DNA of 42,173 bases from a virus. Numbering within the stretch: the stretch's first letter is position 1; every line of letters begins with the position of its first letter. The position numbers were made by a program, and so were the translations under genes. The notes below the pieces were generated by a model, which made no database searches, was not told the origin of the DNA, and worked only from the letters and a program-made list of their open reading frames with translations. Location: positions 1 to 42,173 of the IMG/VR virus record IMGVR_UViG_3300034198_007508; one strand, written 5' to 3'. This document shows, piece after piece, positions 1-42,173 of the stretch.

Positions 1-46
1 GCCATAGCCATAGCCATCGCCATAGCCATAGCCATAGCCATCGCCA
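1..46. repeat. 46-bp direct terminal repeat, left copy
   Basis: These bases are identical to 42128-42173. The match is in unit order as well as in repeat class: the order of GCCATA and GCCATC hexamers agrees exactly and then runs into different flanks. The simplest reading is an overlap from closing a circular molecule, giving a unit of 42127 bp. A true short terminal redundancy is the alternative, but 46 bp is short for that. Confidence 0.9.
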
Positions 47-138
47 TAGCCATAGCCATAGCCATAGCCACTGCCATAGCCACTGCCATAGCCATAGCCA
101 CTGCCATTGCCATCGCCATAGCCATTGCCATAGCCATC
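1..138. repeat. Hexanucleotide array GCCATN (left part)
   Basis: Twenty-three consecutive 6-bp units, mostly GCCATA, with GCCATC, GCCATT and GCCACT variants. Together with 42086-42127 the closed circle carries about 30 units (180 bp) without interruption. On the minus strand every unit contains ATG GCN or GTG GCN, so one frame reads as Met-Ala or Val-Ala dipeptides. The array lies between two leftward accessory genes. The variant order is not strictly periodic, so expansion by slippage followed by drift is likely. Its function is unknown. Confidence 0.95.
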
Positions 139-155
139 GCCTACTGGTCTAAACA

Positions 156-488
156 TCACAGCCCCCAGTTCTCGGACACTGGAACGCAGAAGATCTCTGC
201 GCCTTCTGGAATGTCAATGTCGTCTATGGGACGAATATCAGCATTACTGGGATCTTCAATCACCTTAGAGAAACCGCATGATTCCCAGCGGAATACCCAC
301 GCTGCACGGCTAAGGCGGATACGTCCATCCTCCCTGGTGACATCACCAGCAAAGATCCAGCCGCGATCAACCACTACCACGGCGCGATTGCCGTTGGGCT
401 TAGCAGCTGAGATGGAATCGGCGCGAATGTACTCAACACCGTTGACAGTCAGATTGTTAGACATGATTGTTGTCATTTCAGTTGTCAT
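156..488 (-). CDS. Small conserved-looking phage protein, unknown function
   Basis: A 110-residue protein starting MTTEMTTIM. The ATG at 488 is preceded by GGAGA at 6-nt spacing; the frame stays open further upstream but without a better start. It contains TVNGVEYIRADSI near the N-terminus, a style seen in small cytosolic phage proteins, and a basic central part followed by an acidic C-terminus ending in ENWGL. No membrane segment or known catalytic motif is visible. Its start overlaps the end of the gene at 478-648, so the two are probably translationally coupled. The function is not recognised. Confidence 0.75.
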   Translation of the reverse strand: MTTEMTTIMSNNLTVNGVEYIRADSISAAKPNGNRAVVVVDRGWIFAGDVTREDGRIRLSRAAWVFRWESCGFSKVIEDPSNADIRPIDDIDIPEGAEIFCVPVSENWGL

Positions 489-648
489 TGATGGTCTCCG
501 TATTGGTGATGGGGGGGATATCTGGCAACGGGTACCACTCGCCCCATCCGTAACCGGAACGCTCGTACTCCCATGCGGTGCCGTCTGAGCACAAAGCGCA
601 GACGCGCTTGCCACTAGAGCAGAGCTGGATGATGCGGCGGGTGGTCAT
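478..648 (-). CDS. 56-residue hypothetical protein, aromatic-rich
   Basis: Starts MTTRRIIQLCSS and carries WEYERSGYGWGEWYP, a run rich in Trp and Tyr, plus three cysteines near the N-terminus (two as CALC). The ATG at 648 overlaps the stop of the upstream gene by the ATGA arrangement typical of this operon, and the stop at 478-480 overlaps the start of the next gene. This tight coupling on both sides is the main evidence that it is real. It may be a small partner-binding protein. No function can be assigned. Confidence 0.65.
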   Translation of the reverse strand: MTTRRIIQLCSSGKRVCALCSDGTAWEYERSGYGWGEWYPLPDIPPITNTETINDN

Positions 649-917
649 GGCTCCACCAGCTCAGACAACCGACGCAGCACCAGCGCTGTGCTGCTCTTGG
701 GGCTCAGATAGTTCAACTGCTCCTGAATCAGCAGCTGCACCCGGCGGCGAGCATCCGCCTGGCCATCGCTGTAGGCAGATGCAATCCGGGGATCAACTGA
801 CAGCAGCTCAGCAGCGGCGGCAATCTCCTCCCGTTTGATGTCCAGTTGGTGGTGCTGCTCAGCGGCTTGATCCAGCAAGCGCTCAAGGCTGGCGCGGATG
901 GTGGTGAGGTCTTCCAT
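645..917 (-). CDS. Helical hypothetical protein downstream of SSB
   Basis: A 90-residue protein, MEDLTTIRASLERLL..., predicted mostly alpha-helical with heptad-like leucines in the first 35 residues and many Glu, Arg and Gln. Its ATG overlaps the SSB stop by one base (TGATG), so it is translated with SSB. The family is not recognised. Its position next to the recombination genes suggests an accessory DNA-metabolism role, but that rests on context alone. Confidence 0.7.
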   Translation of the reverse strand: MEDLTTIRASLERLLDQAAEQHHQLDIKREEIAAAAELLSVDPRIASAYSDGQADARRRVQLLIQEQLNYLSPKSSTALVLRRLSELVEP

Positions 918-1363
918 CAGAAGGGGATCTCTGCGTCCAGATCGCTGCCGGCGGTCTCCCAGCTGGTGGCCTTGGCCGGTGCGGCGGCAGCAGCAGGCCG
1001 CGGTGCTGCCGGCTGGGCTTGGCCGACGGGTTGCCAGCTTTCGACCAGCACCACCAGGCCGGTGCGTTGCTCGCCGGTGGTGCGATCGGTCCAGCTTTCG
1101 GACTTGACCCGGCCGGTCACATCGCAGAGGCCACCTTTCTGGTGGGCGTCAACAAAGGACAGAGCTAGGTCGTTCCAGAGCTCCAGCTTGAAGCCGTCCG
1201 GCTCCTGGCCGTCGTCGCGCTTGGCGCCGGGGCGGTTGATCAGGATCCGGACGTTGGCGACGGACTTGCCGGAATCCAAGGTGCGGAGTTCAGGGTCACG
1301 GGTCAGGCGACCAACGAAGCGGTGCTGCGAGGCGCGAAGGACGGCAGCGATCAAGTCAGACAT
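917..1363 (-). CDS. ssb: Single-stranded DNA-binding protein
   Basis: A 148-residue protein with an N-terminal OB-fold: the series VGRLTRDPELRTLDSGKSV then VANVRILINRP is the standard SSB beta-strand pattern, and WNDLALSFVDAHQKGGLCDVTGRV matches the central strands. An Ala/Pro-rich linker (about residues 113-131) follows, then the acidic tip DLDAEIPF, the usual partner-binding tail. It would coat single strands during phage replication and RecT-mediated annealing. The RecT-like gene lies immediately upstream. CATCACACC directly precedes the ATG, and AATCACAGCACTA lies about 15 nt further up, part of a recurring upstream element. No clear Shine-Dalgarno sequence is visible. Confidence 0.93.
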   Translation of the reverse strand: MSDLIAAVLRASQHRFVGRLTRDPELRTLDSGKSVANVRILINRPGAKRDDGQEPDGFKLELWNDLALSFVDAHQKGGLCDVTGRVKSESWTDRTTGEQRTGLVVLVESWQPVGQAQPAAPRPAAAAAPAKATSWETAGSDLDAEIPF

Positions 1364-1408
1364 GGTGTGATGTGTAGTGCTGTGATTAAGGAAGGCCAGC
1401 AGCCTGGG

Positions 1409-2296
1409 TCACACGAAAGCGGCCCAGGTGGCGGGCAGATCGTCCGGATCGTCGGCAGGCTCCTCCGCCGGTGCTTCGGCGGCGGCATTGCAGCGAGCGA
1501 CCGTCTCGGGGCTGACGCCGGACTTGGCCAGGCGGGCGAGGATGTTGCGCGGCAGCTGGGCCAGCTCGGTGGTTTCGCCCTTGCTCAGCTCTGCCACCAG
1601 GGCGGCCAGGCCCTCAGGTGTCAGGCCACGGGCGATGGCGGCAGCTTCGGCAGCTTCGGTGAGCTCTTCCACGGTGCTGAGCATCCTGGGGGCAGGAACG
1701 GGCGTCACGTCAGCAACGACGACGCCGTTCTCGTCAATCTGACCCTGGGCACCGAGTTCCTCGGGTGTGTAGGCCGGGGCACCGCCGAGTGCATCAGGGC
1801 AGTGGGTGCGCATCCCTGCCGACAAGGCCCGGGCGAACAGCATGGCTTCTGGGTACTGCTTCCACGGGCCGAGGTTCTTGATCAGACCGGCACGCTCAGC
1901 CATCGCCATGGTGAACACTTCCTCGCCGAGCACTTCCTTGCCCGACAGGAACCGAATCCGGCAGGTGGTGTCGGTCTTCTCCAGCACCCGGTAGTCGTAG
2001 CTGTGATGCCGCTTGATGGCTTGGGCCAGCAGGTTGGCACCAAATCCCGGCTTGCCGTTGATGACCGATACGCCAGCAGAACTGGCGAACGGTCCGAAGC
2101 CGCACTCGGCACCGGCGAGGATCTTGATGGCGCACTCGGCCATGTGCGCGTCTGGGTTGCCGCCGGCACGGCCGAACAGGCCGGAAGCGGAGAACAGCCG
2201 GGCCAGGCGCTGCAGGTCATCGACGGACTGCAGCTGCAGGCTCAGTGATGGTGATGTGGTGGTCGCCAGGGCGGAGCCCGGCGGGATGGGTGCCAT
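1409..2296 (-). CDS. RecT-like single-strand annealing recombinase
   Basis: About 295 residues. The core has the RecT family look: AECAIKILAGAECGFGPF, then a block ending GKPGFGANLLAQAIK, an oxidation-fold stretch with YRVLEKTDTTCRIRF, and the conserved tail region KQYPEAMLFARALS with CPDALGG and YTPEELG. Such proteins anneal complementary strands, usually with a nuclease and SSB; here SSB lies 45 bp downstream and a VRR-NUC nuclease gene upstream. I prefer the ATG at 2296 to that at 2326, because the latter sits inside a TATGAT that looks like a -10 box. The C-terminal 80 residues are Ala/Glu-rich and less conserved in character. Confidence 0.82.
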   Translation of the reverse strand: MAPIPPGSALATTTSPSLSLQLQSVDDLQRLARLFSASGLFGRAGGNPDAHMAECAIKILAGAECGFGPFASSAGVSVINGKPGFGANLLAQAIKRHHSYDYRVLEKTDTTCRIRFLSGKEVLGEEVFTMAMAERAGLIKNLGPWKQYPEAMLFARALSAGMRTHCPDALGGAPAYTPEELGAQGQIDENGVVVADVTPVPAPRMLSTVEELTEAAEAAAIARGLTPEGLAALVAELSKGETTELAQLPRNILARLAKSGVSPETVARCNAAAEAPAEEPADDPDDLPATWAAFV

Positions 2297-2324
2297 GGTC
2301 GGTGGTGTGGTGGCTGCGGGAATC

Positions 2325-2359
2325 ATAGCGCGGCGATTGTGAAACCGCAGCGCATCGGG
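2325..2359 (-). promoter_or_regulatory. Leftward promoter/operator region before the recombinase gene
   Basis: On the minus strand this carries TTTCACAA, then GCGCTATGAT with TATGAT as a possible -10. By eye it matches 38913-38947, upstream of the Gp157 gene, at 30 of 35 positions. Downstream of both copies lies a similar leader, CAGCCACCAC followed by CCACC. No -35 box is evident, so an activator or repressor site in the spacer is plausible. Confidence 0.55.
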
Positions 2360-2463
2360 TCATAATGTGCAGCACAGGCACCCAGGTCGGCGATGCAGTT
2401 TCTGCATAGTCAGCGCAGGGGAGCATGCCTGTACTACAACATCACAACAGCCGCTGCCGAGCT

Positions 2464-2676
2464 ATGGGGATCCGCGTTGCCGTCGCCAATGCCGAGCAGG
2501 CCGATGCCGTCTGGCAGCTGCTGCAGCACGCCTCCGATGAGCTGTTCCCCGTTGAGTTGTCGATTGCTGGCGTGGCGAACTGGACCGCTACGCGGACGCC
2601 GCTGGGGGTTCTGACAGCTCTCGCGCCAGCTCCCCAGGCCCGTAGCTGCCCGGTGGTAGTTCCCGCAGAGCCCTAA
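2464..2676 (+). CDS. Possible small rightward gene between recT and the XRE gene
   Basis: A 70-residue frame beginning MGIRVAVANAEQADAVW. The first 45 residues read like a small alpha/beta protein with good hydrophobic spacing; the rest overlaps the 3' end of the opposing XRE gene and is proline-rich. It would be the only rightward gene in this part of the leftward block. The upstream sequence has TCACAACAGCCGCTGC, similar to the early regulatory element. It could also be a chance open frame in GC-rich DNA. Confidence 0.35.
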   Translation: MGIRVAVANAEQADAVWQLLQHASDELFPVELSIAGVANWTATRTPLGVLTALAPAPQARSCPVVVPAEP

Positions 2677-3352
2677 GCGTCTCCGCCAAGGCGTACAGCT
2701 CAGCCTCGAGTTCTTCGCGGGTGAGCTCACCGGTGCCGAGCGCCACCGCCATCAGCCTGGACTGCCGGTCGGGATCCTTCGTGGGATACGACGCCAGCAG
2801 CTCGCGCATCGCCTCGCGTGGTGACAGGCCCTGCGCTGCAATGGCCGCGTTTAGCAGGTCGCTGAGCCTGGCGCTCATCGCTTCGGCATCGCCATCACCC
2901 AGCGCCACGGTGCCCAGGTACGGCACCTGCAGCCGGCCGATCAGCACCTCCGCGAAGTCGGCGAACTCCATGGGTTCCTGCGGCTGATCCGGCACCGGCA
3001 GCCAGATCGCCTCATCAAGCCACTGGTCACGGACACCCCAGACCGTATGGGGTCCAAAGCGCTCCCAGCAGGCTTCCTTGCCCTGGGTCTGCCATAGATG
3101 GATCGCGAGGTTGGCGACCTCGAAGGCCAGCAGGTTTTTCAGGCTGCAGCCACGGGCCTGCCGGCCGTTCTCGATGCGGCTGATGACGGCTGAATCCAGC
3201 CAGGACTTCTCCCCCAGTCCCCAGCAGGCGATGGCCACCAGCTGATTACCGCTCAGGCGGCTGCGGCCGCGCCAGTAACTGATCAGCGCACCGAAAGTCA
3301 GGTGGCCCTGCACCAGCTGCTGTGTTCTCAGTCGTGGCGGCGTTTTCTCCAT
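2588..3352 (-). CDS. XRE-type helix-turn-helix regulator with long C-terminal domain
   Basis: About 254 residues. Residues 18-66 form the DNA-binding part: FGALISYWRGRSRLSGNQL followed by SAVISRIENGRQ is the XRE pattern (helix, turn, recognition helix, then RIENG). The C-terminal part is acidic and helical with REELEAELYALAETLRAL, likely for dimerisation. The middle holds a Trp-rich segment (WQTQGKEACWERF, VWGVRDQW). It overlaps the upstream nuclease gene by about 107 nt; a GTG start at 3313 would shorten this but remove part of the N-terminus. The region before its ATG has repeats suited to an operator. A repressor or early regulator role is likely but not shown. Confidence 0.75.
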   Translation of the reverse strand: MEKTPPRLRTQQLVQGHLTFGALISYWRGRSRLSGNQLVAIACWGLGEKSWLDSAVISRIENGRQARGCSLKNLLAFEVANLAIHLWQTQGKEACWERFGPHTVWGVRDQWLDEAIWLPVPDQPQEPMEFADFAEVLIGRLQVPYLGTVALGDGDAEAMSARLSDLLNAAIAAQGLSPREAMRELLASYPTKDPDRQSRLMAVALGTGELTREELEAELYALAETLRALRELPPGSYGPGELARELSEPPAASA

Positions 3353-3728
3353 TGCTACAGCGTACCGATAGTATTTCTGTAGCGCTTGTAGCGCCGAGGA
3401 TCCGCTGCGCTTCCTCCACGGACCGGGCGATGCCGGCCAGGCCACCAGCAGCGGTGACGTGATCGAGCCAAGCGGTCTGCTCGGGGCGGACCCGGCCGGT
3501 GGGTGTCTTTACCTCAACAGCAGCAAACACCGCAACGGCCTGGCCCACCATCTCGGGCGTGATGGTGACGGTGCTGTAGCCGATCAGGTCGGCACTGCCG
3601 GGGCACAGGCCGAAAGTGACCATTCTGCCCTGCTGATCCAGCAGCCGGCCGACATTGTTACGCCAGAGCCGCACTGGCCCACGACTGCAGGCCAGGCGGA
3701 TCTCCTGCTGGATGCGCTGCTCACTCAT
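3246..3728 (-). CDS. VRR-NUC family nuclease
   Basis: A 160-residue protein starting MSEQRIQQEIRLACS. It has the compact PD-(D/E)XK arrangement of VRR-NUC proteins: SADLIG (Asp47), VEVKTPTGR (Glu72 and Lys74), then RPEQTAWLDHVTAAGG with Gln84. Family members are structure-specific nucleases or resolvase-like enzymes; in phages they sit with helicases and recombinases as here. The domain ends near residue 111; the remaining 49 residues are Ala/Pro-rich and may be a poorly conserved tail. The gene overlaps the XRE gene at its 3' end. A dyad (3742-3759) precedes the ATG. Confidence 0.85.
   Translation of the reverse strand: MSEQRIQQEIRLACSRGPVRLWRNNVGRLLDQQGRMVTFGLCPGSADLIGYSTVTITPEMVGQAVAVFAAVEVKTPTGRVRPEQTAWLDHVTAAGGLAGIARSVEEAQRILGATSATEILSVRCSNGENAATTENTAAGAGPPDFRCADQLLARPQPPER
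3354..3394 (-). promoter_or_regulatory. Candidate operator of the XRE gene
   Basis: On the minus strand there are two tandem GCGCTACA-type units (3377-3394) and, 16 bp on, the inverted CTGTAGC (3354-3360). Spaced direct and inverted copies just before the ATG of an XRE gene are what autoregulation usually looks like. The site lies within the 3' coding part of the nuclease gene. Confidence 0.4.
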
Positions 3729-3741
3729 TGCAGATGTGGAA

Positions 3742-3759
3742 CCACAGCGTCTACTGTGG
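3742..3759. promoter_or_regulatory. Perfect dyad CCACAG-N6-CTGTGG before the nuclease gene
   Basis: CCACAG, six bases, CTGTGG lies 14 bp upstream of the nuclease ATG. The half site agrees with the CACAGC-type elements found before other leftward genes, so it may be an operator for one of the small regulators rather than a terminator. It has no T-run. Confidence 0.45.
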
Positions 3760-3804
3760 CGGAGTTCTCCGGCGGGAAACCGGGAACGAATGGCACACCG
3801 AGCC

Positions 3805-4020
3805 TCACGCGGACGGCGTGGGGCTTTTCTGTTGCAATGCTTCCCGGCACTCCAGCTCTGCAATCCGTCGGGTTGCCCCACGGATTACCAAGTCCTGATG
3901 GAGCATCAGCTGGGCCATGGTCCGCAGCATGGCTTTCGCTTGCTGCAGGTCATAGCCCTCGATCGCACGGCGCTCACGCTCCAGGATCAACTGATGCTCT
4001 GGGCCGATCGTGGGGCACAT
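3805..4020 (-). CDS. Short coiled-coil hypothetical protein
   Basis: A 71-residue protein, MCPTIGPEHQLILERERR.... It is almost entirely helical, with heptad spacing of Leu and Met, and basic. The ATG at 4020 follows GGGGAGAGTGG, a good ribosome site; an ATG six codons earlier lacks one. It may be a small DNA- or partner-binding protein. The family is not recognised. Confidence 0.6.
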   Translation of the reverse strand: MCPTIGPEHQLILERERRAIEGYDLQQAKAMLRTMAQLMLHQDLVIRGATRRIAELECREALQQKSPTPSA

Positions 4021-4056
4021 CCACTCTCCCCAGGCCATGAGCGTTAGGCGTTGTGG

Positions 4057-4248
4057 TCAGGTTGCCGTCACACCACGCTCCAACAGGTGCGCGGCCAGGT
4101 TGCTGAGTGATCGGCCTTCGTAGTCGCTGCGGTTTGCCAGCAGCTGGTGGGTCTGCCAAGTGACCGTGATCGTGATCCGCTGCGGATTCCGCCGGCATGG
4201 CGGCAACAGGGTTGCAACGGTCTCGGTGGGGCGATTGAATGAATGCAT
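4057..4248 (-). CDS. Ribbon-helix-helix (CopG-like) small regulator
   Basis: About 63 residues. After a 24-residue Arg/Pro-rich lead it contains RITITVTWQTHQLL followed by GRSLSNLAAHLLERG, the RHH layout: one beta strand for DNA contact, then two helices. RHH dimers bind short repeated operators, consistent with the many dyads in this genome. AGGA close to the ATG at 4248 is a weak ribosome site, and a TTG start at 4260 is possible. An overlapping frame beginning MTTLL reads as low-complexity shadow. Confidence 0.6.
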   Translation of the reverse strand: MHSFNRPTETVATLLPPCRRNPQRITITVTWQTHQLLANRSDYEGRSLSNLAAHLLERGVTAT

Positions 4249-4298
4249 CGTCCTGTGCAAGCAGGGTGGTCATGGGCCGGGGGTTGCAGCCCGTCGGC

Positions 4299-4325
4299 TC
4301 ACAACACTGTTTTAGCGCTGTGGTT
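4299..4325 (-). promoter_or_regulatory. Upstream region of the RHH gene with CACAGCGCT element
   Basis: On the minus strand: GGAACCACAGCGCTA, an A-run, CAGTGTTGTGAG. This is an imperfect dyad whose left half matches the GGAACCACAGCG at 3740-3749 on the other strand. It lies in the gap between the HTH gene (ending 4347) and the RHH gene, so it may be the RHH operator. Confidence 0.4.
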
Positions 4326-4346
4326 CCTAAAGCGAAGCACTAGCGG

Positions 4347-4973
4347 CTAATAAGCGGCACTCCGCAGCGCCTCGAACGTCAGGCCCAGCGCTGGCACCGC
4401 ACGACGACGACGCACCGCCTCGCTGATGCAGGCCTGCGTCACGTGGTACCGCTTCGCCACTGCTCCGCAACTGCGGAACACCTCACCGGTTTCGACGCAG
4501 CGCACCCGCCAGTCACCCATCGGCCTGGGGTATCGAGCCGCGATGCTCTCCGCTAGCTCGCGGTCCTCCAGCAGCGCGAACAGCTGATCCACCGAAAACC
4601 CACCCAGCACCCTGGGCATCTCCACCGCAAGCCGTTTCCAGGAACGGCGCTCGATGTAGCGGATAGTGCCGATCATCCTCGGCTGCAGGATCTCCCGCAC
4701 ACGAGGCCTCCGCAGCCATGCCTCCACCCTGGTGCGTGGGCACCCCAGCAGGTCGGCCGAGCCGCCAGTCGTCAGCCACAGGCCATGCCTGACGCGGCCG
4801 TGCTGGCCGGTGCGGTGCAGGCGCAACAGGATCGCCTTCTCTGACCGATGCGGCCAGCCGTGCTGCGTCGCACGCCTCCGCATCTGCCACACCAGCACCG
4901 GGAACGGCACATCACCGGCCAAGCGGTCCAGGTACTCGGCTTCTTCAGGCAGCCATGACGGGTATTGGCTCAT
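4347..4973 (-). CDS. DNA-binding protein with SANT-like N-terminus and NUMOD1-like C-terminus
   Basis: A 208-residue protein. The N-terminus (WLPEEAEYLDRLAGDVP and following, about residues 8-50) looks like the SANT/Myb-type helical module of many phage regulators: acidic start, Trp anchors, then a basic helix with HRSEKAILLRL. The C-terminus (about 155-205) reads RCVETGEVFRSCGAVA, YHVTQACISEAVRR, then LTFEAL. This resembles NUMOD1/IENR1, the DNA-contact module of homing endonucleases, but no HNH or GIY-YIG catalytic motif is present. It is coupled to the helicase gene by an ATGA overlap. The role is probably site-specific DNA binding; the target is unknown. Confidence 0.7.
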   Translation of the reverse strand: MSQYPSWLPEEAEYLDRLAGDVPFPVLVWQMRRRATQHGWPHRSEKAILLRLHRTGQHGRVRHGLWLTTGGSADLLGCPRTRVEAWLRRPRVREILQPRMIGTIRYIERRSWKRLAVEMPRVLGGFSVDQLFALLEDRELAESIAARYPRPMGDWRVRCVETGEVFRSCGAVAKRYHVTQACISEAVRRRRAVPALGLTFEALRSAAY

Positions 4974-6352
4974 GCCACCACCCGCGCACGCTTCGCTTCC
5001 CTAGCGGCCAACACGTGCCGGGCCCAGGCTTGAGGCTTGGCCATGCCACGGCGGTGACCGATGCGCACCAGGTCGTCAAAGCTCTGGGCGCTGGACTGCT
5101 CAGCGCGGCGGGCCTGGCGGGCCACCACCTCCTGCAGCTCACCCTCAACGTGCTGCAGCTCCCGCCGCTCGGGCACGAACTGGTGGCCGCATTCGGGGCA
5201 CTCGGGGGTGCCGCTGGCCATGGCCGCGAAGCAGGCCGGGCACACCCGCACGCTCGGGGCAGCCTCGCGCTGGCGCTTGCTGACGCCCTCCAGCGACCAC
5301 TCCCGCTCATCGGTCGGCAGGCCGTGGCGCAGGGTGTTGCCGACGTGATCGAGCACCACGGCGTGGGTCTTGCCCGGGGCCGGCCGCAGGCACCGGCCGA
5401 TCATCTGCAGGTGCAGGCTCAGGCTCTGCGTCGGCCGCAGCAGGATGCAGCCGGCAACGCTCGGCACGTCCACGCCTTCGCCGATCAGGCTGCAGCTGGT
5501 GAGCACCTTCAGCTCACCCGTGCCCAGCTCCTCCAGCAGGCGGCGCCGAGACGCAGCGTCCATGCTGCCGTCAATGCTGGCCGCCGAGATGCCGTGCTCA
5601 TTGAACAGGGCCGCCACGGCCTCGGCATGGGCCACGCTGCAGCAGAACGCGATCGCCGTCTGGCCCTCCAGATGCTGCCGGTAGTGGCTGAGCGGTGACC
5701 CCATCGCCTGGCCGCTGCTCAGCATCTCGGCCGCCTGCCGCATGTCGTAGTCACCCATGCGCCGGCGCAGGCCCTGCAGGGTGATGCCTGGCGGGGCAAG
5801 GATGCGGGCGGGGGCGAGGTGGCCGCCATCGGTCAGATCCTGAGCGCTGGGGCCTAGCACCATCTCGCCATACCACTCATTAAGGCCGCGGCCATCGCAA
5901 CGGATCGGCGTTGCGGTAACGCCCAGCACCCGAGCGCGGTGGAAGTGACCCAGCACCTTGCCCCACGTGCCGGCGTTGCTGTGGTGGGCTTCGTCGACCA
6001 CCAGCAGCTGGAACAGATCAGCCGGCAGGCGATGCAACCGCCGCGCCAACGTGGCGACGCTGGCCACCTGCACCGGTGCCGACAGGTCCATTGAGCGGTT
6101 GGCGGCGATCAGCCCATGGCGCACGCCAAGGCCCTGGAGGGAGCGGCTGGTCTGCTCCAGCAGCTCGACCCGATGCACAAGGATGCAGATGCGGTTCCCA
6201 CGGGCTGCGGCACGCTCGGCGATGTGGGAGAACACCACCGTCTTGCCGCCGCCGGTAGGCAGGACGAACAGTACGGAGCGGTGGCCGGCGGCGAGGGCGG
6301 CGCGGATCTGGGCGACGGCGGCCTGCTGGTAAGGGCGGAGCTGCAGGCTCAT
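4970..6352 (-). CDS. DEAH-box superfamily 2 helicase with C-terminal zinc finger
   Basis: A 460-residue protein. RecA-like domain 1: Q-region RPYQQAAV (6-13), Walker A PTGGGKT (32-38), DEAH (120-123), TATP (146-149). Domain 2: SCSLIGEGVDVP (about 286-297) and motif VI QMIGRCLRP (316-324). After the helicase core a CxxC-x10-CxxC zinc ribbon lies at Cys371, 374, 385 and 388, followed by a basic helical tail. This layout is common in phage replication/repair helicases of the SSL2/RadD-like type. It is coupled by ATGA overlaps to both neighbours, the RecD-like helicase upstream and the DNA-binding protein downstream, so the three are made together. Confidence 0.93.
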   Translation of the reverse strand: MSLQLRPYQQAAVAQIRAALAAGHRSVLFVLPTGGGKTVVFSHIAERAAARGNRICILVHRVELLEQTSRSLQGLGVRHGLIAANRSMDLSAPVQVASVATLARRLHRLPADLFQLLVVDEAHHSNAGTWGKVLGHFHRARVLGVTATPIRCDGRGLNEWYGEMVLGPSAQDLTDGGHLAPARILAPPGITLQGLRRRMGDYDMRQAAEMLSSGQAMGSPLSHYRQHLEGQTAIAFCCSVAHAEAVAALFNEHGISAASIDGSMDAASRRRLLEELGTGELKVLTSCSLIGEGVDVPSVAGCILLRPTQSLSLHLQMIGRCLRPAPGKTHAVVLDHVGNTLRHGLPTDEREWSLEGVSKRQREAAPSVRVCPACFAAMASGTPECPECGHQFVPERRELQHVEGELQEVVARQARRAEQSSAQSFDDLVRIGHRRGMAKPQAWARHVLAAREAKRARVVA

Positions 6353-7983
6353 CGATCCCCCACCACATGCAAGCTCTCGGCGGCCCTGGTGATGCCGACG
6401 TAGGCCAGCTGGTTCTGCTGGGCAGTTGGTGCTGACCCCCAGCCGTCGATGCTCCAGTGCAGGAACACATGCCGGAACGTGCTGCCCTGTGACTTGTGAA
6501 TTGTCAGGGCGCTAGCTGGCTGCAGCTTGCCGACGCAATCCTTGCGGCTGAAATACAGGCCCCACAGCTCAGAGCGCTCTTTGCCGCTGGCGGCCTTTGC
6601 TTGGTCGGCAATGTCTTTCAGTGATTCATTCCAGCGTTGTTCATGCTCCTTGGCAATGACGCGAAACGTCCTGGACCCGTAGAAGTCGCCGGTAACCGTC
6701 AGCTCCCATGTGTCCCATGGCTCGTCAGTCAGCAGATCGCCGTAATCGGTGAAGCGGTGCGGGCCGCGCACGGCCTCCTCAATCAGCACATCCATCGTGC
6801 TGTTGAGCAGCAAGCCGGTCCCGATCGGGTCGGGAATGGCATCCACCGTCACGCAGGTCATGCCTTCTACGAACTGCGGTGCGTTCACGCCGTAGCGGCG
6901 CTGGTGGATGCGCAGGTTCATCTCGTCCACTGCCTTATTGGTGTGAGCCAGCGCCCTGCAGAAGTCGGGATCGCTCATCGCCTCATTCGATGCCGCCATG
7001 TCCAGCAGGGAGGCGCCCCACTGCTCACGGCTGCGATAGGTCACCACCCGCGAGCCGCCACCTTCGGCAGCGGCGAACCGAGCCCGACCGACCGGCATCT
7101 GCCTGGTGGCGGTGGCCAGGTTGAGGATTGCGCCATCGTGCCGCAGCACCTCGGTCAGCCGGTAGAGCGATCTGCCCTCGGTGAACGCCCGGCAGACCTG
7201 ATCTTCGCCAACAGGCAGCAGCTGGCGATCGTCGCCAACGAACACCACGGGCCGGCTCTGAAGCTCGCGCAGCAGTAGGTCGTAAAGCTCGCTGTTGAGC
7301 ATTGATGTCTCATCAACGATGACAACATCAATGCTTTTTTCGGGACGTCTAACCCATCTCTCCCGACACTTTTCCTCGTCCCACACTTCAACCCACTTAT
7401 TGATTTGAATAAGCATATTCTTCCCGCCCGGCTCCGGCTTGAATGTCTCCTTGCCGGTGTCGCGATCGCGGACCTGCTTTAGTCCCAACAAGCGAGCCAC
7501 CGTGACGGCCTCAAATCCCTGGGCGCCGCAGTTGTCCAACGCGCGTTCAACCTGCGACCGGGCCTTGTGCGTTGGCGTGGCCACCACGACCCGTTTACCG
7601 AGATCAGCCAGCCGCGAAACCAACGCTGCTGTGGTGACCGTCTTACCGGTGCCGGCGTAGCCGCAGAGCACGGGAGTGGCGCCGGGCTTCCTGATGTCTT
7701 CGAGAATCCCCTCAATCGCAGCCTGCTGGTCGGCGGTGAGCTGCAGGGTCGCCGGCTTGGCGGCTGCCGCAGGTGGCTCGGCCTGCTCGGCCTCCAGCGA
7801 TTGTGCCGTCAGCAGGTTGTAGAGCTGCGGCGGGATCTCATCGGCGAACACCTCATCCAGCCAGTCCCTGAGCGCCAGGATCTCGGCCGCGATGGCGTCG
7901 CGGGGCGTGCCGGGTGCGTTCATGCCGGCCTGTTCCATCGCCAGCCAGAGCGGCCGGCGATCGGTTGCTGCTGGTGCGGTCAT
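6349..7983 (-). CDS. RecD/Dda-like superfamily 1 DNA helicase
   Basis: A 544-residue protein. Walker A GYAGTGKT (108-115), THKAR (motif Ia, about 138-142), Walker B VIVDETSM (221-228), motif III GDDRQLLPVG (250-259), motif V/UvrD_C TIHKSQGST (494-502) and YVGITRA (528-534). This set is diagnostic of the RecD/Dda 5'-3' helicases used in phage replication. The first 80 residues are a helical extension with an acidic Pro/Ala linker. The ATG at 7983 starts the PAATDRRPLW segment; the open frame upstream is low-complexity. It is the first gene of the leftward block, with the control region immediately upstream. Confidence 0.93.
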   Translation of the reverse strand: MTAPAATDRRPLWLAMEQAGMNAPGTPRDAIAAEILALRDWLDEVFADEIPPQLYNLLTAQSLEAEQAEPPAAAAKPATLQLTADQQAAIEGILEDIRKPGATPVLCGYAGTGKTVTTAALVSRLADLGKRVVVATPTHKARSQVERALDNCGAQGFEAVTVARLLGLKQVRDRDTGKETFKPEPGGKNMLIQINKWVEVWDEEKCRERWVRRPEKSIDVVIVDETSMLNSELYDLLLRELQSRPVVFVGDDRQLLPVGEDQVCRAFTEGRSLYRLTEVLRHDGAILNLATATRQMPVGRARFAAAEGGGSRVVTYRSREQWGASLLDMAASNEAMSDPDFCRALAHTNKAVDEMNLRIHQRRYGVNAPQFVEGMTCVTVDAIPDPIGTGLLLNSTMDVLIEEAVRGPHRFTDYGDLLTDEPWDTWELTVTGDFYGSRTFRVIAKEHEQRWNESLKDIADQAKAASGKERSELWGLYFSRKDCVGKLQPASALTIHKSQGSTFRHVFLHWSIDGWGSAPTAQQNQLAYVGITRAAESLHVVGDR

Positions 7984-8264
7984 CGCTGCGGTGGTGGCGT
8001 CGTGGTGTGTGGAGCCTTCCCGCTTGCACGCGCCCAATGCGGGGCGACCCCCTGGAGCCAGCGCGTGTCCTCGACGGGACCCATACGGCTGTTGCCTGAC
8101 CGTGCGGTTACTACTCCGCACGGCATCCACCGCTTGGTCCGGGCAGTGGCAGGCATCAGCAGGGAGCGGGTGGGGGCTCCGCTGCGAATCGTAGCGCTGT
8201 GGATGCACAACCGCAGCATCAGGGGCATTAAGGTTTCACAGCACTCCCGCGCTATCGCCGCTCC
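7984..8264. promoter_or_regulatory. Divergent control region between the leftward and rightward blocks
   Basis: A stretch of 281 bp without a convincing gene separates the two transcription units. It holds the perfect dyad at 8100-8123 and, towards the rightward gene, TTTCACAGCAC then GCGCTATCG (8234-8257), the same kinds of element found before the leftward genes at 2325-2359 and 38913-38947. On the leftward side a CCACC-rich leader precedes the helicase ATG. It is probably the main early promoter/operator region. Confidence 0.6.
8100..8123. promoter_or_regulatory. Perfect 8-bp dyad CCGTGCGG-N8-CCGCACGG
   Basis: Eight-base arms separated by TTACTACT, in the middle of the divergent region. 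No T-run follows on either strand, so an operator, or part of an origin, fits better than an intrinsic terminator. The arm shares CCGTGC with the repeated AACCGTGCA units inside the primase gene (9271-9330). Confidence 0.55.
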
Positions 8265-8432
8265 ATGCCGCAGCATCGCCGCCCGCCCGAAGGGGCACGC
8301 ATCGTCACCATCCAGCTCCCCGACGAGCTGCTCCACCACCTCGATCAGCGTGCCGCCGAACGGACCATCTCCAGAGCCGCCATGATCCGGCAGCTCATCC
8401 TCGACGACCGCGAGGCCAAAGCAGCGGCCTGA
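8265..8432 (+). CDS. Ribbon-helix-helix (CopG-like) protein before the primase
   Basis: A 55-residue protein. RIVTIQLPDELLHHL is the RHH beta strand plus first helix, and AERTISRAAMIRQLI the second helix with the conserved Ser-Arg-Ala start, followed by an acidic/Ala tail. The stop at 8430-8432 lies two bases before the primase ATG, so the two are co-translated. RHH proteins bind DNA as dimers and often repress their own operon; the dyads just upstream are natural targets. A role as replication or early-gene regulator is inferred. Confidence 0.75.
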   Translation: MPQHRRPPEGARIVTIQLPDELLHHLDQRAAERTISRAAMIRQLILDDREAKAAA

Positions 8433-8434
8433 GC

Positions 8435-10954
8435 ATGGCCAGCATCCTTGACGCAGCGGCCGGCCAATGGCCCCGGCTACTGGTGGACCTTGGCGGCCTG
8501 ACAGCTGAGCAGCTCACCGACAAGCACCAGCCTTGCCCGGCCTGCGGCGGGACCGATCGCTACCGCTGGGACAACGACGACGGCCCCGGCGGCGCCTACT
8601 GCAACCAGTGCGGGGGCAAGGACCAGCGCGGCGGTGGCATGTCGGGCGTGGACCTGCTGATGCGGGTCAAGGGCTGGGATCTGAAGCAGGCCTGCGCTTC
8701 TGTCGAGCGGCACCTAGGCCTGGCGGTGGAGCGGCCCGCACCGCCGACAGCAGGAGCTGAGAGCTTCTGGCAGTACAACGCCGACTTCATTGTCTGCCGG
8801 TTCCCGGATCCGGTCAAAGGCAAGAAGGTCCGACCCCTCTGGTGGGACGGCAGCAAGTGGGCATGGAAGTCACCACCGAAGCCACGGCCGCTGTACTGGG
8901 CCAGGCGTGAGGCCGGCGCCCCGGTGCTGATCGCCGAGGGCGAACCCAGCATCGATGCCGGCGCCAAGCTGTTCCCCGCCCACGCCTGCGTCACCTGGCC
9001 CGGCGGCACCCCCAGCGTCGACAAGGCCGACTGGAGCGCCCTGCGCAGCCGTGACGTGGTGCTCTGGCCTGATGCCGATGACGTGGGTCGCAAGGCGATG
9101 GCGCAGCTGGCCCAGATCCTGCTGCAGCTCGGCTGCACCGTGCTGGTGATCAACGTCCCCAGCGGCGCACCGCAGGGCTGGGACCTGGCCGATGCCCTGA
9201 AGGAAGGCTGGACGCCAGCCCAGGCCACGAAGCTCGTCGAGCGGTTTGGCAAGGCGGTGGAGCCGCCGGCAACCGTGCAAACCGTGCAGGCCGAGCCCGC
9301 AACCGTGCAGGGAACCGTGCAAACCGTGCAGGCAGGCGCGGAGCCGCTGCCCGGGGCGCCGTTCACCTGCCTGGGGTTTGATGACGGCGGTTACTTCTAC
9401 CAGCCGAACAACACCGGCCAAGTCGTCAGACTCAGCCGTGCATCCCATACCGCCACCAACCTGCTGCAGCTCGCAGGCCTGGCGTACTGGGAGACGCTCC
9501 ATCCCGCACGGTCCGGCGCCAACTGGCAATCAGCCGCCTCCGCACTCTTCGAGCAGCAGGCCCACGTCGGTATCTACAGCCCCGATCGGATCCGTGGTCG
9601 CGGCGCCTGGTGGGATGACAGCCGACCCGTCCTGCACCTCGGTGATCGGCTCCTCGTAGACGGCACCCTGCACCCCATCACCAAGCAGCCGCCTTCACGC
9701 TTCAACTACCAACGCCTCGCCGCGATCGATCTCCCAACGGACCTGGCGCCGCTCACCGATCAGCAAGGCGCCGAAGTCCTTGACATCGCCTCACGCTTCC
9801 TCTGGGAAGTCCCAGCATCCGGCCTGCTACTCGCCGGCTGGGCGGCCCTGGCACCCATCTGCGGCAGCCTTACCTGGCGGCCACACGTCTGGCTCACCGC
9901 AAGCGCCGGCAGCGGCAAGAGCGCCATCCTCGAACGCTTCCTTGGCACCCTGCTCCAGGACGTTGCCCTATGGCCCGAAGGCAGCACCAGCGAAGCATCC
10001 ATCCGTCAGGAACTTCGCGCTGATGCACTGCCCGTGATCATGGACGAAGCCGAGAGCAACGAGCAGGCCGATCAGAAGCGCATCCAGTCGATCCTCGCGC
10101 TCGCTCGTGTCGCCTCCAGCTCCGGCCGTGGCTTCGTCGGTCGTGGTGGCGCTGATGGCGCTGCACAACGCTTCACGGTGCGGAGCATGTTCCTGCTGTG
10201 CTCCATCTCCACCGCCCTCAAGCAAGGCGCCGACGCATCCCGCTTCGCGCAGCTCACACTCCGCAATCCGAAATTCCTGCCCCAACCCGAACGCGCCGAG
10301 CACTGGGCATCCCTTGACAGGGACATGACCGCCCTGATCACCCCACAGCTCGGCCATCGCCTGCTGCTGCGCTCCGTACGGCTCATCCCGATCATCCGCG
10401 ACAGCGTGGCTGTCTTCCGCCGTGCTGCCGCTGTTCGCTTTGATAGCCAGCGCCAAGGCGATCAGTACGGCACCCTTCTCGCCGGCGCCTGGTCACTCAT
10501 GAACAGCTGTCCGGCCACCGAAGCTGATGCCCTGGCATTGATCGATGCCAACGATTGGGATGCGTACCGCGATGCTGCCGAGCAGCCCGATGAGGAGCGC
10601 TGCCTGCAGCACATCCTTCAGCACCAGCTGCGGGTTGAAGGTGACCGCAACAGCTACACCCGCACCGTCTGGGAGCTGATCGAGCTGGTGCGCACCACCA
10701 CCACCAGCATGGAGATCGGCATCGGCGCCGCTGAAGCCCACCTAGGCCGCCTGGGCCTGCGCGTCATGGATGGCCGCCTGGTCATCGCCAACACGTCCCT
10801 AGGCCTTCAGCGCATCCTTGCCGCCACTGCATGGGCCCACAGCTGGCCCACAGTCCTGTCCCGCCTGCCTGGTGCTGAGAAGCCAGGCAAGGTGCGCTTC
10901 AAGGGAATGGCACACAACAGCCGCGCCGTCGCGGTACCGCTCGACGAAGACTGA
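8435..10954 (+). CDS. Primase-helicase fusion protein
   Basis: An 839-residue protein. Zinc-binding domain: Cys34, 37, 56 and 59 (CPACGGTDRYRW ... CNQCGG), as in P4-type and TOPRIM primases. TOPRIM-like domain: LIAEGEPSIDA with EGEPS at 168-172, then WPDADDVGR with DADD at 213-216. A linker with repeated TVQ follows (about 279-300). The C-terminal half is a DUF927-like ATPase: Walker A ASAGSGKS (489-496) and MDEAE (536-540) for Mg/ATP chemistry. It should synthesise primers and unwind or load at the phage origin. It is the second gene of the rightward block, preceded by an RHH gene and followed by a repeat cluster that may be the origin. Confidence 0.92.
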   Translation: MASILDAAAGQWPRLLVDLGGLTAEQLTDKHQPCPACGGTDRYRWDNDDGPGGAYCNQCGGKDQRGGGMSGVDLLMRVKGWDLKQACASVERHLGLAVERPAPPTAGAESFWQYNADFIVCRFPDPVKGKKVRPLWWDGSKWAWKSPPKPRPLYWARREAGAPVLIAEGEPSIDAGAKLFPAHACVTWPGGTPSVDKADWSALRSRDVVLWPDADDVGRKAMAQLAQILLQLGCTVLVINVPSGAPQGWDLADALKEGWTPAQATKLVERFGKAVEPPATVQTVQAEPATVQGTVQTVQAGAEPLPGAPFTCLGFDDGGYFYQPNNTGQVVRLSRASHTATNLLQLAGLAYWETLHPARSGANWQSAASALFEQQAHVGIYSPDRIRGRGAWWDDSRPVLHLGDRLLVDGTLHPITKQPPSRFNYQRLAAIDLPTDLAPLTDQQGAEVLDIASRFLWEVPASGLLLAGWAALAPICGSLTWRPHVWLTASAGSGKSAILERFLGTLLQDVALWPEGSTSEASIRQELRADALPVIMDEAESNEQADQKRIQSILALARVASSSGRGFVGRGGADGAAQRFTVRSMFLLCSISTALKQGADASRFAQLTLRNPKFLPQPERAEHWASLDRDMTALITPQLGHRLLLRSVRLIPIIRDSVAVFRRAAAVRFDSQRQGDQYGTLLAGAWSLMNSCPATEADALALIDANDWDAYRDAAEQPDEERCLQHILQHQLRVEGDRNSYTRTVWELIELVRTTTTSMEIGIGAAEAHLGRLGLRVMDGRLVIANTSLGLQRILAATAWAHSWPTVLSRLPGAEKPGKVRFKGMAHNSRAVAVPLDED
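9271..9330 (+). repeat. Five AACCGTGCA direct repeats inside the primase gene
   Basis: Nonamers start at 9271, 9280, 9301, 9313 and 9322. They encode the TVQ-rich linker between the TOPRIM-like and ATPase parts. Lambda-type phages keep iterons inside the initiator gene in the same way, so this may be a protein-binding site as well as a linker. It could equally be plain codon-level duplication. Confidence 0.85.
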
Positions 10955-11245
10955 TCCTGTCCCGCCCCGGCAACAGCGGGACAGAAAGCGGGACGGTCAG
11001 AACCCCTGTAAACACTAGGTTTGTCCCGCCGGTCCCGCCTGTCCCGCTTTTTGAAAGGAGACAGGCTTTCACGCGCATGCGCGCCTGCGCGCGTACACGC
11101 GTGCGCGCACGCCTGTGTGAGTGTTCATTTCTCTAGAGAGGGACAAACGGGACAGACACCACCAAACACCAATGGTGGCAAAGGGTTTCGGCTGTCCCGC
11201 CCCCCGGGACAGAGCGGGACGCGGCGGGACGGCAGCGGGACGGGC
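10955..11245. other. Candidate replication origin: cluster of GCGGGAC repeats
   Basis: A non-coding stretch after the primase gene has ten exact copies of GCGGGAC or its complement. In direct orientation they start at 10976, 10988, 11214, 11224 and 11235; inverted at 10959, 11023, 11032, 11041 and 11194. Near copies lie at about 11139, 11147 and 11204. The wider unit is GCGGGACRG. Between the two half-clusters lie a long alternating GC tract, TCTCTAGAGA (11130-11139) and CACCAATGGTG (11167-11177). Dense iterons next to a primase are typical of an origin; a terminase-binding or late control site is the alternative. Confidence 0.65.
11070..11117. other. Alternating purine-pyrimidine tract
   Basis: About 48 bp of nearly unbroken CG/CA/TG alternation with only two phase breaks, between the two halves of the GCGGGAC cluster. 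Such tracts can adopt Z-DNA under negative supercoiling. Nothing in it is coding. Confidence 0.75.
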
Positions 11246-11260
11246 CTGAAAAGCCGCTCC

Positions 11261-11268
11261 TAGCCTGA
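11261..11268 (+). promoter_or_regulatory. TAGCCTGA motif, copy 1
   Basis: CTCCTAGCCTGA ends 4 nt before the ATG at 11273. TAGCCT fits the TANNNT form of a -10 box; with normal spacing transcription would start at or next to the ATG. See copies at 12284, 14666, 16324, 22664, 30656 and 31477. Confidence 0.5.
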
Positions 11269-11272
11269 CTTC

Positions 11273-11482
11273 ATGAAGCGCAGCGCATCCCCCAGCTGGC
11301 TCTTAGACCGCTCCACACCATGGCTCGCCTGGTGGCAGGAGCTGATCCTCAACTGGATCGCCTCATGGCATGCCGTCGGGGCCATCACCGTCGTCTCCGC
11401 CGATGGTGAGGAGTTCTGCGAATGGGAGCTCCCGTCAGACATTGAGCTCGCACGCGCTGAACTGGAGGAGCTGATCCGATGA
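11273..11482 (+). CDS. 69-residue hypothetical protein, first gene after the origin-like cluster
   Basis: MKRSASPSWLLDRSTPWLAWW... It is Trp-rich in the first half (PWLAWWQELILNWIASW), then acidic with DGEEFCEWELPSDIEL. It could be a small tail or packaging accessory, but the family is not recognised. There is no Shine-Dalgarno sequence; a TAGCCTGA motif sits 4 nt before the ATG. Its stop overlaps the ATG of the 11-codon frame at 11479. Confidence 0.6.
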   Translation: MKRSASPSWLLDRSTPWLAWWQELILNWIASWHAVGAITVVSADGEEFCEWELPSDIELARAELEELIR

Positions 11483-11514
11483 ATCACTCCACACCCGCAT
11501 TGGAAGACTGGTAA
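11479..11514 (+). CDS. Possible 11-residue coupled peptide
   Basis: MNHSTPALEDW. Its ATG overlaps the previous stop (ATGA) and its stop overlaps the next ATG (TAATG), so it bridges two genes exactly. It may be a real peptide, or simply a device to carry ribosomes to the next gene. Confidence 0.3.
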   Translation: MNHSTPALEDW

Positions 11515-12134
11515 TGGCTTCCGTCACGATCTCACTCACAGGGCTCGACGGGCTGCAGAGGATGCAGCAGTTCGTCAATCCAGCCCTTTTCAGCAAGGCC
11601 CAGCAAGGCGGCGTCTCCTACGCCTCAAAGGCTGTCCCGCCTGCAGTAGCCAAAGGCATCGCCGCTGGCTACAACATCGCCTCGGCCAGGATCAAGAAGG
11701 ACATCTCTGGGATCCGCTTTGCCTCCGATCGCCAAAGCGCCACCATCGGATTCAGTAAGCGGTCGCCAACCCTGGTCCAGTTCAAGCCAACCCTTGGCAC
11801 CCGTGGCCATCAACCTGGCCTAGGCCGTGGCCTCGGCTGGGGGCCACCAAGCCCACCAGGTAAGCCCGTCATGGCCACCATCCTGCGAGGCAAACGCCAA
11901 TCCTTCCCCGGTGTCTTCATCACCACCGGCAACAGCGGCAACCAGATCGCACTGAGGCGCACCAGCAACGGTGGCCTGCAGTCCGTCTACGGCCCATCCA
12001 TCGGCTCGATCTTCGCTGGTCAATCAGCGATCGGACCGCAGCTTCGCTCGTCAGTCGAGGCACGCATCAACGAGCAGTTCATCAAAGGCTTTCAGCGCGT
12101 CATCGACTCGGCGATGCGTGGCTACGGCCGCTAA
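11514..12134 (+). CDS. Minor tail protein Z-like
   Basis: A 206-residue protein. The middle (SARIKKDISGIRFASDRQSATIGFSKRSPTLVQFK) has the pattern of prophage minor tail protein Z / gp10-like head-tail proteins: a basic helix with paired Lys, then beta strands. A Gly/Pro-rich stretch (GRGLGWGPPSPPG) follows, and the C-terminal helix (INEQFIKGFQRVIDSAMRG) is typical of that family. Its place before the terminase is unusual for a tail gene. Assignment is by character, not by a diagnostic motif. Confidence 0.55.
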   Translation: MASVTISLTGLDGLQRMQQFVNPALFSKAQQGGVSYASKAVPPAVAKGIAAGYNIASARIKKDISGIRFASDRQSATIGFSKRSPTLVQFKPTLGTRGHQPGLGRGLGWGPPSPPGKPVMATILRGKRQSFPGVFITTGNSGNQIALRRTSNGGLQSVYGPSIGSIFAGQSAIGPQLRSSVEARINEQFIKGFQRVIDSAMRGYGR

Positions 12135-12196
12135 AAAAATCGCGGGTCCTCCGGCGGCAAACTGTTAGTGCCGGTCCCTGCGCCTCCCAAAACCTG

Positions 12197-12213
12197 TTGA
12201 GATCACTTCTCAA
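12197..12213. terminator. Weak hairpin TTGAGA-N5-TCTCAA after the tail-Z-like gene
   Basis: A 6-bp perfect stem in the gap before the small terminase gene, followed by TAAAGC, not a T-run. It could be a weak terminator or a structural element of a packaging site. The rest of 12135-12255 shows no gene. Confidence 0.3.
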
Positions 12214-12255
12214 TAAAGCGACGGCCACGGTCGTGCAGGCGCACGATCTCCCTCG

Positions 12256-12304
12256 TTGTCACAGCAGCGTGTCACAACCTTTCTAGCCTGTGACACGGTG
12301 ACAA
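12256..12304. promoter_or_regulatory. Nested inverted repeat upstream of the small terminase
   Basis: Outer arms TTGTCAC (12256-12262) and GTGACAA (12298-12304) enclose inner arms GTGTCACA (12269-12276) and TGTGACAC (12289-12296). TAGCCT (12284-12289) sits at the centre. This looks like an operator built around the late motif. A terminase-binding cos subsite is the alternative, since the small terminase gene follows directly. Confidence 0.55.
12284..12291 (+). promoter_or_regulatory. TAGCCTGT motif, copy 2
   Basis: TTTCTAGCCTGT, one base off the consensus, with 25 nt from TAGCCT to the GTG start of the small terminase. It is enclosed by the inverted repeat at 12256-12304. Confidence 0.45.
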
Positions 12305-12314
12305 GCCATCGACG

Positions 12315-12833
12315 GTGCTCATCACAATCAGCGAAGCCGCTGAGATCCTTGGTCTCAAGAGTCGAGGCAGTATCTACCGGAAGATCAACAACGGCGAGCT
12401 GCAAACGACAGCCGGCGCCGATGGGCCAATGTTGGAGCGCGACGGATTGGAGCAGCGCTGGGCCAACATCACCCGCAAGCGATCCGACTCTCCAAGGCCG
12501 AAGACTGCGGCCGCGCCTCAGCCATCACCGCATAGGCCAGCCGAACGCAGTGATGAACCGCCGGACTACAGCGAGAGCCGCGCCCGCTCCGAATACGAGA
12601 AGGCCAACCTGCTGGAGCTGGAGCGCAAGCAGAAGGAAGGCCTGTTGCTGCCACGTGAGGAAGTGGAGCGTGCGCAGGCTGCTGCGGTGGCGATTAGCAA
12701 GACGCGCCTTCTGGGGGTGCCCAGCACCGCAAAGCAGCGCATCCCGCACCTGAGCCTGGATGAGGTTGAGATCTTGACGACGCTGATCCGTGAGGCCCTT
12801 GATGAGCTGGCCGGCTGGGAGGTGGCGGCATGA
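12315..12833 (+). CDS. Terminase small subunit, Nu1-like
   Basis: 172 residues from a GTG start. An N-terminal winged-helix/MerR-like DNA-binding module (ISEAAEILGLKSRGSIYRKINNGEL, about residues 4-28) is followed by a Pro-rich linker and a helical second half with a charged coiled coil (SRARSEYEKANLLELERKQKEGLLL). This is the layout of lambda Nu1, which recognises the packaging site and hands DNA to the large subunit. The 3' end overlaps the large-subunit gene by 4 nt. Confidence 0.88.
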   Translation: MLITISEAAEILGLKSRGSIYRKINNGELQTTAGADGPMLERDGLEQRWANITRKRSDSPRPKTAAAPQPSPHRPAERSDEPPDYSESRARSEYEKANLLELERKQKEGLLLPREEVERAQAAAVAISKTRLLGVPSTAKQRIPHLSLDEVEILTTLIREALDELAGWEVAA

Positions 12834-14668
12834 GCGCCGACGTGCTGACCGCGCAGATCCTGGGCCGCTGGCGCCCGCCGCCGCGGCTAAGCCTGACGGA
12901 ATGGGCCGATACCTATGGCGTGCTCACCGGTGATGCTGCCGAGAAGGGGAAATGGCAGACGCTGCCCTATCAACGCGGAATCATGGATGCCTTCACCGAT
13001 CCGACGGTGGAGACGGTCGTGTGCCTGAAGTCCGCTCGGGTGGGGTGGACGATGATCCTCGGGCATGTGATCGGCTACTACAGCCACCAGGACCCGTGTC
13101 CGGTGATGGTGGTGCAGCCGGTGGTTGAAGACGCGGAGGGCTACAGCAAGGAGCAGATCGCGCCGATGTTTCAGGACACGCCGGTCCTGCGTGGTCTTGT
13201 ATCAGAGGCGAAGGCAAGGAACACCAGCACGAACACGATCCTGCTGAAGCAGCTGGTGAATGGCGGTGTGATCGACATTGTGGGTGCCAATAGCGGCCGG
13301 GCGTTCCGTCGGAAGTCGCGCAGGGTCGTCCTGTTTGATGAGGCCAGCGCCTACCGCGCCATTCCCGAGGGTGACCCGATCAAGCTGGGCCGGAACCGCT
13401 CGGACTACTTCTGGAACCGGAAGATCGGAATCGGATCAACTCCGATCACGAAGGGCTTCGATCGAACCGAGGCGTGGTTCCTGAAGTCCGATCAGCGACG
13501 GTTCTTCGTGCCGTGTCCGTTCTGCCAGCACAGGCAGGTGCTGCGTTGGCCGCAGATGAAATGGCCGCAGGGCAAGCCTGATGAGGCGGCCTATGAGTGC
13601 GAGAACTGCGGGGAGCTGATCCCGCATAGCAAGAAGCGAGCGATGGTCGAGGCCGGCGAGTGGAGGCCAACAGCCACCAGTTCAGAGCCTGGCCTGGTGG
13701 GCTTCCACATCTGGGCGGCTTACAGCTTCAGCCCGAACGCCGAATGGGGAAAGCTGGCCCGCGAGTTCCTTGAGGTGAAGGGCGACCCGGAGCAGCTGCA
13801 AACGTTCGTGAACACGATCCTGGGGGAGACGTGGGAGGACGAGTACACCAACACGATCAGCGCTGAGGGCCTGTCTACCAGGCGCGAGGAGTACCCAGTG
13901 GGCGAGGTGCCGGCCGGCGGATTGGTGCTCACCGGTGGCGTTGACGTTCAGGATGACCGAATCGCGGTTGCGATCTGGGCTTGGGGTCGTGGCGAGGAAG
14001 CGTGGCATGTGTGGGCGCAGGAGATCTGGGGCGACCCATCGCAGCCGGAGCTATGGGAGCAGCTGGATGCTGTGTTGGAGACGCGCTGGCCGCGAGAAGA
14101 TGGCGGTGAAATGCAGGTCTCCCAGCTGGCGGTTGACTCCGGCCACATGACGCATGAGGTCTACGCCTACTGCCGAGCGAGGAAGGCGCAAGGTGTGGTG
14201 CCGATCAAAGGCGCCAGCGTGCGAGGCAAGCCGCCGATCGGGAAGGGCACACCGCAGGACATCAACCGAAAGAACCAGCCAAGGGTGAAGTCGGGCGTGA
14301 TGCTTTACACGGTGGGTCACGACACGATCAAGGCCACGCTGTACGCCAGGCTGCGCCATACCCACCCCGGCCCTGGCTACATCCACCTAGGCCAGGCTGC
14401 GACCGATCAGTTCTTGGAGCAGCTGACGCCATGGAAGATCCAGACCCAGTACATCAAGGGCCAACCAGTGCGTGACTGGGTGAAGGCCAGCAAGGACCGG
14501 GACGAGTTCGGGGATTGCACGGTCTACAGCTATGCAGCGCTGCAGCTGCTGAGCAGGCGCTACAACAAGGCCACCATGTGGGATCAGCTTGAGGCGCAGG
14601 TATCGGCCGGCCCTGGACCGCAGGCGCCGACTATGCAGCGGCGGAAGTCAAGCTGGCTCAATTCCTAG
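12830..14668 (+). CDS. Terminase large subunit, gpA family
   Basis: A 612-residue protein. Walker A-like KSARVGWT (67-74), Walker B VVLFDEA (166-172), the GSTPITKGF coupling motif (202-210), and a zinc-type set Cys229, 232, 257 and 260, characteristic of lambda gpA-type enzymes. The nuclease half has GGVDVQDDRIAV and LAVDSGHMT, supplying the metal-binding Asp residues. It cuts and drives concatemeric DNA into the prohead. This family usually works on cos ends, which fits a genome that closes into a circle. It ends in TCC TAG, the TAG being the first bases of late-motif copy 3. Confidence 0.96.
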   Translation: MSADVLTAQILGRWRPPPRLSLTEWADTYGVLTGDAAEKGKWQTLPYQRGIMDAFTDPTVETVVCLKSARVGWTMILGHVIGYYSHQDPCPVMVVQPVVEDAEGYSKEQIAPMFQDTPVLRGLVSEAKARNTSTNTILLKQLVNGGVIDIVGANSGRAFRRKSRRVVLFDEASAYRAIPEGDPIKLGRNRSDYFWNRKIGIGSTPITKGFDRTEAWFLKSDQRRFFVPCPFCQHRQVLRWPQMKWPQGKPDEAAYECENCGELIPHSKKRAMVEAGEWRPTATSSEPGLVGFHIWAAYSFSPNAEWGKLAREFLEVKGDPEQLQTFVNTILGETWEDEYTNTISAEGLSTRREEYPVGEVPAGGLVLTGGVDVQDDRIAVAIWAWGRGEEAWHVWAQEIWGDPSQPELWEQLDAVLETRWPREDGGEMQVSQLAVDSGHMTHEVYAYCRARKAQGVVPIKGASVRGKPPIGKGTPQDINRKNQPRVKSGVMLYTVGHDTIKATLYARLRHTHPGPGYIHLGQAATDQFLEQLTPWKIQTQYIKGQPVRDWVKASKDRDEFGDCTVYSYAALQLLSRRYNKATMWDQLEAQVSAGPGPQAPTMQRRKSSWLNS

Positions 14669-14673
14669 CCTGA
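14666..14673 (+). promoter_or_regulatory. TAGCCTGA motif, copy 3
   Basis: TTCCTAGCCTGA, 3 nt before the ATG at 14677. The TAG also serves as the stop codon of the large terminase. TAGCCT to ATG spacing is 5 nt. Confidence 0.5.
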
Positions 14674-14676
14674 GCC

Positions 14677-14874
14677 ATGGCCTATACCCAGACTCAGCTC
14701 GACGACCTGCGCGGCGCGATTGCCGAGGGCGTGCTGAAGGTGTCCGCCAATGGCCGCACGGTCGAGTACCGCAGCCTCGCGGACATGCGTCAGCTGGAGC
14801 GGATCATGGCCGATGAACTGGAGAGCAGCACCCGCCGTCCGGAGCGGATTTACTGCAGCTTTCGGAGGGCCTGA
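14677..14874 (+). CDS. Head-tail joining protein, gpW-like
   Basis: 65 residues: MAYTQTQLDDLRGAIAEG, a short basic turn (SANGRTVEYRS), then LADMRQLERIMADEL. This helix-hairpin-helix plan and the length match lambda gpW, which sits between the terminase and portal genes in the same way. It stabilises packaged DNA and forms the tail attachment surface. The last base overlaps the portal start. Confidence 0.88.
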   Translation: MAYTQTQLDDLRGAIAEGVLKVSANGRTVEYRSLADMRQLERIMADELESSTRRPERIYCSFRRA

Positions 14875-16319
14875 TGGGCAAGCGTACGGAGCAGCTGGAG
14901 CTGGCGTTGAAGGCCACGAAACTGGAACTGGCGAAGACCCACCTGCGGGCGTTTGAAGCGGCGAAGCTCAGCCGGCGAACTGACAACTGGCTGGCCGATA
15001 GCAAGGGTCCGAATGCAGACATCCGGCTGAGCCTGCAGCGGATGGTGGCCAGGCATCAGGACCTGGTGGACTCTGACCCATGGGCCAGCAAGGCCGTCAG
15101 CGTGGTGGTCAGCAACTGGGTCGGTGATGGCATCATCGGCCGGCCGGTCGGCCCTGGCGCTACCAGCAAGTACGTCAACGCCTGGCGGGACTGGAGTGAA
15201 TCGCTGGACTGCGACTGGGACAGCCAGGGCAACATCTACGCGAAGCAGGCGTTGATTGCTCGCACGGTGGCGGTGCGTGGCAGCTGCCTGGTACGCCGGC
15301 GGATCAATGAAGAGCTGCTGGCGCGTGGCTTGCCGCCGCTGCAGATCCAGGTGCTAGAGCCGGACTGGCTGGACATCAGCAAGGATGATGGCGCACGGAT
15401 CCGGTTCGGCAAGCAGTACCGAGAGGATGGCCGACTGGAGGGCTACTGGATCAGGAAGAACCACCCCGGTGAAAGTGATTGGACCGCCAGCCGGCTCGGC
15501 TCAGACTTTGTGCCGGCCAATGAGATCTGCCACATCTACGATCTGCGCCGTCCTGGCCAGGCGACGGGCGTGCCGTTCGGCGTGGCGGCGCTGTTGAAGC
15601 TGCGGGACATCAGCGATCGTGACGCGGCGCAGTTGTTGAAAGACAAGCTGTCGGCCTGCTTCATGGCCTTCCTGGAGGACAGCGAGGGCGACCCGACGCT
15701 CAAGCAGGAAGGCGCCGCCCTGCTGGATCAGCTGGAGCCCGGCGCGATCGAGATCCTGCCGCCCGGGAAGAACGTCCGATTCTCCGAGCCGCCCAGTTCC
15801 GGCGACTTCGTGTCGGTGCAGAAGTACCACCTCCTATCCGTGGCACAGGCCTACGAAATCACTTACGAAGCGCTGACCGGTGATCTGTCGCAGGTGAACT
15901 TCAGCAGCGGCCGGATGGGTTGGGTGGAGATGCGCCGCGCTGTGGCCCGCTGGCGGTGGAGCATCATCATCCCGCAATTCCTGCAGCCGCTGGCCGGCTG
16001 GTATCGCGACGCCGTGGCGATGGCGTCCATGGGTCGCGGCACCGCACGCTTCGAGTGGACCCCACCGGTGACCTGGCTGGTGGATCCAGCCCGCGAACTG
16101 CCGGCCTACATCGATGCCATCAAGGCCGGCGTGATGAGTCTGAGCGAGCTGCACCGGATGCTGGGCTATGTGCCGGAGCTGGTGATCCAGGAGCTGGGCG
16201 ACGACATGGCCAGGGCGCGTGCGGCTGGGTTGGCATTGTCCAGCGATGGCGCCACTGGTGGGATGACATCAGCCGCAGCGGCAATCAGCGCTGACCAGCA
16301 ACAAGCACCTCAGGCGTAA
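14874..16319 (+). CDS. Portal protein, lambda family
   Basis: A 481-residue protein. Conserved portal features include DLVDSDPWASKAVSVVVSNWVGDG near the N-terminus, VAVRGSCLVRRRINEE, QVLEPDWLD, the DLRRPGQATGVPFGVAALLKLRDI segment, and YEALTGDLSQVNFSSGRMGW. These match the lambda gpB type. Twelve copies form the ring through which DNA enters. The N-terminal 40 residues are a charged coiled coil. The C-terminal 20 residues are Ala/Gln-rich and disordered. Confidence 0.96.
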   Translation: MGKRTEQLELALKATKLELAKTHLRAFEAAKLSRRTDNWLADSKGPNADIRLSLQRMVARHQDLVDSDPWASKAVSVVVSNWVGDGIIGRPVGPGATSKYVNAWRDWSESLDCDWDSQGNIYAKQALIARTVAVRGSCLVRRRINEELLARGLPPLQIQVLEPDWLDISKDDGARIRFGKQYREDGRLEGYWIRKNHPGESDWTASRLGSDFVPANEICHIYDLRRPGQATGVPFGVAALLKLRDISDRDAAQLLKDKLSACFMAFLEDSEGDPTLKQEGAALLDQLEPGAIEILPPGKNVRFSEPPSSGDFVSVQKYHLLSVAQAYEITYEALTGDLSQVNFSSGRMGWVEMRRAVARWRWSIIIPQFLQPLAGWYRDAVAMASMGRGTARFEWTPPVTWLVDPARELPAYIDAIKAGVMSLSELHRMLGYVPELVIQELGDDMARARAAGLALSSDGATGGMTSAAAAISADQQQAPQA

Positions 16320-16323
16320 TCCG

Positions 16324-16331
16324 TAGCCTGA
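16324..16331 (+). promoter_or_regulatory. TAGCCTGA motif, copy 4
   Basis: TCCGTAGCCTGA, 3 nt before the ATG of the capsid fusion gene; TAGCCT to ATG spacing 5 nt. It lies in the 15-nt gap after the portal stop codon. Confidence 0.5.
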
Positions 16332-16334
16332 ACC

Positions 16335-18242
16335 ATGGAATCCAAACGCCTGCAAAGGATGGCGCTGCTGGCGCCAAATACGTGGGATGAAGAAACGCGC
16401 TCTGCGCAGATCGTCATTTCCACGGATGCCGATGTCGGCGATGGCTTCCAGCTGGTGCATTCGCCGGATGCCATCCGCTGGCCGGAGCGTCCGTTGCCGG
16501 CGGACTATGACCACCTGCGCACTTCAGAGAGTATCTGGGGAGCGGTGACCGATCTGAGCCTGGAGCGTGCCGCTGATGGCACGACACAACTCGTCGGACA
16601 GGTGGTCGTCGATGGCCCGCCGGCTGCGATGGATCTAGCCCTGCCTCGTCTGCGGACTGGTAGCGCAAGGTTCAGCGTGGATGCCCGGATCTACGGCTGG
16701 GCAGAAGCCCCCGGCAGCGTGCTGATGGCGACCGACTGGGAACCGCAGCTCGTGAGCTTGGTGGCCGCTGGCCAGGACACGCACGCCGTGATGCGCGGTG
16801 ATCAATCTCAGGGAGTCCCCCCGATGACCGATGAAACTCAGGCCGGGGGCGACCCGGTGATTGAAGACCAAGCCGACACCACTCCGGCAGCTGTTGAAGC
16901 TGCGCCGGTGGTTGCTGCCGAGCCTGCCGAGCAGGTGGAGCGCAGCGCCGCTGATGAGCGCCTTGAGCTGGCTGTGCGTCGTGCCGCCTCTGAGGCGAAG
17001 CTCGATGAGCCCACCATTCAGCGCATCCTGGCTGATCACCGCGGCCGGCCTCAGGTCGAAGCGGTGACCGCCGTCGTGCGCGAGTTCCGTACCCGTCTTG
17101 AGCGTGAGGCACCCGTGACCGCTGGCCATCCCGCCCGGATCGAAGTCACCCGCGACAGCGGTGAGTCGATCGTTCGCGCCTTCAACTCTGAGCTGGAGCG
17201 TCGCGCCGGTCTGATCAACGCACCCACCGACGAAGGCAAGGCCGCCTACGGGCTGACCTGCCTGGAGATGTGCCGCGGCTACCTGCAGTCCCGTGGGGTC
17301 AACACCCTGGGGATGAGCAAGAACGAGGTTGTCCAGCGGGCGTTCCACAGCACCTCGGACTTCCCGAACCTGTTCGCCAACGTCGCCAACAAGACTCTCC
17401 TGGCTGCCTATGCCGAGGAGCCGCAGACCTGGGGACCGCTGGCCCGTCAGCGCAACCTGCCTGACTTCAAGTCGGTCACTGATCTGCAGGTCGCCGGTCA
17501 GATCGTCCCCGAGAAGATCCTTGAAGGCGGTGAGTACAAGTCCGGCACGCTGACCGAAGGGAAAGCGACCTGGAACCTTGCCACTTACGGCAAGCGGATT
17601 GCGGTAACCAGGCAGGCCATCATCAACGATGACCTGGACAGCCTGTCCCGCGTGCCCGAGATGCTTGGCCGTGGCTGCCGGCTGCTCGAGTCGAACATGG
17701 TGTGGGAGCTGCTGACCACCGGCGCATCTGGTGCCACTGTCAGCCTGGATGGCCAGGCCCTGTTCCATTCGAGCCACAGCAACACCAGCACCGGCGCTGA
17801 TTCGGTGATCGGCATCAAGGGCATGGATGCCGCAAAGCTCAAGCTCCGCAAGCAGACCGACCTGGCCGGCAACCGTCTCAACTTGGCGCCTGCCTACATG
17901 GTGGTGCCGCCTGAGCTGGAGACGACTGCGCTGCAGTTCCTGTATCCGACCGGCTACGCCCCGACCAGCCTGACCGGCAGCAGCGGCCCTAACCCGTTTG
18001 CGGGTGGCGTGCAGCTGATCGTTGAGCCCCGCCTGTCTGATGACAGCTCGGCTTATTGGTATCTGACCAGCTCGCCCAACCGGGTTGAGATGATCACCTA
18101 CGGCTATCTGGCTGGCGAGGCTGGGCCGACGATCACGACCACTGAGAACCGCAACCCTGACGGGGTTGAGCTTTTGGTCAGGATGGATTTCGGCTGCACC
18201 CTCAGCGACTTCCGGGGCTTCGTGCGCTCCGCTGGCTCCTGA
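16335..18242 (+). CDS. Prohead protease / scaffold / major capsid fusion protein
   Basis: A 635-residue protein. Residues 1-160 look like a HK97-type prohead protease: DYDHLRTSESIWGAV (His60) and LRTGSARFSVDARI (Ser110 or Ser114 as nucleophile). Residues 165-260 are acidic, Ala/Glu-rich and helical like a scaffold. From about 275 the sequence is of the Mu gpT-like capsid type: FANVANKTLLAAY, FKSVTDLQVAGQIVPEK, YGKRIAVTRQAIINDD and DGQALFHSSHSN. The fold would be HK97. Met164 (16824) has a good ribosome site, so scaffold plus capsid may also be made separately. The protease presumably cuts itself and the scaffold away during maturation. Confidence 0.9.
   Translation: MESKRLQRMALLAPNTWDEETRSAQIVISTDADVGDGFQLVHSPDAIRWPERPLPADYDHLRTSESIWGAVTDLSLERAADGTTQLVGQVVVDGPPAAMDLALPRLRTGSARFSVDARIYGWAEAPGSVLMATDWEPQLVSLVAAGQDTHAVMRGDQSQGVPPMTDETQAGGDPVIEDQADTTPAAVEAAPVVAAEPAEQVERSAADERLELAVRRAASEAKLDEPTIQRILADHRGRPQVEAVTAVVREFRTRLEREAPVTAGHPARIEVTRDSGESIVRAFNSELERRAGLINAPTDEGKAAYGLTCLEMCRGYLQSRGVNTLGMSKNEVVQRAFHSTSDFPNLFANVANKTLLAAYAEEPQTWGPLARQRNLPDFKSVTDLQVAGQIVPEKILEGGEYKSGTLTEGKATWNLATYGKRIAVTRQAIINDDLDSLSRVPEMLGRGCRLLESNMVWELLTTGASGATVSLDGQALFHSSHSNTSTGADSVIGIKGMDAAKLKLRKQTDLAGNRLNLAPAYMVVPPELETTALQFLYPTGYAPTSLTGSSGPNPFAGGVQLIVEPRLSDDSSAYWYLTSSPNRVEMITYGYLAGEAGPTITTTENRNPDGVELLVRMDFGCTLSDFRGFVRSAGS
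16811..16826 (+). promoter_or_regulatory. Internal ribosome site and ATG within the capsid fusion gene
   Basis: GGGAG lies 8 nt before the in-frame ATG at 16824, exactly at the junction between the protease-like domain and the acidic scaffold-like region. Starting here would give a 472-residue scaffold-capsid protein without the protease. Lambda C/Nu3 uses the same device. Confidence 0.55.
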
Positions 18243-18272
18243 TAATCACCCTGACCTACTGAGGATCTGACC

Positions 18273-18602
18273 ATGAAGAACCACGTCCAGCCGGGCAACT
18301 ACATCGAGATCACCGCAGGCGCCACCATTGCCGCCGGCGATCTCGTGCAGTTCGGCTCGCTTCACGGTGTTGCCGTGACCGACATCGCCAACGGTGCCAA
18401 CGGCATCATCTGCCGCAAGGGCATCTACACCGTGCCCAAGCTCACCGCGGCATCGGCCGATGCCTGCACTGCTGGCGGTCCGGTGTACTTCAGCTCCGGC
18501 AGTGTGTCCGGTTCTGACAGCTCCGGCACCCGCAAGCTGGTGGGCTACGCCATGGCTGCCGCCAACCAGGCGGCCACCACGGTCCAGGTGCTGCTGGCCT
18601 GA
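18273..18602 (+). CDS. Capsid decoration protein, DUF2190 type
   Basis: 109 residues. NYIEITAGATIAAGDLVQFGSL and GIICRKGIYTVPK, then GGPVYFSSGSV and LVGYAMAAA, are typical of the small all-beta DUF2190 proteins found directly after capsid genes. They cap or cement the capsid shell. GAGGA precedes the ATG at fair spacing. The stop overlaps the next ATG (TGATG). Confidence 0.85.
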   Translation: MKNHVQPGNYIEITAGATIAAGDLVQFGSLHGVAVTDIANGANGIICRKGIYTVPKLTAASADACTAGGPVYFSSGSVSGSDSSGTRKLVGYAMAAANQAATTVQVLLA

Positions 18603-18943
18603 TGAGCTGGGCCAGCCGTCACAATCTGCTGGCCCGCGCCGTCAACCGGAACCTAGGCGGCGTCTCAGTCACATGGGGCGCCGTTTCCGGTGATGCAATC
18701 CTTGAGCGAAACGCTCAGTTTGTGAGCGACGGCAATGTGATCAGCGTGGAGTACATGCTGCACAATCTGCCGACAGCAGGCTTTGGATTTTTGAAGTACG
18801 ACGACCAGTTACTGGTTGATGGCAAGATCCATTCCGTGCGCGAGTGCATGGTCATTGGCGACGGGGAGTACATGATGGTTGCATTGAGCAAAGCAGAAGA
18901 CAATGCAGATGCAACTCTCGTCTTGAATGGTGACTGGCTATGA
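18602..18943 (+). CDS. Head-tail connector, gpFII-like
   Basis: 113 residues. An N-terminal helix (MSWASRHNLLARAVNRN) is followed by beta strands with LLVDGKIHSVRECMVIGDGEYMMVALS. The size, the plan and the position between decoration and tail genes match lambda gpFII / phage-attach proteins that link the head to the tail tube. There is no catalytic motif. Coupled to both neighbours by overlaps. Confidence 0.65.
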   Translation: MSWASRHNLLARAVNRNLGGVSVTWGAVSGDAILERNAQFVSDGNVISVEYMLHNLPTAGFGFLKYDDQLLVDGKIHSVRECMVIGDGEYMMVALSKAEDNADATLVLNGDWL

Positions 18944-19314
18944 CCACCCAGACGTACAGCACCAGGATCAGAACGCTTTACGCCACAGCGGCAACGTTTG
19001 CAGCGAGCAATCCGGTGTTGCTGGAGGGAGAGCCAGCCACCGAAAGCGACACGGGCAAGGAGAAGATTGGCAATGGCGTCACTGCTTGGAACAGCTTGCC
19101 GTATAAGCCCAGCAGTGTTGCGCGTTCATTTAACTTTGTGCAATCGTCTGCGGCTGCTACTTGGACTATCAACCACAACCTAGGCTTTAAGCCTTCGGTT
19201 GAATTGCTCAATTCTGGCAGCCAGGAGATTGATGGTGACGTGGTGCATACGTCAGCCAATCAAGTAGTGGTGACTTTCAACGTTCCTGTATCAGGCTTTG
19301 CAAGGCTTGCTTGA
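18940..19314 (+). CDS. Tail fibre-type protein with Mtd-like N-terminal module
   Basis: 124 residues. NPVLLEGEPATESDTGKEKIGNGVTAWNSLPY is the small pyramid-like module found at the start of many phage tail fibre and tropism proteins. The second half (ATWTINHNLGFKPSVELLNS) is a beta-rich domain with the HNLG turn that recurs in the next gene (THNLSS). It is probably part of a multi-protein fibre. It overlaps the preceding gene by 4 nt. Confidence 0.7.
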   Translation: MTTQTYSTRIRTLYATAATFAASNPVLLEGEPATESDTGKEKIGNGVTAWNSLPYKPSSVARSFNFVQSSAAATWTINHNLGFKPSVELLNSGSQEIDGDVVHTSANQVVVTFNVPVSGFARLA

Positions 19315-19349
19315 TGTCAGGCCTAGCATGGGGAAACGACTTGTAGCCC

Positions 19350-20141
19350 ATGGCTCGCTCCGTCTATGTCGACCTTGACCTGCTGAGCGCCAGCAGGCTG
19401 CTGAATCTGAAGGATGCGACGGATCCGCAGGAACCGGCAACGCTGGCCCAGGTGCGGTCGTTCGTTGAAGGCCTGGCCTGGAAAGATTCGGTGCGGGTGA
19501 AGACGCAAGGCAATATCAACCTGGCGGCGCCTGGTGCGACGGTTGATGGGATCACGATGGTCAGTGGTGACCGGATGCTGGTGGCAAGCCAGAGCACGGC
19601 ATCGCAGAATGGAATCTACGCATGGACTGGATCAGCAACGCCAGCGACTCGGACGCTGGATGCTTCAACATTCGATGAGCTGGAGGCTGCGGTCGTCAGC
19701 GTGGAGGAAGGCACCGACGCTGGTACGCAATGGCGGCAGACGGCAGTCAATGGCACGATCGATAGCTCTACGGTCACATGGACAGCGTTCATCGCTGCCG
19801 TATCACTGGCCAGTGAGAGCACGGCAGGCCGGATTCAGATTGCTACCCAAACTGAAACCGACACCGGCACCAGTGACGCTCGGGCGATCACGCCGCTGAA
19901 GCTCACGACATGGAGCGGCAAGACCAAGCGCTACACAACGGACATCGGCGATGGTTCGGCCACCAGCTTCACGTTGACCCATAACCTCAGCAGTCGTGCT
20001 CTGCAGGTGTCGGTCTACCGGAACTCTGGTAACTACGATCAGATTGAGTGTGAAGTGCGCCGCACCAGTACGTCGACGCTGACGCTGTTGTTCACGACAG
20101 CACCGACCTCCAACCAGTTCACGGCAGTGGTGACCGGCTGA
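19350..20141 (+). CDS. Tail fibre protein
   Basis: 263 residues. It opens with a capsid/tail-attachment-like lead (LLNLKDATDPQEPATLAQVRSFVEG), then AWKDSVRVKTQGNINL and the GDRMLVASQSTASQNGIYAWTGS module common in tail fibres. A short alpha segment with ITPLKL precedes a C-terminal beta domain (SFTLTHNLSSRALQVSVYRN) related to the domain at the end of the previous gene. It likely forms the shaft or a receptor-binding tip. There is no clear Shine-Dalgarno sequence before the ATG. Confidence 0.75.
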   Translation: MARSVYVDLDLLSASRLLNLKDATDPQEPATLAQVRSFVEGLAWKDSVRVKTQGNINLAAPGATVDGITMVSGDRMLVASQSTASQNGIYAWTGSATPATRTLDASTFDELEAAVVSVEEGTDAGTQWRQTAVNGTIDSSTVTWTAFIAAVSLASESTAGRIQIATQTETDTGTSDARAITPLKLTTWSGKTKRYTTDIGDGSATSFTLTHNLSSRALQVSVYRNSGNYDQIECEVRRTSTSTLTLLFTTAPTSNQFTAVVTG

Positions 20142-20542
20142 TGCCTCGCGAGTTCTACACCGACGTTGATCTGAAGGGTGCCCTGCTGCTGGCTGGCAGT
20201 GCGGGCACCACGGGTTATGTGCTGAAGTCGCAAGGCACTGGGCAGGCTCCAGTGTGGGCGGCTGAGAGTGCTGGTGGTGGCGTCACCGCAGGCGATAAGG
20301 GCGACATCACGGTTGATGCCAGTGGAAACTGGACGATTGATAGTGATGCCGTCACCTACGCCAAGATCCAGAACGTCAGCGCTACCGACCGGCTATTAGG
20401 ACGGAGCAGCGCCGGCGCTGGTGATATTGAGGAGATCACATGCACTGCCGCTGGACGAGCGTTGATTGATGATGCGGACGTTTCTGCACAACGAACAACG
20501 CTAGGCGTGGCTTCCTTCGCCCTTACCCTCGCTCTGTGCTGA
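20141..20542 (+). CDS. Tail fibre segment protein
   Basis: 133 residues. GDKGDITVDASGNWTIDSDAVTYAKIQNVSATDRLLGRSS is a widespread tail fibre repeat, followed by AGAGDIEEITCTAAGRALIDD. It starts like a fibre-attachment piece (REFYTDVDLKGALLLAGS, compare VYVDLDLL in the previous gene). It ends abruptly with a short hydrophobic tail (FALTLALC). It shares its first base with the end of the preceding gene. Confidence 0.7.
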   Translation: MPREFYTDVDLKGALLLAGSAGTTGYVLKSQGTGQAPVWAAESAGGGVTAGDKGDITVDASGNWTIDSDAVTYAKIQNVSATDRLLGRSSAGAGDIEEITCTAAGRALIDDADVSAQRTTLGVASFALTLALC

Positions 20543-20545
20543 TCC

Positions 20546-20884
20546 ATGGCTGAAACATTCAACCGGGCCTCGGTGGCCCTGAGTACCACCAGCATCACGG
20601 ATGTCTACCAGGCGCCGAACGTTGCCAGTACAGATCGAGCGGTTGTGCTGAGCTGCCTGGTGGCGAACGTAGATGGTGTCAATGCTGCAGGCATCACCAT
20701 TGATATTACCAACAGCAGCAATGCTGCAATCGCCAAGATTGCTAATACGATTACGGTACCAGCTGATGCGTCAGTGGAGCTGATTGCAAATAAGGTAGTG
20801 CTAAAGCAAGGGGAGAAGTTGCGGGCTACTGCATCTGCTGGAGGTGACCTTGAGGTAACCGTAAGCGTACTGGAGATCAGCTGA
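20546..20884 (+). CDS. Small beta-sandwich virion protein
   Basis: 112 residues, alternating hydrophobic strands (VVLSCLVANVDGV, GITIDITNS, IAKIANTITVPADASVELI, KLRATASAGGDLEVTVSVLEIS). This is a known type of small structural protein in phage tail fibre clusters, resembling an immunoglobulin-like or jelly-roll fold. Its stop overlaps the next ATG. Confidence 0.6.
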   Translation: MAETFNRASVALSTTSITDVYQAPNVASTDRAVVLSCLVANVDGVNAAGITIDITNSSNAAIAKIANTITVPADASVELIANKVVLKQGEKLRATASAGGDLEVTVSVLEIS

Positions 20885-21819
20885 TGAGTCCACAGGGAGG
20901 GGTGATCGGTGCGGCGAATACGCCAACTACAAGTGTGGCATCTGGTGCCTGGAAACTGGATGAAGTATTGGCAGCGCAAGCAGCGGGAATCTGGCCGCCA
21001 TGTCCATATTCTGTAGATGTCCTAATCAATGCTGGTGGTGGCGGTGGCGGTAGAGGTGGTGGTTCTGATGTTGCTGGCGGTGGCGGTGCTGGTGGCGTAC
21101 AAGTCCAGACCCGTTCTCCCGTAATACCAGGCACAAGCTATACAATCACAATTGGCGGCGGTGGTGGTGGGAGCACTCAAAACGGTGTCTCAGGAAGCAA
21201 CGGAACCGATAGTGCCGCACTTGGCTTTACAGCGACTGGCGGTGGCGGTGGCGGTGCTGGTGGAACTACTAGCAGAAATGGCGTTCCCGGTGGCTCCGGC
21301 GGTGGTGCTGGCGCCAGCAGCGGCAGTGCGGGAACGGGTGGAGCTGGTACCAGCGGCCAGGGCAATAGCGGCGGTAATGCTGTCTTCACCAGCAACAATG
21401 GTTACGGAGGTGGCGGTGGCGGTCAAAGTGCTGCAGGTGCTAATGCTGTGAACATTGCAGCTGGTAACGGTGGCGCTGGCTATGACCTATCTGCTTTCAT
21501 TGGTGGTAGCAGTGCATTCATCGCTGGTGGTGGTGGTGGCGCTGCCAACGGCAACGCTACTGGTTCAACGGCAGGCACAGGCGGCAGTGCCGTTGGTGGT
21601 GCTGGTGGTCGAGGTGTTGCTGGAAGTAGCGCTACCGCAAATACTGGTTCAGGTGGTGGTGGTGGCAATGGTAACGGCGGCAACGGCTCCGGTGGCCGCG
21701 TAGTAATCCGCTATCCAGGCGCACAGCGCGGCACTGGCGGCACTGTTACCACAGCCACAATCAGTGGCGTCAGCTACACCATCCACACCTTCACAAGCAC
21801 CGGAACCTACGCGGCTTGA
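20884..21819 (+). CDS. Glycine-rich tail adhesin
   Basis: 311 residues. After a leader with AWKLDEVLAAQAAG, the protein from about 45 to 285 is made of GGGG and GGAGG runs separated by short variable stretches. It ends VRIRYPG-like (VVIRYPGAQRGTGG) with a beta tail (YTIHTFTSTGTYAA). Poly-glycine sandwich domains of this kind form receptor-recognition tips in T4-type gp38 adhesins; sequence between the Gly runs decides host range. The GGTGGC-rich DNA is prone to recombination, which would help switch specificity. The role is inferred. Confidence 0.8.
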   Translation: MSPQGGVIGAANTPTTSVASGAWKLDEVLAAQAAGIWPPCPYSVDVLINAGGGGGGRGGGSDVAGGGGAGGVQVQTRSPVIPGTSYTITIGGGGGGSTQNGVSGSNGTDSAALGFTATGGGGGGAGGTTSRNGVPGGSGGGAGASSGSAGTGGAGTSGQGNSGGNAVFTSNNGYGGGGGGQSAAGANAVNIAAGNGGAGYDLSAFIGGSSAFIAGGGGGAANGNATGSTAGTGGSAVGGAGGRGVAGSSATANTGSGGGGGNGNGGNGSGGRVVIRYPGAQRGTGGTVTTATISGVSYTIHTFTSTGTYAA

Positions 21820-21821
21820 CA

Positions 21822-22181
21822 ATGGCCCACTTTGCTGAACTGGATCAAAACAATGTCGTTCTTCGTGTGCTTGTCGTCAGCAATGAGGACATCACGGACT
21901 CCAGTGGCAACGAGCAGGAAACGCTCGGCGTGGCGTTTCTACAGCGCCTGTTCGGCGCTGATACAAGGTGGGTGCGCACCAGCTACGGCGGCAGCTTCAG
22001 AGGCTCCTACGCAGGTGCTGGCATGATCTACGACGCGCAGGCTGATCAGTTCGTCTCCCTGCCCGAGCATCCCGCGCTGGTGCGTGCCCGTGACTCAGAG
22101 ACCGGCCAGTTTCTGGCGGATGATCCGACCACGCCAGAAAACGAAGCATGGGTCGTTGTCAGTGATGCCAATGCTGAGTAG
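21822..22181 (+). CDS. Tail-associated protein of a type common in cyanophages
   Basis: 119 residues from the ATG at 21822 (a TTG two codons earlier is possible). MAHFAELDQNNVVLRVLVVSN, then FLQRLFGADTRWVRTSYGGSFRGSYAGAGMIYD, is a small domain recurring in cyanophage and marine phage tail fibre regions. The last 30 residues are acidic. Its exact place in the virion is unknown. Confidence 0.75.
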   Translation: MAHFAELDQNNVVLRVLVVSNEDITDSSGNEQETLGVAFLQRLFGADTRWVRTSYGGSFRGSYAGAGMIYDAQADQFVSLPEHPALVRARDSETGQFLADDPTTPENEAWVVVSDANAE

Positions 22182-22237
22182 CGTCATCCCTGCCGCTGCG
22201 CTTGCTCCGCAAGATGGCGGACAGGGCATGACTTGAG

Positions 22238-22666
22238 ATGACCGCCAGCCGCCGCGAGCAGATCCTGGTTCATATCGCCAACACACTGGCCAGCACCGCT
22301 GGAGTGAACGGCCGTGTCTACCGCTCCAGGGTGGATGCCTTCAGCCGTGATGAAGCGCCGGCCATCGTCATCGAGCCTGGTCAGGACGACGCCCGCACCT
22401 ACAGCACCTGCAAGCTGGACTGGACCCTGAACGTGCTGGTGGTGGTCTACACCAGGGGGCAGATCCCTGATCAGCTGGCGGATCCGATCATCGTTGATGC
22501 CCACAGCAAGCTGATGGCCGATCGCACTTTAGGCGGCCTGGCAATCGACATCATCCCGACCATGACCGACCCGCAACGGGACAAGGCAGATCTCACGTCT
22601 CTATGGCAGGTGAACACCTACCAGGTGCGCTATCGGACATCGGCTGACGATCTGACCAGTCCATAG
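22238..22666 (+). CDS. Minor tail / tail terminator protein, gpU-like
   Basis: 142 residues. The series REQILVHIANTLAS, then VYRSRVDAF with EAPAIVIEPGQD, WTLNVLVVVYTRG and WQVNTYQVRYRT, gives the alpha-beta fold of the lambda gpU / HK97 tail-completion group. It caps the tail tube and joins it to the head. The stop codon TAG belongs to late-motif copy 5. The 56 bp before its ATG has only a 21-codon frame of doubtful value. Confidence 0.75.
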   Translation: MTASRREQILVHIANTLASTAGVNGRVYRSRVDAFSRDEAPAIVIEPGQDDARTYSTCKLDWTLNVLVVVYTRGQIPDQLADPIIVDAHSKLMADRTLGGLAIDIIPTMTDPQRDKADLTSLWQVNTYQVRYRTSADDLTSP

Positions 22667-22671
22667 CCTGA
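22664..22671 (+). promoter_or_regulatory. TAGCCTGA motif, copy 5
   Basis: TCCATAGCCTGA, with 25 nt from TAGCCT to the ATG at 22695. The TAG is the stop of the tail terminator gene. Confidence 0.5.
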
Positions 22672-22694
22672 AAGCAGAGACTGCAGCTGCAGCC

Positions 22695-22865
22695 ATGGCG
22701 CGATCTGCTCCAGCAACGCCACCCATCCCCACGGAAGGTGGCACCTATGTGCTGGACGACAAGACCGGCGAACTGGTGTGCGTGCAGCAGACGCAGGACC
22801 CCATGATCCCTACGGAGGACAATGCCTCTCCTGACCCGGAAGCGCCTGCTGCTGGCGAAGTCTGA
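22695..22865 (+). CDS. 56-residue hypothetical protein before the tail tube gene
   Basis: MARSAPATPPIPTEGGTYVLDDKTGELVCVQ... An extended, acidic and Pro-rich protein with one short beta hairpin (TYVLDDKTGELVCV). It ends inside the first 44 bases of the tail tube gene, so it may couple its translation. Small proteins like this can be tail tube chaperones or decorations; that is speculation. Confidence 0.6.
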   Translation: MARSAPATPPIPTEGGTYVLDDKTGELVCVQQTQDPMIPTEDNASPDPEAPAAGEV

Positions 22866-23754
22866 AGACACCTACGGCACCAGTGCAGCCCCGGCTGGTA
22901 CCGACGCAATCCTTGTCTCTGACCTGGAGGTAGAACCGCTCCAGATGGAGCTGAAAGAACGCGAGATCATCACCGGCGTTCTTGGCCAGCGTGATGTGGT
23001 CGTCGGCCAGCGGATGGCGTCGGTGAAGTTCAACGTTGAGATGGCCGGCTCTGGCGCGGCTGGTACCGCACCGGCCTACAGCCCGATCCTCAAGGCCTGC
23101 GGCTTTTCAGAGACCATCTCCAACGGCACCAGCGTCACCTATGCGCCGGTGTCCAGCAGCTACAGCAGCTGCACGCTGGACTTCCGCAATGACGGCATCA
23201 AGCATCTGATCGTCGGCGCCCGTGGCACCTTCAGCATTGAGATGTCCGCTGGCGACATTCCGATGATGGCTTTCGAGATGCAAGGCCTGTATGGAGCACC
23301 TACCGCTGTCGCTAATCCATCAACCACCTACAGCAATCAGGTGGCGCCTGTGGCGGTCAACAGCGACAACACCACAACGGTGAGCGTTCACGGCTACGCC
23401 GCCTGCATGAACAGTTTCAGCCTGGAGCTTGCCAATGAGGTGATCTTCCGCAGCCTGGCCGGATGCTCCAGTCAGGTCATGCTGCCGGACCGCAAGCCGA
23501 CCGGTGAGATCTCGATTGAGCTGCCGGCACTTGGCACGAAGGACTTCTTTGCGATTGCTTCGGCGCAAACCAAGGGCGCGATCGGCTGGACCCATGGCAC
23601 CACCGCCGGGAACATCGTCACTTTCAACGCTCCCACCTCAGCGTTTGATTCGCCTTCCTTTGAGGACGGCGATGGGATCCAGCACATCAAGCTGCCATTC
23701 CGGCCGATCCCAACCTCTGCAGGCAACAACGAGTTCTCCCTGGTGCTGACCTGA
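22822..23754 (+). CDS. Major tail tube protein
   Basis: 310 residues. RLLLAKSEDTYGTSAAPAGTDAILVSDLEVEP is the usual opening of siphovirus tube proteins, followed by long beta stretches and repeated FSLELANEVIFRSLAG and EISIELPALGTKDFF, with FEMQGLYG in the middle. GGAGG at 22814-22818 precedes the ATG. Hexamers of this protein stack to form the tube. Confidence 0.88.
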   Translation: MPLLTRKRLLLAKSEDTYGTSAAPAGTDAILVSDLEVEPLQMELKEREIITGVLGQRDVVVGQRMASVKFNVEMAGSGAAGTAPAYSPILKACGFSETISNGTSVTYAPVSSSYSSCTLDFRNDGIKHLIVGARGTFSIEMSAGDIPMMAFEMQGLYGAPTAVANPSTTYSNQVAPVAVNSDNTTTVSVHGYAACMNSFSLELANEVIFRSLAGCSSQVMLPDRKPTGEISIELPALGTKDFFAIASAQTKGAIGWTHGTTAGNIVTFNAPTSAFDSPSFEDGDGIQHIKLPFRPIPTSAGNNEFSLVLT

Positions 23755-23755
23755 T

Positions 23756-24133
23756 ATGGCGTTCGTCATTGAGCAGACCCCGACCTTCACCCATCCCATC
23801 ACCATCCGGGAACTGCAGGACGGCGGGAAGTACCGAACCCATCAGTTTGAGGCAGTCTTTCGCCGGCTGCCCCAGAGTCGGATGGAGGAGGTGCAGCTGC
23901 TGTACCAGCAGATGAAGGCCGCCGCCGCTCGTGATCAGCCCCTGGAGGGCATCCCGACGCGGGAGATCGCCTCGGAGATCTTGGCCGGGTGGAACGGCAT
24001 CACCGAGCCCGACGGGTCACCAGTGGAGTTCAGCGAAACCTACAAGGCGCAGCTGCTGGAGGTGGCCACTGTTGCGGACGTGTTGGTGGAGACGTTCTTT
24101 GAGGCCCATCAGAAGGCCCGCTCAAAAAACTGA
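23756..24133 (+). CDS. Tail assembly chaperone, gpG-like
   Basis: 125 residues: a beta-rich start (FVIEQTPTFTHPITIRE) then helices with VFRRLPQSRMEEVQLLYQQMK. Ends AAA AAC TGA; the last codons form a -1 slippery heptamer. By analogy with lambda gpG it keeps the tape measure unstructured until tube assembly. It starts one base after the tube stop. Confidence 0.85.
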   Translation: MAFVIEQTPTFTHPITIRELQDGGKYRTHQFEAVFRRLPQSRMEEVQLLYQQMKAAAARDQPLEGIPTREIASEILAGWNGITEPDGSPVEFSETYKAQLLEVATVADVLVETFFEAHQKARSKN

Positions 24134-24163
24134 CCGGCGCCGTGGATTACTTGCTCCACGGCG
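24124..24163 (+). promoter_or_regulatory. Programmed -1 frameshift signal
   Basis: Slippery heptamer A-AAA-AAC at 24124-24130 in the reading frame, immediately before TGA. Seven bases later a 9-bp perfect stem CGCCGTGGA / TCCACGGCG (24138-24146 with 24155-24163) closes an 8-nt loop. After slipping, the frame continues through CTG ACC directly into the GTG frame at 24142. Confidence 0.92.
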
Positions 24164-24459
24164 GCAGCCAGATCAATGATGAGCTGATGGCGGATGCCAA
24201 GGAGTACGGGATCATCCTGCCGGAACACCTATGTCAGTCCCAGGACTTCAGCCTATGGGTTGAGCATCTACCGGTGGTGGATCTGTTCAGCCGGTGCATG
24301 ACGCAATGGCGCACTGGATCGAATGGTGTGATCGGCCTGGATTACGGAGTGGTGCTGCAAATGGCCAACCTGTATCAGACGCCAGATCTGCCGGGAGTGA
24401 TGGAGGACCTGTTGATCATGGAGCTTCACGCCCGCGAACTACTGAACGAGAAGAGGTGA
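24142..24459 (+). CDS. Frameshift extension of the tail chaperone, gpT-like
   Basis: 105 codons counted from the GTG at 24142, but most likely made only as the -1 extension of the preceding gene (about 234 residues in the fused product). The domain is helical: LMADAKEYGIILPEHL, WVEHLPVVDLFSRC, then LDYGVVLQMANLY. This matches the C-terminal T part of lambda gpGT, which binds the tape measure and tube subunits. Its stop lies 4 bp before the tape measure ATG. Confidence 0.85.
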   Translation: MDYLLHGGSQINDELMADAKEYGIILPEHLCQSQDFSLWVEHLPVVDLFSRCMTQWRTGSNGVIGLDYGVVLQMANLYQTPDLPGVMEDLLIMELHARELLNEKR

Positions 24460-24463
24460 CCTG

Positions 24464-26452
24464 ATGGCGACGATGGAAGCCCTGCTGAAGATCCGCGCTG
24501 ATGTGCAGGGTGAGGGTGAGGTCGGGAAACTTGGCGCTGCGTTGAGTGGGTTGAACACCACTGCCACAAAAGTAAGCGGCGGCCTGAAGGGGATGCTTGG
24601 CAGCGTCGGCGGGTTGAGTGGTGCGCTGGGCAACCTGGTCCCCATGGCAACTGGTGCCGGCCTAGTGGCTCTCGGAAAGAGCGCGATTGATGCTGCCGAT
24701 AACATGCGCGATATGGCGCAGAAGACGGGTGTCAGCGTTGAGATGTTGAGCCGGTTTCAGCAAGCTGCAAAGATGAGCGGGACTGACATTAATGCAGTCA
24801 GTGGCGCAATGATCAAGCTAAATAAGAATATGGCGACAGGTGATGACAAGGCCGCAAAGGCGCTTGCAAGTCTTGGCATCAGCGCACGAGATGCCAGCGG
24901 GAAACTCAAGTCTGCCGATGCCGTCATGCTGGAGGTAGCTGATAAGTTTGCGAAGATGCCAGATGGAGCACAAAAATCAGCTACCGCTATTGCGTTGTTT
25001 GGCCGGTCTGGCGCTGACATGATTCCGATGCTGAATGGTGGGAGCAAGGCAATCAAGGATCTGTCGGCCACGATGTCTACGGAGTTTGCCAATAGTTCCG
25101 ATCAATTCAATGATAAGATCGAACGCATCAATACTAAGTTTGCACAGCTTGGTGTTGCTGTTGGCACGGCGATCATGCCTGCGCTGGATCTGTTGGCCAA
25201 TGCCGTGACTGGCATTGCGGATCTATTTACAAAGTTGCCGCAACCAATTCAGGCAATCATTGGCGCAGTGGGAGCGATTGCTGCTGCGTTCATCGTTCTT
25301 GCACCTGCCATCTCTGCAGTGATCTCAATTGCAGGTGCATTGGCCGGCCTGGAGCTGGGCGCCATCATTGCCGGATGGGCTGGAGCAATCGGGCCAGCTA
25401 TTGCGGCCATCAGTGCAGCCTTTACCGGCCTGCTGGCCTGGCTCGGCGGCACGTTCATCCCTGCGCTCCTGGCCTTCTTCTCAGGCCCTGTGGGCTGGAC
25501 TGTGCTGGCCATCGCGGCCGTAGTGGCGCTGTGCATTGCCTTCCGCGAGCCGATCATGGGATTCTTGTCCTGGCTGTGGCAGGCCATCCCTGGCGCCATG
25601 ACTGCCCTAGGGCAGGCGCTCTATGGATGGTTCGTGCAACCTTGGATCAACCTATGGGAAGCGATCAAGCCGATCGTAGTTGCCTACTTTGGATTCCTTG
25701 GGGAACTGTTTAAGGCCGCCTTCCAAACGCTCTACGCCATCGCGTGGCAGATCTGGGTGCAGCCTTGGATCAACCTCTGGAGCGGACTGCTGCGTGATCC
25801 GGTCGTTGAAATGATCAAGTGGCTGAGCAGTATCTGGGGAGGAATTAGCAAAGTCTTCAACGCCTACGTGGTGCAACCAATCAGCAAGGCATGGACCGTC
25901 ATGATCCAGCTGCTGCCTAAAGCCATGCAATCAATTGCCACGTTCATTCAGAACGTGTGGATTGGAATGGTTAACACCGTCAAGAACGTCATGCGCGGCA
26001 TGCTGCAGTTTGTCGCCAATGGCATCAATGCCGTAGGCGGCATGATCAATAGGCTGATCGGGACTTTCAATGCACTGCCCGGTCCCAACATTCCGTATGT
26101 GCCCAGCTTCAGCATCCCTGCCTTTGCGGAAGGCGGCTACGTCAACCGCAGGACCGTCGGCATGGTGGGGGAGGCTGGGCCGGAATACATCATCCCGCAA
26201 TCGAAAATGGCTGCCGCCTCCCGCCGGTATCTTTCCGGTGCTCGTGGCGCCAGTGTCATCCCCACCAGCGGCACCAGCAGCACCAGCCAGGCTGCACCGG
26301 TGATCAACATCACCACCGGTCCAGTGATGCAGCAGTACGGGCAGCAGTGGGCCACGATTCAAGACCTGGAGCGTGTGGCCAAGGCCACAGCTGACGGCAT
26401 GCTCGGGCGCTTGCGCACGCCAGCAGCACGCATCGCGTTGGGGATCCGTTGA
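24464..26452 (+). CDS. Tape measure protein
   Basis: 662 residues. N-terminal helical part with the family segment (IDAADNMRDMAQKTGVSVEMLSRFQQAA, about 84-111) and LFGRSGADMIPML. A hydrophobic middle (about 265-370) carries several membrane-type stretches (AIIGAVGAIAAAFIVLAP and following). The C-terminus has FAEGGYVNRRTVGMVGEAGPEYI, the typical end of these proteins, and a Ser/Thr-rich linker. It sets tail length and probably forms part of the DNA channel. The gene has lower GC in its first third than its neighbours. GAAGAGGTG precedes the ATG. Confidence 0.93.
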   Translation: MATMEALLKIRADVQGEGEVGKLGAALSGLNTTATKVSGGLKGMLGSVGGLSGALGNLVPMATGAGLVALGKSAIDAADNMRDMAQKTGVSVEMLSRFQQAAKMSGTDINAVSGAMIKLNKNMATGDDKAAKALASLGISARDASGKLKSADAVMLEVADKFAKMPDGAQKSATAIALFGRSGADMIPMLNGGSKAIKDLSATMSTEFANSSDQFNDKIERINTKFAQLGVAVGTAIMPALDLLANAVTGIADLFTKLPQPIQAIIGAVGAIAAAFIVLAPAISAVISIAGALAGLELGAIIAGWAGAIGPAIAAISAAFTGLLAWLGGTFIPALLAFFSGPVGWTVLAIAAVVALCIAFREPIMGFLSWLWQAIPGAMTALGQALYGWFVQPWINLWEAIKPIVVAYFGFLGELFKAAFQTLYAIAWQIWVQPWINLWSGLLRDPVVEMIKWLSSIWGGISKVFNAYVVQPISKAWTVMIQLLPKAMQSIATFIQNVWIGMVNTVKNVMRGMLQFVANGINAVGGMINRLIGTFNALPGPNIPYVPSFSIPAFAEGGYVNRRTVGMVGEAGPEYIIPQSKMAAASRRYLSGARGASVIPTSGTSSTSQAAPVINITTGPVMQQYGQQWATIQDLERVAKATADGMLGRLRTPAARIALGIR

Positions 26453-26455
26453 TCT

Positions 26456-26920
26456 ATGGCACGCGCACAGTCCCAGTTTCTGCGGATCTACGACACTGCC
26501 GGGGTGACGTATCAGCGATGGCAGGGTTACTACGGCAATCTCACCGTCACATGGGATGAGGCCCAGTGGCAATACGTTCCTTTCAGGGCTGACGGCTTCA
26601 CCGAAGGCATCAGCGGCAACGAGGCCAACATTTCCATTCAGGCCCCGGCGATCACCACCGTAGTGGCAGCCTTTGAGCGTGCCATCACCGATGGGCAGCT
26701 AGTGGAGCTCAGCACTTACCAATTTGATACCAACTTCGGCAATGATGCTCCCCAAACTGCTCAGACGTTGATTGGCCGTTACGTCGGGCAGGTCACTGGC
26801 GGCAGTGGTGGGCTCACATCTTTGATTCTGCAGCTTGGCTCTGCCGTTTCTCCAGTGGGTGCGCAGATCCCACCCAGGAAGTTCACAACGGCGATCATGG
26901 GCAAGGGGGCAAAGCTATGA
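26456..26920 (+). CDS. Minor tail protein (distal tail)
   Basis: 154 residues, all-beta: FLRIYDTAGVTYQRWQGYYGNL, YVPFRADGFTEGISGNEANISIQ, then LVELSTYQFDTNF. It resembles small minor tail proteins of the DUF1833/gpL sort placed between the tape measure and tail tip genes. It probably forms the distal ring. The stop overlaps the next ATG. Confidence 0.65.
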   Translation: MARAQSQFLRIYDTAGVTYQRWQGYYGNLTVTWDEAQWQYVPFRADGFTEGISGNEANISIQAPAITTVVAAFERAITDGQLVELSTYQFDTNFGNDAPQTAQTLIGRYVGQVTGGSGGLTSLILQLGSAVSPVGAQIPPRKFTTAIMGKGAKL

Positions 26921-29172
26921 GCATCTTTTCCATTGGTGATTCACAAGGCGGCACAAACCTTACTTCTATTGGTGGCCCGCTAGAGCTGGTGGCAATTCAA
27001 GGCGGCCAGGTTGCCACGCCTTCCACCGAGGCCGCTGCGGCTGGCAACAGCAAGCTCGACACGATGCAGCGCAGCATCGTGATTGGCGAGCCGGTACCGA
27101 TTGCCTTCTGCCGGCGCCGTGGCGGCTACGGAGGGATTCTGATCAGTCCCGGCGCAACGGAAGCCAGGTTTGAGAACGACGAAACCAACGCCGTCACCGC
27201 CTATTACCTGCTGGTGTTGAGTGAAGGGCAGCTGCCAGGCATTGAGGTGCGGGACGTGTTTCAAGGCCCGTGTCGGGTTGGCAGCCATTCGCAGACGTAC
27301 AGCCGCAGGGCAGGAACGTGGAAGCCAAGCAACGTGATCGTGGAACGCGAAGGCTTCACCAAGCCTGAAGCGTCGTTCTATTGCGGATCAATTGGGTCAT
27401 ACCCAGGGATGACCACAGTCAGCTTTCAGAATACGGTTCCAGATGGGCTGGATTTCTGGAAGAAGCAGGTTCATTTCTTTTTGCGTGGTGGGATACAGCT
27501 CACCCGATTGGCGGATGCCCAGCTTGGGCCCAGCGACAACTTCTGCGATCTCATCTACTGGATGATGATAAACAGTGGTCGCTGGCCTTTGAGCCTGATT
27601 GATACCGATCGGCTCGCGTCTACTGCGCGCTTCCTGGAGAACAACGACTTCACCTGCAACTGTTGGATTACGAACTCCAGTAACTATCTGGACTATATTG
27701 CAAAGTGGGCGCCGCTGTTCATGCTGTGCGAGAGCAACAATGCAGGCAAGCGGGGATTGCGACCTGTGCTGCCAGTCACGGCAGCCAATCAGATCAACAC
27801 CGGAACAATCAAGCCTGTATACACCTTCAACGAAGACAATATCCTACCCGGCACGCTGGAGATCCAGTACACCAACCTGGCGGAACGTCGTCCGTTTGTT
27901 GCGCAAACTATCTGGCGACAGCAGCTGGAGGATGATTTTGGCATCTTGCGAACTACAGAGGTGCGGTTTAAGGGGACGGCACCTGATGGGCCATATGAAA
28001 GCCATGATCTCTCCGAGTTCTGCACCCGTGAAAGCCATGCCATAAAGATTGGCGCCTACATCCTGGCCAAGCGTGTCTATACGTCCCATACTGTCCGATT
28101 CACCGCTAGACCGCAGGCTAACAATACGCTTGTCACGCAAGGCGACATTATTGGAGTGCGACTGCAGCGACAGGCAAGCACAGCTGGCAGCAGCTATCAC
28201 AATTACCTGTATCAGGTAGAACGGATCACGAAGACCTTAAGCGGTGAACTCAGCTACGAGTGCACACATTTTCCTGTTGACAGGCAAGGCCGAAGCCTGG
28301 TGGCCCTGACGGTTGCCAATACCAACGGTAGCGGCATCCTGCTCAGCAGCAACAAGAGCGGCACTGGCTGCGACATGAACAACGCAAACAATACGACGAT
28401 TCCCATTGAAACCTATCTTCCCGGAGATTATGTTATTGATATTCCCTTTGATGTCGGCGTCGGCGTTGGCGTCGGCGTTGAAGGTACACCTACGGAACCT
28501 GGCGGCGAAGAGCCCACTGACGGTTTCGGCCCTGATGGAACGTTGCCACTGATCGGGTTCCCACCAGGGGAGCAGCCAGTGGCGGGTAGTCCAGTGCAGG
28601 CGCCTAATCCGTGTCCTGACAATCCGAGAGCATACGTCAGATGGTTCTACGGGAATGATGATGAATACCATGAGTTCGTTGGTAACTTGAACGCAAGAAA
28701 TACGGTAATAGTCGGCACTGCCGAAATGACGGCACATTACCCGAATGGTGACTACAACGTCAGGGCTGTCTGGTATTGCCCGCCGCCTGATGCGCCATTA
28801 CCGGATCCAGGGCAGCCATCGCAAGAAACACCAACAACCACCTATCAAGGAAGAGTTGGCAATGGATCGCTTGCTGGGCCTGACAGTAGGATCTTCTACT
28901 GGGTGCGGCTGCAACGCATTTACGCCAACCGGACTGACTTTATTAGCGTTGGTCACCCTGGGACCTATACCCCAATTGCAAATCTCTATGGCAATGGTAT
29001 CAATGGTGGATTCTGGACACCATCGAGTGAAGATGGCTCGTATCCTGGATCCGTAGGCCAGGACGTTCAAGGGATGCGTGTGATGTCTTCTTACGCCGGT
29101 GACAGCCCATTCATGCGTGAACTGGTCAACTATGACACCCTTGGGGGGCTTGATGGCACAGCCTCTCCTTGA
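26917..29172 (+). CDS. Tail tip / central fibre protein (gpJ-like role)
   Basis: 751 residues. The first 500 include VIGEPVPIAFCRRRGGYGGI, the beta-rich hub LLVLSEGQLPGIEVRDVFQGPC, and TLEIQYTNLAERRPFVAQTIW with AYILAKRVYTSHTVRFTARP, typical of phage tail hub proteins that follow the distal tail genes. A VGVGVGV repeat (about 520) separates a Pro/Gly-rich linker and a C-terminal variable domain (about 565-751) that likely binds the host surface. GC is lower than in the head genes, a hint of a separate history. The plan fits a host-specificity protein. Confidence 0.8.
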   Translation: MSIFSIGDSQGGTNLTSIGGPLELVAIQGGQVATPSTEAAAAGNSKLDTMQRSIVIGEPVPIAFCRRRGGYGGILISPGATEARFENDETNAVTAYYLLVLSEGQLPGIEVRDVFQGPCRVGSHSQTYSRRAGTWKPSNVIVEREGFTKPEASFYCGSIGSYPGMTTVSFQNTVPDGLDFWKKQVHFFLRGGIQLTRLADAQLGPSDNFCDLIYWMMINSGRWPLSLIDTDRLASTARFLENNDFTCNCWITNSSNYLDYIAKWAPLFMLCESNNAGKRGLRPVLPVTAANQINTGTIKPVYTFNEDNILPGTLEIQYTNLAERRPFVAQTIWRQQLEDDFGILRTTEVRFKGTAPDGPYESHDLSEFCTRESHAIKIGAYILAKRVYTSHTVRFTARPQANNTLVTQGDIIGVRLQRQASTAGSSYHNYLYQVERITKTLSGELSYECTHFPVDRQGRSLVALTVANTNGSGILLSSNKSGTGCDMNNANNTTIPIETYLPGDYVIDIPFDVGVGVGVGVEGTPTEPGGEEPTDGFGPDGTLPLIGFPPGEQPVAGSPVQAPNPCPDNPRAYVRWFYGNDDEYHEFVGNLNARNTVIVGTAEMTAHYPNGDYNVRAVWYCPPPDAPLPDPGQPSQETPTTTYQGRVGNGSLAGPDSRIFYWVRLQRIYANRTDFISVGHPGTYTPIANLYGNGINGGFWTPSSEDGSYPGSVGQDVQGMRVMSSYAGDSPFMRELVNYDTLGGLDGTASP

Positions 29173-29180
29173 CGCCAACT

Positions 29181-29315
29181 ATGAATAACCGCCTACTGAT
29201 TTGCGAAACCTGTCCTCAGCTGAAGTTGCCGATGTGGCAATGCAGGGTCTGCGGGTGTCTGATGCAGCTCAAGGCCAGGGTGCCAGCTGCATCATGCCCG
29301 CTTGGTAAGTGGTGA
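29181..29315 (+). CDS. 44-residue zinc-ribbon protein
   Basis: MNNRLLICETCPQLKLPMWQCRVCGCLMQLKA... CETC, then CRVCGCLM and CPLGKW, gives a two-knuckle zinc-binding motif of a type repeatedly seen in small phage genes between tail genes. It ends with the typical CPxGKW. It has no Shine-Dalgarno sequence and fits snugly in the 148-bp gap. The role is unknown; a structural zinc clip at the tail tip is possible. Confidence 0.75.
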   Translation: MNNRLLICETCPQLKLPMWQCRVCGCLMQLKARVPAASCPLGKW

Positions 29316-29320
29316 GCTGA

Positions 29321-30658
29321 ATGGCCACCTTCCCGACCCTCAACCCTTCTAGCCGGGTGTTCTCACCTGGAGAGTATCCGCACACGCCATTCATCGGCAT
29401 GAGCGGCAGGCAGAACAGGGTCAGGAGCAGCAACGTCATGCTCAGCAGCCAGCTACGGCTGACGTTCGTGGCGATCACCGAAGCTCAGATGTTGAGCATC
29501 CTGGCTCATTACCAAGGACAGCAAGGGAGCTTTGCGTCGTTCCTGCTGCCATCCCTGGTGTGGAGTGGCGTCAATGATCTGGCGGATTATCAGCTGGTGG
29601 GATACGGCTGGATCTACAAGGAGCCGCCGCTCGTCACCGATTCAATGTGCGGTGGGTTCTTTGATGTTGAGCTGAGCCTAGAGACGGTGCCGCCAGAAGG
29701 AACGGCCATCCTCGGGCTGGATCAACGCATCAGTGTCATTCTCGTTGCTGGTGGCGCCTACACCGCCGGTGCTGCCAATCTCATCACCACCTGGCGGCTA
29801 CGCGTTGGCGCTGCAGGTGTTGCTGGCATGACGGCCACCATGACATGGACGCTGACGGCCGGAGCACCGACCGGAGCCGTGCTGATGCCAGGTGCGCAAC
29901 TGCATGTGTTTACCAACCTGCAGATTGCCAGGATTGCGGCTTCCGATGGAGTGGCGTTGTCGGAGGCCTATGCGCTGGCGGCCGGAGCAGCGACAAACGG
30001 AATCCAGGATGCATCCTTCTCCAGCGTCTCGCTTCTGCTGCACCTCAACGGCAGCAACACCTCGACCACCTTCACCGACAACAGCTCCAATGCCTTCACG
30101 ATCACCAAGACCGGGCAGGTCACCACCAGCACCACGCAATCCAAGTTCAACGGCAGCTCTGGTTACTTCAACGGTTACAATGGAAATCTTACGCAGGCGC
30201 TGCTGACAGCACCAAACAATTCAGCGCTTGCCTTCGGAACTGGTGGCTTCACCATTGAGGTGTGGCTGTACAAGGTATCCACCAGCGAGGGGACCATCAT
30301 CTCGTCTGGCAGCTTCTCCAGTGCATCAGCTTCGGTCTACATTGACTCCAACCGGAAGATTGTTTTCCAAAACAGCAACCAATACAAGACCTCAACTGAT
30401 GCCATCACGCTGAATCAGTGGACACATATTGCCGTTACCCGCTCAGGCACGACGCTGTACATCTTCATTGATGGCCAGGCATCTGGCAGCTTTACCGTAT
30501 CCGCTAATATGACAGAGCCTGTCCGCTACATCGGTCAGTATTCAACCAGCCAAACGTTCATCATGAATGGCTACATGGCTGATCTACGCGTCACCAAAGG
30601 CGTCGCTCGCTACACCAGCACCTTCACACCGCCGAGTGCTGCTTTCCCTGATTCCTAG
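29321..30658 (+). CDS. Tail protein with C-terminal LamG/concanavalin-like domain
   Basis: 445 residues. The first 125 (MATFPTLNPSSRVFSPGEYP, MLSILAHYQGQQGSFASFLLP, then WIYKEPP) are a paralogue of the entire protein at 31101-31472. A middle beta domain (about 145-230) follows. The last 215 are a LamG-type lectin fold: LLLHLNGSNTSTTFTDNS, GGFTIEVWLY, WTHIAVTRSGTTLYIFIDG and MADLRVTKGVARY are its usual landmarks. It probably binds cell-surface sugars. The stop TAG belongs to late-motif copy 6. Confidence 0.85.
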   Translation: MATFPTLNPSSRVFSPGEYPHTPFIGMSGRQNRVRSSNVMLSSQLRLTFVAITEAQMLSILAHYQGQQGSFASFLLPSLVWSGVNDLADYQLVGYGWIYKEPPLVTDSMCGGFFDVELSLETVPPEGTAILGLDQRISVILVAGGAYTAGAANLITTWRLRVGAAGVAGMTATMTWTLTAGAPTGAVLMPGAQLHVFTNLQIARIAASDGVALSEAYALAAGAATNGIQDASFSSVSLLLHLNGSNTSTTFTDNSSNAFTITKTGQVTTSTTQSKFNGSSGYFNGYNGNLTQALLTAPNNSALAFGTGGFTIEVWLYKVSTSEGTIISSGSFSSASASVYIDSNRKIVFQNSNQYKTSTDAITLNQWTHIAVTRSGTTLYIFIDGQASGSFTVSANMTEPVRYIGQYSTSQTFIMNGYMADLRVTKGVARYTSTFTPPSAAFPDS

Positions 30659-30663
30659 CCTGA
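30656..30663 (+). promoter_or_regulatory. TAGCCTGA motif, copy 6
   Basis: TTCCTAGCCTGA at the stop of the LamG gene, with 23 nt from TAGCCT to the ATG at 30685. Confidence 0.5.
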
Positions 30664-30684
30664 ACTGATGCCCTGCGGTTGGCT

Positions 30685-31101
30685 ATGGCTAGTTTCATCT
30701 ACACCAGCGCACTGGAAGACGAGGCGCGTGGTGCGATCGACTTTGATACCGATACCTTCAAGATGGTGCTGCTCACCAGCAGCTACACCGGCAACCAGGG
30801 TACGCACACCAAGCGCAGCGACCTGACCAACGAAGTGACCGGCACCGGCTACACCGCTGGTGGTGTGACGGTTGCGGTGACGGTTGCCAAGGACACCACA
30901 AACAAGAAAGTGACCCTGACCTTTGCTGCAGGTAACTGGGCCAGCAGCACGATCACGGCCCGTTACGCAGCGGTCTACAAGTCACGCGGTGGTGCATCCA
31001 GCGCCGATGAGCTGGTGTTCCTCAACGACTTCGGCGGTGATGTGGTGAGCACCTCCAGCACGTTCGCCGTGGCGGCCAGCACGATCACGAAGCAGCTCTA
31101 A
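30685..31101 (+). CDS. Small virion protein, beta-rich
   Basis: 138 residues from the ATG at 30685; a TTG two codons upstream is also in frame. MASFIYTSALEDEARGAIDFDTDTFKMVLLTSSY, then VTVAKDTTNKKVTLTFAAGNWA and ADELVFLNDFGGDVV, is a recurring domain in phage structural clusters and may be a tail-fibre base or capsid-edge protein. Its stop overlaps the next ATG. Confidence 0.7.
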   Translation: MASFIYTSALEDEARGAIDFDTDTFKMVLLTSSYTGNQGTHTKRSDLTNEVTGTGYTAGGVTVAVTVAKDTTNKKVTLTFAAGNWASSTITARYAAVYKSRGGASSADELVFLNDFGGDVVSTSSTFAVAASTITKQL

Positions 31102-31472
31102 TGGCCACCTTCCCGGCGCTGCGGCCTGCCTCTCGGAGCTACTCAATGGGGCAGTTCCCAGTGTCAGAGCAGCGCGGGTTTGGTGGCGGCAGCGTTCGAT
31201 TCCTGCACGGCAGCACCGCCGGCGGCCACACCTTAGGGCTTGGCTTTGTGCTGCTCACGCAGGCGGAGGCAAAGCTGCTGCGTGATCACTACCGCACCCA
31301 GCAGGGTGGCTTCCTGCCTTTTGGGCTCAGTGCTGCAGCCTGGGCTGGCCATAGCTCGGCCACTGATCTGGTGCCGACCACAACGAACTGGGTATATGCC
31401 GGTCCGCCGGAGGAGACGCATCGAAACGGCGGCCTGGTGGACGTGACCGTCCAATTGGTGAGCGTGATCTGA
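31101..31472 (+). CDS. Tail protein, paralogue of the N-terminus of the LamG protein
   Basis: 123 residues: MATFPALRPASRSYSMGQFP, LTQAEAKLLRDHYRTQQGGFLPFGLS, WVYAGPPEETHRNGGLVDVTVQL. The order of motifs matches the first 125 residues at 29321 (TFPTLNPSSRVFSPGEYP, ITEAQMLSILAHYQGQQGSF, WIYKEPP). It therefore looks like a stand-alone copy of the tail-attachment domain; duplication with or without the lectin part is likely. Confidence 0.75.
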   Translation: MATFPALRPASRSYSMGQFPVSEQRGFGGGSVRFLHGSTAGGHTLGLGFVLLTQAEAKLLRDHYRTQQGGFLPFGLSAAAWAGHSSATDLVPTTTNWVYAGPPEETHRNGGLVDVTVQLVSVI

Positions 31473-31476
31473 TTCC

Positions 31477-31484
31477 TAGCCTGA
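31477..31484 (+). promoter_or_regulatory. TAGCCTGA motif, copy 7
   Basis: TTCCTAGCCTGA, 4 nt after the stop of the preceding gene, with 26 nt from TAGCCT to the ATG at 31509. It would open the lysis gene group. Confidence 0.5.
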
Positions 31485-31508
31485 GGTGAAGCCCTACAGC
31501 ATCAGCAG

Positions 31509-31910
31509 ATGCAAGCCATGAGCGATCAAGACAGCTCAATGATCGCCGTGGTTGATCGTCTCGGCAAACTCGAAGGCCTGATCATGGGCCTGCAATCCAG
31601 CATCTCGCAGGGTCAGACGACAGCCGCTGCGTTCATGTCGCGGGTGGAGCGACTGGAGCAACGGCAGGTGGAGCTGGAACGCAACATGGTCACCACCACC
31701 CACATCGCAGCGCTGACCGAGAAGGTGGATTCATTGGTCGCCAGTGATGCCGTCCGCAGGGGCGGCACTGCTACCGCCACATGGACCGCTGGTCAGCTGG
31801 TGGCCTGGGTGGCGGTGATCATCTCGTTGCTGGCCTTGGTGGGTGTCGGCATGAACCGCGAGGCATTGCATGAGCAGCCTTCCTCATCACCGCAGCAGCG
31901 CCAACCATGA
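31509..31910 (+). CDS. Coiled-coil membrane protein, holin/lysis candidate
   Basis: 133 residues (130 from the ATG at 31518). Residues 15-80 are a coiled coil with SRVERLEQRQVELERNM and ALTEKVDSLV. One transmembrane segment follows near 95-115 (LVAWVAVIISLLALVGVG), and a short hydrophilic tail rich in Gln and Ser. This plan resembles small phage membrane proteins encoded directly before the endolysin, such as holins with a soluble N-terminus. Position supports a lysis role; no family is recognised with certainty. Confidence 0.6.
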   Translation: MQAMSDQDSSMIAVVDRLGKLEGLIMGLQSSISQGQTTAAAFMSRVERLEQRQVELERNMVTTTHIAALTEKVDSLVASDAVRRGGTATATWTAGQLVAWVAVIISLLALVGVGMNREALHEQPSSSPQQRQP

Positions 31911-32206
31911 ACCTCAACAGCATCCTCGGCACGATCGGCAGTGCCGCGACGGTGTTCAAGGCCGCCAGCAATGTGGCCCTGATTGCGGCAGCGTTGTACC
32001 TGGTGGACTGCCGCATCAGCAACCCAGGGCCGAAAGAGCTTGATCGCTGCTGGATGACAGCACTTCCGATCGCGGGGATTGGTGCGGCAGGTCGTGGTGG
32101 CTTCTCGCTCGGCTTTGGCACTTTCAACCCTGCTCTGCGACCTGACGACGGGCCGACCGGCACCGATCGTGATGAAGCGGGCCGGTTCAAGCGGAGGCAA
32201 TCCTGA
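31907..32206 (+). CDS. Small membrane protein, holin candidate
   Basis: 99 residues. A hydrophobic segment (about 23-36, NVALIAAALYLVDC) and a weaker one (about 51-66, TALPIAGIGAAGRGGF) are followed by a basic hydrophilic tail (DRDEAGRFKRRQS). This two-segment plan next to the peptidase gene fits a holin. It is coupled to both neighbours by 4-nt and 1-nt overlaps. It could instead be a tail or entry protein. Confidence 0.5.
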   Translation: MNLNSILGTIGSAATVFKAASNVALIAAALYLVDCRISNPGPKELDRCWMTALPIAGIGAAGRGGFSLGFGTFNPALRPDDGPTGTDRDEAGRFKRRQS

Positions 32207-32913
32207 TGAGCACCATCCGCCTGGTTAATGCCGCCAAGTCCTACGAGGGCCTGTCGCATCAGACCGCAGCATTGAACTGGCTGCAGGAGCGGCAGACGCC
32301 GGAGGTGCTGGCGCAGTTCGCGGAGATGTTCCGCGCGGATCCGCCGGCGAAGGCGGAGGCGAGCCCACCACCAGGCCAGGCCGGCAAGGTGCTGCTGAAG
32401 GTGCCCTATGAGTTCCAGAACGACAACCGCAGCGGCACCGGCTACCGCGAGTGCTTCAGCTCCAGCTGCGCCATGGTGGCCCGCTACTACGGGAAGGTGG
32501 CCGGCGATGACGAATACAACGCGATCCGCCAGCGCTTCGGAGACAGCACCGATAGCGGCGCCCAGCTCCGAGCACTCGGCAGCTTGGGGCTGACGGCAAC
32601 ATTCCATCAGAACGGCAGCGCTGCCACCCTGGAGGCGCTGATCCGTGAAGGCTGCCCGGTACCCGTAGGCTGGCTGCACAAGGGGTCAGTAAACGCCCCG
32701 AGTGGCGGCGGGCATTGGTCGGTGGTGATCGGCTTCGATGACGCCTCCTTCATTCACAACGACCCCAACGGCGAGGCTGACCTTGTGGGCGGTGGCTACA
32801 CCAGCAATGCAGCGACAGCTGGTGCTGGTATCCGCTACAGCCGCAAGAACTGGCTGCGCCGCTGGGAGGCCGATGGTCGCGGCTCGGGCTGGTATCTCAA
32901 GGTCCGTCCCTGA
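32206..32913 (+). CDS. C39-like papain-fold peptidase, probable endolysin
   Basis: 235 residues. The catalytic set of Peptidase_C39_2 is visible: YRECFSSSCAMVARYY (Cys83 or Cys88), GGGHWSVVIGFDD (His170) and FIHNDPNGE (Asp186). The N-terminal 60 residues are helical with a Pro-rich linker. In phages a protein of this type next to membrane proteins usually cuts peptide bridges in the cell wall. There is no signal peptide, so it needs a holin to cross the membrane. The role is inferred from fold and position. Confidence 0.75.
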   Translation: MSTIRLVNAAKSYEGLSHQTAALNWLQERQTPEVLAQFAEMFRADPPAKAEASPPPGQAGKVLLKVPYEFQNDNRSGTGYRECFSSSCAMVARYYGKVAGDDEYNAIRQRFGDSTDSGAQLRALGSLGLTATFHQNGSAATLEALIREGCPVPVGWLHKGSVNAPSGGGHWSVVIGFDDASFIHNDPNGEADLVGGGYTSNAATAGAGIRYSRKNWLRRWEADGRGSGWYLKVRP

Positions 32914-33099
32914 TCAGCGAGGCGGCACCATGATTCCCTTGCTCCTCAGCATCGCCGCCAGTAGCTCCATCAGCCGCACCCCACTGCCACTGCGGACGCA
33001 ATACCCACCGCAGCATGCCTGCCAGACGGCACCGCCGTTCTCCTCGACAACCTCAAGGCGAACCTCTTCAGACTGTGAAGAATCACCGCAAGGCTGCAC
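32914..33099 (-). CDS. Small Cys-containing hypothetical protein
   Basis: About 61 residues from a GTG at 33099, or 89 from an ATG at 33183 within the opposing gene. EEVRLEVVEENGGAVWQACCGGYCVRSGSGVRLMELLAAML reads like a compact domain with one CC and one C, possibly metal-binding; the opposite strand in this interval is a Ser/Thr-rich shadow. It would be the last gene of the sigma transcription unit. Its start is unclear. Confidence 0.45.
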   Translation of the reverse strand: MQPCGDSSQSEEVRLEVVEENGGAVWQACCGGYCVRSGSGVRLMELLAAMLRSKGIMVPPR

Positions 33100-33100
33100 G

Positions 33101-33346
33101 ATGGAAGGGCATTGGTTGCTCCTTGAGCAGTCTGCAGAGACGGAGTTCACCCGCGAATGTGTGTTCCGCCGGTTGCGGGCCATAAACCAGGATCAGCTGC
33201 TGGAGGTTGCTGAACAGCTGGCGGAGAACCTGATCAGTTACGGCATCATCATCCGGCAAGCGGCAGCGCATATTGCTCACATCGAGGCTGAGCAGATGCT
33301 CGCCGGCGCCGGCCCCTTCCCGCCACTCGCCGATTGGCACCACTAG
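33101..33346 (+). CDS. Short helical protein, possibly NblA-like
   Basis: 81 residues. ETEFTRECVFRRLRAINQDQLLEVAEQLAENLI then IRQAAAHIAHIEAEQ gives two amphipathic helices of the spacing seen in cyanobacterial NblA and related small proteins (F-x-R start, a central Q-x-L helix, then a second helix). Key NblA residues are not all present, so this is a resemblance only. AAGG lies about 7 nt before the ATG. Its 3' end overlaps the sigma gene. Confidence 0.55.
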   Translation: MEGHWLLLEQSAETEFTRECVFRRLRAINQDQLLEVAEQLAENLISYGIIIRQAAAHIAHIEAEQMLAGAGPFPPLADWHH

Positions 33347-34259
33347 GCGGCGCGTGATCTGCTGGGACGATCGGCAAGCTGATCTGCGGCCCATAGCTCA
33401 CCGGTTCAGATGGCGATGGCTGCAGCGGCGGCGGAGTGCCGCGCAGGATCATCCGCAGCTGGTTGAGCGACTGACTGATGATCGCCCGCAACTGCTCTCG
33501 ACTGATCCCCTCCTGCCGTGCCAGCTGCTGCTGAGTGCTGGGCACCGGCGACAGGAACTGATCCAGCATGATCCGCTCGGCCCGTGGGGTCAGCAGCCGG
33601 AGTGCACCCATCAGCTGCTCAAGCTGATCGGCACCTTCCACCAAGTCCAGCAGGGCAGGACCTGGATCAGCAATCGCCTCCGCCACGGTGCCGCCATCAT
33701 CCCGGCTCATGTTGGGTGCATCCAGGCTCACGGTCGCTGATGGCCTGGTGATCACCCGCTCGATCGTCTCCAGCGTCCAGCCGGTAGCAGCGGCGATCTC
33801 CTGGCGGCTGGGGTGCCGGTTCAACCGCTCGGAGAGCTCCAGGATGGTGGTCTGCAGCTTGGTGTACTGCGCGGCGTGTGTGGTCGGCAGGCGGATCGAG
33901 CGGCCGTAATGTTCCAGGAAGCTGTGGATGCCCTGGCGGATCCACCAGTAGGCATATGTACTGAACTTGTATCCACGGGTCGGGTCGAACTTCTCGACCC
34001 CGCGCATGAGGCCAAGGTTCCCGGCCTGGATCAGGTCGTCGGCGTACTGGGTCGGCACGCTGCGGTACTTATCGGCCATGTTGATCACAAGCCGCAGGTT
34101 GGCCCGCACGAAGCGGTCCCTCGCTCGCTGGCCACGACGCACGACGGCAGGTGGCGGGTCGGGATGATCCAGCCATTCACGCACCTGCTGCCCCAGCAGA
34201 ATCTCCTGGCTTGGGGAGAGGAGGGGGAAACGCCCGGCCTGGTCGTGCCACCAGGTCAT
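33249..34259 (-). CDS. Phage-encoded sigma-70 family factor
   Basis: 336 residues. Region 1.2: FPLLSPSQEILLGQQV (11-26). Region 2: FVRANLRLVINMADKY (50-65), DLIQAGNLGLMRGVEKFDP (75-93) and YKFSTYAYWWIRQGI (97-111), close to cyanobacterial sigma factors. Region 3: RHPSRQEIAAATGWTLETIERVI (148-170). Region 4: LLTPRAERIMLDQFLS and QQLARQEGISREQLRAIISQSLNQL (222-268) keeps the helix-turn-helix but differs from the usual ERIRQIE pattern. A Pro- and then Arg-rich C-terminal tail of about 60 residues is extra. It would redirect host RNA polymerase to phage promoters. No Shine-Dalgarno sequence is visible. Confidence 0.92.
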   Translation of the reverse strand: MTWWHDQAGRFPLLSPSQEILLGQQVREWLDHPDPPPAVVRRGQRARDRFVRANLRLVINMADKYRSVPTQYADDLIQAGNLGLMRGVEKFDPTRGYKFSTYAYWWIRQGIHSFLEHYGRSIRLPTTHAAQYTKLQTTILELSERLNRHPSRQEIAAATGWTLETIERVITRPSATVSLDAPNMSRDDGGTVAEAIADPGPALLDLVEGADQLEQLMGALRLLTPRAERIMLDQFLSPVPSTQQQLARQEGISREQLRAIISQSLNQLRMILRGTPPPLQPSPSEPVSYGPQISLPIVPADHAPPSGANRRVAGRGRRRRASAQPRCEQYALPLAG

Positions 34260-34375
34260 GGCAGCACGGAACGCGGGACGTGACTACGCTCAGCACATGT
34301 GCGCTTTAAGAACGGCATCTAAAGAGAAGGATGACATAGCGCAGCCTAGTGTAGGCCCACGATTTCGGGCACTCT
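34260..34375. promoter_or_regulatory. Divergent region between sigma factor and integrase; possible attP
   Basis: 116 bp without a gene. It contains the palindrome GCCTA-GTG-TAGGC (34344-34356), followed by GCCC-N8-GGGC, and one isolated GCGGGAC (34272-34278). Serine integrases usually have attP adjacent to their gene, so a crossover site may lie here; promoters for both genes are also expected. Confidence 0.4.
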
Positions 34376-35698
34376 ATGACCGCCGTGGTGGGCTACGCCC
34401 GAGTCTCCAGCGATGAGCAGGCTGAGGCACTAGCGCCGCAGGTTGCTCGGCTTCAGGCGGCCGGCTGTGAGCAGGTCATCACGGACATCGAGTCCGGCCG
34501 CGAGAACGACCGCGATGGCCTGCTGGAGGTGATGGCCATGGTCCGCGCTGGCGTGGTGTCTGAACTGCTGGTTACCAGGGTTGACCGGCTCGGTCGTGAT
34601 GCGGCTTACAGCGATGCGCTGCTAGCCCAGTGCGAAGCCAACCGCGTCACGGTTCGGGCGCTCGATGGTGGCGTCATCGAGACGGCATCACCGCAGGGGT
34701 TCCTGATGGCACGGCTGCAGACCGGCCTGGCGGAGATGGAGTCGCGAATGCTGTCGATGCGTATCCGCCGGCAGTTCGTGGTCTACCGCGCCGAAGGCCG
34801 GCACCTACGCCGTCGCAAACCCTTCGGCTACCAGGGCGGCAAGAATCACCGGCTGGAGCCGCACCCCACGCAATGGTCCGAAGCCTTGCGGATCCTGGAG
34901 CAGCTCCGCCTGGTGGGGTCGTTCAGCGGTGTCGCCAATCGGCTGCCGGAATGGTGCAGCTGGACACCAGCTACCGGAAGCCTGCAGAGCTGGTTCTGCA
35001 ATCCGGTGATCCGTGGTCACATCGCCCATGGCTACGACAAGAGCAGCGGCAAGGGTTGGCATCAGCGCTGGGCAGAGATCCGCTACGACCAGCACCCGGC
35101 ATTGATCAGTGAGGCCGCCTGGCGCGAGCTGGCAGATCTGCTGCGACGACCTCGCAATCGGTTCAGGGCCTGCGGATCTACGGACACCCTTCATGGCCTG
35201 ACCGGGTTGCTGCGTTGCGCATCCTGCGATCACCTATTGCGTCGAAACAGCAGCAACGGCGTCGTCTGGTGGCGTTGCCGGCATCGGCTATGCGACGCCC
35301 GTGGCGGCGTCAAGGAATCGGTGGTGCTGCCGGTGGTGGTCAATGCCTGCGTGGCGGAGGCGACCCGACTGGCTTCGGCAGTCAGTGAGCCCAGCGGACC
35401 GGATCCGATGGTGGCAGCGATGATCGACGAGCTGGAGATGATGCAGCGCCTAGCGGCCCGCAACCCAGACAACCGGGCGATGGCGGCGGCTGTCGCTGAG
35501 CAGCAACAGCGGATTCAGGCAGCGCAACGTGCGGAGAAGGTGGCGATAGATCCGGAGGCTTACATGCGCATGCAGCGGCCAGAGTTCTTCACGAACGCGA
35601 CACCGGCAGAGCAGCGGGCTCTGTTTGGGGCGGTGCTGTCTTCTGTTCAGATTGCTCCTGGCGGAGCAGTTGCTGGTATTCAGGCTCGAAACTTTTGA
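34376..35698 (+). CDS. Large serine recombinase (integrase, XisF-like)
   Basis: 440 residues. Resolvase domain with GYARVSSDEQ (Ser11 the likely nucleophile) and TRVDRLGR (67-74), then ETASPQGFLMARLQTGLAEMESRM as in cyanobacterial fdxN-element excisases. The recombinase domain spans about 150-270 (RKPFGYQGGK, WFCNPVIRGHIAHG). A zinc ribbon (CASCDHLL then CRHRLC, about 281-305) precedes a coiled-coil helical end. Such enzymes integrate or excise DNA between attP and attB through double-strand exchange. It marks the phage as temperate. Confidence 0.93.
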   Translation: MTAVVGYARVSSDEQAEALAPQVARLQAAGCEQVITDIESGRENDRDGLLEVMAMVRAGVVSELLVTRVDRLGRDAAYSDALLAQCEANRVTVRALDGGVIETASPQGFLMARLQTGLAEMESRMLSMRIRRQFVVYRAEGRHLRRRKPFGYQGGKNHRLEPHPTQWSEALRILEQLRLVGSFSGVANRLPEWCSWTPATGSLQSWFCNPVIRGHIAHGYDKSSGKGWHQRWAEIRYDQHPALISEAAWRELADLLRRPRNRFRACGSTDTLHGLTGLLRCASCDHLLRRNSSNGVVWWRCRHRLCDARGGVKESVVLPVVVNACVAEATRLASAVSEPSGPDPMVAAMIDELEMMQRLAARNPDNRAMAAAVAEQQQRIQAAQRAEKVAIDPEAYMRMQRPEFFTNATPAEQRALFGAVLSSVQIAPGGAVAGIQARNF

Positions 35699-35747
35699 GC
35701 CTTGACAAGATCGCTTCCCGCAACGTGAGCTCGGTGGTGCGTTTCAT
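35589..35747 (-). CDS. Small hypothetical protein, antisense overlap with integrase end
   Basis: 52 residues, MKRTTELTLREAILSRLKSFEPEYQQLL..., mostly helical. The ATG at 35747 follows GAGGTGGCGGG, a good ribosome site, and overlaps the stop of the upstream gene by 4 nt. The last third lies antisense to the integrase gene and is of doubtful quality, so the true protein might be a short helical piece. Confidence 0.5.
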   Translation of the reverse strand: MKRTTELTLREAILSRLKSFEPEYQQLLRQEQSEQKTAPPQTEPAALPVSRS

Positions 35748-36034
35748 CCCGCCACCTCGAGGAACAGGTCGCAATCCATGGCAAACCCCACGCCTTCATC
35801 CAGCGGATCGGGAAACCCAAAGCCGCAGCGGCCGGTCCAGTGCTGGCACTGCTCACAACTGCGGTAGATCCAGCGGGGCAGGTCCGGGCACCGGCCGGCA
35901 TGGGTCTGGCCGTACCGGATCTGCACGATCGCCTGATGACTGCGGCCATACCGGCGGCCCATCTCGGCATGGCTGGCGCGGCTGATCAGGATGTCGCGGA
36001 TCGCGCCATCGGATAGCGGGTTAGGAGTAGGCAT
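35744..36034 (-). CDS. HTH protein with Cys-rich C-terminus (MPTPNPL family, copy A)
   Basis: 96 residues. MPTPNPLSDGAIRDIL, then SRASHAEMGRRYGRSHQAIVQIRYG is a helix-turn-helix nearly identical to the gene at 39666-39953. The C-terminal half is different: CEQCQHWTGRCGFGFPDPLDEGVGFAMDC, with four Cys that may bind zinc. GGAGG lies 6 nt before the ATG. DNA recognition is probably shared with copy B while the effector domain differs. Confidence 0.75.
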   Translation of the reverse strand: MPTPNPLSDGAIRDILISRASHAEMGRRYGRSHQAIVQIRYGQTHAGRCPDLPRWIYRSCEQCQHWTGRCGFGFPDPLDEGVGFAMDCDLFLEVAG

Positions 36035-36248
36035 CGCAGCCCTCCAGCGCATCAGCTAGCTGATGCAGCTGCTCATGGGTGGTACGGCGTGCTGCCTGGA
36101 ACCCAGCTAGCCATTCGGTGGTGGCGTGATGGCCGGGGACCGCGATGCAGTGATCAGCAGCGGCGCGGATCACTGCAGCAAGGGCTGGCGGGTGGCACGG
36201 GTATGGCGCCACGGCATCGAGGACGGCCTGGGCGGCGGGGATGGTCAT
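36021..36248 (-). CDS. Small helical protein with PAAQAVLDA start
   Basis: 75 residues: MTIPAAQAVLDAVAPYPCHPPALAAVI... then HHATTEWLAGFQAARR. It shares the opening PAAQAVLDA with two genes at 41182 and 41826. It is helical, with no catalytic motif. Its ATG overlaps the dCTP deaminase stop (ATGA). The family is unknown; it may be an operon-specific small protein module. Confidence 0.65.
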   Translation of the reverse strand: MTIPAAQAVLDAVAPYPCHPPALAAVIRAAADHCIAVPGHHATTEWLAGFQAARRTTHEQLHQLADALEGCDAYS

Positions 36249-36847
36249 ACTCTCGCCGTTACAACTTGATGCCCCTGGCCCTGATACTTCCCAGACCGAT
36301 CGTGATACGTCACCTCGCACGGATCGCCCTCAAAGAACAGCGCCTGGACGATGCCTTCGTTGGCATAGATGCGGCAGTCGGCACCGGAGGAGTTGGAGAA
36401 CTCCAAGGTCAGATGGCCCTGCCAACCGGCCTCGCCTGGTGTGAGGTTGGCAATCACACCCATGCGGGCATAGGTGCTTTTGCCGATGAACAGGCAGGTG
36501 ATGGTGTCGGGGATCTTGATGCACTCCATCGCCACTCCTAGCCCATAGCTGTGCGCCGGCAGGATGAAGTAGTTGCCGTCCTCATCGTTGTGCAGTGGCG
36601 CTGGCTGCAGGTTGGCGGGGTTGAACCGCTTGGGGTTCATCACCGTGCCGGGGACATGGCGGAAGATCAGGAACTCCTTGGAGGAGAGGCGCAGGTCGTA
36701 GCCGTAGGAGCTGCAGCCGTAGGAAAGCACCTTGCGGACCGGCTCATAGATGTCGTGCGGCGCGTACTCCCGTACCAGCCCCGGCACGAACGGCATGATC
36801 ATGCCGGCGGCGGCTTGCTCGCGGATCCAGCGGTCGGACTTCAGCAT
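36245..36847 (-). CDS. dcd: dCTP deaminase
   Basis: 200 residues, the standard length. MLKSDRWIREQAAAGMI, SYGCSSYGYDLRL, EFLIFRHVPGTVMNPKRFNPANL, FILPAHSYGLGV, GKSTYARMG (122-130) and GHLTLEFSNSS (Glu149 catalytic) match cyanobacterial Dcd very closely. It deaminates dCTP to dUTP for dTTP synthesis. It was probably taken from a host; such genes raise pyrimidine supply during phage replication. GGAG lies 2 nt before the ATG. Confidence 0.94.
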   Translation of the reverse strand: MLKSDRWIREQAAAGMIMPFVPGLVREYAPHDIYEPVRKVLSYGCSSYGYDLRLSSKEFLIFRHVPGTVMNPKRFNPANLQPAPLHNDEDGNYFILPAHSYGLGVAMECIKIPDTITCLFIGKSTYARMGVIANLTPGEAGWQGHLTLEFSNSSGADCRIYANEGIVQALFFEGDPCEVTYHDRSGKYQGQGHQVVTARV

Positions 36848-37077
36848 GGCTCCACTCCCAGCGCTTCCGCCTCGGGCCACGGCTGGCCCATCAGGGTCTG
36901 GACTGCGGCCACCTCGCGCCAATAGCGGCGGCGGGAATCCTCGGAGCGATCAAGTAGCTGACCGGCAAGCGCCATCAGCTCACCAGCTTCAGCATCTAGC
37001 TCAGCCGCCTGAGCCCCAGCCAGGTGGGCGCGGCGGGTGATGGTGTGGCAGAGCGCCACGCGGAGTTCATGCTGCAT
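36841..37077 (-). CDS. Helical hypothetical protein
   Basis: 78 residues, MQHELRVALCHTITRR... It is alpha-helical (AAELDAEAGELMALAGQLLDRSEDSRRRYWREV) with a Pro-rich end. AGGAGG lies 6 nt before the ATG. It overlaps dcd by 7 nt and the upstream gene by 11 nt. The family is unknown; the tight overlaps support that it is real. Confidence 0.65.
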   Translation of the reverse strand: MQHELRVALCHTITRRAHLAGAQAAELDAEAGELMALAGQLLDRSEDSRRRYWREVAAVQTLMGQPWPEAEALGVEPC

Positions 37078-37231
37078 CGGATGCCTCCTGCTGTTGCTTC
37101 TGCACCTGCTCCAGCAGGAACCGACCCCAGCCCAGATGTGTCATCAGGGCATGCGGGCCTGGTGGTGTGCTGTAGCTCAAGGACCACCAGGAACGCAGCA
37201 AGATTTCTAGTTCTGCATCTGTGGGATTCAT
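37067..37231 (-). CDS. 54-residue hypothetical protein
   Basis: MNPTDAELEILLRSWWSLSYSTPPG... with a C-terminal helix EQVQKQQQEASDAA. The ATG overlaps the upstream stop (ATGA) and the stop overlaps the next start. The sequence is helical with Trp pairs. No function is recognised. Confidence 0.6.
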   Translation of the reverse strand: MNPTDAELEILLRSWWSLSYSTPPGPHALMTHLGWGRFLLEQVQKQQQEASDAA

Positions 37232-37458
37232 ACCGGCTTCGGCTCCACCGCAACGGTGCGGACATAGGGGTGACGGGCGCGGGCGAATTGCTCCGCTTGC
37301 TTCGGGCCAGTGGCCTTGATCGTGGTCTTCATCGGCCGGCAGCCTGTGCTGAATGTGATCGTGACCGGCCAGAGCTTGGCCTTCGGGTCCGTGGTTCGGG
37401 TGATCCCCTCCCCGGTTGGGAGATCCTTCTCGTCTGGTGGTGAGTAACGAATTGCCAT
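37228..37458 (-). CDS. Hypothetical protein, alpha/beta
   Basis: 76 residues from the ATG at 37458: MAIRYSPPDEKDLPTGEGI..., then LWPVTITFSTGCRPMKTTIKATG and AEQFARARHPYVRTVAVEPK. Alternating strands then a helix and a strand suggest a small alpha/beta fold. It is not recognised. Confidence 0.65.
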   Translation of the reverse strand: MAIRYSPPDEKDLPTGEGITRTTDPKAKLWPVTITFSTGCRPMKTTIKATGPKQAEQFARARHPYVRTVAVEPKPV

Positions 37459-37463
37459 CGTGA

Positions 37464-37601
37464 TCACCGCAGCCGCTGAAGCTGCTGTTGCTGCTGTTGC
37501 TCCATCCGCAATGTCACAGCCGCCAGGCCGCACGACACCACGACGAACGCCAACAGCAGCAGGTTGCCTACGGCTCGGCGACGGGCATCGGCCTTGGCCA
37601 C
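37464..37601 (-). CDS. Possible single-span membrane protein, GTG start
   Basis: 45 residues: MAKADARRRAVGNLLLLAFVV..., a basic N-terminus, one transmembrane segment (NLLLLAFVVVSCGLAAVTL), then a poly-Gln tail. No ATG is available in this frame except far upstream in another gene's territory; GTG at 37601 is the nearest start. It partly overlaps the membrane frame at 37568-37705, so one of the two may be spurious. Confidence 0.4.
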   Translation of the reverse strand: MAKADARRRAVGNLLLLAFVVVSCGLAAVTLRMEQQQQQQLQRLR

Positions 37602-37705
37602 TGCCTGGCGGTGCAGCTCAAACCGGTACCGCTGATCGATGATCTGATGCTCTTGCTTGGTCTGATGAGCACGAGAAGCCAGAGCAGGGAGCCGATTAGC
37701 GGCAT
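37568..37705 (-). CDS. Possible small membrane protein in an overlapping frame
   Basis: 45 residues: MPLIGSLLWLLVLIRP then a Ser/Arg-rich tail. GGGAGGTG lies 5 nt before the ATG, and the ATG is inside the end of the preceding gene. A single N-terminal membrane segment is clear. Overlap with the next membrane frame recalls nested spanin genes, but no lipobox Cys is seen. Confidence 0.4.
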   Translation of the reverse strand: MPLIGSLLWLLVLIRPSKSIRSSISGTGLSCTARQWPRPMPVAEP

Positions 37706-37863
37706 CTCGGCACCTCCCAGAATTGAACGATGGAAGCGTCGGGATGACGCCGTTGGAAGCACTCACGGGTGTGTGTGGTGTCCCAATCGCTGGGGGCAAT
37801 CCATTCGAGTTCTTCATGGCTCTGGGTGCGGGGTGTGGTGTAGGTGATTCGGAAAACAGGCAT
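37696..37863 (-). CDS. 55-residue hypothetical protein
   Basis: MPVFRITYTTPRTQSHEELEWIAPSDWDTTHTREC... A compact acidic protein with several Trp and an FWEV end, likely a small beta/alpha domain. The ATG lies 3 nt after the upstream stop. No family is recognised; good codon-pattern contrast with its shadows supports it. Confidence 0.65.
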   Translation of the reverse strand: MPVFRITYTTPRTQSHEELEWIAPSDWDTTHTRECFQRRHPDASIVQFWEVPRCR

Positions 37864-37866
37864 GGC

Positions 37867-38226
37867 TCAAACCAGCTCTTTGCCGGTGCAGCTCGGCAGG
37901 CTCCAGCTGGTGGCATCGGGCGCGGCAGTAGCAGCGGTGAGGGTGCCGGCGATGCGGTGCAGTGCTTCAGCCAGGCCCTTGGCACCAGCAGCTGGGACCG
38001 GCAGGCAGTCGTCCCAGGCGTTATCGGCAATGGCTGCCGCGACCGGCTCGATGGCGCCAATCAATTGATCCAGCAGGATCAGCAGCGGCAGGTTCTTGGG
38101 TCCGCAGCCGCGCCACGGATCAGTGCCGGTGGCGTAGACGGAAAACGGATAGGCCTCGACGACAGCGCGAGCGGCCTGCAGTACGTCGTCTGACAGGGCG
38201 CCTTCGGCAGCAATGGTTGCGGTCAT
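37867..38226 (-). CDS. Hypothetical protein, helical
   Basis: 119 residues: MTATIAAEGALSDDVLQAARAVVEAYP..., with LLILLDQLIGAIEPVAAAIAD in the middle and a Ser/Thr-rich end (SWSLPSCTGKELV). It is soluble and helical overall. The upstream region has AATCACAGCG on the opposite strand. It is not recognised. Confidence 0.65.
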   Translation of the reverse strand: MTATIAAEGALSDDVLQAARAVVEAYPFSVYATGTDPWRGCGPKNLPLLILLDQLIGAIEPVAAAIADNAWDDCLPVPAAGAKGLAEALHRIAGTLTAATAAPDATSWSLPSCTGKELV

Positions 38227-38314
38227 GGGTTCGTGGTGGTGGTCGTGGGCATCATGTCGCTGCGACTCCTCAGGATGGTGGTTGTGGAATCACAGCGACG
38301 CAAGGCGTAACAGA

Positions 38315-38866
38315 TCAGGCGATCTTCCAAGAGCGGCGCTCCACCAGCTGGGCGCCTTTGATGGCCTGTCCGGCCTTGAGTGCAGCAGCCAGTGCGGTGC
38401 GATCAGCAGTGACGGTGGTCTTCACCCGCTGGTACTGCTCGGGCAGATCAGCTGGCAGCAGGTCGGGATCGATCTCCACTGCAGCGCTCTTCCGGCTGGT
38501 GATCTTGTGTGCCGGCAGCTCCCATTTCGTGGCTGCGGGATCAACGTGCCCGAGGGCACGGATCAGCTGGTCCTGCATCACCTGAGCGCGATTCTCGGCT
38601 TGATCCGCGAGCGACGCCAGCCGCTTGGCATGCTCGCGTTGCGCATCGGCCTTGGCACGCAGCTGATCTACAACCCAGCACCAGGCATCAGCCTTTGCAG
38701 CGAGTGCAGCGCGGTTACTGGCTTCGGTAGTGATCAGCTGCTCCAATGCCTCGGTAGCAGCAGCCACGTCGGCGGGGTCTTCGCTGAACAGCCGCTCGGC
38801 GGTGTCGTCAATACGGGCGGCCAGCAGTGTGGCTTCAGATGTGAGAGCGAACAGGGAGGTGGTCAT
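38315..38866 (-). CDS. Gp157-family phage protein
   Basis: 183 residues: MTTSLFALTSEATLLAARIDD..., a long coiled coil with DQLRAKADAQREHAKRLASLADQAENR, then the beta stretch KWELPAHKITSRKSAAVEIDPDLLP and LKAGQAIKGAQLVERRSW. The order (helix, coil, RKS strand, 'K-x-GxxIkGAxL' end) is that of siphovirus Gp157, linked in some phages to superinfection or abortive resistance but of unknown mechanism. It lies 88 bp upstream of the previous gene, so 38227-38314 holds a leader. Confidence 0.8.
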   Translation of the reverse strand: MTTSLFALTSEATLLAARIDDTAERLFSEDPADVAAATEALEQLITTEASNRAALAAKADAWCWVVDQLRAKADAQREHAKRLASLADQAENRAQVMQDQLIRALGHVDPAATKWELPAHKITSRKSAAVEIDPDLLPADLPEQYQRVKTTVTADRTALAAALKAGQAIKGAQLVERRSWKIA

Positions 38867-38912
38867 GCAGTAATGGTGGCGTGGTGGCTGCGGATCATCC
38901 GCAGCAGCAACG

Positions 38913-38947
38913 ATAGCGCAGCGGTTGTGAAAATGCAGCGCATCAGG
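38913..38947 (-). promoter_or_regulatory. Leftward promoter/operator, copy of 2325-2359
   Basis: TTTTCACAA then CGCTGCGCTATCG on the minus strand, 30 of 35 positions identical with the element before the recombinase gene. It precedes the Gp157 gene. Confidence 0.55.
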
Positions 38948-39128
38948 CGAGCATCCTGCGCACGGTCGAGCGGCTGCAGCCAAGGCGGCCTGCAATGGCG
39001 GCCTGCGTCATGCCCTGCCGGCGCCACCGACACGCGCGATCGGTGCGGCTTTCGCTCAGCCAGGCCAGGAACAGGATTGGAAGCAGCAGCAGGGCAATAG
39101 CCCATGCCGCAAGGCAGGTGGTGGTCAT
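38943..39128 (-). CDS. Membrane-anchored helix-turn-helix protein
   Basis: 61 residues: MTTTCLAAWAIALLLLPILFLAWLSESR, a clear N-terminal membrane segment, then WRRQGMTQAAIAGRLGCSRSTVRRMLA, a resolvase/Trp-repressor-like HTH (helix, Gly turn, recognition helix with SRSTVRR). A DNA-binding domain tied to the membrane in a 61-residue protein is unusual; it might tether phage DNA to the membrane or respond to an envelope signal. The frame could also be part of a larger protein, but stops flank it. Confidence 0.65.
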   Translation of the reverse strand: MTTTCLAAWAIALLLLPILFLAWLSESRTDRACRWRRQGMTQAAIAGRLGCSRSTVRRMLA

Positions 39129-39185
39129 GGTGTGAATGCTTGTGGAGTCTGCCGGGCCTCTCAGGGCTCACCAGCTGACCTTCAC

Positions 39186-39215
39186 ATCATAACCGCGGGC
39201 AGTATGGTTACGCAA
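39186..39215 (-). promoter_or_regulatory. Leftward sigma-70-type promoter
   Basis: On the minus strand TTGCGT (39210-39215), 18 bp, TATGAT (39186-39191). GTAACC and GGTTAT flank the spacer as an inverted repeat, a possible operator. It is about 58 bp before the HTH membrane protein ATG. The rest of 39129-39292 is non-coding apart from the hairpin at 39273-39290. Confidence 0.6.
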
Positions 39216-39272
39216 GCGGTGCGGGTGGTTCCCACCGTTGACGTTGTGACTCTGCGTCGCTTCGTGGTGGTA

Positions 39273-39290
39273 GGGGCCTCTCGGGGCCCC
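39273..39290. terminator. GC-rich hairpin GGGGCC-N6-GGCCCC
   Basis: A strong 6-bp stem just after the leftward gene at 39293. No T-run follows on either strand, so it would be a weak terminator or a processing site isolating the upstream genes. Confidence 0.4.
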
Positions 39291-39292
39291 AC

Positions 39293-39439
39293 TCACCGCG
39301 CAGGCCGCACCATCAGGACTACAGCTTCAGGGTGCAGCACCCGGTAAAGCCAGCCGGCAGACCACTGAGAGCGAGCGACGACCAGCTCATCGCAGGTGCG
39401 CGTGGCATCAAGGCGGACGGTGACCCACCAGGTAGTCAT
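39293..39439 (-). CDS. 48-residue hypothetical protein
   Basis: MTTWWVTVRLDATRTCDELVVARSQWSAG... Beta-rich, basic, with WW and a WLYRV segment. The ATG overlaps the upstream stop (ATGA). It is the last gene before the promoter region at 39129-39292. Not recognised. Confidence 0.55.
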   Translation of the reverse strand: MTTWWVTVRLDATRTCDELVVARSQWSAGWLYRVLHPEAVVLMVRPAR

Positions 39440-39669
39440 CGGGTTGATAGCGGCAGCCTGCTGATCAGCCGCTCCAGGTACCAGCGGGCCTTGCGGGCGT
39501 CCTGCGCTGGATTGTCCTTCAGCCACAGCCTGAGGATGTACTTCAGCACCTGCCATTGCAGGCTGGCCAGCACCGGATCAGGAGCGCTGGCGGCAGTCTG
39601 CTCAAGGATGTTGATCACTTCCACCGGTCCGGCGGTGTAGTGCGCGGGATGGTTAACGGGATCAGTCAT
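39436..39669 (-). CDS. DUF3310 protein
   Basis: 77 residues: MTDPVNHPAHYTAGPVEVINILEQTA, then LQWQVLKYILRLWLKDNPAQDARKARWYLERLI. The VNHPxHYT start and the KARWYLxRLI end define DUF3310, a frequent phage accessory of nucleotide-metabolism clusters (nearby: dCTP deaminase). No catalytic residue is known. Coupled on both sides. Confidence 0.88.
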   Translation of the reverse strand: MTDPVNHPAHYTAGPVEVINILEQTAASAPDPVLASLQWQVLKYILRLWLKDNPAQDARKARWYLERLISRLPLSTR

Positions 39670-39953
39670 GTCACGGGCAGTCGGCCCCAGCGGGCGAGGA
39701 CGGCGCGGGCGATCTCCGCCACGTCACCGGAAGTGGGGCCTTCGTGGAAGGCATAGAGGTCTAGCCACAGCTGGTGCAACTCCTCATCCGTCGGCCCCAC
39801 CGGCTCCGGCTGGACGATAGCGGCGCGGCCGTACCGGATCTGCATGATCGCCTGGTGGGACCGGCCGTAACGGCGGCCCATCTCGGCATGGCTGACGCGA
39901 CTGGTGAGGATGCCTCGGATGGCGTCATCGAGCAACGGATTCGGTGTAGGCAT
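39666..39953 (-). CDS. HTH protein (MPTPNPL family, copy B) with PVGPTDEEL domain
   Basis: 95 residues. The first 43 (MPTPNPLLDDAIRGIL, SHAEMGRRYGRSHQAIMQIRYG) match copy A at 35744-36034. The rest is a different domain, PEPVGPTDEELHQLW then EIARAVLARWGRLPVT, which recurs in the protein at 40577-41185. It is therefore a module exchange between three genes of one operon. GGGGGAG precedes the ATG. Confidence 0.75.
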   Translation of the reverse strand: MPTPNPLLDDAIRGILTSRVSHAEMGRRYGRSHQAIMQIRYGRAAIVQPEPVGPTDEELHQLWLDLYAFHEGPTSGDVAEIARAVLARWGRLPVT

Positions 39954-40135
39954 CACCACGACTCCCCCGGCGTGACCGGATGGGGTGAGCACAGGTAGGT
40001 GCTGCCCCACCATCCGCCAGGGATCCAGTAGGCGGGCGACCAGCGGTAGAGCCTGCGGTGCCGGGTGTCGCTGTTGACCCAGCAGAAACGGCCGATGCGG
40101 CCAGCGGTGCTGTCGATGCGGATGAAGTCAGCCAC
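39953..40135 (-). CDS. 60-residue aromatic-rich hypothetical protein
   Basis: From a GTG at 40135 with GGAGG 6 nt upstream: MADFIRIDSTAGRIGRFCW... It is strongly aromatic (WSPAYWIPGGWWGSTYLC). Its stop overlaps the ATG of the HTH gene by one base. The family is unknown; the ribosome site is good and there are no stops. Confidence 0.6.
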   Translation of the reverse strand: MADFIRIDSTAGRIGRFCWVNSDTRHRRLYRWSPAYWIPGGWWGSTYLCSPHPVTPGESW

Positions 40136-40580
40136 GCTCCACCTCCTGGCGCAGCCAGCGGGCGGAGATTTCATTGCCCACGCTGTCCAGCCACTCCGCC
40201 ACCGCCAGGATCGCGGCGCGGGCTTCGGGGGTCCAGTTGATTACCTCTTCACTCCAGGAGGACGAGTCATCGCAACGGCAAACGGCAATCGCCACCCGCT
40301 CCACCAGCCCACCGTCCGAGGCGGGGGAACTGTCAAGGATTGCTTGATGGTTGCCCTCCTCTAGCTTGACGATCCGGGACCAGTTGCTCATGTGACGGGT
40401 ATTGAGCCAGTCCACCTTCTCGTAGATCTCCAGGATGCAAGCCTTCTCTGTTTCGCACTGGGTTTCCAGTGTGGCGAGGCGGTCGCGGAGTTCAAGGAGG
40501 CAGGAATAAACAGTTAAGTCCTGGTTTGCGAAGCCCTCAATGGTTTGCCACTGCTCCGGCGTTGCTTTGTGCTGGGTCAT
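40128..40580 (-). CDS. Hypothetical protein with TPEQW start
   Basis: 150 residues: MTQHKATPEQWQTIEGFANQD..., a coiled coil (ELRDRLATLETQCETEK), then a C-terminal helical domain (VERVAIAVCRCDDSSS, WTPEARAAILAVAEWLDSVG, ARWLRQEVERG). Both ends have the look of recurring cyanophage accessory modules joined in different ways. Function unknown. Coupled to the upstream gene by a 4-nt overlap. Confidence 0.7.
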   Translation of the reverse strand: MTQHKATPEQWQTIEGFANQDLTVYSCLLELRDRLATLETQCETEKACILEIYEKVDWLNTRHMSNWSRIVKLEEGNHQAILDSSPASDGGLVERVAIAVCRCDDSSSWSEEVINWTPEARAAILAVAEWLDSVGNEISARWLRQEVERG

Positions 40581-41185
40581 GCCGCACCTCCCTCGGGCAG
40601 AGGCAGGGAGTGGAAGGGGAGCCAGTGGGTGTAGACGGGATTGCTCCAGCTTCTGCCAATCACATAAACGCGCATCCAGTCGCCGCGCCCGCCAATAGCC
40701 CAACAGCACCCCTCCGCATCGCAATCCTCCGGCCCCGGCAGGCGCTCGCTCACCGGGATGGGGGTGATGGCGGGGCGGCCCCAGCGGGCGAGGACGGCGC
40801 GGAGACCCGCAGCGTGAAGGACTGAGTTGGTGCGGTCCAGGTGTTCGTGCCACGCTTTCCAGTAGGTGTCGTTCAACTCTTCGTCCGTCGGCCCCACCGG
40901 CTCCGACTCGGCCAGGCGCTCCAGGAGGTCAGCGGCGCGCAAACGCTCGGCGCTGGTCAGGTGACCGAGCGATACACCATCGGTGAACTCGGCGTTTTCT
41001 TCGCGCAGAAGTCGCGCCAACGTCTCCACCTCCCCATCGGCGGGCGGCTCCGGCTCGGCCAGGGCGGCGCGGGCGCGGTCGATCAGCAAATGTGCGTCGT
41101 CAATCTCAGATTCATCGTCGCAAAAAATCCAGTCTTCAAGTTCGTCAACAAGCTCAGCGCACAAGGCGCGGTAGTCGATGCTCAT
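40577..41185 (-). CDS. Mosaic protein with PVGPTDEEL and DUF551-like domains
   Basis: 202 residues. The N-terminus is acidic helical (LCAELVDELEDWIFCDDESEI). The centre has ESEPVGPTDEELNDTYWKAW and LRAVLARWGRPAIT, shared with 39666-39953. The C-terminus (PIPVSERLPGPEDC, WMRVYVIGRSW, THWLPFHSLPLP) follows the DUF551 layout: SERLP, then strands, then a WLP finish. GGAGG precedes the ATG. It is a phage accessory of unknown role. Confidence 0.75.
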   Translation of the reverse strand: MSIDYRALCAELVDELEDWIFCDDESEIDDAHLLIDRARAALAEPEPPADGEVETLARLLREENAEFTDGVSLGHLTSAERLRAADLLERLAESEPVGPTDEELNDTYWKAWHEHLDRTNSVLHAAGLRAVLARWGRPAITPIPVSERLPGPEDCDAEGCCWAIGGRGDWMRVYVIGRSWSNPVYTHWLPFHSLPLPEGGAA

Positions 41186-41301
41186 TGGTGGGCCTCCAGC
41201 TCGGCAGCGATGGCCAAGTAATCTTTGGTAAAGGCATCCAGCACCGCCTGCGCGGCGGGGGAGAGCACCTTTTTCGTGGCGCCAGGAAAATGGTCGGTCA
41301 T
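41182..41301 (-). CDS. 39-residue protein with PAAQAVLDA
   Basis: MTDHFPGATKKVLSPAAQAVL... then DAFTKDYLAIAAELEAHQ. It has the PAAQAVLDA and IAAELE ends of the 60-residue gene at 41826-42008 with the middle missing, so it may be an internally shortened copy. ATGA overlaps join it to both neighbours. Confidence 0.65.
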   Translation of the reverse strand: MTDHFPGATKKVLSPAAQAVLDAFTKDYLAIAAELEAHQ

Positions 41302-41621
41302 AATTGGACCCCGTCGGGTGGTTGGTATTGCGGCAGCCACTGCCCCCGCTCATCGGTGAAGCCAGCTTCGCGCAGGAACTGCCGGGCGGCGGCGGCATCG
41401 CCGGCCATGGCACGCTCCAGCAGGGTGGGAGCGGTGAGGGCTTCGATCATGTGGCGCAGAGTGCTGATCGGGACGGCGTGCCAGCACTCCTCATCGCCCT
41501 CGGTGTCGGCCAGGTGGCACAGCACGGCAGCAATGCCATGGCGGATGCTGTGCCCTCCGGCAAAGGCGGCGCCCTCCCGGAACTCGTCGACCAGTCGCTG
41601 GGCGCGGGATTCACTGGTCAT
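41298..41621 (-). CDS. Hypothetical protein with GDAAAARQFLREAGF module
   Basis: 107 residues: MTSESRAQRLVDEFREGAAFAGGHSIRHGIAAVL..., C-terminal TLLERAMAGDAAAARQFLREAGFTDERGQWLPQYQP. The end is a recurring domain of phage accessory proteins, ending in a short loop and PQYQP. It is helical with a few Cys and His in the centre (LCHLADTEGDEECWH), possibly metal-binding. Function unknown. Confidence 0.68.
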   Translation of the reverse strand: MTSESRAQRLVDEFREGAAFAGGHSIRHGIAAVLCHLADTEGDEECWHAVPISTLRHMIEALTAPTLLERAMAGDAAAARQFLREAGFTDERGQWLPQYQPPDGVQL

Positions 41622-41833
41622 CCGTCTAACTCCTTGATAAGTTTCTTGAGTGCCTTGAACTCAACCCACGACAGGCCGATTCTTTGCTGGCCATGGCTGC
41701 TCAGGTGAAGATCAAAGCCTTCGCCGTTGTTCCATAAAGACACCTCGATGAAATCATCGGGTTTAGCGAGATGATCGAAATCTCGCAGGAATGCACATGC
41801 AGCGTCGAGTTTGTAGCATTTGATGTCAGCCAT
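41618..41833 (-). CDS. Small alpha/beta hypothetical protein
   Basis: 71 residues: MADIKCYKLDAACAFLRDFDHLAKPDDFIEVSLWNNG... It has a good fold pattern (helix, two strands, helix) with IGLSWVEFKALKKLIKELDG at the end. ATGA overlap with the downstream gene. It has slightly lower GC than its neighbours. Not recognised. Confidence 0.68.
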   Translation of the reverse strand: MADIKCYKLDAACAFLRDFDHLAKPDDFIEVSLWNNGEGFDLHLSSHGQQRIGLSWVEFKALKKLIKELDG

Positions 41834-42008
41834 TGAAGCCCTCCAGTTCGGCGGCGATAGCGCAAAGCATTAACTGGTCCTGGACAAACTGCATTCGAGG
41901 TGCAGCAGCACGCAGGGCGGCGGCGGCAATAGCCTCTGCGTCTGGGGATTCAGCAACCTTGATTGCGGCATCCAGCACTGCCTGCGCGGCAGGGGGAAGG
42001 GTGGTCAT
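41826..42008 (-). CDS. 60-residue protein with PAAQAVLDA start
   Basis: MTTLPPAAQAVLDAAIKVAESPD..., then EAIAAAALRAAAPRMQFVQDQ and a C-terminal IAAELEGFNG. GGAG lies 7 nt before the ATG at 42008; a TTG at 42077 is less likely. It is the full-length member of the PAAQAVLDA group (compare 36021, 41182). Confidence 0.68.
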   Translation of the reverse strand: MTTLPPAAQAVLDAAIKVAESPDAEAIAAAALRAAAPRMQFVQDQLMLCAIAAELEGFNG

Positions 42009-42173
42009 GGCTGGATCTCCAGTTGAATTGAGTTGGTAGCCACAGCTGAACGCCTCCTGCTGCGATGCGGCGAACAAGTCGCGATGCCATCGCCATAGCC
42101 ATAGCCATAGCCACTGCCATAGCCATAGCCATAGCCATAGCCATCGCCATAGCCATAGCCATAGCCATCGCCA
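41950..42173 (-). CDS. Met-Ala repeat frame from the hexamer array (continues at 1-137)
   Basis: In the closed circle the frame starts at the ATG of 137, runs leftward across the junction and stops at 41950, about 104 codons: roughly 30 Met-Ala (some Val-Ala) dipeptides, then a tail overlapping the next gene in another frame. No Shine-Dalgarno sequence is seen and a TAG lies two codons upstream of the first ATG. The tail reads as shadow of the PAAQAVLDA gene. I think the array is more likely a DNA-level feature than a protein, but it lies in a transcribed operon. Confidence 0.2.
   Translation of the reverse strand, partial: AMAMAMAMAMAMAMAMAMAVAMAMAMAMASRLVRRIAAGGVQLWLPTQFNWRSSHDHPSPCRAGSAGCRNQGC
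42086..42173. repeat. Hexanucleotide array GCCATN (right part) and right terminal repeat
   Basis: Fourteen units and a partial one; bases 42128-42173 equal 1-46. The rest (42086-42127) is unique and adds seven units to the array in the closed molecule. Confidence 0.95.

Follow-up and report, generated by a model that had tools for sequence, protein, structure and literature searches.

An iteron array following a phage primase-helicase gene as a probable replication origin with a recognition word that may be partly decodable

Among the genes of a cyanobacterial-type phage, a dense cluster of short GCGGGAC repeats directly follows the gene for a primase-helicase, and this placement raises the question of what the cluster does and which protein reads it. 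The window analysed here is the entire virus record (IMG/VR IMGVR_UViG_3300034198_007508; 42,173 nucleotides). Comparison of this sequence with those of its relatives indicates that the array is very probably the replication origin of the phage, and that the primase-helicase whose gene directly precedes it would bind the iterons through its C-terminal domain.

The window contains 19 copies of GCGGGAC, with ten exact copies at 10959-11241. Shuffling predicts 10.3 copies for the whole window and thus the motif is at background outside the array, with no similar density elsewhere. The ten copies within 290 bp compare with a mean maximum of 1.5 and a largest value of three in 200 Markov shuffles, which bears out the original count of ten exact and about three near copies. 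The near copies (AGGGACA at 11139, and CGGGACA at 11148 and 11205) complete an array of 13 iterons over 285 bp (10958-11242) with the core CGGGAC[A/G]. As originally described, the sites lie in both orientations and form two half-clusters around an alternating GC tract, with six sites on the left (10958-11046; - + + - - -) and seven on the right (11139-11242; + + - + + + +). The array begins 3 bp past the primase-helicase stop codon and ends before a small ORF at 11273 (Table 1). Two further copies were excluded, at 10858, inside the primase codons for a conserved VLSRLPG stretch, and at 11634, inside the next gene. The only denser repeats in the window are imperfect tandem GCCATA hexamers at its two ends (1-141 and 42086-42173), which share one orientation; the contig may come from a circular or permuted genome that was opened within this repeat. 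Searches of the window found no RNA families and no promoters, and terminator-like matches were weak.

Table 1. Positions of the proposed initiator gene and of the array elements in the window.
Feature	Position	Strand	Basis or remark
Primase-helicase gene (Zn-ribbon, TOPRIM-like, AAA+ helicase, C-terminal domain), proposed initiator	8435..10954	+	
C-terminal domain codons (residues 715-839), proposed iteron-reading domain	10577..10951	+	model pLDDT 87; covariation
P817-G818-K819-V820-R821 codons, proposed base-reading residues	10883..10897	+	821 with base 6, 819 with base 3
Iteron 1 (TGTCCCG on + strand)	10958..10964	-	repeat count
Iteron 2 (CGGGACA)	10977..10983	+	repeat count
Iteron 3 (CGGGACG)	10989..10995	+	repeat count
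Spacer E1, 26 bp	10996..11021	.	about 25-26 or 35-37 bp in many relatives
Iteron 4 (TGTCCCG on + strand)	11022..11028	-	repeat count
Iteron 5 (GGTCCCG on + strand)	11031..11037	-	repeat count
Iteron 6 (TGTCCCG on + strand)	11040..11046	-	repeat count
Alternating purine-pyrimidine GC tract, between half-arrays	11070..11119	.	variable or absent in relatives
T-rich stretch, proposed unwinding element	11115..11138	.	inferred from stability profile of 62 relatives
Iteron 7 (AGGGACA), first of tandem pair	11139..11145	+	near copy
Iteron 8 (CGGGACA), second of tandem pair	11148..11154	+	near copy
Spacer E2, 38 bp	11155..11192	.	36-38 or 25 bp in most relatives
Iteron 9 (TGTCCCG on + strand)	11193..11199	-	repeat count
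Iteron 10 (CGGGACA)	11205..11211	+	near copy
Iteron 11 (CGGGACG)	11215..11221	+	repeat count
Iteron 12 (CGGGACG)	11225..11231	+	repeat count
Iteron 13 (CGGGACG)	11236..11242	+	repeat count

Scans for relatives yielded 152 distinct regions downstream of primase genes, the window included, comprising 112 cyano-lineage and 40 distant loci; scanning with L141 as query yielded none. Of the named phages, only Synechococcus phage S-H1 (51%) matches over nearly the full length at more than 40% identity. With words picked by eye and orientation assigned from the layout, a word was identified behind the primase stop codon in 110 of the 112 cyano-lineage loci, where it forms an inverted, two-half iteron array, and 103 of these 110 individually exceed their shuffles at p<=0.01. 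An unbiased best-7-mer test is significant in 76 of the 112 and, free of curation, in at least 16 of the 40 distant relatives, including Bdellovibrio phage phi1422 and records labelled Elusimicrobia, Gammaproteobacteria and Rhizobium. The median array holds seven core copies, whereas shuffles predict 0.25 and the remaining sequence of the loci has 0.08 per 400 bp. Each lineage carries its own word, and 32 distinct seven- or eight-letter words were collected (CGGGACA, CGGAACA, CGTAACA and CGTTAGG among them). Eight-letter words, one base above the usual length, lie just after the primase stop in L016 (TGTAGACA), L173 (GGTTCACA) and L185 (CGTAGACA). About 22 of the 40 distant relatives (L154, L160, L162, L164, L170, L175 and others) have no array directly after the primase gene, and their origins may lie elsewhere. 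The S-H1 and phi1422 records carry no origin annotation at the place of the array.

The layout is kept among relatives as a half-array, a low-complexity tract, an easily melted T-rich stretch, a tandem pair, a spacer and the second half-array. The T-rich stretch often resembles TATCTATATCTCTTTTTAG, the members of the tandem pair are 8-9 bp apart, and mean duplex stability across 62 aligned loci reaches its minimum 11-30 bp before this pair. Convergent (+)(-) neighbours are mostly 31-32, 42-44, 50-56 or 60-62 bp apart, giving a period near 10.5 bp (R 0.56) whose p-value is merely indicative because the relatives are not independent. The lengths of spacers E1 and E2 also recur; as conserved hairpins these spacers were rejected, their single-sequence folds being inconsistent. 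The alternating tract is GC, AT or absent among relatives and is accordingly not regarded as essential; this part of the original description does not generalise.

The protein that reads the array is indicated by covariation between word positions, aligned in register with base 2 always G, and the columns of the protein alignment from residue 300 on, across 68 dereplicated loci. Of all columns, residue 821 accounts best for base 6 (AMI 0.688, z 12.7), compared with a mean of 0.032 (sd 0.052, maximum 0.186) for the 360 helicase-core columns; base 7 tracks residue 821 too. For base 3 the strongest column is residue 819 (AMI 0.296, z 6.2), with Lys819 accompanying G. Among the 122 loci with seven-letter words, C6 occurs with Arg in 84 and Lys in one, and G6 with Trp in 20, His in 11 and Tyr in four, so that the pairing of Arg or Lys with C (85) and of His, Trp or Tyr with G (35) is free of exceptions in 120 phages; the two remaining loci have T6, one with His and one with Ser. 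The orientation assigned to the words is not the source of this pairing, since a G..C word remains G..C when reversed and a G..G word becomes C..C. On a tree built from the helicase core only, base 6 changes 12 times, the class of residue 821 ten times and their joint label 12 times, the same as base 6 alone, which shows that the residue switches coincide with base switches, about ten times in all. The covariation of residues 821 and 819 with bases 6 and 3 points to the C-terminal domain as the part of the protein that would set iteron specificity.

Because these words had been curated by eye with the protein ends in view, new loci were called from DNA alone. All nine unambiguous seven-letter calls were correct, although L196 and L197 are near a known locus and L214-L223 form one related group: L196, L197, L200, L214, L217, L220, L221 and L223 were called G and have His or Tyr at 821, and L198 was called C and has Arg. 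The eight-letter case L219 has Lys at the 821 position, and the word of L199 could not be read. The exceptions are the distant L216 and L227, called C-type yet with Thr at the 821-equivalent, in which the word register is uncertain. Just after the primase stop, the words of L216 and L227 (GTTGCAA; GTAGCTA and CGGGAAC) depart from the code. The proposed residue-base code performs well inside the family; outside it, the code is unproven. The joint change of the word and of the amino acid that apparently reads it means that origin specificity may be partly decodable from sequence.

A structural model of residues 300-839 gives the SCCmec Cch structure 5dgk as its top Foldseek match (E 2.9e-9), along with 7ola (E 3.9e-6). 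VIA alignment places 5dgk_B at Z 15.4 over 421 residues, spanning the whole model, and SaPI Rep 7ola at Z 13.8 with a similar AAA+ fold; on the AAA+ part of the model, MCM helicases equal the Cch and SaPI scores. By fold, the helicase core is of the Cch/SaPI AAA+ type. The C-terminal domain alone gave no significant Foldseek match, and a PDB sequence search with its profile returned no relevant match. Its VIA match to residues 452-554 of SaPIBov1 Rep (8tch_A, Z 4.1) is tied with unrelated rows and is therefore just a hint. In the model, residue 821 comes right after the strand formed by 815-820, where the last hairpin begins, a position from which it may contact base 6. A tandem repeat of about 21 nt within the primase gene (9271-9333) codes for a TVQ-rich linker between the primase and helicase parts.

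The domain and the array also appear to move, change or be exchanged together. In pairs with helicase cores at least 85% identical, the C-terminal domains are on average 94% identical where both carry one word and 71% where their words differ. The cores of L063 and L070 are 97-98% identical to those of L044 and L045, and the domains 36-38% identical, with the words CGTAACA and CGCAACA, an apparent cassette swap.

Several known replicons share parts of this arrangement. The alpha protein of phage P4 likewise combines primase and helicase, has an origin-binding domain at its C-terminus and works with short iterons at ori. P4 uses in addition a second, distant iteron site (crr); no crr-like cluster was found in the window, a record of uncertain completeness. 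The P4 origin-binding domain gave no sequence match and is absent from the Foldseek and VIA rows, an absence that is uninformative. In the account given in PMC7581432, SaPI Rep recognises, through its C-terminal domain, iterons just downstream of its own gene (Ubeda et al. 2007) and is reported to bind as two hexamers. The likeness comprises an initiator helicase, iterons directly after its own gene, where the present array also lies, and a similar AAA+ fold. The present system, however, belongs to a phage rather than a satellite island, has a Zn-ribbon/TOPRIM-type primase fused in front, shows no sequence match to SaPI Rep, and has words that differ widely between close relatives. The isolated C-terminal domain of SCCmec Cch2 binds direct repeats right after its gene, at a putative ori with AAGTG iterons (PMC7581432), and both the position of the iterons and the alignment of the phage model to Cch over its whole length are shared. 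Unlike the three 5-nt iterons of the Cch2 site, 13 sites are arranged here in two inverted half-arrays, and the primase activity, which resides in separate SCCmec proteins, is fused. In the PLE of Vibrio cholerae, iteron variants escape Odn, an origin-directed nuclease of phage ICP1 (PMC7145576, PMC8263062), and origin and initiator binding domain are exchanged as a module, as appears to happen here, with such a nuclease as a plausible driver (PMC8263062). PLE RepA, in contrast, is a RepA_N initiator that lacks helicase and primase, and its iterons are long and semi-palindromic.

By analogy with Cch2 and SaPI Rep, each half-array, with its roughly six sites, would be occupied by the initiator, perhaps in the form of two hexamers that face each other; the T-rich stretch ahead of the tandem pair would melt, and the AAA+ helicase would load and unwind while the fused primase primes, in a direction that is likewise conjectural. 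Genes on the opposite strand nearby encode a Dda-like helicase, an SF2 helicase, an endonuclease and a RecT-like protein. Relatives of the PHROG 93 endonuclease and SF2 helicase genes (window 3246-6352) lie upstream of the primase in 45 and 63 of 78 loci, respectively, which suggests that endonuclease, SF2 helicase and primase form a conserved replication module. GC skew, proposed originally as a check, has its cumulative minimum at 12.6 kb in the window; among relatives, it is higher downstream than upstream in 24 of 48, with no consistent shift, and neither supports nor refutes an origin.

The original prediction had allowed that the cluster might instead be a packaging (cos/pac) or late-control site, bound by terminase or a regulator, and the terminase, portal and capsid genes do lie within 1-4 kb downstream of the array. 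Across relatives, however, the array stays with the primase and not with the terminase, a large terminase of the window type being present in just seven of the 78 loci with full flanks, and the word covaries with a primase residue; this alternative is weakened accordingly and is very unlikely. Only slightly less remote is the idea that the array serves as an origin whose words are recognised by some other protein of the phage or the host, such as an RHH protein: more than one protein can bind iterons, and genes for RHH proteins had been noted originally. Besides the primase, none of 16 tested window ORFs (211 to 18242) recurs in every relative that bears an array, the next commonest gene, that of the SF2 helicase, reaching the 63 loci noted above, and residue 821 surpasses every other primase column in explaining base 6. 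Both observations make another reader improbable, and binding is more likely to be the work of the C-terminal domain of the primase-helicase than of an RHH protein.

Least probable is that the primase-helicase binds the array to repress its own gene or to control copy number, as an operator or incompatibility site apart from the start of replication. Plasmid iteron arrays often serve control as well. The present array, however, comes after the gene, and its facing half-arrays enclose a conserved stretch that melts easily. The related SaPI and SCC systems, moreover, have their ori or putative ori at this place (PMC7581432). The reading of the array as an origin beside the primase-helicase, as first proposed, is thus supported, the array following the same gene in nearly all cyano-lineage relatives with a word that covaries with residue 821.

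Iteron origins after the gene of a self-loading helicase are already known, as is the exchange of origin and binding domain in PLE. As far as the literature searched shows, the phage family, the breadth of its word diversity and the partial residue-to-base code are new; searches aimed at this kind of origin returned no description, and one for S-H1 a passing mention only. The origins of uncultivated phages are rarely known, and here they can be placed by sequence in more than 100 phages and prophages, with a likely reader and likely base-contacting residues named for them. The outcome is a testable recognition code, together with a natural set of 32 origin words. It is a balanced question whether the primase-helicases of this large phage family possess an origin-reading domain that can be rapidly re-targeted and follows a simple, partial code (821, 819). 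Such a domain would change or be exchanged together with its array and give closely related phages many mutually incompatible types of origin, with origin-directed nucleases, satellites or co-infecting phages as possible drivers. These observations raise the further question of why the phages keep changing their word, whether to escape cross-replication, satellites or origin-cutting nucleases such as Odn.

Follow-up and report, generated by a model that had tools for sequence, protein, structure and literature searches.

The late genes of the virus contig analysed here are preceded by a short recurring element, TAGCCTGA, that, judging from sequence comparison, very likely serves as the -10 element in a class of late promoters. 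These promoters are probably read by a sigma factor encoded by the phage itself. More tentatively, this protein may be a one-piece late sigma of small cyanobacterial siphoviruses, one that recognises promoters with only a -10 and whose activator is the host beta clamp, contacted via a C-terminal motif.

The whole analysed stretch of 42,173 nucleotides (42 kb; hereafter, the window) is a virus contig that belongs with the small cyanobacterial siphoviruses of which Synechococcus phage S-LBS1 (MG271909; PMC6157547) is the typical member. Its TerL is 59% identical to that of S-LBS1 and about 39-40% identical to those of S-CBS3 and S-CBS1; for the sigma factors of the window and S-LBS1, the identity is about 37%. 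The rightward late genes, from about 11.3 to 32.9 kb, encode terminase, adaptor, portal, capsid/protease, tail, and peptidase proteins, and the sigma gene on the minus strand closes the late module, as it does in S-LBS1 and in the S-CBS genomes. S-LBS1 shares the late gene order as well, and has TAGCCTG sites at orthologous junctions. Capsid-protein searches for prophages in picocyanobacterial genomes gave 0/6 and 3/300 weak matches, and a scan with the tail protein gave none.

Recurrence of the motif in the window

The exact octamer TAGCCTGA occurs six times on the plus strand (11261, 14666, 16324, 22664, 30656, and 31477) and never on the minus strand. The overlapping TAGCCTG occurs seven times on the plus strand, adding the site at 12284 with its GT end, versus a single minus-strand copy (28114) located within a gene. 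The number of octamers expected on the plus strand is 0.34 under a Markov-1 model, 0.46 after mononucleotide shuffling, and 0.47 under a Markov-3 model, with a simulation maximum of 3. The count against a mononucleotide-matched genome had been set beforehand as a test, and the observed number is well above both the mononucleotide and the Markov expectation.

The initial annotation had described seven near-identical copies of a longer motif on the rightward strand before late genes or gene groups. The recurrence is real, with a strand ratio of 6:0 for the octamer, and the description holds for the core octamer or TAGCCTG; it does not hold for the long form TCCTAGCCTGA, which is exact at four sites only, the remaining three having two mismatches. 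Since the 11-mer with two mismatches allowed was found 14 times versus 9.8 expected, and is thus not above chance, we rejected it and assigned the signal to the core octamer. The repeated CCTAACCT of S-LBS1, considered as a related motif, was also rejected, as it is a repeat cluster at the genome end of that phage.

Conservation of the putative -10 element and predicted leaderless starts

TANNNT is the usual form of the cyanobacterial -10 element. Contigs of relatives were gathered with TerL, capsid, sigma, and tail-protein queries and compared at orthologous junctions. The distribution of TAGCCTGA between the late and the other strand is 60:2 in the contigs collected by TerL or MCP, 20:1 in the contigs with this sigma type, and 51:4 in the S-LBS1-like contigs. 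For individual genes, the ATG served as anchor for aligning the upstream sequences, of which independent lineages were kept; their proteins are as little as 41-43% identical to those of the window. TANNNT is found 5-7 nt 5' of the major-capsid ATG in 19/19 nonredundant lineages and 5-7 nt 5' of the head-tail adaptor (Hta1) ATG in 19/21, compared with a mean of about 0.5 and a maximum of 4 in shuffled upstream regions; hexamer positions 1, 2, and 6 are fixed by the search pattern, and the non-chance part is the occurrence at one spacing. The other hexamers seen at this place in relatives are TAAGAT, TAATAT, TAACCT, TAGGCT, TAGTCT, TAGACT, TAGAGT, TAGGTT, TAAGTT, and TATGTT. At orthologous junctions T1, A2, and T6 are conserved and the other positions are freer, as in bacterial -10 elements. 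The same pattern follows the tail terminator gene, in most of the related genomes compared, and the tail gene homologous to S-LBS1 A24.

The spacer between the hexamer and the ATG is 6 nt in 13/19 lineages for the capsid gene, and 5 nt in 10 and 6 nt in 8 of the 21 lineages for the adaptor gene. With the spacer peaking at 5-6 nt, a normal transcription start would fall on the A of the ATG. As an internal control, none of 48 decoration, portal, and TerL starts has TANNNT at that spacing (0/48). A Shine-Dalgarno-like sequence precedes 44 of these 48 starts, versus 3/19 for the capsid and 2/21 for the adaptor; because these two genes mostly lack the ribosome-binding sequence that their neighbours have, their promoters should make leaderless mRNAs. 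The comparison of relatives therefore gives strong support to the initial suggestion of a late promoter class specific to the phage, with leaderless starts among its members. Leaderless transcripts are rare yet present in cyanobacteria: of the 2475 gene start sites in S. elongatus UTEX 2973, 19 were classed as leaderless (PMC6091082). S-CBS3 and S-CBS1 (L100 and L101) have Shine-Dalgarno leaders (GGAGGTG) and GTG starts at the TerL/adaptor junction, and not the leaderless layout.

In 64 nonredundant sites, the -35 region holds no information. The clearest position outside the core is a T at -16, present in 45/64 sites; A(-17) and C(-15) are weakly preferred in the same set, which also shows an A after the G. 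The motif is best written as T(-16)-YCN-TAGCCTGA.

Individual predicted late promoter sites

The seven predicted -10 elements, all on the plus strand, fall into the two distance classes that had been reported. Three belong to the leaderless class. The first (TAGCCTGA, 11261..11268) lies 6 nt 5' of the ATG at 11273 and is followed by the ORF 11273-11482 and a neck protein gene at 11514; this site is weakly conserved in relatives, and one of them (L002) has TACCCTGA farther upstream. The second (TAGCCTGA, 14666..14673) is 5 nt 5' of the head-tail adaptor ATG (14677), and its TAG doubles as the TerL stop codon. The third (TAGCCTGA, 16324..16331) is 5 nt 5' of the ATG of the major capsid/protease gene (16335).

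The other four are more distant from the start. The variant TAGCCTGT (12284..12291) lies 25 nt 5' of the terminase small subunit gene (TerS, GTG at 12315); the TerS upstream regions contain TAGCCTGTGACA in L001, L002, L004, L005, and L104, and TAGCTT or TAGCAT in L010 and L015. Nested inverted repeats TGTCAC/GTGACA (12257..12306), partly conserved in close relatives, flank this element with four half-sites and are a possible repressor operator or terminase (cos) binding site. Another element (TAGCCTGA, 22664..22671) follows the tail terminator gene, the stop codon of which is formed by its TAG, and lies 25 nt 5' of a small ORF starting at 22695. A gene follows the motif at each site, as had been stated, but the one meant here is this 56-aa ORF (MARSAPATPPIPTEGGTYVLDD..., 22695..22865, plus strand), and not the larger ORF at 22822. 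It was missed by the ORF list with its 60-aa limit, and is conserved in G304, G305, G327, G331, and S-CBS3. The remaining two elements share the context CTGATTCC: one (TAGCCTGA, 30656..30663) is 23 nt 5' of the ATG at 30685, its TAG being the stop codon of the upstream tail gene, and the other (TAGCCTGA, 31477..31484) is 26 nt 5' of the ATG at 31509. The stop-codon overlap at 14666, 22664, and 30656 is not kept in relatives; when the junction is shifted in them, the motif keeps its distance to the next gene.

The phage sigma factor and its C-terminal tail

The gene at 33249..34259 on the minus strand encodes a sigma-70 family factor of 336 aa with intact regions 2 and 3, a diverged region 4, and a disordered tail (residues 278-336). 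Its annotation as a sigma gene is confirmed by Pfam (Sigma70_r2, 66.9 bits; r3, 35.6 bits; r4, 19.9 bits, below the cut-off of 24.1). Region 2 (33912..34112, minus strand; residues 50-116; PF04542 and alignment) includes YAYWWIRQ, the segment for melting and reading the -10 element. The region 4.2 helix (33444..33500, minus strand; residues 254-272; REQLRAIISQSL...) departs from the host RERVRQLEAKAI and differs from the host SRERVRQ, in line with the initially reported departure of region 4. The recognition helix, SRERVRQLEAKAI in host sigmas of the same type, reads SREQLRAIISQSL in the window and is lost in most of the clade (STRALESRLERLQ and similar); the S-CBS1 and S-CBS3 sigmas keep it. 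An AlphaFold model built on a 26-sequence alignment has most of residues 1-277 folded, including the region 4 helices, and residues 278-336 disordered. With a folded region 4 in the model, the protein may still make some -35 contact. Foldseek matched the model to SigA and SigS structures with E-values down to 1.9e-15.

The initial annotation had overlooked the tail, which carries motifs resembling those that bind the beta clamp. In the window these are QISLPI (33369..33386, minus strand; residues 292-297), at the conserved QLxL position, and, from its sequence, a second candidate QYALPL at the C-terminus (33258..33275, minus strand; residues 329-334). Bacterial beta-clamp partners have a C-terminal QL(S/D)LF consensus (PMC9690074), and motifs of this kind stand near the C-terminus both in relatives (QLSLF, QLALF, and QLALPL) and in the window. 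Q292 is invariant in 26/26 sigmas and is the sole invariant position after residue 247; L293 and L295 are conserved in at least 90%. The motif, usually at the very end of the protein, is QISLPI in the window, QLALF in the nearest relative, and QLSLF-AA, QLALPL-V, QLTLLAIA, or QLVLAVA in others; the S-LBS1 sigma ends in QLVLVEAP, and one tail (L020) has QPTLPL instead of QLxL. Eight of nine lineages (<75% core identity) have QLxL tails, versus 0.43 in shuffled tails, and four of the nine have a strict canonical clamp motif, versus 0.02 expected. Among all phage sigmas, including those of T4-like and other large phages, QLxL within the last 14 residues is found in 8/39 versus 1.34 expected; the signal belongs to the S-LBS1-like clade. 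A search with model PF02768 found no bacterial-type clamp gene in eight of these phages, whereas both hosts matched (DnaN).

Three related genomes (G304, G305, and G327; L257, L258, L260, and L261) encode two tandem sigmas each. According to the G304 and G305 sequences, one sigma of the pair has a QLSLF tail and an eroded region 4, and the other has an intact SRERIRQ and no such tail. The two could possibly serve two temporal classes.

Association of the motif with the sigma type

In genomes with a QLxL-tailed sigma, the ratio of TAGCCTGA on the late and the other strand is 6:0 (window), 5:0 (G305), 4:0 (G304), 3:1 (G301), 2:0 (G306), 3:1 (G316), and 2:0 (G327). In genomes without it, the ratio is 0:0 in S-CBS1, S-CBS3, G328, G335, and G302, 1:0 in G303, and 0:1 in G323. 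The first four of these have a sigma with intact region 4, and no sigma was detected in G302, G303, or G323; the TAGCCTGA excess is absent in both groups. Equal presence of the motif in relatives lacking the sigma, which would have spoken against the pairing, was thus not found. Exceptions are G322 (1:2), G331 (1:0), and G325 (0:2), which have QLxL or related sigmas, and TAGGTT, TAGCTT, TAGGCT, or TAGAGT at the same junctions. The pairing of sigma and motif claimed at the outset stands as an association: sigma type tracks motif strength, the erosion of region 4 goes together with the lack of a -35, and the motif is not one used by the host. Phylogeny confounds this association, and the contigs may be incomplete.

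In G303, the capsid of which is 73% identical, no sigma was found in a contig that extends beyond lysozyme, and TAAGAT or TAATAT replaces TAGCCT at the junctions. This apparently sigma-less genome retains the leaderless -10 layout, which therefore does not depend on the phage sigma. Low GC alone is no explanation for G303, because L014, L015, and L126, with 52-54% GC, keep TAGCCTGA.

The octamer was also counted in six picocyanobacterial genomes (18.7 Mb), which may not include the phage's own host. Promoter modelling from crude host gene calls gave too weak a signal, and genome-wide counts were used instead. There are 105 copies of TAGCCTGA versus 271 of the reversed control, and this scarcity indicates that the octamer is not a favoured host promoter. 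In the same six genomes, TNNNTAGCCTGANNNATG and TAGCCTGANNCATGG are absent and no copy of TAGCCTGA has the leaderless layout.

Proposed mechanism and alternative explanations

The proposed late promoter would consist of approximately T(-16), YCN, TAGCCT (-12 to -7), and GA, with no -35 element. Initiation would take place about 7 nt 3' of the -10 element, making the A of the ATG the first RNA base for the capsid and head-tail adaptor genes; in the other promoter class, it would lie 16-20 nt upstream of the start codon. The phage sigma, bound to the host RNA polymerase core, would most likely use its region 2 to open these promoters, with region 4 probably unable to read a -35 any more. The QLxL(F/P/L) motif of the flexible tail may well hook the host beta sliding clamp, and with the tail on the clamp, late transcription would start on replicating phage DNA. 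On the simplest account, the sigma would recognise a -10 alone and make up for this by being tethered to the replication clamp, as its T4 counterpart is.

It seems unlikely, although the notion has substance, that these sites are late promoters read by a host primary or group-2 sigma, with the phage sigma serving other genes or competing for core. The host-type -10 is also TANNNT, host upstream regions contain TAGGCT, TAGGAT, and TAGCGT, and G303 keeps its -10-only leaderless sites with no sigma detected. Yet TAGCCTGA is under-represented in the six host genomes, the stereotyped octamer with T(-16) exceeds host use, and the excess of TAGCCTGA goes with the QLxL-tailed sigma and is not seen in the seven genomes listed above as lacking it. 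That the motif is no promoter but a translation or RNA-level signal, such as a start context, a termination-reinitiation element, or a regulatory RNA site, is highly improbable: its position 5-7 nt before the ATG of several genes and the use of its TAG as the upstream stop at three sites would fit, but four of the seven sites are separated from the start by 23-26 nt, relatives do not share the stop-codon overlap, substitutions follow TANNNT, and Rfam at gathering thresholds has no family match.

Whether the clamp is what the tail binds is a separate question. Too much can easily be read into motifs as short as QLxL, and we take seriously, while doubting it, the possibility that the tail forms a structural strand or serves to bind a different partner. 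In its favour, the S-LBS1 subclade has a second QLVLV directly after region 4, and the ending of some motifs is AVA or VEA where the canonical one would be F or PL. However, the best cases (QLSLF, QLALF, and QLALPL) are canonical and follow a disordered linker, at the C-terminus or close to it, the rest of the tail is not conserved, and among 24 window proteins checked the sole further match to the clamp pattern is inside the recombinase.

Comparison with known systems

The T4 late promoter consists of a -10 element only. It is served by gp55, which resembles sigma factors in region 2 only and has a flexible tail with a C-terminal clamp epitope (PMC2988020, PMC7892883). The gp55-gp33-gp45 system resembles the one proposed here in having a phage late sigma with a flexible tail that ends in a clamp-binding motif, which in the window is clamp-binding-like by its sequence. 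In T4, gp55 works with gp33 and a phage clamp, whereas in the window a single protein combines regions 2 and 3 with a diverged region 4, and no bacterial-type phage clamp was found in the genomes searched. Sigma homology is also not confined to region 2, as regions 2-4 are folded in the model. In our best reading, the window sigma would work like T4 gp55-gp45, yet would not be a member of that family.

Phages phiEco32 and 7-11 likewise encode a sigma for which a phage-specific promoter class was deduced from the genome sequence; they belong to a different phage group, and the available excerpts of their description mention no clamp-like tail or leaderless capsid start (PMC4331800). The group-2 sigmas of S-CBS1/S-CBS3 and P-SS2 are also cyanosiphovirus sigma factors, and the S-CBS genomes are syntenic; the S-CBS sigmas differ in keeping SREAIRQ/SRERIRQ and having no QLxL tail, in genomes without TAGCCTGA. 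The S-LBS1 paper reports the run of a generic promoter predictor and mentions the sigma for its sequence divergence, and a text search of it turned up no late promoter class or clamp motif (PMC6157547). A review on T4 raises the question of why a fused late-transcription sigma is not known, and text searches, with most subscription journals outside their scope, found no such sigma reported beyond T4-like phages.

If the proposed mechanism is true, clamp-coupled late transcription, hitherto described from T4-like phages, arose on at least two occasions, here with the clamp of the host and one sigma protein. Virus particle production would be tied to viral DNA copying, as in T4, by different parts, and the open question of the T4 field would be directly testable with the cultured phage S-LBS1. 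The results would also provide a promoter code for freshwater cyanophages of a group that has received little study, and predict a leaderless mRNA for their major capsid protein.

Other features of the window

Arrays of (GCCATA)n are found at both contig ends, at 1-141 (about 23 copies) and 42086-42173 (about 15 copies), which suggests one circular or permuted genome broken within the six-base repeat. GGGAC/GTCCC words, 67 in the entire window, cluster directly 3' of the primase gene (10950-11250; 13 in 320 bp) and are possible replication-origin iterons. In S-LBS1, the corresponding post-primase location is taken by another repeat cluster (CCTAACCT, L099 34275-34600). Between the divergent helicase and primase genes, a small ORF (8265-8432; MPQHRRPPEGARIVTIQLPDELLHHL...) resembles a ribbon-helix-helix regulator.
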